DNA of 39,868 nucleotides from Sulfurospirillum diekertiae. GTDB lineage: Bacteria > Campylobacterota > Campylobacteria > Campylobacterales > Sulfurospirillaceae. A program made the translations under genes and the position numbers. A model generated the notes under the pieces. It saw nothing but the letters and a program-made list of their open reading frames with translations, did no database searches and was not told the DNA's origin. The stretch lies in the NCBI RefSeq assembly GCF_011769985.2, contig NZ_CP059996.1, positions 1 through 39,868 of the forward strand, written 5' to 3'. Shown piece by piece: positions 1-39,868 of this stretch (the stretch's first letter is position 1; the number at the start of each line of letters is the position of its first letter).

Positions 1-1086
1 GTGAATGAATGGAAAAAAGAGTTTAAAGACGAAGAGGGGGTAATACATGGCATTGTGATTGCCAAAAGCTATGAAGCCAAAACGTATAAAATAAAAACAG
101 GCACCTCATTAAGAGATGCTCTTGTCATGTGCCCAGGTCTTATCGTGCTTCCGAGTGACCATCTCTTTTACCAAATGCTCTCCTTTAAACTCAAAGCCTA
201 CCTTGAAACCAAAATCCCCCTCTTAGAGCAATACAGCATTGATGAGTTTTTTGGAGATGTGGGTGGCTGGGTAGAAGAGGAAAATACCTTAGCCTTTATC
301 CAAGCCTTACAACAAGAGATTTTAGAACGCTTTGATTTGCCTATCTCCATTGCTGCGAGTAAAAGCAAATGGATTGCAAAGCTTGCTACCGATACCATTA
401 AGCCTTATGGGACGAAAGTGATTGAAGCTCATGAAGTCAGTACCTTTACAGACCCCATAAAAATAGAGGATTTCCCAGGAATTGGAAGAGCGATAGAGCG
501 GCGGTTAAAAAGCTATGGCGCAGAAACACTGGGAGATGCCAAACGCATGCAACGACTCTTTGAGTCCTATGGAAAAACAGGCAAAGAGCTCTATCTAAAA
601 ATCTTAGGAGAAGACAACGAACCCGTTCATCCTTCCAGAGAGCGAAAAGGCATTGGTATCAGTCGTAACTTTGCAGCCATTGGAGAGAGGGAAGAGTTAA
701 AACGCAGAGTGCTGATACTCTCACGGTATCTAAGCTACACCATCAGTAAACTAGGACTCAATCCCACCACCTTTTATATGAAGCTGCGTTACCAATACGG
801 CACCAAGTCTGCTAAATCTATCACCCATGATCGGTTATTCAATGAAGCTTTCTTTATTGACCTTGCCCAAAGCCTCTTTGATGAACTGGACACTCATCCT
901 CATTATAAGATTCACTACATTGGCTTGGGGGCGAGTAATTGCACAGGGGTTCATAAGCGTAAAAGCTTTTCGATTCTTGAGATTGAAAAGGATACCAAAC
1001 ATGCCAAACTCACCCATGGGCTTATGAAAATCAGGGATAAGTATGGGGTGGATATGATTGGGTATGGAAGGGAGAGGGTAGGGTAA
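1..1086 (+). CDS. Y-family DNA polymerase (UmuC/DinB-like), main part of copy 1; gene wraps the window ends
   Basis: This is the C-terminal 361 codons of a translesion polymerase. Its first 69 codons are at 39662-39868, and joining the ends gives 430 aa in frame, equal to the full copy at 19191-20483. The catalytic motif SIDEF is present (residues 148-152 of the joined protein), followed by the thumb and little-finger regions. The enzyme family inserts nucleotides opposite damaged bases and is normally SOS-induced. It differs from copy 2 by only a few residues, for example SIDEFFGDVGG here and SIDEFWGDIGG there. It is divergent from the S24 repressor gene at 38904-39560, a umuDC-like pairing. 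The apparent GTG at base 1 is an internal valine codon, not a start. Confidence 0.9.
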   Translation: MNEWKKEFKDEEGVIHGIVIAKSYEAKTYKIKTGTSLRDALVMCPGLIVLPSDHLFYQMLSFKLKAYLETKIPLLEQYSIDEFFGDVGGWVEEENTLAFIQALQQEILERFDLPISIAASKSKWIAKLATDTIKPYGTKVIEAHEVSTFTDPIKIEDFPGIGRAIERRLKSYGAETLGDAKRMQRLFESYGKTGKELYLKILGEDNEPVHPSRERKGIGISRNFAAIGEREELKRRVLILSRYLSYTISKLGLNPTTFYMKLRYQYGTKSAKSITHDRLFNEAFFIDLAQSLFDELDTHPHYKIHYIGLGASNCTGVHKRKSFSILEIEKDTKHAKLTHGLMKIRDKYGVDMIGYGRERVG

Positions 1087-1691
1087 GCCTCAAGTCGATT
1101 CACGGTGAGGCTACGAGATCAAAGCCGAGTCACACGGCTACTGATAAACAGTACGGACATATTCTCTTTGATAGTAAAAGTATAGCAAAAATAGAGGATA
1201 TGGCAGACCAAAAACTGCCACGAACTTTACGGTTGTCGCCTAGTGCCCGAGAAATCTCGTCCTTTAGCTCACGTCCGAAACCGCACTCCGATGGTTTTAA
1301 GAATAACATTATAGCAAAAAATAGAGGTAGGGTCGCCCTACCCTACACTTCAACCTAGCCAAAAGCTACCTGAACAAGGCGATGGTGCATTTGCACTTTC
1401 TCTAGTTGGCGAGGACGCCTTGCTGCAATCAAAGATGTGCCACAATGCTCTACGTCCGAAACGATTTCCTCGTACATTAAAATTGTACCACAAAAGAGTC
1501 TAATATATGGATTGAATTAATTGATTAAATGCTATATCATTTGATATACTTTCGCTAGGGGCTGACGAAGGAGTAGAGTGGAACTTAGCCTCATCACTCG
1601 CTGTAACTCCTTCGGTGCGTAACTCTCTTAAATAATAAATCACACTAATAAATATTATATAATACTTTCCATCTTTCCAAAAAGTAGGACT
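1087..1691. other. 605-bp gene-free region with repeated promoter-like and RNA-like motifs
   Basis: No convincing gene is visible. Two related units can be seen. TATAGCAAAAATAGAGG occurs at 1181-1197 and, with one extra A, at 1310-1327; read on the minus strand each gives a T-rich tract followed by GCTATAAT or GCTATACT, like a Campylobacterota sigma-70 promoter. The motif GCTC(T)ACGTCCGAAAC occurs at 1267-1281 and 1447-1462. Short stems include TGGCAG/CTGCCA (about 1201-1220), CGAG/CTCG (about 1249-1260), AAGGCG/CGCCTT (about 1375-1414) and a nested CGAAGGAGT/ACTCCTTCG (about 1567-1615). Minus-strand ORFs of 59 aa (1130-1309) and 40 aa (1355-1477) exist but lack ribosome binding sites and read the shared motif in different frames. 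Small RNAs are possible. Confidence 0.4.
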
Positions 1692-2590
1692 ATGCGCTAT
1701 ATTGGCTCAAAACGCTCGCTTATGCCTTTCATAAAAGAAACGATTCACTCTGTGGTTGGTCACGATTTATCGCAATCTATTTTTTGTGATTTATTTGCAG
1801 GAACGGGCGCGGTTGGTTGTGCTTTTAAAAAAGAGGTGAAGCAAGTCATTAGCAATGACATTGAACACTACAGCTATGTCCTCAATAAAAACTACATTGA
1901 AAATCATCTCCCACTCTTACATGTAAGCTCTCTCATCGATGAACTCAATCAAGCCTTACATGTAGAGGGTTTTATTTATCAGCATTATTGTACTGGCTCA
2001 GGAAGTGGGCGTTTGTATTTTAGTGACGATAACGCTAAAAAAATTGACGCTATACGCCTTAAAATTGAAGAGTGGAAGAGAATAGGGCGCATTGGTGCGT
2101 CAATGTATTATTTTTTACTGGCTTCCTTGCTTGAATCTGCTGATAGGGTTGCCAATACTGCTTCGATGTACGGTTCTTTTCTAAAAACGCTCAAACCCAC
2201 TGCCAAAGCTACGCTAGAACTTAAACCCGCCTATTTTCAGATTAACGATAACTCACATGTAGTCTATCAAGAAGATGCCAACGCGCTTATTCAATCCATC
2301 AGTGGAGATATTCTCTATCTTGACCCACCGTACAATTTTAGACACTATGGTGCGTACTATCACTTACTTAACACGATTGCAACTTATGATGACTTTATCC
2401 CCAAGGGCAAGAGTGGTCTTCGTACATGTAAGACCAGTTCTTACTGTCTCAAAAAAAGCGTACATGTAGCCTTTGAAGAGCTTATCTCAAATGCACAATT
2501 CAAATACATCTTTGTAAGCTACAATAACGAGGGCTACATGAGCCAAGAGGAGATAGAAGCGATTATGTCAAGCTATGGACGATACAGTGT
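1692..2590 (+). pseudogene. D12-class DNA adenine-N6 methyltransferase, 5' part, split by IS21
   Basis: The product begins MRYIGSKRSL and carries the AdoMet-binding motif FAGTG (residues 35-39) and the catalytic DPPY (about residue 210), as in D12-class (Dam/DpnM-like) N6-adenine methylases. After codon 299 the frame runs into the left end of the IS21-family element at 2591 and reads on to a stop at 2732, giving a 346-aa product with a foreign tail. Removing 2591-4695 and one AGTGT target copy rejoins it to 4701-4803 as a 333-aa protein ending in LHVVVKD. The core motifs survive, so partial activity cannot be excluded, but the C-terminus is lost. Its recognition sequence cannot be read from the DNA. 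Confidence 0.85.
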
Positions 2591-2715
2591 TGTCAAACGA
2601 ACTGCTAAACTGGTCAGTAGAAAATGTAATTTGAGAGTTGCATTTTTATTTAAAACCTTAAAGAACCAAGTTAAATTGGTTAAACTCCATTTTCAAATTT
2701 TTGGAAAGGAGTTGA

Positions 2716-3828
2716 GTGTTAAAAAAAGGTGAAATTAAAATGATAAAGAAGTTTTTAGCTGAAGGTTTTAGTAAAAGTGCCATTGCTAGAAAGTTAGGTA
2801 TTTCAAGAGAAACTGTAAGGCGCTATGCCAATCTTCCAGATGATTATATTCCCCATATCAATAGACCTCCTGTGATTAACAGTGTTGATCCTTATTTGCC
2901 ACATATTGCCAAGATGTTAGAGACGGCAGAGCAGCAGAAAAGTGAAATACCATTAACTGTTATTTACGAAGAGATTAAGAAGCTAGGATACGATGGAAGT
3001 CTGAGGTGGCTTCAACAAGTCATACTAAGATATGAGCTTAGAGCTCGAGCCAAATTAGATGAGCCTATTATACGCTTTGAAACCAAACCAGCCCAGCAAA
3101 TGCAGGTCGACTGGGTAGAGTTTCCCAAGGATAATTTATCCGCCTTTGTGGCGACGATGGGTTACTCTAGGGCATCTTATGTGGAATACGTTAATAATGA
3201 GAAGATTGAGACCTTAATAGGGTGCCATATGAACGCTTTTGCCTACTTTGGCGGTGTTTCTAGGAACTGTCTCTATGACAATATGAAAACGGTTATATTG
3301 TCGCGCAATGACTATAGCAAAGGTGATCATAGATTCAATCCCTTGTTTGCTGACTTTGCTAAACATTGTGGATTCAGTATCAAAGTATGCAAACCCTATC
3401 GTGCTAAGACCAAAGGAAAAGTTGAGAGATTTAACCATTATCTGCGGTATAACTTTCACAATGGATTACGGGTGCGACTCTCTATGAAACATTACACATT
3501 AACGCTTGATAATGCAAATGCGGAAGTTCTAAAATGGTTGGACAATACCGCCAATAAACGCATCCACCAAACGACATTACAGATGCCATTTGAGTTGTTA
3601 GCACAGGAGCAGTTACAGCTACTTCCTGTGCCTAAAGCCTATCAAGGAATCCACCCTAAAGCTTTGATTGAAAGTGTAGCTAAAAAATATTCCCCAATCA
3701 ATTCTCACAAAGACTTGGAAAAATTATATATCCCCAATAGAGACATTCAATGTTACGATGAGTTTATACCCATGGTTGCAAACATCATCCTTCCTGTTGG
3801 ATTTTATGGTGGTGCATTATGGAGTTAG
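2716..3828 (+). CDS. istA: IS21-family transposase IstA
   Basis: This 370-aa protein has an N-terminal helix-turn-helix (SKSAIARKLGISRETVRRY, about residues 18-36) and an rve-type integrase core with QMQVDWVEF, LYDNMK and KGKVERFNHYLR carrying the DDE acidic residues. IstA catalyses cut-and-paste strand transfer of the element. The GTG start at 2716 is preceded by GGAAAGGAG, a strong Shine-Dalgarno. The end overlaps istB by 10 bases, typical of translationally coupled IS21 genes. No frameshift is seen, so it is probably active. Confidence 0.93.
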   Translation: MLKKGEIKMIKKFLAEGFSKSAIARKLGISRETVRRYANLPDDYIPHINRPPVINSVDPYLPHIAKMLETAEQQKSEIPLTVIYEEIKKLGYDGSLRWLQQVILRYELRARAKLDEPIIRFETKPAQQMQVDWVEFPKDNLSAFVATMGYSRASYVEYVNNEKIETLIGCHMNAFAYFGGVSRNCLYDNMKTVILSRNDYSKGDHRFNPLFADFAKHCGFSIKVCKPYRAKTKGKVERFNHYLRYNFHNGLRVRLSMKHYTLTLDNANAEVLKWLDNTANKRIHQTTLQMPFELLAQEQLQLLPVPKAYQGIHPKALIESVAKKYSPINSHKDLEKLYIPNRDIQCYDEFIPMVANIILPVGFYGGALWS

Positions 3829-4637
3829 ATACCTCTATCGATGAGTTATGTAAAGAACTCAAGCTCTCTATCATAGGCGAAAAATATCATGATATTGCCA
3901 GTATGGCAGCTAAAGAGAATTGGCAATATACACAGTTCTTGGAGGAGGTATTACGAGTGGAAGTAGATAATAGACTAGGAAGGTCTAAAAATATGTTGAC
4001 CAAACTCGCAGGATTCCCAGTTATTAAGACATTAGAGCAGTTTGATTACACTTTCTCCGTTGGCGTGAACCGTAAACAGATTGAAGAACTCTCAAGCCTA
4101 ATATTTGTTAAAAAGTATGAGAACATCATCCTCTTAGGTGAAAGTGGTGTGGGTAAAACACATCTTGCTATTGCGCTAGCACTCAAAGCGGTGCAACATC
4201 GCTATAAAGTAAGATTTACCACCATAAGTGAGCTTTTAAGTAATGCAAATAGAGCCAAAAAAGAGAAAAAATATGATAGCTTCTTGAAATCTATCGCCTC
4301 TCCATCGGTACTTGTCATTGATGAGATTGGATATTTCAATATGAGCAAAGAAGAAGCCAATCACTTTTTTCAAATTATTTCTAAACGCTATGAAAAAAGC
4401 TCTACCATTTTTACTTCAAATCTTGTATTTAGTAAATGGGTTCAAGTCTTTGCAGGAGATAAAATCGTTACAACCGCTATATTAGATCGAGTGTTACATC
4501 ACTCACATATCATCAATATTCAAGGAGATAGCTACCGACTTAAAGAGAAGAAACAAACAGGAGTTTTACACTCAGAAATCTATAAGTTTGAAGCTAAATC
4601 TTCAAACATAGAAGGTCAAAATCAAGAGGTGGTTTAA
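3819..4637 (+). CDS. istB: IS21-family helper ATPase IstB
   Basis: This 272-aa AAA+ ATPase resembles DnaC. The Walker A motif is GESGVGKTH (about residues 107-115) and the Walker B motif is VLVIDEIGYF. IstB loads on target DNA and recruits and stimulates IstA. It starts inside the istA 3' end. The C-terminal tail GVLHSEIYKFEAKSSN is duplicated in the remnant at 29665-29760, which identifies that remnant as a second copy of this element. Confidence 0.93.
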   Translation: MELDTSIDELCKELKLSIIGEKYHDIASMAAKENWQYTQFLEEVLRVEVDNRLGRSKNMLTKLAGFPVIKTLEQFDYTFSVGVNRKQIEELSSLIFVKKYENIILLGESGVGKTHLAIALALKAVQHRYKVRFTTISELLSNANRAKKEKKYDSFLKSIASPSVLVIDEIGYFNMSKEEANHFFQIISKRYEKSSTIFTSNLVFSKWVQVFAGDKIVTTAILDRVLHHSHIINIQGDSYRLKEKKQTGVLHSEIYKFEAKSSNIEGQNQEVV

Positions 4638-4695
4638 GTTTCAATTCGCAACTTTTTTACACTAAAAACTGACCAGTTCTGCGCTTCGCTTGACA

Positions 4696-4803
4696 AGTGT
4701 TGTAAAATCCGATTATAAGCGTTTTAATCCCAATAATGTACGCACGCAAGATAAAGTAAGGCAAGTTACTTCTGAATGCTTACATGTAGTGGTGAAAGAT
4801 TAG
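4696..4803 (+). pseudogene. 3' end of the split DNA adenine methyltransferase
   Basis: These bases hold the second AGTGT target copy (4696-4700) and the last 34 codons of the methylase gene, beginning VKSDYKRFN, a typical D12-class C-terminal motif, and ending LHVVVKD then TAG. In the joined gene the reading is YSVVKSDYKRFNPNN, in frame and biologically sensible. The stop overlaps by a few bases the stop of the convergent gene at 4800-5534. It has no start of its own and is presumably not translated. Confidence 0.85.
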
Positions 4804-5534
4804 TCAAAGTATTTTACTTTCAAAACTTTTTCAATTTCTGTGGCTAATAGTAAAATATTGCTAATGCTCACTTCTTTTGGAACATTAGTCACGATATGGT
4901 CTTTGATATATTCAAAGCTTTTAATTTCAATTCCAAAACGCTTACATACCAAGTAAGCGACTGATTCAGCCATGATTTCATTAATATTTTTAATATGTTC
5001 TAGTTTCGAAGGATGAGAGGCTTTTACAACAACATGACCTAAACGGATATGTGCGATCTCATGAACCAACGTAACAAACTTCCTTTTTTCATCAAGGCGT
5101 ACATTTAATTGGATATTACCATAGCCATCTTGATCAGGACTTGCCATGCCATCTATCGACATTAAAATATTTGGGCGAATTTTAATACTTTTGTCTCTAT
5201 AGTACTTTATGAGCTTATCTGTAAAGTCATTACAAAACTCTCGTTGATTTTTAAAGAGCATTTCATTTCCAAAGAGTGTTCCTGCCCCTTGTGTATCACT
5301 GATATCAAACACAAAATCAATGGCATCAAATGGTTTTTGAATGGCGTAGGCTCTAGCATCCTGTTTAATGCCAAGGTTTAACTTCTTCCACTGTTTGGCT
5401 GTAGCAATAATTGATAGATTGGGGTTTTGTACAAAAGCGGTAAAACAGTTTAACATTGAGAGATGAAAATTTCTAGCAATAAATTCAAGCATTATAAGGT
5501 ACATGTGCGTCTCTTTTATCCATGGGAGACGCAC
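4800..5534 (-). CDS. ArdC-like antirestriction / ImmA-IrrE-type zinc metallopeptidase
   Basis: The N-terminal part (FIARNFHLSMLNCFTAF through KQWKKLNLGIKQDARAYAI) matches the ArdC N-terminal ssDNA-binding pattern. The C-terminal half has the zinc motif HEIAH followed by a downstream glutamate region, as in ArdC and ImmA/IrrE peptidases. ArdC-type proteins protect incoming plasmid DNA from restriction. The protein is shorter at the N-terminus than usual ArdC forms (244 aa). The GTG at 5534 lies within an inverted repeat, and ATG 5504 (MYLIMLEF) is an alternative start. It is convergent with, and overlaps, the methylase 3' end. The role is inferred from the family. Confidence 0.7.
   Translation of the reverse strand: MRLPWIKETHMYLIMLEFIARNFHLSMLNCFTAFVQNPNLSIIATAKQWKKLNLGIKQDARAYAIQKPFDAIDFVFDISDTQGAGTLFGNEMLFKNQREFCNDFTDKLIKYYRDKSIKIRPNILMSIDGMASPDQDGYGNIQLNVRLDEKRKFVTLVHEIAHIRLGHVVVKASHPSKLEHIKNINEIMAESVAYLVCKRFGIEIKSFEYIKDHIVTNVPKEVSISNILLLATEIEKVLKVKYFD
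5505..5534. repeat. Inverted repeat GTGCGTCTC/GAGACGCAC at the start of the ArdC-like gene
   Basis: Two perfect 9-bp arms (5505-5513 and 5526-5534) are separated by 12 bp. The repeat spans the two candidate start codons of the minus-strand gene, so it may be an operator or an mRNA hairpin that hides the start. This is seen directly; its function is unknown. Confidence 0.55.
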
Positions 5535-5592
5535 GCTTAGGTTGTCAATTTCTTTTATGGTGTATGAATTAATTGTTTTTCCTTAAGAAAAA

Positions 5593-5808
5593 TTAGAATA
5601 CCTTTGTTACTTTAAACTCTTTTTCAATCCCATCAATTTTTAGAAAACTTCCATTTGTAGAATTTATTATGGTTACATTTGGACTGTACGCATAATGGTA
5701 TTCATAAAAATATTCAGCCTGTTTATATTTTTCTCCATTTGTTAATTCGATAATCGTATCGCCTTTGAAACCTTCAAAAGCACCTTGTATCTGTGATGTT
5801 ATAGCCAT
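5593..5808 (-). CDS. Conserved small protein of unknown function (71 aa)
   Basis: The start chosen is ATG 5808 (MAITSQIQGAFEGFKGD), because AGGAGG lies 5 bases upstream; a longer reading frame to 5904 runs into the IS5 left end and is not credible. The sequence contains the pattern YEYHYAYSPNVTI and a beta-rich layout (GDTIIELTNGEKYKQ, FLKIDGI) that I recall from widespread small uncharacterised proteins, which often begin with a similar G.FEG..GDTI segment. No catalytic motif is seen. A TATAAT-like -10 (about 5839-5844, read on the minus strand) lies upstream, and the IS5 insertion at 5852 probably removed or replaced its -35 region. Confidence 0.7.
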   Translation of the reverse strand: MAITSQIQGAFEGFKGDTIIELTNGEKYKQAEYFYEYHYAYSPNVTIINSTNGSFLKIDGIEKEFKVTKVF

Positions 5809-5851
5809 GTTATCCTCCATTGATTTTGATGATAACCGATTATAACTATTT

Positions 5852-7374
5852 AGTCGCCCCTGAAAAACCACAAAAATCCCTAGATTCAGGGCTTTCATAG
5901 TCATTTTAGAGTATAATTTCGACCATAAACAAGGGGGTTACCCCTCTATTTCTGGTCGAAAAGGATCTCTTTGCTGCCGAAAATGACACCTACAAATCAA
6001 CCCAATCTTTTCTATGGTTCCTTAATGGATATGTTAGATAGGAATGATCCACTGATTGCTTTGGCTGATGTGATTGATTGGAATAAAATAGAAGAGGCAT
6101 TGCGTGGATATTACTGTATGGACAAAGGAAGACCGGCTAAACCTTTGCGTTTGATGGCAGGATTATTGATGCTCAAATATTTGGAGAATCTCTCTGATGA
6201 GAATGTGGTCGTGCAATGGAAACGAAATCCTTATTATCAATACTTCTGTGGGCTCAGTGATTACCAATGTGGCTTACCTTGTGATGCAACAGAATTGGTA
6301 AAGTTTCGTAATCGTATTGGTCAAGGAGGTATAGATGCCATCTTTGGTGCCAGTGTGGCATTACACCCTGAAGCATCCAATGAATCGCATGTCATTATTG
6401 ACTCCACTGCCCAAGAGAAGCATATCACTTATCCCACCGATGGTAAACTTGCCATTAAGATGATTCACGCATTGCATAAGATTGCAAAGAGGGAAGGTAT
6501 TGCACTACGACGTACCTACCTCAAAGAGATAAAAGAGCATCGTATCACCTTACGCTTCTTTAGACATCCCAAGAAGAAGCACAAAGCACGCAGTGCTATG
6601 AAACGTTTACGCACCATTGCAGGAATAGTGATGCGTGATATGCAAAGAAGTTTTACACTAGAACAAATAGCATTCTACGCTGAACAATTTTCACTTTACA
6701 CAAAGGTACTTTTACAAAAAAGAAGCGATAAGGATAAAATCTACTCCTTGCATGAACCTCACATTTATGCCATGGCAAAAGGGAAAGATCATAAAAGCTA
6801 TGAATTTGGTGTTAAGGCTTCTGTTGTCACCACCTACACGCATGGGATTGTGGTAGGAGCAGTCGCCCATGAGAGCAATGAACACGATTCTAAAACATTG
6901 AAGGCTGTCCTGACCCATGCGTCCACACACAGACACACACCTATCCAAAGGGCAACGTGTGATAGAGGATACCGTGGCATTAAAGAGGTCAACACCACAC
7001 ATATTTGCATCCCCGGTATTCATTTAAAACGTGACACGAAAGAAGAAAAAGAACACAAGAGAAAACAGTTTAGACGTAGAGCTGCCATAGAGCCTACCAT
7101 TGGACATCTCAAACATGACCACAGAATGGCACGAAACTATCTTAAAGGCTTTATCGGAGATCAGATCAATCTACTCATGGCTGCATGTGCGTGGAATCTG
7201 AAAAAATGGATGAATCTCTTCATCCATGCTCTTTTTTTAGCAAAAGATTATAGGCAAATGATGGTGAGTATAGGGTATATGAAACTCTATTGGTCTGTGT
7301 GGATTTGGCTTGGGTTGACTCAAAGAGAAAGCAGGCTATAATTTGTGATGTTTTTGAGTTTTTCAGGCTCGACT
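5852..7374 (+). mobile_element. Complete IS5-family insertion sequence, 1,523 bp
   Basis: The terminal inverted repeats read AGTCG.(C/G)CCTGAAAAAC at both ends (5852 onward, and the reverse complement ending at 7374). A 4-bp target duplication ATTT lies at 5848-5851 and 7375-7378. It contains one full transposase gene. A G/C hairpin (GGGGGTTACCCC, about 5933-5944) near the left end may block read-in transcription. A truncated second copy lies at 25488-26509 in the opposite orientation. Confidence 0.88.
5971..7341 (+). CDS. IS5-family DDE transposase
   Basis: This 456-aa transposase has an N-terminal DUF772-type segment (KIEEALRGYYCMDKGRPAKP) and a DDE core: IIDSTAQEKHI, TCDRGYRGIKE and AAIEPTIGHLKHD. 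The RR..IEPTIGHLK block is the conserved C-terminal E region of IS5 transposases. The TTG start has AAGGA at good spacing; ATG 5983 is the alternative. No frameshift is seen, so it is likely active. From residue 129 (VALHPEAS) onward it is identical to the C-terminal part of the chimeric ORF at 25521-27014. Confidence 0.92.
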   Translation: MLPKMTPTNQPNLFYGSLMDMLDRNDPLIALADVIDWNKIEEALRGYYCMDKGRPAKPLRLMAGLLMLKYLENLSDENVVVQWKRNPYYQYFCGLSDYQCGLPCDATELVKFRNRIGQGGIDAIFGASVALHPEASNESHVIIDSTAQEKHITYPTDGKLAIKMIHALHKIAKREGIALRRTYLKEIKEHRITLRFFRHPKKKHKARSAMKRLRTIAGIVMRDMQRSFTLEQIAFYAEQFSLYTKVLLQKRSDKDKIYSLHEPHIYAMAKGKDHKSYEFGVKASVVTTYTHGIVVGAVAHESNEHDSKTLKAVLTHASTHRHTPIQRATCDRGYRGIKEVNTTHICIPGIHLKRDTKEEKEHKRKQFRRRAAIEPTIGHLKHDHRMARNYLKGFIGDQINLLMAACAWNLKKWMNLFIHALFLAKDYRQMMVSIGYMKLYWSVWIWLGLTQRESRL

Positions 7375-7417
7375 ATTTACAAAAGATAAGTCCATATTTT
7401 TCCAAAAAAATGGAAAC

Positions 7418-7903
7418 CTAATTTAATGCTTTAGAAAGTTTGTCTTTATAATCATGCTTATATAGAGATAAAAACTCACAGTCTTTATGCAAAGAAGCCC
7501 ATTTCTCACCTATAGGTTTTTTTGTATTTTCATACTCTGCAATACGGTCTTTCCCTTTATACTCAGCCACAATAGTCTTTCCATTTTTTAATTTCAATAT
7601 AAAATCAGGATAGAATTTATCAGTAGCTGTTTGTAACCAAAATGAATTAATCGGATCTCTAGCAATATTTCGTATCCATGTTAAAACACCATCAAGCGAA
7701 TCAATATAAAGTGCCACTTCAAATTCTTCTTCTGAATCAAATTTATCAAGATATTTATATTTGTGTTTTTTGAATCTTTCGCTCCTGTTATCAGGATTAG
7801 GTTTATAACTATTCGGTGAGAAATTGAAGCATATATTCGTGCTATTAGAAAAGGTTCCCCCGCTAAATAGATAATTAAAAGAGTTTACTTTTGAATTAAG
7901 TAT
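7418..7903 (-). pseudogene. C-terminal fragment of a type III restriction (Res)-like helicase-nuclease
   Basis: The frame is open from the IS982 boundary at 7903 down to TAG at 7418, about 161 codons, with no natural start. The visible sequence includes VNSFNYLFSGG, LTWIRN, SFWLQTATDKFYPDFI and IVAEYKG. The pair FYPDFI ... EYKG is the PD-(D/E)XK nuclease motif found at the end of type III Res subunits and related DEAD-box helicase nucleases. The ATPase part is absent from the window. A product could begin at an internal GTG (7717), giving 99 aa that keep the nuclease motif, but function is doubtful. Confidence 0.75.
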
Positions 7904-8267
7904 AACCCAAACTGCTAGTTAAACAGAAGAGCTTTTTTGTCATCACTAAGCTTCAAAAAGCAGTTGATAGCATACGCAGTGATGAAAAGTCTAAGCTTTG
8001 TTAAAAAGCCACCAATGGTTGTAGCCTTAATCACTTTACCAAACTTAGCAGTGATCATAGAAAAGGCAGTTTCAACACCTTTTCTAATTCTACGCTTGGT
8101 AAAATAATCTTCTGTATTTTCTCGTTGCATGTTGTTACGCCAATGGGTGAAAGTACAATCTCAAACTGTTTTAAAAAAGCTTCTAACTTTGATGAAACAT
8201 ACCCTTTATCTCCAATCGTGATTGATTTTTGGGGTAGATAGTGCATAAATTGATACCCCGCCGTAAC
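7904..8267 (-). mobile_element. IS982-family element, fragment holding the 3' half
   Basis: The outer end AACCCAAACTGCTAGTT is the inverse of the outer end of the other IS982 piece (26509-27088), so these are the two termini of one element. The inner edge is the 11-mer CCCGCCGTAAC (8257-8267), which is also the inner edge of the other piece (26509-26519). Together they rebuild one element with an 18.2-kb insertion. No obvious target duplication is seen outside the two termini. Confidence 0.85.
7915..8263 (-). pseudogene. IS982-family transposase, C-terminal half with frameshift
   Basis: Two overlapping frames continue one another. HYLPQKSITIGDKGYVSSKL ... FEIVLSPI is read to about 8140, then NMQRENTEDYFTKRRIRKG ... 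VETAFSMITAKFG in another frame to the stop at 7915. This matches the second half of IS982 transposases (GDKGY and VET..S motifs). The frameshift near CCCATTGGCGTAAC (about 8140-8155) means this copy was inactive even before it was split. The missing N-terminal half is encoded at 26509-27014. Confidence 0.85.
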
Positions 8268-8472
8268 TGAACAACTGAGTGCATCTGATCATTTAAACTA
8301 TTGGCAGTTTGGCTTTAATGCCATTATGGTAACAGATACTGCCTACTTTAGAAATCCAAACTATCATAAGAAAAGCGATACTCTAGATACATTGAATATA
8401 GAAAAGTTGAAATATGTTGTTGAAATAGTTGTAGATAGTATTAATAATTTTGCAAGGTTTAGGGCAATATGA
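8268..8472 (+). pseudogene. C-terminal fragment of an M28-family metallopeptidase
   Basis: Sixty-eight codons without a start, beginning EQLSASDHLNYWQFGFNAI and continuing VTDTAYFRNPNYHKKSDT, are the conserved zinc-site end of M28 aminopeptidases (SDH and the late H.K.DT segment). The fragment begins exactly at the breakpoint next to IS982. It marks the left end of the 18.2-kb block inserted into IS982. It is not expected to be functional. Confidence 0.8.
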
Positions 8473-8501
8473 ATAGAATGTTTTGCTTGCACAGCCTATT
8501 C

Positions 8502-8533
8502 TTGACAATTGTACATCAATTGATGTACAATTG
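8502..8533 (+). promoter_or_regulatory. dinJ-yafQ promoter with a 28-bp perfect palindromic operator
   Basis: A -35 TTGACA (8502-8507) and a -10 TACAAT (8526-8531) are spaced by 18 bp. A perfect palindrome with arms CAATTGTACATCAA and TTGATGTACAATTG occupies 8506-8533 and covers both boxes. This fits autorepression by the antitoxin or antitoxin-toxin complex. Confidence 0.8.
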
Positions 8534-8553
8534 ATAAAAAAGAGGAGGATTTT

Positions 8554-8811
8554 ATGACCGGAACAGCTATGACAGTACGCATTGATCCTGATATCAAAAA
8601 TAAAGCAGCAGAATATCTCAAGCAAATGGGATTAACTACCAGCGAAGCTACACGACTTTTTTTACATAGTGTTGTACTTCACAAAGGTCTTCCTTTTGAG
8701 CTTCGCATTCCTAATGAAAAAACAGTGACAGCAATCAAAGAAACAAAAGAGGGCAAGAATATTATTAAACATACTTCCCCTAAAGAATTGTTTGATGATT
8801 TAGGATTGTAA
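8554..8811 (+). CDS. dinJ: RelB/DinJ-family antitoxin
   Basis: This 85-aa protein has the ribbon-helix-helix N-terminus MTVRIDPDIKNKAAEYLKQM followed by SEATRLFLHSV and GLPFEL.IPN, the DinJ signature. It neutralises the downstream YafQ-like RNase and represses its own promoter. AGAGGAGG lies at ideal spacing. Its stop overlaps the toxin start by one base, so translation is coupled. A paralogue lies at 9555-9806. Confidence 0.9.
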   Translation: MTGTAMTVRIDPDIKNKAAEYLKQMGLTTSEATRLFLHSVVLHKGLPFELRIPNEKTVTAIKETKEGKNIIKHTSPKELFDDLGL

Positions 8812-9107
8812 TGTATACTCCTGAGTATCATCGTTTCTTTAAAAAAGATATAGAACGTGATAAAAAAAGTGGTCAGTTTTCAGCAGAGGATTTCACACTT
8901 TTAAAAGAGGTAATGTCCGCGATGTTGAATGATGAGATTCTTCATGAAAAGTATAAAAACCACCCCTTAAAAGGGGAATGGGAAGGAACTTATGAATGTC
9001 ACATTAAAAATGATTGGCTTTTAATTTATCAGATAGATAACAATACAAATGAAATGATATTTATGAGACTTGGTGCACACGCTCAAATATTTAAAAAATA
9101 TAAATAA
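8811..9107 (+). CDS. yafQ: YafQ-family mRNA endoribonuclease toxin
   Basis: This 98-aa RelE-superfamily toxin keeps the expected pattern: LHEKYKNHPLKGEW, the catalytic ECHIKNDWLLIYQ (His and Asp) and the terminal RLGAHAQIF (His and Phe). YafQ cleaves mRNA on the ribosome. All key residues are present, so it is probably active and held by the upstream DinJ. In this cluster it is the only DinJ/YafQ pair with both halves intact. Confidence 0.9.
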   Translation: MYTPEYHRFFKKDIERDKKSGQFSAEDFTLLKEVMSAMLNDEILHEKYKNHPLKGEWEGTYECHIKNDWLLIYQIDNNTNEMIFMRLGAHAQIFKKYK

Positions 9108-9228
9108 GTTTGGGTAGGGAAGATATAGAAATGACGTGAATTTAATAAAATCGATTAGATATTAACTTTGAAAATCTAAATTTTCAATAATTAGGATTTA
9201 TAAACTGCTTAGATCCTATATTTAAAAT

Positions 9229-9519
9229 CTAAGCAGATATCTCTAGCTTTTCTACTGCATCAAGATTGAGGGATTGCCCAAGAATCCAAAGGCTGTACTT
9301 ATCTTGCATTGCCAACCAACTCTCAGGCGTTCTTCCCAATGTTTTAGAAAGACGTAGTGCCATTTCAGGAGTTAGGCTTGTTTGCCCAGAAACCAGACGA
9401 TGAAAGGTTGAAGGTGCAACTCTAAGTTTATGTGCAACTTCACGCTCACTAATATCTAATTCTTCTAAATAAACTTCTTTAATAAATTGCCCTGGATGGG
9501 GTGGATTATACATACTCAT
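9229..9519 (-). CDS. higA: HigA-family antitoxin, orphan
   Basis: This 96-aa protein (MSMYNPPHPGQFIKEVYLEE; HTH VAHKLRVAPSTFHRLVSGQ; PESWLAMQDKYSLW) is a typical HigA antitoxin and XRE regulator. HigB normally precedes HigA, but only about 35 bp separate this gene from the divergent dinJ-like gene at 9555, so no HigB is present. It may act on a chromosomal HigB, serve as an anti-addiction factor, or regulate the shared divergent promoter. Confidence 0.85.
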   Translation of the reverse strand: MSMYNPPHPGQFIKEVYLEELDISEREVAHKLRVAPSTFHRLVSGQTSLTPEMALRLSKTLGRTPESWLAMQDKYSLWILGQSLNLDAVEKLEISA

Positions 9520-9554
9520 TAGTGGTAGTCCTCATAGTTTAAAATATAAACACT

Positions 9555-9806
9555 ATGAGAACAAGTACCAGTGTACGTATTGATGAAGATGCAAAAATGA
9601 TTGCATCTGAGGTCTTAAAACAATATGGCATGAGTTTAAGTGAAGGAATCAATCTTTTTTGTAAACAAGTAGCTATGACGTATTCCATTCCATTTGAACT
9701 TAAAGTGCCAACGGAAAGAATGCAAAAAGCCTTAAAAGAGTTGGAAAAAAGAGAAGGAAAATCATTTGATTCAATAGAAGCGCTTAAAGCTGATCTTGAA
9801 TCATGA
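9555..9806 (+). CDS. RelB/DinJ-family antitoxin, second copy
   Basis: This 83-aa RHH antitoxin (MRTSTSVRIDEDAKMIASEV; GMSLSEGINLFCKQV; IPFELKVPTERM) is diverged from the dinJ at 8554. The stop overlaps the start of a YafQ-like toxin at 9803, which carries a nonsense codon. The antitoxin frame is intact, so this is an antitoxin retained without an active toxin. It is divergent from higA with a very short shared promoter region. Confidence 0.88.
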   Translation: MRTSTSVRIDEDAKMIASEVLKQYGMSLSEGINLFCKQVAMTYSIPFELKVPTERMQKALKELEKREGKSFDSIEALKADLES

Positions 9807-10075
9807 AATATTCTATTTTTCGAACATCTTCATTTAAAAAAGCCTATAAAAAACTTCACGCCTCAGATCAAGAGCTTGTATTAAGTATTGTTGCTAAACT
9901 TGCCAATGATGAAGTCCTTGAGGAAAAATACAAAGACCATCTTTTGATAGGTAACTACAAAGGATGTCGCTAATGTCATCTAAAGCCTGATTTGCTACTC
10001 ATTTATAAAATCAATAATGATGAAATCGAATTGGTTTTAGTTGAAGTTGGTAAGCACTCAACTTTATTTAAATAA
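9803..10075 (+). pseudogene. YafQ-family toxin inactivated by a nonsense codon
   Basis: A 91-codon frame starts MKYSIFRTSSFKKAYKKL and has TAA at 9971-9973, then continues in the same frame CHLKPDLLLIYKI ... EVGKHSTLF to a second stop at 10073. The interrupted codon sits where related toxins have an acidic residue, so a single GAA-to-TAA change is the simplest explanation. The catalytic His and Asp and the terminal His-Phe are downstream of the stop. The first 56 residues alone should not be toxic. Confidence 0.88.
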
Positions 10076-10433
10076 ACTTTTTTGGGGAGCTGTTCTTTTA
10101 ATTCTGTTGCGAATATATAGACTAAAAAGTGTTTTATTCATCGATAACAATTGTTTGCATATTTCCTGTTTTTAGTTGTTTAAAATAGCGTCTAAGGGCA
10201 GCTTTTCCATTTTTTGAAGGGGGCGTAAAATCATTTGAAAAAATACGCTCAAGTTCATGTCGGTAGGGGAAAAAGTTATAGGTGAGTGATTCAATTTCCA
10301 TATAACCATTGTCTTCAAAATGCAGAAGAATTATACCTTTAGTGGTATCAATAATATATACATGTCAAATGAACATTAAAATTAGGCATACGTTCTTGCA
10401 AATATAGTCGTACTCTAGGCTTTTATGAGAATT
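10076..10433. other. Gene-poor stretch with a startless minus-strand ORF
   Basis: On the minus strand 10134-10364 is open for about 76 codons (VYIIDTTKGIILLHFEDNGY ... MQTIVIDE) with no ATG or GTG start; an in-frame stop lies just upstream at 10365. I do not recognise the family. It looks like the end of a lost gene, or a product starting at the internal ATG near 10304. Nothing else is evident. Confidence 0.35.
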
Positions 10434-11033
10434 TTATATGACTAGATTTGCGCTTCGCCTGACAGTTATCGCCTCAAACACTTTTTTTTCACACTGAATT
10501 AATGACTTAAAATGCTCATACAAAGAGATTTCACTGCTTTGATACGCGATATATTCAAAAAATGGAGCATAGATTGCATGAGTGTTCAGTAATAAATATA
10601 AAGCTTGTTTGAGAGATTCATCTAAAGAGTAAAATCGCTCAACAAGTAGCATCAAAAGCTCCTTGGTAGCCACACTATCCCCAAAAGGAGAATTGGCAAT
10701 ATGCGCTTCTGTTTTATAGGGTTTTTCAAGTTTATGCGTGACTTTATCTGGAAACAATAACAAGGAGAGGTAAAGCGTATCGAGTATTTTTAGGCGCTGT
10801 AAGAGTGCATTAAACGTACTGTTCTCAAGGTAGCGTTTATCGTGATCTATAAAATTATGGCCACACACATATGAGGGAGTTTGTTGAACGCATAAGCGAA
10901 TCAGTTCATGCAATGACTGACCTTCAAATCCATTCTCTTCATCAATGTATGCGCCAATAGAAGCAATGGTTTGCGTATGTTTCGTAACCTCTAAATCGAT
11001 AAACACAATGGAAGAAGAGGACATACTCTGCAT
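10434..11033 (-). pseudogene. N-terminal DEDD-exonuclease part of a RecQ-like helicase gene, truncated
   Basis: The product begins SSSIVFIDLEVTKHTQTIASIGA, with the DEDD exonuclease start (D.E), then YVCGHNFIDHD and the block ILDTLYLSLLLFPDKVTHKL. I associate this layout with large proteins that join an exonuclease domain to a RecQ-type helicase. Only about 190 native residues remain; the last (VRRSANLVI) come from an IS21 end remnant. The ATG is 2 bases beyond the abiEii stop, so it is coupled to that operon. The intact gene may have been a third component of the defence unit. A stand-alone exonuclease activity is possible but unproven. Confidence 0.65.
10440..10464. mobile_element. Remnant of an IS21-type right end
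   Basis: The sequence GACTAGATTTGCGCTTCGCC followed by TGACA closely matches the right inverted repeat of the IS21 element ending at 4695 (GACCAGTTCTGCGCTTCGC...TGACA). It abuts the truncated exonuclease-helicase gene and supplies its last codons, so it marks the truncation point. Confidence 0.7.
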
Positions 11034-11035
11034 GC

Positions 11036-11932
11036 CTATGCTTCTAGTACAATATCATGAATGATCTGTTTAAAAAAGACTTCACTCCATAACTCTAACT
11101 CAGCCATCTCTTTAATAAAAGGCCTTACATCGTTTTTAGCTTTTGCAATGTCGAGGTGTTCAATACGCGTATTTAACAGTGCTATCAAACTCTCTTTGGT
11201 TAAATGTTCAGGTAGGGTTTGCTTTTGGGCTTCAAACCATTTGCAACTTTGCTCCAAGCGTGCGTTTAAGTGTTCTAAATCCAAAGGTGTCTTATGGGCT
11301 ATATACCACACAAGATCATACCAATCCCTGCCTTTTGGTCGCGTACCCCATGCACGGCACAACAGTGCATGCATTTTCCCAGCAAAGAGTGAGGGTAAGG
11401 TCATTGCCGTAATCGAATAGGGTCGAGGAATAAGTCTCAAAACACTGTGTGTTTGAAAGTGTAAAGGAGGCTCTGTGTCTACTTCAAATTTGATTTTGAT
11501 GATTTGGTCTTTATGAATGCTTTGAAGAATGTTTTTAGGGGCATTGATGGAAAGAAGATGCTCTACGGTATTGCCTTTTAGAAAAGCAGACTGTACAGCA
11601 GATTCCGCTGTTTTTTCTTTCATCTCAATCTTTACATCGAACCCAAAGGAGAGTAATGTTTCACTAAGAGATTTTTCATAGATACGCAAATCAAATGATG
11701 GATTTTCTTGAAGAAGTGAGAAATCAAGGTCTTCTGAAAAGCGTGGAAGTCCATGTAAAATACGAAGTGCCGTTCCTCCATAAAAAGCGGCCTCTTTAAA
11801 AAACCCTCCCTCATACAGTCCTAAAAGCACAATCTCTTGAAGAATTTCACGCAAAGCATCCACACTCTCTTCTTTAGAGTTAAGTGCATAATGCTCGAGC
11901 ATCTTGGCAATGGCAGGATGAGTATTAGCCAT
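11036..11932 (-). CDS. abiEii: AbiEii-family nucleotidyltransferase toxin
   Basis: This 298-aa protein starts at ATG 11932 (MANTHPAIAKMLEHY). The nucleotidyltransferase signature FYGGTALRILHGLPRFSEDL is followed by DF, as in AbiEii/AbiGii toxins; a lysine-containing KIKFEVD and KGRDWYDLVW follow. AbiEii toxins block growth on phage infection, reported through nucleotide transfer to RNA. It overlaps the AbiEi antitoxin gene by 8 bases in the standard antitoxin-toxin order. It appears complete and probably active. Confidence 0.9.
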   Translation of the reverse strand: MANTHPAIAKMLEHYALNSKEESVDALREILQEIVLLGLYEGGFFKEAAFYGGTALRILHGLPRFSEDLDFSLLQENPSFDLRIYEKSLSETLLSFGFDVKIEMKEKTAESAVQSAFLKGNTVEHLLSINAPKNILQSIHKDQIIKIKFEVDTEPPLHFQTHSVLRLIPRPYSITAMTLPSLFAGKMHALLCRAWGTRPKGRDWYDLVWYIAHKTPLDLEHLNARLEQSCKWFEAQKQTLPEHLTKESLIALLNTRIEHLDIAKAKNDVRPFIKEMAELELWSEVFFKQIIHDIVLEA

Positions 11933-12569
11933 GATTGACTCCTTTTTGCAGTAAGGAAGCGAGTGTGCGTAAGTTTTTTGAACGATAGGCGTGTGCAATT
12001 AAGAGGATAAGTTCAACATTTAACATCTCTAATCGCTCTAGGCGAAGGTCATACACAAGGTATTCTTTCATCTGCGCTTGCGTCATACTTCCTACCCCTC
12101 TATCGTAACGTATTTTATCGCACAATGCTTTCTCAGGCGTTGCTATAAGTTTTCCGCCGTTATTCTCATCATACATCCAATCAACACCAAGTGCATAGGC
12201 TTCTTTGGGGATGTGTTTATAACTAAAGCGCCCTAAGGGCGTTTCAAAGAGTTTTGGATGGTTAAGCGTTGCGGCTGTCACTTCACTCACACGTTCAGGA
12301 ATCATGCCATAGTGTGAGAGTGCAAAATCAAACGAAACATACGAAGGGGTATAGAGCATATTGGAGATGCTGATAGTATCAATGGGGGTACTTTGGTATC
12401 TTTTCCCAAGATGGTAAATCCCTCGTTTTAAGCGTATCAAATCACCATTCTTTACCATCGTGGCTATTTTAATATTCACTTGTGAAACGCTAGGTTCTAA
12501 AAAGGCACTGAGCATTTCGTGTGTAAACAGTGGTGTTTTAAAGTGATTTTTGATATCGATGGTTTCCAT
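11925..12569 (-). CDS. abiEi: AbiEi-family antitoxin, type IV abortive infection
   Basis: This protein of about 214 aa begins METIDIKNHF. It has a winged-helix N-terminus (KIATMVKNGDLIRLKRGIYH) and a C-terminal domain with TPEKALCDKI, as in AbiEi antitoxins that repress the operon and neutralise AbiEii. ATG 12569 is preferred: TATAAT at 12576-12581 (minus strand) would start transcription almost at this codon, giving a leaderless mRNA. A longer form from 12587 would overlap that -10 box and lacks a ribosome binding site. Confidence 0.87.
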   Translation of the reverse strand: METIDIKNHFKTPLFTHEMLSAFLEPSVSQVNIKIATMVKNGDLIRLKRGIYHLGKRYQSTPIDTISISNMLYTPSYVSFDFALSHYGMIPERVSEVTAATLNHPKLFETPLGRFSYKHIPKEAYALGVDWMYDENNGGKLIATPEKALCDKIRYDRGVGSMTQAQMKEYLVYDLRLERLEMLNVELILLIAHAYRSKNLRTLASLLQKGVNHG

Positions 12570-12721
12570 GTGGTTATTATACATCAATATTTTATTTTAT
12601 TACATAGATAATATATTAAAAACATTTTAACTATTAGAAAAATATAGTCTATGCCTAGGTGCTCTTATTTTTTTATCTTTCACAACCTATTCCAAAATAG
12701 AACACGTTGAAATTTCTAATA

Positions 12722-13435
12722 TTATTTAATTTTTTCAAGAATATTTATAGTTCCATTTTCAACAGCTAATTCATAAGTAGAAAATAAACAATTTGAATAT
12801 TTAGAAAAATCTTTTTGGGGATACCAGCTTCTTAGACATTTTAAGAAATGAAATAAAAAATTCAATGAAAGAAAAATATTTAAATCCCAGCCTGTATGAG
12901 CATGTTCTGAATATGTTGGAAGATTTGATACACCAATTTTTTCTCCATCTTCAAAAGCAGATAATAATTCACCTATTCTATGACTTGAAGAATGAGCAAT
13001 TTCTGATAAAAGACCATATATTTTTCCACTTTCTCCCTGTAAAATATTTTTTACATTTGGAGTTTTTCCAAGAAGTGTTTCAAGATTTTTTGAATCTATT
13101 TCATTTAGTCTTGCAATAGCTTCTAATTGTTTTCTCATTAGTACTGATGCTTCTACTAAATCTCCATTTAACAAAAAATCATTTATTATGAAATGTGTTC
13201 TGACATAAGATGATATTAGTGTCAGTTTAAAAGATATATTTTCATCAACTATATCAATTTTATTTTCTGTTTCCTTTATTAATGAGGCAATCAATCCATC
13301 AATACTTATTCTTATAGTATTTTCTATTTCTGTTTCTTTTCCTCTAAATTTTTTTCTTGCAATTTCTCTTGCTTCATCCGACATTGCTTGAAAACTACAT
13401 GTATTTTTAATTAATGATTCTATAATTTTTTCCAT
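12722..13435 (-). CDS. Uncharacterised 237-aa protein, possible HEPN-like helical fold
   Basis: I do not recognise the gene with certainty. It is largely helical with no signal peptide or membrane segment. The features ASVLMRKQLEAIARL and GLLSEIAHSSSHRI resemble the E/R..L and S..AH patterns of HEPN or DUF5677-like proteins, which are common near defence genes. AT content is higher than in its neighbours. It stands alone between the abiE operon and the McrBC block. Its function is unknown. Confidence 0.6.
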   Translation of the reverse strand: MEKIIESLIKNTCSFQAMSDEAREIARKKFRGKETEIENTIRISIDGLIASLIKETENKIDIVDENISFKLTLISSYVRTHFIINDFLLNGDLVEASVLMRKQLEAIARLNEIDSKNLETLLGKTPNVKNILQGESGKIYGLLSEIAHSSSHRIGELLSAFEDGEKIGVSNLPTYSEHAHTGWDLNIFLSLNFLFHFLKCLRSWYPQKDFSKYSNCLFSTYELAVENGTINILEKIK

Positions 13436-13796
13436 TGACTTTGTTCTTCATTTTGTATTTTTTATTGTCACGATTGTATCTAATTATCATTTTTACAACT
13501 TGACAACTCTCTCAAAAATCTCTTTTATCTGCAACTTACAATTCACATGAGTCAGTTTTAATCTTGAGTCCTGAGCTCTTAACTAAAGGTTGAAAACAAA
13601 ACTACTATGCCAAATATTTTTTCAATAGCTGTTTTATTTTTATGGATTTAATCCCCTTTTACACTTTAAATCAAAACAAACTAGTTATTTCATTGCTAGC
13701 TTATATTAGTTTAGCCTTCTTAACTAGTTATATTTTTACTCATCTGCTTTTTCTAAAATTTCAAAAATATTACTTATTGACCTCTCTTATTTTCAA
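13436..13796. other. AT-rich stretch with a possible 52-aa hydrophobic ORF
   Basis: There is no strong gene. On the plus strand an ORF at 13642-13800 (MDLIPFYTLNQNKLVISLLA, then a long hydrophobic run) could encode a small membrane protein, but it has no ribosome binding site. It overlaps the stop of the minus-strand 29-aa gene by 4 bases. The remainder is non-coding AT-rich sequence. Confidence 0.25.
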
Positions 13797-13886
13797 TTAG
13801 CGCATCATCATATATACTAGCATAAAGGCTGGGATGTAATAGTATTTCTCTTCAAACCACTTCACCATTTTTTCGATAACGTCCAT
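13797..13886 (-). CDS. Small membrane-type protein, 29 aa
   Basis: This ORF starts at ATG 13886 (MDVIEKMVKWFEEKYYYIPA, then FMLVYMMMR), with AAAGGAG 6 bases upstream, a strong Shine-Dalgarno. The N-terminal half is amphipathic and charged and the C-terminal half hydrophobic, the shape of small membrane peptides and type I toxins. A leader of about 45 bases and a palindromic promoter (13928-13947) precede it. I know no family for it. An antisense RNA is not evident, so the toxin idea is inference. Confidence 0.5.
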   Translation of the reverse strand: MDVIEKMVKWFEEKYYYIPAFMLVYMMMR

Positions 13887-13927
13887 GGGAAACTCCTTTG
13901 ATTGATAAGAGAAGTTTACAAGAGTGG

Positions 13928-13947
13928 ATGGACAATATAGTGTCCAT
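13928..13947 (-). promoter_or_regulatory. Palindromic operator over a -10 box for the 29-aa gene
   Basis: The perfect repeat ATGGACA-6 bp-TGTCCAT encloses TATATT (13934-13939, read on the minus strand), which is placed as the -10 of a promoter giving a leader of about 45 bases. A repressor bound here would block transcription. Confidence 0.5.
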
Positions 13948-14086
13948 GATGTATGGTAATATTTTATTTTGAGTTTAAAAATAACCATCTTACTTTCTAA
14001 ATCCAGCCAGATGTTTTTTAAAAGTTTATCCCATCTACGCTATACTTTTAATTCAAAAGAGGTATCAGCTTTTAGCAAGAGGTCCT

Positions 14087-15229
14087 ATGCAATTTTTGTA
14101 TGAAAACGAATATATTCCGTCCTCACTCACGAAAGAAATCGAATCAAATAAAGAGCTATACCCATTTTTTGAAATGACATTTCAAGGTATCAAGCCTAAA
14201 AACAACTGCGGTTTTCTCAAAATTCAGAATGAAAATTATTTTATTGTCCCAAAAATTGCAGACAAAGAACAAACAAATTTACATATTTTTATCTACATGC
14301 TGATGTATGCGTTTGATGTTAAACTTACCAATAGGGATTTTTCAAATCTACAAAGTATAAAAAGCCATTTTCTAGAAATTTTTATTCGCCACTTTAGCGA
14401 TGCACTGCTTAATGAGTTTAAAAAAGGTATTTTCAAAAAGTATGTTTGTCTATCTAAAAACTTGAAAGTATTACGTGGCAAGTATGTCATCGAAAAGAAT
14501 TTCACCAATTTTTACCATCAAAGTATCTATTGTGAATACGATGAGTTCACGATGGACAATGAACTTAATCGCTTTTTTTTCTATGCCATTAAGGTGTTTA
14601 AAAAATTTAGTTCTTATCCAAATCTGCATAAATGTGAAATGATTTTAGACGAAGTTTCATTTTTACATTTTTCCAATCTCAATCAGATAAACATTGAATT
14701 TAATCGAATGAATAGCCGGTATTTAAAGAGTTTTGAAACTGCTATCATGATATTAAAAAAGCTCATTCCCTTGCCTAATGATGAAAACAATAAAAGTTTT
14801 GCTTTTTTATTTGATATGAGTGAAGTTTTTGAGAAATTTATCGGCAGATTGTACCAATCCATCGATAGTACAACAAAACTACAGAGTCAAAGAAATTTTG
14901 GAAATTTACAACTAAAGCCTGATATTTTAACCAGTAGCATGATTATAGATACTAAGTATAAAATAGTCCAAACAAAGGACAATTTGTCTGTGGCAGACAA
15001 ATATCAAATGTTCACCTATGGTACTAATTTTAATATTGATAACACCATGCTTTTATACCCTGAGCACCTTCACAAAACACATGAAAATTTAATTCTTGGT
15101 GTTGGAGAAAAAGCTGTAAAATTGAAACTGAGAAGTATTGATTTAAACCAAAACAATGAAGACTATGAGCAATATATTGAAACAATTAAATACCAAGTAA
15201 GGATAGTGTATGGCACAGATTGCAAATGA
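14087..15229 (+). CDS. mcrC: McrC-like nuclease subunit of a type IV McrBC restriction system
   Basis: This 380-aa protein ends in a PD-(D/E)XK nuclease: LKPDILTSSMIIDTKYK carries Asp near residue 277 and D.K near 287-289, the McrC catalytic set. The N-terminal two thirds are McrC-like (LRGKYVIEKN, DEFTMDNELNRFF). McrC cuts DNA when the McrB ring translocates to it from modified cytosines. Start ATG 14087 has AAGAGG upstream. It overlaps mcrB by 20 bases. The gene order (C before B) is the reverse of E. coli. Confidence 0.87.
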   Translation: MQFLYENEYIPSSLTKEIESNKELYPFFEMTFQGIKPKNNCGFLKIQNENYFIVPKIADKEQTNLHIFIYMLMYAFDVKLTNRDFSNLQSIKSHFLEIFIRHFSDALLNEFKKGIFKKYVCLSKNLKVLRGKYVIEKNFTNFYHQSIYCEYDEFTMDNELNRFFFYAIKVFKKFSSYPNLHKCEMILDEVSFLHFSNLNQINIEFNRMNSRYLKSFETAIMILKKLIPLPNDENNKSFAFLFDMSEVFEKFIGRLYQSIDSTTKLQSQRNFGNLQLKPDILTSSMIIDTKYKIVQTKDNLSVADKYQMFTYGTNFNIDNTMLLYPEHLHKTHENLILGVGEKAVKLKLRSIDLNQNNEDYEQYIETIKYQVRIVYGTDCK

Positions 15230-16874
15230 ACAAATAATTGACGTATATGAAAAATTTAAACAATATTCTTTTAAAAATGAAAAAGAATTTCCATCTCTCA
15301 AGCAAAAAAAGATCACTTCTGATATTGTTGCATTAATTAAAAATGAAAAAAAATTTATCTGGAATGATACAAGCCTAAGTGATTATATCAACAATTTAGT
15401 CTATATGGTAAGAGGTGAACAATTTGCTAGAACCATTAATGCGTTTGCTGAAACATATTTGATTGATAGTATTTGTAAAGACTTTGGCCCACAGATTTGC
15501 GAAAATGCTAAAAAATCTTTAGCTCTTCATAAAGAGTACTACCGGTCTCTAAACAATGACAATACAAAGAACTCTAAAAAATTATATAAAGAATTTTTTC
15601 CTCAACTCTTACAAGCAATTCAACAAAGAAGAGATGCGTTTGATAGTACTTTCAACATCGATATAACTTACAATACCCAAGAACAACGCCCAAGACATTA
15701 TCTATCTTTTCGAGCAGGAAAATCAAATATCAGTTATGGCTGTGTTTACACAAAAGGTTATGCAAAAGGCTTTGTTGTAGAACTCTATTTAGATGGGGAC
15801 AACTATAAAGAACGCTTTGAAAAACTTTTAACCTATAAAAATGAAATAGATAACGCCTATGAAGAAACCTTGACGTGGCAAGAAGACACAGGTAGTGCCA
15901 GGAGAGTTTTTGTAAGTTTTGAAGGGAATATCGAAAATCGTGAAGAATGGGAAAGTTATATCAATTGGCAAGTAGAAAACCTAATTAAGTTTAGAAGAAT
16001 TTTTCAATCCTATATTGATACTATTGATGAAGGTATAACGCTCTTTAATACGCAAAAAACACCAAAGGGGAATGAAACAATGTTTAAAATAAAAAATATA
16101 ATTCTCTTTGGATCGCCTGGTGTTGGGAAAACTCACAATACTAATCAATTGATTAGTTTTATTGAAAAAAGGCTACCAGAAAATAAAATTTTTGATGCCA
16201 TTACGTTGAATAACTCTTATCAGCGAGAAAAATTTGATGCTGGATTAGTATCAAGAATTAACTTTATTACTTTCCATCAAAATTTTGGCTACGAAGATTT
16301 TATTGAAGGGTTTCGCCCCAATGAAAAGGGCACTATTGAACTTCAAGACGGCATCTTTAAAAGTATCTGTCAAGAAGCAAGAGAGAATAGAGATGAAAAT
16401 TACTATTTAGTCATTGATGAAATTAATCGAGGGAATATCTCTAAAATTTTTGGTGAATTAATCACGCTTATTGAAGAAGATAAGCGCGATGTCATTGAAG
16501 TGGTGCTCCCCTACTCTAAAAAATTATTTACCATACCATCCAATCTTTTTATTATCGGCACTATGAATAGTACCGATAAATCAATTGCACTGATTGATAT
16601 TGCGCTACGAAGACGATTTACTTTTGTTAAGATGAAGCCAAATGACGAACTCATCAATCACCCAAAATCAAAAGAACTTCTCAAGGCACTTAACCAAAAA
16701 ATTACCGAAAAACTGGGAGAAGATTATCAAATTGGGCATAGCTATTTTATGAAAATTGAAAACGATGCAGATTTTTCTTTTGTCATCAAATATAAAATCA
16801 AACCATTGCTTGAAGAGTATTTTTATGGGGATACGGATGGGCTAAGCGATGTACTTTCATTATTGGAACAATAA
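15210..16874 (+). CDS. mcrB: McrB-like AAA+ GTPase with N-terminal DUF4268-like domain
   Basis: This 554-aa protein has Walker A GSPGVGKTH near residue 301, Walker B LVIDEINRG near 399, and GTMNSTDKSIALIDIALRRR near 450, matching the McrB GTPase core (MN..D motif). Residues about 150-285 (FVVELYLDGDNYKERFEKLL, ARRVFVSFEG) resemble DUF4268 rather than the usual McrB DNA-recognition domain. The modification sensed may therefore differ from 5-methylcytosine. It is translationally coupled to mcrC, and the next gene starts 3 bases after its stop. Confidence 0.87.
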   Translation: MAQIANEQIIDVYEKFKQYSFKNEKEFPSLKQKKITSDIVALIKNEKKFIWNDTSLSDYINNLVYMVRGEQFARTINAFAETYLIDSICKDFGPQICENAKKSLALHKEYYRSLNNDNTKNSKKLYKEFFPQLLQAIQQRRDAFDSTFNIDITYNTQEQRPRHYLSFRAGKSNISYGCVYTKGYAKGFVVELYLDGDNYKERFEKLLTYKNEIDNAYEETLTWQEDTGSARRVFVSFEGNIENREEWESYINWQVENLIKFRRIFQSYIDTIDEGITLFNTQKTPKGNETMFKIKNIILFGSPGVGKTHNTNQLISFIEKRLPENKIFDAITLNNSYQREKFDAGLVSRINFITFHQNFGYEDFIEGFRPNEKGTIELQDGIFKSICQEARENRDENYYLVIDEINRGNISKIFGELITLIEEDKRDVIEVVLPYSKKLFTIPSNLFIIGTMNSTDKSIALIDIALRRRFTFVKMKPNDELINHPKSKELLKALNQKITEKLGEDYQIGHSYFMKIENDADFSFVIKYKIKPLLEEYFYGDTDGLSDVLSLLEQ

Positions 16875-16876
16875 GA

Positions 16877-17965
16877 ATGCTAGGTGCAATTTTTGGTGAT
16901 ATTTGTGGCTCTGTTTATGAATTTCATCCCGTAGAAAGTTATCAATTTCCACTACTAACAGATAAATCTCAATTTACAGATGATACGGTGTTAACCCTTG
17001 CCATTGCAGATGCTTTGATGAATAAGAAAGACATAGCCAAAACCCTCAAAGCATATGCAAGAGAACATGTATTTAAAGGCTATGGACTGCGCTTTAATGA
17101 TTGGGTGTGGGACGAAAAGAGTGAGCCTTATTGGAGCTTTGGTAATGGTAGTGCCATGAGAGTTTCATCTGTTGGTTTTTTATATGACTCCATAGAGGAT
17201 GTTTTAGAATATGCTCAAAAAAGTGCAGAAGTTACCCACAATCATACAGAAGGAATCAAAGGGGCACAAGCAACAGCGCTTGCCATTTTTTTAGCCCGAC
17301 AACACGCCTCAAAAGATGAAATCAAACACGAAATAGAAACACGATTTGGATACAACCTTAGTAAAACCCTCGCTGAAATAGAAAAGAACTATCGCTTTAA
17401 TGAAACATGCCAAGGAAGCGTTCCTGAGGCTATTATTGCTTTTTTAGAATCAGAAGATTATGAAAGTGCTATTCGTAATGCCATTTGGCTCAAAGGGGAT
17501 GCCGATACACAAGCGTGTATTGCTGGTGGTATCGCAGAAGCATTTTATGGAGATATTCCCGAATCTTTTAAAGAAAAAATTTATACATCACTGCCACAAG
17601 AAATGCTTGAAATCATCGAACAATTTTATGCCTATATGGATTTTAAAAACAGCATCATAGAAGAAGATTTAGCATGTATTGAAAAAAATTTTCACACACT
17701 GATTTATAAAGTCATCAATGATGATTTTCCAAGCATCAATACATCTAACATTACACTACCAAAGCTCACTATCCCTTTTGATACTAAATCAAAACAATGG
17801 ATTGGCATTGAAGGGATGTATGGGGGTTTCAGTTATACTTTTGATGATAGTGATTGTGTTCTCAAATTTTTTGTTGAAAATTGGTGCAGAATTTTTGATG
17901 GGTTGGATAAAAAGCATATTGTAACAGCCGAAGGATTTTTGTGCGTTGGGGCTAATATTATGTAG
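16877..17965 (+). CDS. ADP-ribosylglycohydrolase (DraG/ARH family) in the McrBC operon
   Basis: This 362-aa protein opens MLGAIFGDICGSVYEF and carries the dinuclear metal motifs FTDDTVLT, GNGSAMRVSSVG, VTHNHTEGIKGA and GDADTQACIAGGIAEA. ARH enzymes remove ADP-ribose from proteins or nucleic acids. All core motifs are present, so activity is likely. About 110 residues after the catalytic domain form an extension I cannot assign. The start lies 3 bases past the mcrB stop, so it is part of one operon. It may reverse an ADP-ribosylation step or act on an NAD-derived signal; this is inference. Confidence 0.88.
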   Translation: MLGAIFGDICGSVYEFHPVESYQFPLLTDKSQFTDDTVLTLAIADALMNKKDIAKTLKAYAREHVFKGYGLRFNDWVWDEKSEPYWSFGNGSAMRVSSVGFLYDSIEDVLEYAQKSAEVTHNHTEGIKGAQATALAIFLARQHASKDEIKHEIETRFGYNLSKTLAEIEKNYRFNETCQGSVPEAIIAFLESEDYESAIRNAIWLKGDADTQACIAGGIAEAFYGDIPESFKEKIYTSLPQEMLEIIEQFYAYMDFKNSIIEEDLACIEKNFHTLIYKVINDDFPSINTSNITLPKLTIPFDTKSKQWIGIEGMYGGFSYTFDDSDCVLKFFVENWCRIFDGLDKKHIVTAEGFLCVGANIM

Positions 17966-17967
17966 TT

Positions 17968-18972
17968 TTAGGAATGAACAATCAGTTTATTTTCGATAAT
18001 CTCTATAATCGAATCTATCGTTTCAGTAGCTTTACCATAAATGACATCATCAAACAAAGTGTCATTGACTACTGAACTTTGTTCTAATGTGCTAAAGAGG
18101 GAAAAACTAACTCTCGTTGCCATTTTGTTAATGTTAAGGACTTGCCCACTTGTTCCAATAACCACCAAAATATCTGTTTTGTTCAATATGTTTTCTAAAA
18201 GGGCATAGTTGGGAGCTGGCTCATTAAAAAAGACAATATCAGGTCTTAAGGCTTGATGACACAAAGGACATACATCATTTTCTTGCAATGCGTACCCAAT
18301 GTTGATAACATAATCACACTCGTGGTTTGAACAACGTAAGTTTGGTAAATAGCCATGCAAATGAAGAATGGCATTACAACCTGCTTTTTCAAGTAGATTG
18401 TCTACATTTTGAGTGATTACAAAGACATTATTAGGATATTTATTTTGGAATTTTGCTATTTCTAGGTGCGTTTTATTTGGAACTTTGTTGCTTAGCTGTA
18501 AGCGTCTTTGATTGTAAAACTCAATGACTTCTTCTTTGTTATGTTGGTATGCATCTGCAGTGCAAACACGCTCTATTGGAATATTGTTCCATAACCCATT
18601 TTTGCCTCTAAACGTCTCAATTCCAGATTCTTGACTAATACCAGCTCCAGTTAAAAATGTGACATTGTATTGGACTTTTTTCTCAAAAGAGATGGTTTGG
18701 TTAGTAAGAGTGACATTAAAATATCTGAAAATATCAGTTCCAAAAATGCCATCAATCTCTTCATCAATTAAAAACTCATCTCTATTGAGGGGTTGAAAGT
18801 GAAGATAAAAGCCTTCTTTTCCAAAGTAGAGTTTAGCCATGCCACTTTTTTCTAAATAGGCAGAATTGAGGTAGGAATGAGAGAGGGTTTGATCAAAAAT
18901 AAATTTTACAGGCTCATCATCCATCTCAAGGAAAAATGCACCATCTTCGTCTAAAGAACATTTTTTAATCAT
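17968..18972 (-). CDS. Sirtuin (Sir2) with an N-terminal retropepsin-like domain
   Basis: Residues about 105-330 are a sirtuin: GAGISQESGIETFRG (NAD binding), TQNVDNL with N189 and D191, catalytic His in LHLHGYL (H206), a zinc site C214/C219 and C235/C238, RPDIVFFNE and VVIGTSGQV. Residues 1-100 look like a pepsin/retropepsin-type domain: VKFIFDQTLSHSYLNSAYLE resembles the FDTG.S.S active-site strand, and IDGIFGTDIFRYFNVTL the second conserved strand, but the DTG is replaced by DQT, so proteolysis is doubtful. It converges tail to tail with the ARH gene, 2 bases apart. The sirtuin call is firm; the N-terminal call is inference. Confidence 0.88.
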   Translation of the reverse strand: MIKKCSLDEDGAFFLEMDDEPVKFIFDQTLSHSYLNSAYLEKSGMAKLYFGKEGFYLHFQPLNRDEFLIDEEIDGIFGTDIFRYFNVTLTNQTISFEKKVQYNVTFLTGAGISQESGIETFRGKNGLWNNIPIERVCTADAYQHNKEEVIEFYNQRRLQLSNKVPNKTHLEIAKFQNKYPNNVFVITQNVDNLLEKAGCNAILHLHGYLPNLRCSNHECDYVINIGYALQENDVCPLCHQALRPDIVFFNEPAPNYALLENILNKTDILVVIGTSGQVLNINKMATRVSFSLFSTLEQSSVVNDTLFDDVIYGKATETIDSIIEIIENKLIVHS

Positions 18973-19190
18973 GGGCTAAAAACTCCAATATAGATTCAGA
19001 AATGATTATGCCTTTTGAAGGGTTGAATCGAACTTAAATAGATAAAAGAGATGGACAGCAACAAATCTGAACAAGTCCATTTTTTGCCTCTATAATAAAT
19101 ATTCCAAGCCACTTTACTATTTGATAATTGAAGTTTGAATTGTATTTGAGGTCACAAATTGTGACCTCAAATTACTAAAAAGTATGCTAC
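18973..19190. other. Intergenic, with a 27-bp perfect palindrome
   Basis: There is no gene. At 19145-19171 the arms TTTGAGGTCACAA and TTGTGACCTCAAA flank one A, just past the stop of polymerase copy 2. It could form a 12-bp RNA stem that ends that transcript, though no clear U-run follows on the minus strand, or it could be a protein binding site. Confidence 0.5.
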
Positions 19191-20483
19191 TTACCCTACC
19201 CTCTCCTTTGCATACCCTATCATATCCACCCCATACTTATCCCTAATTTTCATAAGCCCTTGGGTCAGTTTGGCATGTTTGGTATCCTTTTCAATCTCCA
19301 AAATCGAAAAGCTTTTACGTTGATGAATGCCTGTGCAATTACTCGCCCCCAATCCAATGTAATGAATCTTATAATGAGGATGAGTGTCGAGTTCATCAAA
19401 GAGGCTTTGGGCAAGGTCAATAAAGAAAGCTTCATTGAATAACCGATCATGGGTGATAGATTTAGCAGACTTGGTGCCGTATTGGTAACGCAGCTTCATA
19501 TAAAAGGTGGTGGGATTGAGTCCTAGTTTACTGATGGTGTAGCTTAGATACCGTGAGAGTATCAGCACTCTGCGTTTTAACTCTTCCCTCTCTCCAATGG
19601 CTGCAAAGTTACGACTGATACCAATGCCTTTTCGCTCTCTGGAAGGATGAACGGGTTCGTTGTCTTCTCCTAAGATTTTTAGATAGAGCTCTTTGCCTGT
19701 TTTTCCATAGGATTCAAAGAGTCGTTGCATGCGTTTAGCATCTCCCAGTGTTTCTGCCCCATAGCTTTTTAACCGCCGCTCTATGGCTCTTCCAATCCCT
19801 GGGAACTCTTCTATCTTCATAGGGTCTGTAAAAGCATTAACTTCATGAGCTTCAATGACTTTAGTCCCATAAGGCTTAATGGTATCGGTGGCAAGCTTTG
19901 CAATCCATTTGCTTTTACTAGCAGCAATGGAGATAGGCAAATCAAAGCGTTCTAAAATCTCTTGTTGCAAGGCTTGAATAAAGGCTAGCGTGTTCTCCTC
20001 TTCTATCCAGCCACCAATATCTCCCCAAAATTCATCAATGCTGTATTGCTCTAAGAGGGGTATTTTGGTTTCAAGGTAGGCTTTGAGTTTAAAGGAGAGC
20101 ATTTGGTAAAAGAGATGGTCACTCGGAAGCACAATAAGACCAGGACACATGACAAGGGCATCTCTTAAAGAGGTGCCTGTTTTTATTTTATACGTTTTAG
20201 CTTCATAGCTTTTGGCAATCACGATACCGTGGATAACGCCCTCTTTGTCTTTAAACTCTTTTTTCCATTCATTGACGATATTTTTAGAGTTAAAGTGATT
20301 GCTAAATTCCAATACAGAGTTAAACGCCCCACTTTCTTCTATGAGTACGGCATCTTTTTTCTCTTTAGAGAAGATGCGCTTATCGCTTCCTTTGGCAACA
20401 ACGACAGGACGACCTTTTAAAAAAGGATAACGTGTGCGTTCAGCCGATACAAAATAACAATCCAAATCCATATGCAGTTTCAC
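19191..20483 (-). CDS. Y-family DNA polymerase (UmuC/DinB-like), complete copy 2
   Basis: This 430-aa translesion polymerase has palm residues D6 and D8 (MDLDCYF), catalytic YSIDEFWGD (D150, E151), HhH-type DNA contacts around EEFPGIGRAIERRL, and a little-finger domain. The family bypasses DNA lesions with low fidelity. The start is GTG 20483. It is divergent from the S24 repressor gene, with a 101-bp shared promoter region. It is nearly identical to copy 1 (39662-39868 plus 1-1086), which lies in the opposite orientation. Confidence 0.93.
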   Translation of the reverse strand: MKLHMDLDCYFVSAERTRYPFLKGRPVVVAKGSDKRIFSKEKKDAVLIEESGAFNSVLEFSNHFNSKNIVNEWKKEFKDKEGVIHGIVIAKSYEAKTYKIKTGTSLRDALVMCPGLIVLPSDHLFYQMLSFKLKAYLETKIPLLEQYSIDEFWGDIGGWIEEENTLAFIQALQQEILERFDLPISIAASKSKWIAKLATDTIKPYGTKVIEAHEVNAFTDPMKIEEFPGIGRAIERRLKSYGAETLGDAKRMQRLFESYGKTGKELYLKILGEDNEPVHPSRERKGIGISRNFAAIGEREELKRRVLILSRYLSYTISKLGLNPTTFYMKLRYQYGTKSAKSITHDRLFNEAFFIDLAQSLFDELDTHPHYKIHYIGLGASNCTGIHQRKSFSILEIEKDTKHAKLTQGLMKIRDKYGVDMIGYAKERVG

Positions 20484-20584
20484 GGTTTCTCTTTACATGT
20501 AAGCTTTTATTTCACAGTGTAATATTTAATCACGTAGGGCTAAAAATAAGTGATAATATGTCAATTAAACGATAAAGGACGATC
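20484..20584. promoter_or_regulatory. Divergent promoter region of polymerase copy 2 and S24 repressor copy 1
   Basis: The 101 bases are almost identical to 39561-39661 in inverted orientation. A TGATAAT-like -10 precedes the repressor gene. The palindrome TTACATGTAA (20493-20502) lies just upstream of the polymerase GTG. Because both repressors share the same DNA-binding half, the operators in the two regions are probably the same. Confidence 0.65.
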
Positions 20585-21253
20585 ATGGAGCTTGGGCATG
20601 TGATTGACAATCTCAAAGATGTGTTAAGCCTGGAACTTGGCAATAAACGCGTGTTTGATAAAGATGTCGCTTATGCCCTTGGACTCTCACGGGAGAGCTT
20701 TTCGCATCTAAAGAGACGCAATTCCGTTCCGTATGAAGCCATTGTCTTTTTTTGTGCCAAGAGAGCTATTTCGATTAATTGGATTTTATTTGATCAATTG
20801 CCAAAGTCCTTGGAAGAAAAGACAGAACGGTTCGCGCGCATCAAATACTTTAAAGAGCTTCACACCAGTGCGGGCGGTGGGGCGTGGAATGATGAAGAGG
20901 GTTTTGAGTACATGTACATCCATTACGAGGGATTAAATAGTTTTTCGCACGCACAAGAAGCGTCTCTTCACGCGATTAATGTTATAGGCGATTCTATGGA
21001 ACCCACACTTAAAGATAAAGAGATTATTTTATGCGACACTACATGTAAAGAGTTTGAGGATGGAGATATTTTTATGATTCACACACTTGAAGGCTTGTTT
21101 GTCAAAAGACTCTTTCAAGACGCAAAGGGCACCATCTCTTTACGAAGTGACAATCCAAATTACACGCCTACATGTATAAATAAATTAGGGTTAGACGATA
21201 TAACGCTTATTGGCAAAGTGATAGCAAAGGTAGAGAAAGAGCTATGCAGATAA
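20585..21253 (+). CDS. LexA/CI-like repressor with S24 self-cleavage domain, copy 1
   Basis: This 222-aa protein has an N-terminal CI-type HTH (about residues 22-60: FDKDVAYALGLSRESFSHLK). A likely cleavage site A96-G97 (TSAGGGAW) precedes an S24 peptidase with S137 (GDSMEP) and K174 (FVKRL) as the Ser-Lys dyad. Such proteins repress an adjacent error-prone polymerase until RecA-dependent self-cleavage. It is divergent from polymerase copy 2. The N-terminal half is nearly identical to the copy at 38904-39560, while the catalytic half is clearly diverged. Its 3' end overlaps a small membrane protein gene. Confidence 0.9.
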   Translation: MELGHVIDNLKDVLSLELGNKRVFDKDVAYALGLSRESFSHLKRRNSVPYEAIVFFCAKRAISINWILFDQLPKSLEEKTERFARIKYFKELHTSAGGGAWNDEEGFEYMYIHYEGLNSFSHAQEASLHAINVIGDSMEPTLKDKEIILCDTTCKEFEDGDIFMIHTLEGLFVKRLFQDAKGTISLRSDNPNYTPTCINKLGLDDITLIGKVIAKVEKELCR

Positions 21254-21363
21254 AACCTGTGACGATACGCTTAGAGTATGATGCCCCTCAAAAGAAAAAT
21301 CATTATGGAAAAGTCCTCTTTTTTGTGGTGGTTTTTGTGGGTATAATTGTGTTTTACATGTAA
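21244..21363 (+). CDS. Small single-pass membrane protein, 39 aa
   Basis: This ORF starts MQIKPVTIRLEYDAPQKKNH, followed by a hydrophobic segment VLFFVVVFVGIIVFYM that would span the membrane, with a basic stretch on the N-terminal side. It overlaps the repressor stop by 10 bases and ends in TTACATGTAA. No family is recognised. The second repressor copy has no equivalent. The overlap and clear hydrophobicity support a real gene; no good ribosome binding site was identified. Confidence 0.45.
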   Translation: MQIKPVTIRLEYDAPQKKNHYGKVLFFVVVFVGIIVFYM

Positions 21364-21431
21364 GGAAAAAGTTTGGAAAAATCCTAAAACACGATAATTG
21401 ATAACCTTACTAAGAAAAGGATTATTTCGGA

Positions 21432-22793
21432 ATGAAAACAACTCTCTATAAGAACACGATAGAAACCCCCATTAATGCGATAAAGAATTTAGGTGACTAT
21501 TTACCGAACATATCTTTGCCATCCAACAATATCAAAATAGCTATAACGGGTCTTAGCCGAGCAGGAAAAACCGTTTTTATCACTTCATTGGTGGACCAAC
21601 TCCTTTATCAAAGTAAATTAGCCAGCATTACCAATAAAAAGCTATTTAAAGTCACTATAAAATCCCCAAATTTGATGACCAAACGCTTTGATTATTACAC
21701 CTACATTGATATGCTTAAGAAAGACAATGTATGGCCTAAAGGCACCGATGAGATAACGAATATTGTGCTTGAGTTTGAATCTGAAAAGCGTTTTCCATGG
21801 ATTGTAGAAAATAAATTTTGTATAGAACTGATAGATTATCCAGGAGAGTGGCTACTTGATTTATCTTTACTTGATATGAGTTTTGAAGAGTGGAGCGAAA
21901 AAACATTAACGTGGCTTACTCAAATAGATGATCCTTTAGTACATCATTACCTCCAAACAATTAACGATGTAAAGACGATTGAGGATAAAGAGCTATGGAT
22001 AAAAGTCCACGAAGAATACAAAGCACTTCTGTATCATCTTAAAAAAAACCACTATTCTCAGCTAACTCCAGGAAGATTTATCATGCCCTCGGATTTAGCG
22101 AGTGACCCTATCTTGCATTTTGCTCCTATTAAAGAAAACAATGAAAAACTCCACAAATTTTTTAAATCTAACTATACTAACTATGTGAAAAAAGTGGTTA
22201 AAGAAATTCACTTAGAGTATTTTAAAGGATTTGACAGACAAGTGGTTTTGGTGGATGTCGTCGAAGCTCTTCAAAATGGCTATGCATGCTACAAAGATAT
22301 GAAATTAGGGCTGCAAAGTATGTTTTATTTATATGACCACAAAAATAAAAATCCTATTTCACAATGGTTTTCTCCATCAATTAAAAAAGTGCTTTTTATA
22401 GCAACTAAGGCTGATGAAGTTTCTTCATCTCAGCATGCAAATTTCAGTTTGTTGCTAGATGATATGATAGAAGGCTTGAAAAAAGATATGGATATAAAAC
22501 ATATTAAGACAGACACTCAATTGGTTGCAGCCCTTAAAACAACAAAAACCATTAAAAAAGAGCATGGGGGTCAGATGCTCTCTTTCATTGAAGGTATCTT
22601 AGAAAAAGATGGAAAGTTGCATCATGTCTATCCTGGTGAAATTCCTTCACAGTTTCCAAGTAAAGATACGTGGGAGAATCAAGAAGAGTCATTTAAATTT
22701 TTACCGCCTAAAAAATCTTATCGAGACAATGAACCTTTGGAGCATATTAACATGGATAAAGCGATACATAAACTTATTGGTGATTTACTATGA
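21432..22793 (+). CDS. ycjX: YcjX-family GTPase (DUF463)
   Basis: This 453-aa P-loop protein has Walker A GLSRAGKTVFITSLVDQLL (about residues 40-58), the switch-like IELIDYPGEWLLDLSLL, and VLFIATKADEV as the specificity loop. Together these fit the YcjX stress-associated GTPase family, usually encoded beside a YcjF-type membrane partner, as here. It overlaps the next gene by 4 bases. The function of the pair is poorly known; it is linked to envelope or phage-shock responses in enterobacteria. It is unusual on a plasmid. Confidence 0.87.
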   Translation: MKTTLYKNTIETPINAIKNLGDYLPNISLPSNNIKIAITGLSRAGKTVFITSLVDQLLYQSKLASITNKKLFKVTIKSPNLMTKRFDYYTYIDMLKKDNVWPKGTDEITNIVLEFESEKRFPWIVENKFCIELIDYPGEWLLDLSLLDMSFEEWSEKTLTWLTQIDDPLVHHYLQTINDVKTIEDKELWIKVHEEYKALLYHLKKNHYSQLTPGRFIMPSDLASDPILHFAPIKENNEKLHKFFKSNYTNYVKKVVKEIHLEYFKGFDRQVVLVDVVEALQNGYACYKDMKLGLQSMFYLYDHKNKNPISQWFSPSIKKVLFIATKADEVSSSQHANFSLLLDDMIEGLKKDMDIKHIKTDTQLVAALKTTKTIKKEHGGQMLSFIEGILEKDGKLHHVYPGEIPSQFPSKDTWENQEESFKFLPPKKSYRDNEPLEHINMDKAIHKLIGDLL

Positions 22794-23848
22794 GTATAAT
22801 AAAGCCCTTCAGTGAAATTGTCACTGAATCAAATACAAATGAAGAAAAACCTTTGATTAAGCCGTTTATAGAAGATGCCGATGGCGGCGTTGAAATTACT
22901 GAAGATACTTTTGATGCGTTAACGAGCATGGAATCATTGACTACGTTTCAAAAGTGTGTACAGTTTCTTAGTTCTCTCTCGGGACTCATAAGCATACTGA
23001 TTATGTTTGTGTTGGTGGCTCTTATAGTTGATTCTTTTAAAACACTTCTTGAATTATTTTCAAGTGGATCACTGCTAGATATGGTCTATTTTGGTGCGTT
23101 ACTTGTTCTTATTGCCACACTGAGCCTTTTTACCTTTAAAAACTATCAGCAAATTAAGCGTCTCAAAAATGTGCAAGAAACGCAACAATTCTATGCCAAA
23201 CAAAAAATCAATCCTGATAAACATATTGTCCCACAAACGCTAGAGCTACTTACCCTCTATTCATCAAGTGCCAATAATGACCTAAAACAGATGGTGGAAC
23301 TTCTTGAATCACGAATCAACAATTCACAGCACTACAAAGAAATTTATAAAGACCTTGATGAAGAGGTTTTAGGTGTGATAGATACAGAGGTTAAAAACAA
23401 AATTAAAACAGCCTCATTACAAGTAGCTCTATCAACAGCCATCTCTCCAGTAGCATTATTGGATGCAGGTCTTATTGTTTGGAGAAGCTTTCTGCTCACA
23501 AAAGAGATTTCAACACTTTATGGCTTTAAAGCTGGATGGCTCTCAACGATAGTTCTTCTAAAAAAAGGGATTTTTAATGTCTGTTTTGCAGGAGTTACAG
23601 AACTTGCGGGGGAACTTGCGAGTGAAGTATTTAGTGCATCTGCAATTAATAAATTTTCTATATCCGCGGGACAAGGTTTGGCAAATGGTGTTTTATTGGC
23701 AAGACTTGGATTTGGAGTAATGGAAGCATGTCGTCCTTTGCCTTTTTCAGAGAAGAAACCCAATTATATAAAAACAATTTGGTCTGCTATTAAAGATGCA
23801 GTGTTTGCATCGCAAAAAAAGACAAAGAATGAAAGCATCGAAAAATAG
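22790..23848 (+). CDS. ycjF: YcjF-family inner membrane protein (DUF697)
   Basis: This 352-aa protein has two closely spaced membrane segments at about residues 60-110 (LISILIMFVLVALIV and LLDMVYFGALLVLIATLSLF). The C-terminal DUF697-like region includes ALSTAISPVALLDAGLIVWR and SISAGQGLANGVLLARLG. YcjF proteins are encoded with YcjX and probably anchor it at the membrane. Start ATG 22790 overlaps the ycjX stop. The next gene follows after 18 bases with AAAAGGAA. Confidence 0.85.
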   Translation: MSIIKPFSEIVTESNTNEEKPLIKPFIEDADGGVEITEDTFDALTSMESLTTFQKCVQFLSSLSGLISILIMFVLVALIVDSFKTLLELFSSGSLLDMVYFGALLVLIATLSLFTFKNYQQIKRLKNVQETQQFYAKQKINPDKHIVPQTLELLTLYSSSANNDLKQMVELLESRINNSQHYKEIYKDLDEEVLGVIDTEVKNKIKTASLQVALSTAISPVALLDAGLIVWRSFLLTKEISTLYGFKAGWLSTIVLLKKGIFNVCFAGVTELAGELASEVFSASAINKFSISAGQGLANGVLLARLGFGVMEACRPLPFSEKKPNYIKTIWSAIKDAVFASQKKTKNESIEK

Positions 23849-23866
23849 ATTTAGAAAAGGAATAAA

Positions 23867-24601
23867 ATGCCGCAACTTATCGTAGATGTTATAGCTGATT
23901 GGAATAGTGAAGATATTCAAAACCTTGGAAAGTTACTTGATATAAAAGAAGAGGTTACGCCTGAAGGAATTGCAAATAAACTCAAATGGTTTTATCACTC
24001 TAAAACCATAGCCAGTATTGAACAAAATGTACTATCCGTATGGGATAAATTGAAGAAAAAAACTGATTCAGAAAACGATGTTGAAGCCCTAAGAGAAATC
24101 CCAAGTTACGATGAACTTATCATTGGTGCATGTAAGCAAATGGATACATATGAAGAAAATTCCACGATAAAAGAAAGCGAACTGCATTTAAGTTTAGCCG
24201 TCATTATCGAAGCGTTAAACAAAATGAAGCCAAAAGAAAGAGTAGATTTTTTTGTTAAACAGATTGATTTGCAAAAAATAACAAACGAATCCAACATTAA
24301 AGGTGAAAGCTACACTGGAGTTTTAACTACTGTAGCAGCACTTGGCTTAGCTCAAGCATCAGGATTTGGAATTTTTCTAGCTTCTACAACAGCACTTGGA
24401 TTTTTAACACACGCAGTTGGAATCACTTTGCCATTTGCAGTTTATTCAGGTCTTGGTAGCACGATAGCATTTGTAATAGGACCCGCAGGATGGTTGGCGG
24501 CAGGTGCCTTTTTTTCATGGAAACTTACAAAAGCCGAATGGAAAAAAATTATTCCAGCATTAATTTACATTATCTCTGTCAATTCAAGAAAGAGCAATTA
24601 A
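23867..24601 (+). CDS. YaaW-like (UPF0174) protein
   Basis: This 244-aa protein has a soluble helical N-terminal region and a glycine/alanine-rich hydrophobic part (ALGLAQASGFGIFLASTTAL; GPAGWLAAGAFFSWKLT), ending WKKIIPALIYIISVNSR. The GP.GW ... IPA.IYI pattern resembles the end of YaaW/UPF0174 proteins. It is the third gene of the ycjX operon. Its biochemical function is unknown; membrane association is inferred from the hydrophobic stretches. Confidence 0.65.
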   Translation: MPQLIVDVIADWNSEDIQNLGKLLDIKEEVTPEGIANKLKWFYHSKTIASIEQNVLSVWDKLKKKTDSENDVEALREIPSYDELIIGACKQMDTYEENSTIKESELHLSLAVIIEALNKMKPKERVDFFVKQIDLQKITNESNIKGESYTGVLTTVAALGLAQASGFGIFLASTTALGFLTHAVGITLPFAVYSGLGSTIAFVIGPAGWLAAGAFFSWKLTKAEWKKIIPALIYIISVNSRKSN

Positions 24602-24628
24602 TATAAACATAACTAAAGGATACCACCA

Positions 24629-25189
24629 ATGCCTTCAACCCTTTTTTTTAAAACGAGTAACCTATACATTCAAGAAGGTGATTTGCCTGAATATTTCATC
24701 GGTCAAAAAAAAGAATTTGCTCTTGAAGCTTTGCTTAGTGAAATAATTGGCGTAAGCGATGAAAGAGAGTTTAAATGCAGGCATATCAAAGATTACTTTT
24801 ATGAAATAGAGTGTTGTGTTTATAAAAAATCTAATTTTTACGCATTTTTAGACATGGGAGGATTCAAACTTTTTATGATTGATGATGATAAGGTATTAGA
24901 GGTTGGAAAGTATTACAAAATGATGGTTAAATTGAATTATAATGTTTGGAATGACTATCATGATATAGAATTTCAAGAAAGCTCTTTTTATGAACGAATT
25001 GAGTTTCAGGGCACTGTAAAAAGTATTGCTGTTGATTCTTCACAATTTATTCCTATAAACAACTCAAAAGGCCTTACCAAAAAAGGTGTTGAGCGAAAAT
25101 TTGATATAAAATTAGAAAAAACAAATTGTTTGGAAGATGAAAAATACCCAAATGGTCCCGTCTGTTATTTGATAGAAGTTCAACTATAA
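24629..25189 (+). CDS. Uncharacterised 186-aa protein in the ycjX operon
   Basis: I do not recognise the family. The sequence (MPSTLFFKTSNLYIQEGDLP; DFYEIECCVYKKSNFYAF-like middle; NGPVCYLIEVQL end) is beta-rich with no signal peptide, membrane segment or catalytic motif. Start ATG 24629 follows AAAGGA 9 bases upstream. It lies 27 bases after the YaaW-like gene and 30 before the macrodomain fragment, so all are probably co-transcribed. Confidence 0.7.
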   Translation: MPSTLFFKTSNLYIQEGDLPEYFIGQKKEFALEALLSEIIGVSDEREFKCRHIKDYFYEIECCVYKKSNFYAFLDMGGFKLFMIDDDKVLEVGKYYKMMVKLNYNVWNDYHDIEFQESSFYERIEFQGTVKSIAVDSSQFIPINNSKGLTKKGVERKFDIKLEKTNCLEDEKYPNGPVCYLIEVQL

Positions 25190-25219
25190 TTCAAATAAAC
25201 TTACTGCCTAAGGAACAAT

Positions 25220-25489
25220 GTGACTTTAAAGATTATGCTTGGAGATATTATCAAAGCAGATGCCACATTTATTGTAAATGCCTCAAATACAGAATTAACG
25301 CTTGGTAGTGGCGTTTCTATGGCTTTTAGAAAAGAATGTGGTGGAATGAATTTTCAAAGAAAACTCACTGAAATCAAAGAAGCACATATTATTAAGCATG
25401 GTACAATTCAACAAGGAGATGTAATTATCTCAGATTCTGGTGATGCAAACAACTTTACATATGCCTTACATGTAGCCGTTATGAATTAG
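25220..25489 (+). pseudogene. Macrodomain (ADP-ribose-binding) protein, truncated by IS5
   Basis: This is the first 89 codons of a macrodomain: LKIMLGDIIKADATFIVNAS (the G.I....D.IVN signature), LGSGVSMAFRKECG, GDVIISDSG and YALHVAVMN. Macrodomains bind or hydrolyse ADP-ribose. After AVMN the IS5 right end begins and supplies TAG. The rest of the domain is not found at the far side of the IS block. It was the last gene of the ycjX operon. It was probably functional before insertion. Confidence 0.85.
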
Positions 25490-26509
25490 TCGAGCCTGAA
25501 AAACTCAAAAACATCACAAATTATAGCCTGCTTTCTCTTTGAGTCAACCCAAGCCAAATCCACACAGACCAATAGAGTTTCATATACCCTATACTCACCA
25601 TCATTTGCCTATAATCTTTTGCTAAAAAAAGAGCATGGATGAAGAGATTCATCCATTTTTTCAGATTCCACGCACATGCAGCCATGAGTAGATTGATCTG
25701 ATCTCCGATAAAGCCTTTAAGATAGTTTCGTGCCATTCTGTGGTCATGTTTGAGATGTCCAATGGTAGGCTCTATGGCAGCTCTACGTCTAAACTGTTTT
25801 CTCTTGTGTTCTTTTTCTTCTTTCGTGTCACGTTTTAAATGAATACCGGGGATGCAAATATGTGTGGTGTTGACCTCTTTAATGCCACGGTATCCTCTAT
25901 CACACGTTGCCCTTTGGATAGGTGTGTGTCTGTGTGTGGACGCATGGGTCAGGACAGCCTTCAATGTTTTAGAATCGTGTTCATTGCTCTCATGGGCGAC
26001 TGCTCCTACCACAATCCCATGCGTGTAGGTGGTGACAACAGAAGCCTTAACACCAAATTCATAGCTTTTATGATCTTTCCCTTTTGCCATGGCATAAATG
26101 TGAGGTTCATGCAAGGAGTAGATTTTATCCTTATCGCTTCTTTTTTGTAAAAGTACCTTTGTGTAAAGTGAAAATTGTTCAGCGTAGAATGCTATTTGTT
26201 CTAGTGTAAAACTTCTTTGCATATCACGCATCACTATTCCTGCAATGGTGCGTAAACGTTTCATAGCACTGCGTGCTTTGTGCTTCTTCTTGGGATGTCT
26301 AAAGAAGCGTAAGGTGATACGATGCTCTTTTATCTCTTTGAGGTAGGTACGTCGTAGTGCAATACCTTCCCTCTTTGCAATCTTATGCAATGCGTGAATC
26401 ATCTTAATGGCAAGTTTACCATCGGTGGGATAAGTGATATGCTTCTCTTGGGCAGTGGAGTCAATAATGACATGCGATTCATTGGATGCTTCAGGGTGTA
26501 ATGCCACAC
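25488..26509 (-). mobile_element. Truncated IS5-family element (3' part)
   Basis: It is identical over its length to the transposase 3' part and right end of the complete IS5 at 5852-7374, in reverse orientation, with the terminal AGTCGAGCCTGAAAAAC at 25488. The left part is missing: IS5 sequence stops at 26509, where IS982 begins at the 11-mer CCCGCCGTAAC. This copy cannot transpose alone. Confidence 0.88.
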
Positions 26510-27014
26510 CCGCCGTAACATCGTGTATGGAGCCTTCTGAGATATGTACCATTACAGGCTCTTTATCGGTTGTGACTACCATATGGACTTTAAGCCCATA
26601 AAAGAATCTCCCTTTGGATGCATTATAACCTTTGAGTGATGGATCACTCCACAATCTGACTCTGCTTTGCCTTGTGATTTGGCACAATTCAACAGGAAAA
26701 GAATCAACAGAGTAAATCTTTGCACCGTTTAATCGCTGAAACAATGAGCCTAGAAATAAAAATAGTGTTGATAACACTTCATTTATTTTGGCTAAGCGAC
26801 GCAAAAATCTCGTGTAATCAATCCTTTTGACCAACTGCATCATCATAGAATACTGATGGGCTTTATAGTAGTTACCACTAAAATCATTCACTGCCATATA
26901 CCCGATAAGCAGCACTTCTGCATTACTAATCTCTGCTCTAACATCATCTTTTATCCCTGATACCTTCAAATACTCATCAATTAAACAATAAACTGTTATA
27001 ATATCTCGCTCCAT
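25521..27014 (-). pseudogene. Chimeric transposase ORF: IS982 N-terminus fused in frame to IS5 C-terminus
   Basis: This is one open frame of 497 codons from ATG 27014 (MERDIITVYCLIDEYLKV; GGAGG upstream). Residues to about 168 are an IS982 transposase N-terminal half (IYSVDSFPVELC, GLKVHMVVTTDKEP, GSIHDVTAG). From VALHPEASNESH on it is the IS5 DDE core and C-terminus. The join lies at GGCGGG/TGTGGC. The two families bind different ends, so a working transposase is unlikely, but a stable fusion protein could be made. An annotation pipeline could call this an intact gene. Confidence 0.85.
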
Positions 27015-27088
27015 AATCTCGCCTCCCACGGCTTTTTATGGAGTTTAAAGCAACTTTCAAACCATATTTACAACTAGCAGTTTGGGTT
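26509..27088 (-). mobile_element. IS982-family element, fragment holding the 5' half
   Basis: It begins at the outer end AACTAGCAGTTTGGGTT (27072-27088), the mirror of the terminus at 7904, and stops at the 11-mer shared with 8257-8267. It holds the start of the IS982 transposase. Joined to 7904-8256 it gives a continuous transposase reading ...HDVTAG-YQFMHYLPQ..., which shows the two were one element. Confidence 0.85.
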
Positions 27089-27253
27089 AAAGTTATAAAA
27101 AAGAAGCTTTACATGCATGCTAAAACAAGAAGAGAGATAGATAGCGCTGAAAAAACACTAAAATAGATTTTGAGAGTTATACTTAATTCCGAAAGTGATA
27201 AAACAAATTTATTGAAATATAGAATATCAATGATTTATAAAAAAGGACTAAAA

Positions 27254-27559
27254 ATGCTCATCAAAGTAAAAATAGCTCCTGATAATAAGATTGTAGGCGA
27301 TATGGGAACATGTTATATTCAGAGCGAACACAAAGGCTTTATTGAGGTTTTGGAGAGCATCACAGACTACAAAGTGATGCCATTTTTTTTAGATGATAAT
27401 GAACACTATTTCACGGAGCTTGTGGAAACTCCTTTGGATTTCGATAAAGAGATTGATTTGAGTGAGCAATGTGTGAAAAACATTAAAGACGACATTATGC
27501 CTTTTAGGGATAAGATAGCTCGAAGAGAAGATTTGGTTATCCCAAAGGTATTAGGATAA
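27254..27559 (+). CDS. Uncharacterised 101-aa protein
   Basis: It begins MLIKVKIAPDNKIVGDMGTC at ATG 27254 with AAAAGGAC upstream; a longer frame from 27170 uses a weak start and is less likely. It is acidic, with no membrane segment or catalytic motif. It lies 4 bases before the metallophosphoesterase gene, so it is likely in the same operon. Family and function are not recognised. Confidence 0.65.
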   Translation: MLIKVKIAPDNKIVGDMGTCYIQSEHKGFIEVLESITDYKVMPFFLDDNEHYFTELVETPLDFDKEIDLSEQCVKNIKDDIMPFRDKIARREDLVIPKVLG

Positions 27560-27563
27560 AAAA

Positions 27564-28466
27564 GTGGCTCTCATAGACATATTAAGCGATACACACTTTG
27601 ATAATTGGTTTGGGTATCCTCATCAAGGGAACAAAAATAAGCTATCTCCACCCAAAGATGCCATTGTTGGTTTTTGGCGTAAACTCAAACCCCAAGGCGA
27701 TTACCTTATTTTAGCGGGCGATATTGGTCATAGTATTGAACAAAATATCAATATTCTAAAAATACTCAAAGAGCTTTATTATAAAGAAATCATCCTCACA
27801 ATGGGAAATCATGATTATTATGTTGCAGATAGTGAATATAAATCACTCTTTGAAAACGGTATTGAAAAAGCAACAGAAGCAAAAATGAGGTATCAAGACG
27901 CTGGAATGATTGTGCTTGATGGCACAATAGAAGAGATTGAGGGAATTAAATTTGGCGGCGCTATGGGTTGGTATCATAGTGCCTATGTGCATAAAAATCA
28001 AAAACTTCTTAGGGAAATGCAAAGCGCTCATTATTTTCCTTCCTTAGAAGCATTTTTACAAGAGCTTTGGGGTGATTGCATCAACGATAAACGCTATACC
28101 AAACTAGATGTTTTTGATGAGTTATTTGAGGAAGAGTATGCCAAATTAAAAACAGTGCACCAAGTGTGTGATGTGATGGTTACCCATTATAGTCCTAGCA
28201 TTGCATTTGAGCACCAAAATATGTCCTACGCACGCAATCCTAGTACATCGTTTTTTTGTTTTGATGGAGAGGATTTAGTAAAAAATATGAGTGGAAAATT
28301 ATGGATTTATGGTCATACGCATGAGAGCAAAAGTACATCATGGCACAATAAAGAGATTATCACTAATGCATTAGGGTACAGTCATGAGTGGTCAAATCCT
28401 TGCCAGATAGTTACCAAAGAAATTATTATTAATGAAAATTTAAAAATAGATGAGCGCAAGGATTGA
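27564..28466 (+). CDS. Calcineurin-like metallophosphoesterase
   Basis: This 300-aa protein has the family motifs in order: DILSDTHFDNW (D.H), YLILAGDIGHS (GD), LTMGNHDYYV (GNHD), VMVTHYSP and IYGHTHES (GH.H). These bind a dinuclear metal centre that hydrolyses phosphoesters. The substrate cannot be told from sequence. Start GTG 27564 has AGGA 7 bases upstream. It is followed by an overlapping small gene. Confidence 0.88.
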   Translation: MALIDILSDTHFDNWFGYPHQGNKNKLSPPKDAIVGFWRKLKPQGDYLILAGDIGHSIEQNINILKILKELYYKEIILTMGNHDYYVADSEYKSLFENGIEKATEAKMRYQDAGMIVLDGTIEEIEGIKFGGAMGWYHSAYVHKNQKLLREMQSAHYFPSLEAFLQELWGDCINDKRYTKLDVFDELFEEEYAKLKTVHQVCDVMVTHYSPSIAFEHQNMSYARNPSTSFFCFDGEDLVKNMSGKLWIYGHTHESKSTSWHNKEIITNALGYSHEWSNPCQIVTKEIIINENLKIDERKD

Positions 28467-28770
28467 GTTAATGAAAGCATTAAGAGCAAAATTTGTTAAA
28501 TCAACAAATTTGGAAATAGACAAACATATCCCAAAAGATGTATATGCAAATATCTCTTTTTCTGAAATAGTATCGTGGACTTTAAATAAAGAGATTTGGT
28601 TCAAAACATCTGCGATTGAGCGTTTTTCATTTGATGATAAAACAAAGTTTTTGAGTGTCTATACAAAAAATAATCGGTACGATTTTGAGCTAGAGTTTGA
28701 GTGTGAGGTGAAATTTAATCAAGCAACAAAATTACATGAAATCGCTATCAAAGAGATAGTTTGCTTGTGA
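28450..28770 (+). CDS. Uncharacterised 106-aa protein overlapping the phosphoesterase gene
   Basis: It begins MSARIELMKALRAKFVKSTN and overlaps the phosphoesterase gene by 17 bases in another frame, suggesting coupled translation; a start at MKAL is also possible. The end LHEIAIKEIVCL is beta-like. No motif, signal or membrane segment is recognised. It probably forms a three-gene operon with the two genes upstream. Confidence 0.6.
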   Translation: MSARIELMKALRAKFVKSTNLEIDKHIPKDVYANISFSEIVSWTLNKEIWFKTSAIERFSFDDKTKFLSVYTKNNRYDFELEFECEVKFNQATKLHEIAIKEIVCL

Positions 28771-29664
28771 AGATGAAATACATTACGGCGGTTTCAGCGT
28801 TAAACATTCCCTGTAATGGCGTTCAGTGCGATTGGCTTTAGGTTGAGATGTTAAAAAATAAGTTTTATCAAATTCACAATAAATGGCGCAAGTCAAATTA
28901 ATTTTAAATCGCTTGGTTAAACACGCTGGTGCAGCTCTAAAAGCTGTGACTCCAAAAGTCACCGATAGTGACTCAGGAAAAACGCGTGCTTAACCTAACA
29001 ATAAAGGCTGAAAGCAAAAAGTTATCAGCAAACCAAAACCTATGTGAAAATTATATCATATTTAGAAAAAATCTAGTGAAAAATCAGGCTAAAAGTCTTG
29101 TGCGTGTGCTACATAATATCGGGTTAATTTGCTTCGTATCAAATAGCAAATAGAGGAAGATACAAGTTAAAACTTTAAGGCATTGTAGGCATAAAGGCGA
29201 AAAATATCTGTGTAATAATAATATCATAAAAATTGCCTTTATGCAAACGCAAAAGTGCAACTTTACTGACCATTTTTTCTAAAATTTAAAAATTTCAAAC
29301 TCTTTGTTCTTTTTTTAATTAGCTAATTAGACTATAGAAGAAGAATCTGCCTTGTTTATCAAATTTAACTATTAATCTCTAATGAGCATTTAGGTTTTCC
29401 CAATGAAACAATAAAGTGCGCCTAGCAAAATGCAGGCGCACTTTATTGTTTTTATTATTTTTGATTTGAGAATTTTTTTGAAAAATTATTGAGATAATTA
29501 CTATTTTTAGTAATATCGAAATCTTTTTTGTAATTTCTGCAAAGAAAATTACAAAAAACGAGGTGTTAACTGTGTGTATAAATTGCGTAGAAATTTGTAT
29601 GCACAGTTGGCAAACTCGCTTACCCCCATTTTTCATAGTTTTTTTACCATCTTTTTTAAACATT
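28771..29664. other. About 900 bp without a convincing gene; several hairpins
   Basis: Short ORFs such as 28968-29153 have no ribosome binding site or recognisable product. A 22-codon ORF at 28774 (MKYITAVSALNIPCNGVQCD) looks like the start of a decayed gene. Inverted repeats include GCATAAAGGC/GCCTTTATGC (29189-29198 and 29235-29244), TTTTTTGTAATTT/AAATTACAAAAAA (29524-29558) and an imperfect pair around 29569-29606 whose mismatches would be G-U pairs in RNA. A clear terminator lies at 29406-29451. Confidence 0.4.
29406..29451. terminator. Strong bidirectional intrinsic terminator
   Basis: A perfect 17-bp stem (AAACAATAAAGTGCGCC and its complement) has a 12-base loop, followed by a T-rich run (TTTTTATTATTTTT) on the plus strand. 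On the minus strand the stem starts and ends in A/T, so it could also act there. It sits in the middle of the gene-free stretch. Confidence 0.8.
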
Positions 29665-29821
29665 TTAAAAGAAAAAAAACAAATAGGAGTTTTACACTCA
29701 GAAATCTATAAGTTTGAAGCTAAATCTTCAAACCAAAGCAGTCAAAATCCAGAGGTGGTTTAAGTTTCAATTCGCAACTTTCTTACATTAAAAACTGACG
29801 ACTTCTGCGCTTCGCTTGACA
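29665..29821 (+). mobile_element. IS21 right-end remnant with the istB 3' tail
   Basis: The last about 30 codons of istB (GVLHSEIYKFEAKSSN) and the right inverted repeat, ending CGCTTGACA, match the intact IS21 element at 2591-4695 with few changes. The rest of this copy has been deleted. As at the intact element, the base run just outside is AGTGT. Confidence 0.85.
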
Positions 29822-29822
29822 A

Positions 29823-29983
29823 GTGTACCCAATCACTGCAAGATCAATTGTATGAACAGGCTTTAGTTTATAAACAATAGGATAATCATTGCTTCTAATA
29901 ACTAATCCTTCCTGTCCTTGATTAATTACTATTTCATTAAAATAATCTTCAAGTTCTGATTTTTGTAGAGTTTTTGAAGCAAC
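29823..29983 (-). pseudogene. Fragment of an ATP-dependent DNA ligase
   Basis: About 50 codons of open frame read on the minus strand: FNEIVINQGQEGLVIRSNDY then PIVYKLKPVHTIDLAVIGY. QEGLVIR is ligase motif IV and YKLKP....D motif V, so this is an internal piece of the nucleotidyltransferase domain. It is cut on one side by the IS21 remnant and ends near 29983 on the other. It has no start and no active-site lysine. Confidence 0.75.
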
Positions 29984-30019
29984 TGGCTAGTCCCACAATA
30001 AAACTACACTCAATAGTTG

Positions 30020-30073
30020 ACCCGATAAGGGAGCATAAAACTCCCTTTAGGGAGAACTATGCTCCTTCGGGTT
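30020..30073. repeat. 54-bp nested imperfect palindrome (cruciform or hairpin)
   Basis: The centre is CTCCC-TTTA-GGGAG (30041-30054), flanked by GGAGCATA (30030-30037) with TATGCTCC (30058-30065) and by ACCCGA with TCGGGT outside. As RNA it is a long stem with small bulges. It lies about 60 bases before the start codon at 30131, so it may have regulated that gene or ended an upstream transcript. Confidence 0.6.
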
Positions 30074-30130
30074 TGGTGTTCACGCTTAATAAGCTGGATG
30101 TATAAAAGAACAAACCCATAAGGAAAAACA

Positions 30131-30190
30131 ATGAAAAATGAATTCAAATCAGGCTATACCTACACTGGTAAAAACGGAGTTACTTGGACA
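30131..30190 (+). pseudogene. 5' stub of an unknown gene cut by an IS21-type element
   Basis: ATG 30131 follows AAGGA at good spacing and reads MKNEFKSGYTYTGKNGVTWT before running into transposase sequence. The start signals are those of a real gene, but only about 20 codons remain, too little for identification. Confidence 0.45.
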
Positions 30191-30783
30191 TGTGACTTGA
30201 TAAAATCTTTGGTAGATTGACTTAGTGTGGCATGAACAAATGTGTAACCGCTTGCACCAAGCACAGACACAAAGATTTGTGCCTTTGATATCTCACCTGT
30301 TCTTTGATCTACAATTGGCATTGTAACTCCGCTGTAGTCTATGAAGAACTTGTCTCCTGCATAGTGAACTTGACGCATAGATGGATTGATAGATTTTAAA
30401 AATTTTGCATAGTAGCGATTAAATTGACTGTAGCTGTATAGCTCTGGTTGAACGTTTTTATACTCTTCATAGAGAAGCGCTCTTGTCATCCCTTTTTTAC
30501 TCAACTCAACTCTTACATTGTTCCAATCAGGATGTATAAGAGATACTTCGGCTTTTTTTGCGGTTTGCGATGACTTATTTGGATGAAATAGCTGCTCTAA
30601 ATCTGGTTCTGTGAGTTCTAGTATATCTTCAAGTGATGCTTCAAGCTCTATAAAGCAGTTGACATAATTGGCGACACTGTTTCTTGACACTCCGGTGATA
30701 GTTTGAATCTGTCTGTTGGATAGTTGGTTAAGATACTTTAATCTTAACACCTCTTTGATTTTACTCATACATCCTCTCCTCAT
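30160..30783 (-). pseudogene. IstA transposase of a second IS21-type element, 5' half only
   Basis: The native start is probably ATG 30768 (MSKIKEVLRLKYLNQLSNRQ), with an HTH (IQTITGVSRNSVANYV) and the beginning of the integrase core including FFIDYSGVTMPIVD, the first catalytic Asp. Homology ends near FIKSHV; the final residues (QVTPFLPV) come from the interrupted host sequence. The second Asp and the Glu are missing, so it is inactive. It could still bind the element ends. Confidence 0.82.
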
Positions 30784-30963
30784 TTATCACACCTTTTTTT
30801 AGGTGTATTATAGTGAAGAATACTCTTTACCTTAACTCTAACTTAGCCACGCATCACACTCAGCTAACTGGCCAAATGATCAATGCGCGCGGTGGCTAAG
30901 TGTTGATGCGCAGGGTGGCCAAGTGCTAATGCGTGGGGTGGCCAAATGGAATGCGCGCGTACA
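30186..30963 (-). mobile_element. Truncated second IS21-type element, left end and istA 5' half
   Basis: The outer end is TGTACGCGCGCATTCC (minus strand, from 30963). Four repeats of 23-24 bp follow inside, as expected for the multiple transposase sites of IS21 ends, then the istA start. The element is cut at about 30186. It is unrelated in sequence to the IS21 at 2591-4695, so at least two IS21 lineages have visited the replicon. Confidence 0.8.
30869..30963. repeat. Four 23-24-bp direct repeats at the IS21-type left end
   Basis: Units start at 30869, 30893, 30916 and 30939 and read TGGC(C/T)AA(A/G)TG....ATGCG(C/T)G with spacings of 24, 23 and 23 bp. A partial inverted unit lies near 30842-30857. 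The spacing, near two helical turns, fits transposase binding on one DNA face. They are GC-rich compared with their surroundings. Confidence 0.75.
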
Positions 30964-31254
30964 GAGGATTTAGAATTTGTCCTAAACGTTGCAAGCAGGA
31001 CACCTAAAAAGGTCTGGACACTTGAAGATATTGGTGGACAACTCATTATTTGTGCTGGCTATCATCTTGTCAACCGTATTAATTACTTCATTACTGAAGT
31101 TGAATGGGAAGATGAAAATATCGAAGTGCAGTATTGCGATAAAGATGCGGATATTGATGAAAGTACAATTCAAAAAGCATTAAAAGGGATGCTTGACCAT
31201 TTGATGATTATGGCTAGATTGCCTATACGAATAACTTCATGGTCATTTTCATAG
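30964..31254 (+). pseudogene. C-terminal fragment of an unknown conserved protein
   Basis: The frame is open from the IS end and includes VASRTPKKVWTLEDIGGQLI and CAGYHLVNRINYFITEVEW. I recall similar RTPKKVWTL ... PG.H.VNR..Y segments in uncharacterised plasmid and island proteins. The native start is lost; the ATG at 30946 lies within the IS end. The function is unknown. Confidence 0.5.
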
Positions 31255-31436
31255 GCAGATAGACAGATATGTTTTTGACGCATGCGCCCTCCTCAAAGAT
31301 GTCACGGTTATACTTTTTGAGAAAATATTGTAGCACAGAGAGTATGATATTTTGGGGATGTTTTTAGATGTTTAGCGATCGTTTACCCTAATACTCTATG
31401 CTTTCATTACCTTTTTTTTGATTCAGGCTTAATGTA

Positions 31437-31470
31437 AAACCACTCGGTGTTGGGAGACATCGGGTGGTTT
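31437..31470. terminator. Probable hairpin terminator before hicA
   Basis: A 14-bp stem (AAACCACTCGGTGT with ACATCGGGTGGTTT) pairs fully if two G-U pairs are allowed, with a 6-base loop. A short T-containing tail (AGCTCTTTTG) follows. It would separate the fragment upstream from the hicAB operon. Confidence 0.55.
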
Positions 31471-31514
31471 AGCTCTTTTGCCCTCCTCTTTGCACAACGA
31501 ATAATTCTCTTTAC

Positions 31515-31549
31515 TTGTTCTTGTAACTAAAATATGGTATCATTTATTC
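31515..31549 (+). promoter_or_regulatory. hicAB promoter with a very short leader
   Basis: TTGTTC (31515-31520) and TATCAT (31538-31543) are spaced by 17 bp. The -10 ends only 6 bases before the hicA ATG and no Shine-Dalgarno is present, so the hicA mRNA is probably leaderless or nearly so. Confidence 0.55.
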
Positions 31550-31804
31550 ATGAGTAAAAGAGATAAACTTTGGATCAAATTTATGGAAGTTCCACCGAAA
31601 AAGAATTTGACGTGGAGTGACTTATTGGCACTTATGTCAGCTCTTGATTTTGTGCAGCTTGAGGGTGATGGTTCACGTGTAAAGTTTTATCATCACGCTA
31701 AAGATATTGTTCTCAATCTTCATAAACCACATCCAGATAATTTGCTCAAAACATATCTTGTAAAACAGATACAAGAAAAACTAAAGGAGGCATTTAATGG
31801 CTAA
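31550..31804 (+). CDS. hicA: HicA-family mRNA interferase toxin
   Basis: This 84-aa protein has the double-stranded RNA-binding-like HicA fold: WSDLLALMSALDFVQLEGDGSRVKFYH, with GSRVKFYH in the place of the G.SH..F motif; the serine is kept but the usual catalytic histidine is replaced. It continues LNLHKPHPDNLLKTYLVKQI. HicA cleaves mRNA. It overlaps hicB by 8 bases, in the common toxin-first order. The replaced position makes its activity uncertain, although HKPHP is intact. Confidence 0.85.
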   Translation: MSKRDKLWIKFMEVPPKKNLTWSDLLALMSALDFVQLEGDGSRVKFYHHAKDIVLNLHKPHPDNLLKTYLVKQIQEKLKEAFNG

Positions 31805-32141
31805 TGTATTAACGTATGAAAATTATACAGGCTCGGTTGAATACAGTCATGAAGACAGGTGTTTCTTTGGAAAAATTGAATTTATTAATGATCTCATTAC
31901 ATTTGAAGCCACAACAGTGGATGAATTGGAGGCCAATTTCAAAGAGGCCGTTGAGAGTTATATCCTTACGTGTAAAGCGTTAAATAGAAAACCACAAAAG
32001 CAATTTAATGGGGTCTTTAATGTCCGCCCTGGTGTTGAACTTCATATGGCTGCAGCACGTAAAGCTATGGAGATTGGAGTTTCACTCAATGCATATATTA
32101 AAAGCCTTATCGCTAAAGATACCCATTTTTCTGCACATTAA
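31797..32141 (+). CDS. hicB: HicB-family antitoxin
   Basis: This 114-aa protein has an N-terminal degenerate RNase H-like domain (YTGSVEYSHEDRCFFGKIEF; TVDELEANFKEAVESYI) and a C-terminal ribbon-helix-helix or Arc-like segment (RPGVELHMAAARKAMEIGVSLNAYI...) that binds DNA. It neutralises HicA and represses the operon. AAGGAGG lies upstream of its ATG, much stronger than the signal for hicA, which favours antitoxin excess. Confidence 0.9.
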   Translation: MANVLTYENYTGSVEYSHEDRCFFGKIEFINDLITFEATTVDELEANFKEAVESYILTCKALNRKPQKQFNGVFNVRPGVELHMAAARKAMEIGVSLNAYIKSLIAKDTHFSAH

Positions 32142-32292
32142 AGCAAGTTTCTCTTTCGAAACCAAGTGAAGAAAATCATTCTAGGCTCTTTTATCCTCCT
32201 CTTTGTTTAAAAAATAATCCGTTTGACTTGCATAAAGCGCTTTGCTTTTTGTAAGATGTTATTTTGCAAATATTCATACAGAAAGGAAATGA

Positions 32293-32468
32293 ATGGCTGT
32301 TTCCATAAACTTAGATGAAAAATCCCCAGAAGAACTCAAACGACTGCTTGATTCTGTTAAAACCAGCAATCTTAGCGTACAGGACAAAGATGAGTGGATT
32401 CAAAACGTGAAAAAGAATTACTTGCTCAAATTGAAGCAGGAGCTGCGGATATTGATGATATTGGTTAG
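32293..32468 (+). pseudogene. Small gene with a probable frameshift
   Basis: The frame starts MAVSINLDEKSPEELKRLLD with GAAAGGAAATGA upstream. As written it continues into an unlikely hydrophobic tail ending at 32493. Shifting frame at CAAAACG (about 32400) instead gives KREKELLAQIEAGAADIDDIG and a stop at 32468, a far more protein-like helical end. A one-base indel, a sequencing error or programmed shifting would all fit. The family is unknown. Confidence 0.5.
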
Positions 32469-32493
32469 CGGTTTACTCTTTATTGGGTATTGA

Positions 32494-32775
32494 TTGAAAA
32501 AGCATTTAGTCTGTTGCTCTATACTTTTAATACCAAGACAAAAACCTCCTTTTTGTGTAGAAATATCCAAACTTCTTTAGAGAATCTCACTCCGATTGCC
32601 CGGTCGGAGTGAGTATAGTATGTTCAAAAATCTTAATACCCTCCCCTACTTAAATCTTTTTATACGTTATATATTTTATAGTTCAATATTTTTCTAATAC
32701 AAGTAGCTTCTTCAAAATCATTGCAATTATGTTTAAATATTGATATAATTTTTCTCAAGGTAATAAAAAATTAAA
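32494..32775. other. Gene-free leader to the partition operon
   Basis: The stem-loop CTCACTCCGA-8 bases-TCGGAGTGAG (32586-32613) could end transcripts from upstream, though no U-run follows. The rest is AT-rich and probably contains the parA promoter; TTGATATAATTTT (about 32742-32754) supplies a TATAAT box. Confidence 0.5.
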
Positions 32776-32797
32776 TTACCCGTTTCATAACGGGTAA
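32776..32797. promoter_or_regulatory. Putative parS site 1
   Basis: The palindrome TTACCCGTT-TCAT-AACGGGTAA lies just upstream of parA. The same 18-bp core ACCCGTT-4 bp-AACGGGT recurs between parA and parB and was not seen elsewhere as a full palindrome. This is the expected form and position for a ParB binding site or a ParA/ParB operator. Confidence 0.75.
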
Positions 32798-32805
32798 AAG
32801 GAAAA

Positions 32806-33654
32806 ATGATGGCAAAAGTTATTGTAACGGCAGACCAGAAAGGCGGTGTTGGTAAAAGCACAACTTCAAATTTTATTGCTTACGAGCTAGCCTTGAAAAA
32901 ATACAGGGTTTTACTCATTGATTGGGACTCGCAAGCATCTCAGACTAACTCTTTTTTTGGACTCAAAGATGTCGATTATACGGGAGACAATCAAAGCAAT
33001 ATCGTAAATATGTTTAACGGGAAGTCTGTTAAACCATTGAAAATATCAGACGGCATTAATAAAGCTTCATTTGATTTTATTCCATCAAACGAAGAATTGC
33101 TTGAAACAATAGAAGGGGATGCTCTTAATTATAAAGGAAAACTTCTAGTTTTGACCGATTATATTAAAACTGTTGAAAAGAATTACGACTATATTTTGAT
33201 TGACTGCCCTCCTTCGTTTGGTATCCTTACCAAATCTGCTCTTCTTGTTGCAGATGTTCTTCTTGTTCCAATTGCAACCAAAAGTGTTGATGAGGATGGC
33301 ATAAAGCGATTTTTCCAAAAATCAAATTCCTTGTATGCAAATTATGCCAATATGCTCAAATCCATTTTTGTTCTTCCAACACTTTATGATAGTCGAATGA
33401 ATAATGCAAAAGAGATGCTCACTATCATAAGGCTTTTACCTCGTTACTTAGAAAATGGCAATCTTGACTTTTTTAAGAATATTCCCGTGGAGGTTCTTGA
33501 GGCAATCCCTTATAAAGTTGAAATTCTTGAAGCTCCAGCGCAAAGAATGTTCTTAAGAGAATATGTTGAGACATATATTGCATCTAATCAATCAAAATCA
33601 ATCAATGCAATCATTACAATATTGGAAAGCATCACAGCAAAAATAATAAAATAA
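32806..33654 (+). CDS. parA: ParA-family partition ATPase
   Basis: This 282-aa protein has the deviant Walker A KGGVGKST (about residues 12-19), DWDSQASQT (Walker A') and ILIDCPPSFG (Walker B). ParA forms nucleoid-bound gradients that move ParB-parS complexes to daughter cells. Start ATG 32806 (or 32809) follows AAAAGGAA. It is the first gene of a parAB operon bracketed by two palindromes. Confidence 0.93.
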   Translation: MMAKVIVTADQKGGVGKSTTSNFIAYELALKKYRVLLIDWDSQASQTNSFFGLKDVDYTGDNQSNIVNMFNGKSVKPLKISDGINKASFDFIPSNEELLETIEGDALNYKGKLLVLTDYIKTVEKNYDYILIDCPPSFGILTKSALLVADVLLVPIATKSVDEDGIKRFFQKSNSLYANYANMLKSIFVLPTLYDSRMNNAKEMLTIIRLLPRYLENGNLDFFKNIPVEVLEAIPYKVEILEAPAQRMFLREYVETYIASNQSKSINAIITILESITAKIIK

Positions 33655-33656
33655 TA

Positions 33657-33676
33657 TACCCGTTATGTAACGGGTA
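33657..33676. promoter_or_regulatory. Putative parS site 2
   Basis: TACCCGTT-ATGT-AACGGGTA lies between parA and parB. It shares both 7-bp arms with site 1, while the 4-bp centre differs (ATGT against TCAT), so the arms are what is conserved. Confidence 0.75.
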
Positions 33677-33693
33677 ACCAAAGGAGCAATATT

Positions 33694-34683
33694 ATGGCAA
33701 AAAAACCACCAGCAAAATCAAGCATCATGGATGAAATAAGAGAAATTGAAAGTAGTGTTGAAAAAGCAATGACTGATAATTTTTCAAACGTAATAATGGT
33801 TCCAATATCAGATATTTATGAAATTTCTCTTGCAAGCGGAGAGCAGATGCATAATAGGATTTCCTATTCTGTAACAGAGGTTAAAGAGCTTGCTGGCAAT
33901 CTAAAAGATATTGAACCAAACGGACTTCTTGGGACAGGCCTACTTCAGCCAATTGTACTGAGAAAGAATGGCTCTCGCTTTGAGCGAATATCAGGTTTCA
34001 GAAGAATAGAGGCATTTAAAATCAACAATGCTTTAGAAATACCTTCTATTGTTTTAAACAATATCAGCGATGCTACAGCACGGTTTATGAGAAATAGTGA
34101 AAATCTTAAGCGTGAAAACATTAATCCCTACGATGAGATTTATGGCATTATTGAAAATGTTGCCCTCTCTTTGTCTATTACATTTAAAGAAGCTATTAGT
34201 TTTTTAAATAAAATCAAAAATCACAACTCTGGTAAAACTTCATTTTCAGACTATGACAAGCAAATGTACATTTCTGTAACGGACGTTGTTAGAGGAATTT
34301 GTAAGTATGAGGTTGGGGCTCTTATTGAGCGCTTGGTCATTCTTAACATGAACACTCTTATTTTGGATGCCCTAAAAGAAAATGAGCTCAATTATTCTCA
34401 AGCAAAAGAGATTAACAAGGTTAAGGATGATGAAATCGTTAAAAAACTTCTGTATTTTGTGAAGAATAAAAATTCAACCGTTTCCGAACTGCGTGAAAAA
34501 ATCAAAGAACTTACAAAGAGTGATCCAAAAAACAATGACTCTTTTGTAAAAAAAGCCCTTAGTAAGTCCTCATTTCAAGAAAAGGATTATAAAAAACTTG
34601 ATTCTGGGAACAAGGCAAGGGCAGACAAAATATTAAAAGAAATTAATGATTTAAAAATTCAACTCGAAGAACTCATTCAATAA
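33694..34683 (+). CDS. parB: ParB-family centromere-binding protein
   Basis: This 329-aa protein has a ParB/Spo0J nuclease-like N-terminal domain (LLQPIVLRKNGSRFERISGF and RIEAFKI; RFMRNSENLKRENINPYDE, the GxxR..A and ENLQR.. equivalents). A helix-turn-helix region follows near SLSITFKEAISFLNKI, then a lysine-rich C-terminus probably used for dimerisation. It binds parS and bridges to ParA. Start ATG 33694 follows AAAGGAG. Confidence 0.88.
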   Translation: MAKKPPAKSSIMDEIREIESSVEKAMTDNFSNVIMVPISDIYEISLASGEQMHNRISYSVTEVKELAGNLKDIEPNGLLGTGLLQPIVLRKNGSRFERISGFRRIEAFKINNALEIPSIVLNNISDATARFMRNSENLKRENINPYDEIYGIIENVALSLSITFKEAISFLNKIKNHNSGKTSFSDYDKQMYISVTDVVRGICKYEVGALIERLVILNMNTLILDALKENELNYSQAKEINKVKDDEIVKKLLYFVKNKNSTVSELREKIKELTKSDPKNNDSFVKKALSKSSFQEKDYKKLDSGNKARADKILKEINDLKIQLEELIQ

Positions 34684-34689
34684 TCTTCC

Positions 34690-34804
34690 ATCCTCATGAT
34701 GGGAAAAATTAGTTATTTTCTTATTTTGAGGACTTTTTTCCTAAAGTGAGGATGTTAATCATGGAAATAGGGTATAATTCACTAACTTTTCCCAAAATGA
34801 GGAT
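34690..34804. repeat. Four iterons upstream of rep
   Basis: The 18-bp units fit TTTTC(C/T)(C/T)A..NTGAGGA(T/C): inverted at about 34690-34709, direct at 34716-34733, 34735-34753 and 34787-34804. A TATAAT -10 box (34773-34778) lies between the last two, so Rep bound here would repress its own gene. The last unit also provides the GAGG used as the rep ribosome binding site. Confidence 0.8.
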
Positions 34805-34807
34805 AAT

Positions 34808-35836
34808 ATGAACAAAAAGAAGGCTTCCACTCCTTCGTCGGCTCTAGAAAAAGCGAAGCAACAGCATTTTGATCTACTTCGTAAAAACAACGCTATTACT
34901 GATGCCAAAAACGGCGAACTCTCTTTGGGTGCAATGAAGGCTCTCGATGCAATTTTGCAAGTATATCAAGAGAAGCAAGAGACTAAAATGCACCTAGAAT
35001 TATCCTTACTAAGAAAAAAGCTTGGCTTACAGAACAATAATGCCTATGTTGAAAGAATTAAAACATATTTGCTAGAACTAAAACTTCCTTTTGAGTTGCG
35101 CGATTTTAATGACTCTAAGTCAGGAAAGAAGGTTTCTTGGGCTCTCACTTCATTTTTGCAAGATGTTAAGTCATATAAAGAAAGTCAGCATCTCATTGAA
35201 ATCAACATTTCCGAAAACTTCTTGGACTATCTAGTTGAAAAAGCTGGTTATACGAGTATCGACCTCTCAATGTCTAAGAAGTTTAAAACAAAATTTGGCT
35301 ATAAAATTTATGAGATGTACTTGCGCTACTATTCTTTGCCTAACCGAGAAGCTAACGAACTTGGTATAATCAAAAAAGATATTAAAGAAATGAATGATAA
35401 GTTTGGAACAACTTATCAGCATGCCTCAAAGATGATGGAAGGTATTGGAAGAGGGCTTAAAGAGATTGAGCAAGTTACAGGAACAGGAATATTTTGTTTT
35501 TATGAAAAAGTTTCTAAGAAATTTATTTTTTCATGGGAGAAAATAAGTGGTGAACTTGAACATAAATCACCCATTCCAACCGCGAGAATAGATGAGTTTA
35601 TCGATTGGGTTGTCGAACATTCTAAACAGCTCGTTAACAATAAAAAGAAGTATGCATCAAAACTAAAAGAGATGTTCTTAAAAAATGAATTGAGCGAATG
35701 GGAATCTTCATATAGGGGAATGCTTATGTATAAATATGCATTTTCTTCAGAAGAAATTGATGCAATGAAAATGGAAGATGGAAGATATAAGGATTTTTCT
35801 TTAAAAGTTGCACAAAAAAGGCTCTTTGATGAATAG
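34808..35836 (+). CDS. repA: Rep_3-family plasmid replication initiator
   Basis: This 342-aa protein has the double winged-helix layout of Rep_3 initiators: LSLGAMKALDAILQVYQ, a central YTSIDLSMSKKFKTKFGYKI with LYLRYYS-like MYLRYYSLP, and KDIKEMNDKFGTTYQHASKM. It binds the flanking iterons to open the origin and to control copy number. The C-terminal about 80 residues are an extension beyond the core. The ATG at 34808 lies 7 bases after the GAGG of an iteron. Confidence 0.88.
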   Translation: MNKKKASTPSSALEKAKQQHFDLLRKNNAITDAKNGELSLGAMKALDAILQVYQEKQETKMHLELSLLRKKLGLQNNNAYVERIKTYLLELKLPFELRDFNDSKSGKKVSWALTSFLQDVKSYKESQHLIEINISENFLDYLVEKAGYTSIDLSMSKKFKTKFGYKIYEMYLRYYSLPNREANELGIIKKDIKEMNDKFGTTYQHASKMMEGIGRGLKEIEQVTGTGIFCFYEKVSKKFIFSWEKISGELEHKSPIPTARIDEFIDWVVEHSKQLVNNKKKYASKLKEMFLKNELSEWESSYRGMLMYKYAFSSEEIDAMKMEDGRYKDFSLKVAQKRLFDE

Positions 35837-35908
35837 AAAATTCAAAAAACTACTTAGAGAGTTAAACACACCACAAAGCCCCAATGCATAGGCTTTTCCA
35901 GAGATATT

Positions 35909-36167
35909 ATTTCTTATAGTGAGGACAAATTTTCCCAAATTGAGGATATTTGTATTCTTGTCTTGAGGATAACTTTTCTCATAACGAGGATATTTTTCTT
36001 ATTTTGAGGACTTCTGTTGTTGTTCGGGAAATATCTACACAAAATATAGGTAGAATAGCGCCAAAAATAGCCTTTTTACAACATTTTTTTTACTTTGAAA
36101 CCAAATATGTTGTCTTTTTTTGATTATAACCATTTGATTTTATATCAAAATCCTCATTATGGGAAAA
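35909..36167. repeat. Origin region: five phased direct iterons, AT-rich tract, one inverted iteron
   Basis: Direct units lie at 35909-35926, 35930-35947, 35953-35970, 35974-35991 and 35994-36011, with start spacings of 21, 23, 21 and 20 bp, so Rep would bind one face of the helix. An AT-rich stretch (about 36040-36140, with runs of eight or nine T) follows as the likely melting site. A further unit in inverse orientation is at 36150-36167. This is the probable oriV. The bases at 35837-35908 and 36168-36263 hold nothing else recognised. Confidence 0.85.
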
Positions 36168-36263
36168 CTAAGTATGTGATTTTTGGACCATTGTTTCATG
36201 AAGCATAAAAGCCCTTACTGCTTTCAACGAGGGGAGGGTGGTTTGTAGAAGAGATTTTGTATA

Positions 36264-37211
36264 ATGGCTACAGCAAAAAGGAAGAGGGCAATGCAGCAAC
36301 ACGACTACGATAAAATCCTGTACCGTTTAATGAGCATTCTTGGTCGATTGAATGATGGAGAAATATTATACAAAGACGATCTTGCCAAAGAGTTCAATGT
36401 CTCCACTCAAACCATTCAAAGAGATTTTAATGAACGCTTAGTAACCCGCTTTCCCATCCATCGAATTGGTAATGGATGGAAGATGATGGAAGGCCATCAT
36501 TTGGAAAAGAGTAGGGCGGTTGAAGATATTTTAGTGTTGGATATTTTAAAAACATTCTCCAATGGTCTTGGACCTTCTTTTGCAAAACGCTCTGAGGGAT
36601 TACTCAGTAAACTCTGCGAATCTCACTCCTCTGTTTTTTATACCCGCTTATCCTTTGAAGATATGAGTGTGATCTCTGGATTATTTGATACTTTAGAAAA
36701 AGCGATTGAAGAATCACGATTGGTGCAGTTTTTTCATAAGAATCAGTATCGGTTGGTGAAACCGTATCGTGTGGTCAGTTTTGATGGGTATTGGTATTTG
36801 TTATGTGAAGAGGTGATTGATGGAAGAGTGAAAACCTTTCATATTGCTCGCATGAAAGATCTTTGTTTGCATGAAGATCATTTTGAAAAAGACACTACGT
36901 TAGCCAAACGATTGGATAAAGCCATTAATGCTTGGTTTAATCCTAATGTTGAACCTTATGAAGTCATTTTAGAAATCAGTGCGGAGATAAAACGCTATAT
37001 GCTTGACCACCCCATTGCTCCTACGCAAAAGATTGTGCAAGAACTTGCCGATGGGACCTTTTATCTTAGTCTAGAAATTACGAATGAAAAAGAGATTCTC
37101 TCTACCATCTTCAAATGGATTCCTCATATTCGCGTGATTGCTCCAAAAGCCTTACAAGAGAGTGTGCTTTTACAGACCAAAGCCTTTTTAGAAAAACAGG
37201 TGTTGCTCTAA
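36264..37211 (+). CDS. WYL-domain transcriptional regulator
   Basis: This 315-aa protein has an N-terminal DeoR-like helix-turn-helix (LYKDDLAKEFNVSTQTIQRD, about residues 40-60) and a WYL domain with YRLVKPYRVVSFDGYWYLLC (the WYLLC segment names the family), then a WCX-like C-terminus. WYL proteins bind ligands, often nucleic-acid related, and many control phage-defence or DNA-damage genes. Its targets here are unknown. It sits alone just beyond the origin. Confidence 0.87.
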   Translation: MATAKRKRAMQQHDYDKILYRLMSILGRLNDGEILYKDDLAKEFNVSTQTIQRDFNERLVTRFPIHRIGNGWKMMEGHHLEKSRAVEDILVLDILKTFSNGLGPSFAKRSEGLLSKLCESHSSVFYTRLSFEDMSVISGLFDTLEKAIEESRLVQFFHKNQYRLVKPYRVVSFDGYWYLLCEEVIDGRVKTFHIARMKDLCLHEDHFEKDTTLAKRLDKAINAWFNPNVEPYEVILEISAEIKRYMLDHPIAPTQKIVQELADGTFYLSLEITNEKEILSTIFKWIPHIRVIAPKALQESVLLQTKAFLEKQVLL

Positions 37212-37726
37212 AAAACGCTCAACCTCATTTTACTCCTCACACATTATCGTTTGCACTCTGCTTTTAAATGGGTGTTTTTTGATAGCTAGAAAGCTCTAGA
37301 ATCGATTTTAATCGCTTTTGGTATATTGGGGTATTGTTTTTATAGAAAAATTGATTTACGGGCTATTTTTGAGAGATTCATATGCAGGTATCCAAAACAG
37401 CCATTGGTATTTGATGCTTTATGTCAAAGCAATCACAAAACAGTAAAACCAGATAATGAAGTATTAGAGAAGTAAAAACGTCAAAAAGTTTTCTAAATGG
37501 TAACATCAAGAGTACATGTAATGTTTACTACAAATTTACGTTGAACTTTTCGCGTTAGGAAAAGCTACTTGAAGCGAGTATGCCAAATGTACCCACAAAA
37601 CTCTACGCGTTTTGTATGTAATGTGGCAACTCGATTTTAAAGTAAATTCGCTACGCAAATTTAGAAATAGTTCTTTGAAAATTCGTCATTTAATTGGGAT
37701 GATATAACACGAAAAGAGAAGTAAAT
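37212..37726. other. 515 bp without a recognisable gene
   Basis: No ORF has start signals and no family is seen. The stretch includes one TACATGTA (about 37513) and fragments with many stops, so it looks like decayed coding sequence. Nothing else is supported. Confidence 0.5.
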
Positions 37727-37975
37727 TTGATAATATGTGCGTATGCCAGTTGCCCAAGTGGCTATCACAATGATGGAAAGTATTGTATGCCCAATAGCAA
37801 GAACTCCAAACCCATTCATCCCAAACTTGGCAGTAGCTGTCCTAGTGGATGGCACAGTGATGGGAATTGGTGTGTGGCTAATCATCAAAACTCCAAGCAG
37901 ATTATGGAGAAAAAAGGTAGCAGTTGCCCCAGCGGTTGGCATTCGGATGCTAAATACTGTGTGAGCAATAGATAA
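37727..37975 (+). CDS. Cysteine-rich three-repeat protein, probably missing its signal peptide
   Basis: The frame holds three repeats of the form SCPSG(Y/W)H.D..(Y/W)C...N..NSK, each with two cysteines. The start ICAYASCPSG looks like the end of a signal peptide with an AYA cleavage site, but the upstream hydrophobic part is absent; an in-frame stop lies about 11 codons before the TTG at 37727. It was therefore probably a secreted or periplasmic protein that has lost its 5' end. The family is not known to me. Confidence 0.45.
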   Translation: MIICAYASCPSGYHNDGKYCMPNSKNSKPIHPKLGSSCPSGWHSDGNWCVANHQNSKQIMEKKGSSCPSGWHSDAKYCVSNR

Positions 37976-38040
37976 GCTTTCATTCACGTTCTCATACGAA
38001 TTTGGGGTACAATTAAAGACGCACAGTTAAAAGGCTCACC

Positions 38041-38865
38041 ATGATACGCAGACTACCGTTGTATAAACTTCTCATTTCACTGCTTTGTCTTGGCTTCTTA
38101 AGCAGTCTCTGGTTTTATCCCGTGGACACTCTTTCAAAAACTATTGTGGATGATTCGTTAAAAGAAGCCGTGATTGTCTTTGGGGTAGCCAAAGGGCTCA
38201 ATGCGGCCATTTCAATGGCACAAGGGACACAAATTACCGCTATTCCAGGATTTATTATTGCCATTGGTGAAGCGTTGGATCCTTTAAACGATTTGGTGGA
38301 GCAGTTTTCATGGGTGATGTTGGCGAGCATTACCTCTTTAGGCATCCAAAAAATTCTCTCCAATATCATCGTGGGAAATCTCTACACCATTCTTTTGGTT
38401 GGCTCTGTTGCGATTTTTAATCTTTGGCTGTACGTGCGCTTTAGAGACGATCAAAAAATACGTTCCTATTTTATGCGATTTGTAACGATGCTCATCTTTT
38501 TACGGATTGCCATTCCTTTGATGGCAGTTGCTAATATTTATATCTATGAGCATTACGTCAAACACGATTACAATATTGAAAAGACCCAAATGGCCGTAAG
38601 CCAATCCTCCCAAGAACTGCAAGCCATTAACAGTGCTACGGCCACACCTAATAAAGGGTTTTGGGACAGTGTGAGTGAGAAGTTTGATACCGCATTTTAC
38701 AAACAAAAGCTTGCCCATTATGAACAAATCGCAACGCATGCCAGTGAAAATATCTTAAATCTTATGGTGGCGTTTATCTTTAAAACGATTGTCTTTCCAC
38801 TGATTTTTCTGTTTTTACTCTATAAGATAGCTTCAAGTTTGATACGGTTTGAGAGGTATTTGTGA
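38041..38865 (+). CDS. Uncharacterised multi-pass membrane protein
   Basis: This 274-aa protein has hydrophobic segments near residues 8-26, 90-110, 115-132, 145-170 and 240-262. A soluble loop at about 175-235 (KTQMAVSQSSQELQAI ... WDSVSEKFDTAFYKQKLAHY) is predicted helical. I recognise no catalytic motif. Start ATG 38041 has AAAAGGCTCACC upstream. It is convergent with S24 repressor copy 2. The base composition is close to that of the umuC module, slightly GC-richer than the backbone. Confidence 0.75.
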   Translation: MIRRLPLYKLLISLLCLGFLSSLWFYPVDTLSKTIVDDSLKEAVIVFGVAKGLNAAISMAQGTQITAIPGFIIAIGEALDPLNDLVEQFSWVMLASITSLGIQKILSNIIVGNLYTILLVGSVAIFNLWLYVRFRDDQKIRSYFMRFVTMLIFLRIAIPLMAVANIYIYEHYVKHDYNIEKTQMAVSQSSQELQAINSATATPNKGFWDSVSEKFDTAFYKQKLAHYEQIATHASENILNLMVAFIFKTIVFPLIFLFLLYKIASSLIRFERYL

Positions 38866-38903
38866 AAGCGCTTCTTGAGTAAAAGAGATCAGCCTATTAG
38901 CAT

Positions 38904-39560
38904 CTATCCCTCCACCACAGCACCAAGAACCTTGCCTAAAATCTGAATCTCCTCTTGGTATAACGAAAGCCTTTGGGTTGGATAAAGCGGGTTATCGCTA
39001 AGAATGCAAAGAGTTTGTTCTTCATAGGCCAAGCGCTTAATCAATAAGCCACTGTTTTGGGTGTTGATAATGTAGATATGCCCATGAATAATCTCTTGGC
39101 AGCTTACATCACACACCACAATCTCCTTATCTTTCAGGGTGGGCTCCATGGAATCGCCTATGACGTTGATGGCATGAAGGTACTCTTCTTTTATCTGCGA
39201 AAAACTATTTAAATGCTCGTAATAGACATTAAGATACTCAAACCCTTCCTCCTCATTCCACGCCCCACCCCCGGCACTGGTGTGTAGGTCTTTAAAATAC
39301 TTGATACGCGCAAACCGCTCTGTATTTTCTTCTAAGAAGGAGGGCAACTGATCAAACAAAATCCAATTAATCGAAATAGCCCTCTTGGCACAAAAAAAGA
39401 CAATGGCTTCATACGGAACGGAATTACGCCTCTTCAGATGCGAAAAGCTCTCCCGTGAGAGTCCAAGGGCATGGGCGACATCTTTATCAAACACGCGTTT
39501 ATTGCCAAGTTCTAGGCTTAACACATCTTTGAGATTGTCAATCACATGCCCAAGCTCCAT
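38904..39560 (-). CDS. LexA/CI-like repressor with S24 self-cleavage domain, copy 2
   Basis: This 218-aa protein keeps the copy 1 N-terminal HTH (FDKDVAHALGLSRESFSHLK), the likely cleavage site TSAGGGAW and the catalytic serine GDSMEP (S137), with lysine in LLIKRL. Beyond the cleavage region it diverges strongly from copy 1 (HGHIYIINTQNSGLLIKRLA here), so one copy has acquired a different catalytic half. It is divergent from polymerase copy 1. It probably binds the same operators as copy 1. Confidence 0.9.
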   Translation of the reverse strand: MELGHVIDNLKDVLSLELGNKRVFDKDVAHALGLSRESFSHLKRRNSVPYEAIVFFCAKRAISINWILFDQLPSFLEENTERFARIKYFKDLHTSAGGGAWNEEEGFEYLNVYYEHLNSFSQIKEEYLHAINVIGDSMEPTLKDKEIVVCDVSCQEIIHGHIYIINTQNSGLLIKRLAYEEQTLCILSDNPLYPTQRLSLYQEEIQILGKVLGAVVEG

Positions 39561-39661
39561 GATCGTCCTTTATCGTTTAATTGACATATTATCACTTATT
39601 TTTAGCCCCACGTGATTAAATATTACACTGTGAAATAAAAGCTTACATGTAAAGAGAAACC
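39561..39661. promoter_or_regulatory. Divergent promoter region of polymerase copy 1 and S24 repressor copy 2
   Basis: This is the near-identical inverted counterpart of 20484-20584, with TTACATGTAA at 39643-39652 and the same -10-like TGATAAT (read on the minus strand). The identity shows that the module was duplicated recently, or is kept alike by gene conversion. Confidence 0.65.
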
Positions 39662-39868
39662 GTGAAACTGCATATGGATTTGGATTGTTATTTTGTATCG
39701 GCTGAACGCACACGTTATCCTTTTTTAAAAGGTCGTCCTGTCGTTGTTGCCAAAGGAAGCGATAAACGTATCTTCTCCAAAGAGAAAAAAGATACCGTGC
39801 TGATAGAAGAGAGTGGGGCGTTTAACTCTGTATTGGAATTTAGCAATCACTTTAACCCTAAAAATATC
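39662..39868 (+). CDS. Y-family DNA polymerase copy 1, first 69 codons (continues at base 1)
   Basis: This is the N-terminal part of the polymerase that continues at base 1. It starts at GTG (MKLHMDLDCYF); D6 and D8 match the metal-binding aspartates of the Y-family palm. The reading frame is open to the last base of the window and continues in frame at base 1. The joined sequence around the junction (HFNPKNI then VNEWKKEF) matches the uninterrupted copy 2 except for P versus S. That is direct evidence that the window is a circular molecule opened inside this gene. The palindrome TTACATGTAA lies 9 bases upstream of the start codon. Confidence 0.9.
   Translation, partial: MKLHMDLDCYFVSAERTRYPFLKGRPVVVAKGSDKRIFSKEKKDTVLIEESGAFNSVLEFSNHFNPKNI

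Follow-up and report, generated by a model that had tools for sequence, protein, structure and literature searches.

Many phages use ADP-ribosyltransferases against host proteins, and to our knowledge little is established about how bacteria undo these modifications. The ARG-centric systems, built around an ADP-ribosylglycohydrolase (ARG/ARH) domain, were predicted in 2022 to counter viral ADP-ribosylation (Iyer et al. 2022, PMC9503650, section 3.8); a WYL or Nudix regulator adjoins just over 42% of them and a phosphatase about 55%, and restriction-endonuclease domains are among their optional partners (PMC9503650). The other close comparison is with the Type IV restriction systems: the main text of the McrBC census mentions neither DUF4268 nor ADP-ribosyl (PMC11090510), and GmrSD Type IV enzymes likewise carry a fused DUF4268 (PMC4619093). 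Here we describe a locus in which an McrBC operon carries an ARH gene in third position.

The locus lies on a 39.9-kb Sulfurospirillum plasmid (hereafter the window). The genes mcrC, mcrB and ARH are ordered head to tail, and a sirtuin gene converges on them from the opposite strand (Table 1). The catalytic motifs of all four genes are intact. A first-pass annotation, made from the sequence alone, had given the mcrC–mcrB overlap as 20 bp, which was correct, and had placed the ARH start 3 bp after mcrB, where we count two bases between stop and start; the two bases that it reported between the convergent ARH and sirtuin stops were confirmed. Its proposal that mcrC, mcrB and ARH form one transcription unit is supported by this tight head-to-tail layout, from which we infer co-transcription; a scan for promoters and terminators gave results no better than those for shuffled sequence. 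Plasmid pSDIE1 carries the four-gene block at 99.7% identity and is the same plasmid as the window (99.5% identity overall). The plasmid also carries several mobile or defence-type modules, including AbiE, YafQ and other toxin–antitoxin pairs.

Table 1. Features of the mcrC–mcrB–ARH–sirtuin locus and of two further genes on the same plasmid
Feature	Position	Strand	Remarks
Shine–Dalgarno-like AAGAGG	14077–14082		precedes mcrC
mcrC	14087–15229	+	Type IV restriction nuclease subunit, 380 aa, first gene; PF10117, E = 8.4e-52
mcrB	15210–16874	+	554 aa; PF14088 (DUF4268), E = 3.6e-20; PF07728 (AAA_5), E = 8.1e-17
ARH	16877–17965	+	ADP-ribosylglycohydrolase, ARH3-like; PF03747, E = 6.6e-34
Sirtuin (Sir2)	17968–18972	-	convergent, CobB/SIRT5-like; PF02146, E = 1.7e-37
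Calcineurin-like phosphoesterase	27564–28466		9.6 kb from ARH
WYL gene	36264–37211

The first two genes encode a recognizable McrBC pair. In addition to its Pfam match, McrC shows the PD-(D/E)xK nuclease residues as KPD...IDTK and matches the Thermococcus McrC chain 6ut5 (E = 3.5e-18). McrB comprises an N-terminal module (residues 3–124, the end being approximate), a DUF4268 region (residues 125–269) and an McrB-type AAA+ GTPase (residues ~290–550) with a GSPGVGKT Walker A motif, the Walker B-bearing LVIDEINRG and the NxxD signature as MNSTD; it matches the NCBIfam McrB model (E = 1.4e-44) and solved McrB chains (E ~1e-48 to 1e-44). The DUF4268 region, as the first-pass annotation had recognized, stands in place of the usual recognition domain. 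The N-terminal module is shared with McrB proteins that gave no DUF4268 match.

The third gene encodes an ARH domain (residues 1–250) with an intact metal site, whose metal and catalytic residues (in the motifs GSVYE, FTDDT, VTHNH and GDADT) are invariant in alignments, followed by an additional C-terminal domain (residues ~258–354) that stands alone in Nostoc. Its best solved relatives are ARH3 enzymes, and assignments as DraG or ARH1 were dropped on this ground.

The convergent sirtuin has its catalytic domain at residues 103–327, carries a YxxR motif and resembles the E. coli CobB and SIRT5 structures; by motif it is a CobB/SIRT5-like deacylase and does not belong to the ADP-ribosylating class. 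The PADLOC defence SIR2 models matched it weakly (E = 0.0027 over 31 residues). The arrangement also departs from the sirtuin–macro toxin–antitoxin type: the sirtuin has the YxxR motif of the CobB/SIRT5-like enzymes, and the scanned plasmid ORFs yielded a single macro domain, a fragment at a distance of 6 kb. A sirtuin was found beside none of 195 ARH clusters, and because it also lies on the opposite strand, the sirtuin is probably a separate gene outside the restriction–ARH unit; with its ordinary CobB-like motifs, these observations removed it as the fourth member of the composite unit that the first-pass annotation had proposed. The retropepsin-like domain claimed for its ~100-residue N-terminal extension, which has no family assignment, could not be verified: these residues had no Pfam match at a threshold as loose as E ≤ 1, no matching solved chain and no convincing homologue across 399 genomes of the order, and two AlphaFold models were poor (mean pLDDT 34.6 and 50.4), with an empty Foldseek search. 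By eye, a D-Q-T-L-S-H-S stretch at the place of the retropepsin D-T/S-G and an IDGIFGTDIF motif can be seen, so that a degenerate retropepsin fold is possible.

We surveyed the neighbourhoods of the 195 ARH clusters, which were drawn from biased best-80 samples, counting restriction genes within 4 kb. Such a gene was present at 15 of the 195, always on the ARH strand, and was not detected at the remaining ~180. Three of the neighbours were McrBC, against about 0.2 expected. Besides the window, McrBC and the window ARH subfamily are linked on one strand at three places. A Campylobacteraceae metagenome-assembled genome (MAG) carries a one-strand island of WYL, ARH/macro, HTH, MORN, McrB(DUF4268), RelBE and McrC genes, and two IMG/VR operons read hsdS-hsdR-mcrB(EVE)-mcrC-ARH and mcrB-mcrC-X-macro-ARH/SseB. 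The recurrence of the mcrCB–ARH linkage, for which the first-pass annotation had suggested a search, was found, and since the linkage exists at these three loci, the notion that the genes never co-occur elsewhere fails. According to the ARH tree, the McrBC link arose at least three separate times. The exact mcrC-mcrB-ARH order is known from one plasmid only. Within the order, ARH is rare (4 of 399 genomes), and in two of the four, the window and the Campylobacteraceae MAG, it lies near a DUF4268-McrB; McrB homologues occur in 110 of the 399 genomes, nearly all lacking the window ARH subfamily. In viral contigs, single-sequence scans with ARH or the sirtuin gave nothing and profile scans found matches; no DUF4268 relative was confirmed there.

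The association with restriction extends to gene fusion. In nine further ARH clusters, ARH is joined to the type I methyltransferase HsdM in one polypeptide (804–826 aa, with one copy of 724 aa running off the contig start), a fusion verified by Pfam in two of the nine; where neighbourhoods were examined, a second HsdM, HsdS and HsdR accompanied it. WYL, Nudix-type, macro, vWA and SseB genes, companions already described for the ARG-centric systems (PMC9503650), also recur beside the subfamily. These ties in several unrelated bacteria or phages suggest that DNA cutting has been paired with the undoing of phage tags.

The reading that we favour, tentatively and with somewhat less than even confidence, is that a gene for an ARH3-like ADP-ribosyl hydrolase joined a Type IV (McrBC) restriction operon in third position, and that its product would erase phage-made ADP-ribose so that cutting persists. 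The DUF4268 and N-terminal modules of McrB would sense foreign, probably modified, DNA, McrB would power GTP-dependent translocation and McrC would cut. ARH would strip the ADP-ribose that phage ADP-ribosyltransferases place on host proteins or nucleic-acid ends, possibly including the restriction machinery itself, such that cutting would not be disabled; the sirtuin would be a separate gene. The anti-phage activity, the substrate of ARH and physical cooperation of the proteins are predictions from gene content and context. A broader proposal, which we consider possible and hold with more doubt, is that ARH hydrolases are a recurring accessory of restriction generally, as the third gene of McrBC or the N-terminal domain of HsdM. 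They would either preserve restriction by erasing phage ADP-ribose from DNA, RNA or the restriction proteins, or sense ADP-ribose and thereby permit cutting or methylation. If true, restriction systems that de-ADP-ribosylate would form a new class.

An alternative that we consider unlikely, though likelier than the others below, is that ARH, perhaps with the sirtuin and the plasmid macro fragment, is a cargo for NAD/ADP-ribose recycling that handles O-acyl-ADP-ribose or small adducts, its place behind mcrB being a chance of plasmid assembly. ARH superfamily members cleave the O-acetyl-ADP-ribose produced by sirtuin deacylases (PMC9503650), the ARH is closest to ARH3, and the motifs of the neighbouring sirtuin are those of a deacylase. 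The third-position GC of mcrC, mcrB, ARH and the sirtuin is alike and equals that of the plasmid backbone. Several relatives adjoin NAD-salvage genes (nadM-nadV-ARH at L049; pncA-pncB-nadE near ARH at L317, on pMPPla107), which suggests a role in NAD recycling. However, none of the other 195 ARH clusters has a sirtuin beside it, the one in the window lies on the opposite strand, and a pure metabolic enzyme is not expected to show repeated co-directional linkage to, or fusion with, restriction enzymes.

Defence genes tend to cluster anyway, and proximity therefore overstates function. ARH could accordingly be an independent anti-ADP-ribosylation gene that lies near restriction genes without cooperating with them, an explanation to which we give a still lower probability. 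The AbiE, YafQ and other toxin–antitoxin pairs of the plasmid would fit it, as would the variation in McrBC type among ARH-linked loci and the Campylobacteraceae island, where a RelBE pair and small genes separate ARH, mcrB and mcrC; against it stand the close spacing (2 nt before ARH in the window, 23 nt at locus L197), the shared strand of all 15 restriction neighbours and the ARH–HsdM single polypeptide.

Far less probable is a role of ARH as a regulator or antitoxin that de-ADP-ribosylates McrB or McrC and thereby turns the nuclease on or off, the modification being written by the sirtuin or by a host transferase. Writer–eraser pairs are known (DraT–DraG and sirtuin–macro; PMC9503650), and the sirtuin is next door to an operon containing ARH, but its deacylase motif is of the wrong class, it does not recur at other ARH clusters, and no ADP-ribosyltransferase family was found among the window ORFs scanned, the deacylase-type sirtuin being the convergent neighbour. 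The suggestion of the first-pass annotation that McrB–DUF4268 reads ADP-ribosylated DNA bases, which ARH would clear from host DNA, draws on the replacement of the usual recognition domain and on the DUF4268 of other Type IV enzymes (PMC4619093), and is highly improbable: a DUF4268-McrB is present in a genome (G001) without the window ARH subfamily, the base-ADP-ribose erasers known so far are macro and NADAR enzymes, and an ARH3-like enzyme was inactive on guanosine-base-ADP-ribosylated RNA in one published panel (PMC11833690).

Compared with known systems, the locus shares with the McrBC of E. coli K-12 and Thermococcus, and with those of the census and the CoCoNuTs (PMC11090510), the McrB-type AAA+ GTPase with its Walker A and NxxD motifs, a PF10117 McrC and overlapping genes, but has mcrC first, ARH third and a recognition part made of the N-terminal module and DUF4268 instead of DUF3578/ADAM or EVE. 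It resembles the modification-dependent GmrSD enzymes (PMC4619093) in joining DUF4268 to a restriction enzyme, here a putatively modification-dependent one, whereas its motor and nuclease are McrB and McrC, not DUF262/DUF1524. The ARH shares the GDxxGSxYE, TDDT and GDxDT motifs of ARH3, from which it differs in its extra C-terminal domain and its place in a bacterial plasmid operon. The sirtuin has the domain, YxxR, HLHG and zinc cysteines of the CobB/SIRT5 type, and differs in its N-terminal extension and in being a plasmid copy additional to a chromosomal paralogue. None of the open-access papers that we found describes McrBC–ARH operons or ARH–HsdM fusions. As in the ARG-centric systems (PMC9503650), an ARG/ARH domain occurs; no dedicated ADP-ribosyltransferase was found among the ORFs scanned, and a convergent deacylase-type sirtuin is adjacent. 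Their WYL, macro, vWA and SseB companions are also found beside relatives of the window ARH. In contrast to them, the partner here is a complete McrBC pair, with HsdM fused to relatives elsewhere, and ARH is not flanked by the regulator, phosphatase or chaperone typical of those systems; the operon has no WYL or Nudix regulator, the WYL gene and the phosphoesterase of the plasmid lie apart (Table 1), and a sister locus (L058) does have a WYL gene. A restriction system with its own putative ADP-ribose eraser, HsdM-fused elsewhere, would give the prediction made in 2022 a concrete genetic form open to experiment, and we read the window unit, whose function is predicted from sequence, as a variant of the ARG-centric systems coupled to Type IV restriction.

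The ADP-ribosylglycohydrolase (ARH) gene follows mcrC and mcrB on one strand, and the gene coordinates bear out the overlap and gaps that the first-pass annotation had described in the block. No terminator-like site was seen between the three genes, promoter and terminator scans overall remaining at the level of shuffled sequence. The window spans a whole circular plasmid: a umuC-like gene leaves the end of the window and resumes at base 1. The plasmid forms contig 2 in a genome of two contigs and shares 99.5% identity with Sulfurospirillum diekertiae pSDIE1 apart from approximately 1.65 kb extra in the window; pSDIE1 as deposited has numerous broken reading frames. Third-position GC in mcrC, mcrB, ARH and the sirtuin gene (0.26–0.31) resembles that of parA and ycjX on the same plasmid, unlike that of the umuC and AbiE genes (0.35–0.41). 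An AbiEi/AbiEii type IV toxin–antitoxin pair adjoins the block, and a 237-amino-acid gene with no family match and extremely low third-position GC (0.08) looks like a recent acquisition. UmuDC-like genes (S24 peptidase plus Y-family polymerase) are present as two pairs, one crossing the plasmid start, with approximately 91–94% DNA identity between them; the near-identical plasmid has annotated RelB/YafQ and HicAB pairs.

Features of the plasmid (window coordinates)
Feature	Position	Strand
UmuDC-like pair	38904–39560 to 1–1086	
Segment extra to pSDIE1	4700–6353	
AbiEi/AbiEii	11036–12587	
237-aa gene	12722–13435	
mcrC	14087–15229	+
mcrB	15210–16874	+
ARH	16877–17965	+
Sirtuin	17968–18972	-
UmuDC-like pair	19191–21253	
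Macro-domain fragment	25220–25489	
IS5-family element	25521–27029	
Calcineurin-like phosphoesterase	27564–28466	
WYL regulator	36264–37211	

McrC and McrB retain nuclease and GTPase motifs, and both match solved McrBC chains. McrB is modular: residues 3–124 are shared with other Campylobacterales McrB proteins that showed no DUF4268, and DUF4268 occurs in another McrB without that module. Near relatives of the mcrC–mcrB pair are common in the order (McrB GTPase approximately 60–68% identity); among its 399 genomes, 110 have a McrB homologue and only 4 the ARH. The closest solved structure to the ARH is ARH3 (E=1.6e-15 by sequence alone, 2.5e-29 by profile), with DraG and ARH1 far behind. Its C-terminal domain (approximately 258–354) matches stand-alone proteins on cyanobacterial plasmids, such as a 104-amino-acid protein of a Nostoc plasmid (L022:3998–4312) flanked by a helicase and a DUF262 gene, with an EVE gene near.

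The link between ARH and restriction genes is recurrent. We collected 370 loci of the subfamily from GTDB genomes and IMG/VR contigs (best 80 matches per scan), forming 195 clusters at 90% identity. A restriction gene lay within 4 kb in 15 of these clusters, always on the ARH strand, and the majority had none; these counts are bounded by the best 80 matches per scan, include IMG/VR contigs of unknown host and may be affected by the general tendency of defence genes to cluster. Nine clusters encode ARH fused to the type I methyltransferase HsdM and are co-directional by construction; fusions excluded, six of six neighbours share the strand. The fusions (IMG/VR loci L262, L218, L237, L255, L215, L254/L242, L397, L398 and L413; best 80 matches per scan), apparently not previously described, span 804–826 amino acids in eight of nine, L413 (724) leaving its contig at its start; Pfam confirmed ARH, HsdM_N and N6_Mtase in two of the nine. 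At loci examined, a second HsdM and HsdS follow, and in most HsdR too.

McrBC neighbours numbered three versus approximately 0.23 expected at the density in the order (P approximately 0.002; 0.012 at double density). Placed on a tree of 178 ARHs, linkage to McrBC requires no fewer than three origins, and linkage to restriction genes of any kind a minimum of four or five. One locus reads hsdS-hsdR-mcrB(EVE)-mcrC-ARH, with 23 nt from mcrC to ARH (L197); another reads mcrB-mcrC-X-macro-ARH/SseB, with neighbours overlapping or <20 nt apart (L176). A Campylobacteraceae MAG carries, on one strand and flanked by housekeeping genes, WYL, an ARH/macro fusion, HTH, MORN, McrB(DUF4268), RelBE and McrC; its ARH is sister to that of the plasmid (SH support 99) and its McrBC is of a different type. 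On a Methylomonas koyamae plasmid (L020:5001–7315), a same-subfamily ARH directly precedes DUF1819 and DUF1788 genes (BrxA/BrxB-like, BREX), with YbjN and 5′-deoxynucleotidase genes upstream.

A three-gene mcrC–mcrB–ARH unit is plausible, and the earlier observation was mostly right; its extension to four genes finds no support, as no sirtuin lay within 4 kb of any other ARH cluster (195 clusters, best 80 matches per scan). The sirtuin is CobB/SIRT5-like, with a paralogue on the chromosome, and its N-terminal 100 residues gave no family assignment, so that their earlier description as retropepsin-like finds no support. A rival reading, in which the ARH would be NAD/ADP-ribose recycling cargo placed behind mcrB by chance of plasmid assembly, draws its main support from some relatives that adjoin NAD salvage genes and from a Nudix-like gene beside 11 clusters. 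Against the suggestion that DUF4268 reads an ADP-ribosylated base stands an ARH3-like enzyme whose activity on ADP-ribosylated RNA extends to the phosphate end but not to the guanosine base (PMC11833690).

Typical ARG-system companions also lie on the plasmid far from ARH: a calcineurin-like phosphoesterase (PADLOC PDC-S10 match) and a WYL regulator. An 89-amino-acid macro-domain fragment, 55% identical to the ARH-fused macro domain of the Campylobacteraceae locus (L058), is cut short beside an IS5-family element. 'ARG-centric' host systems, which would reverse ADP-ribosylation by phage enzymes, were predicted by Iyer et al. 2022 (PMC9503650); the companions named there are regulators of the WYL or Nudix type, phosphatases, chaperones, macro or NADAR domains and, in some cases, restriction-type nucleases. 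Because the subfamily's neighbours (WYL, macro, vWA and SseB) fit this list, we infer that the block combines restriction with repair: the genes, probably co-transcribed, would cooperate in phage protection, McrBC cutting foreign DNA and ARH erasing phage-placed ADP-ribose, its presumed substrate, from host molecules, as predicted for ARG-centric systems.
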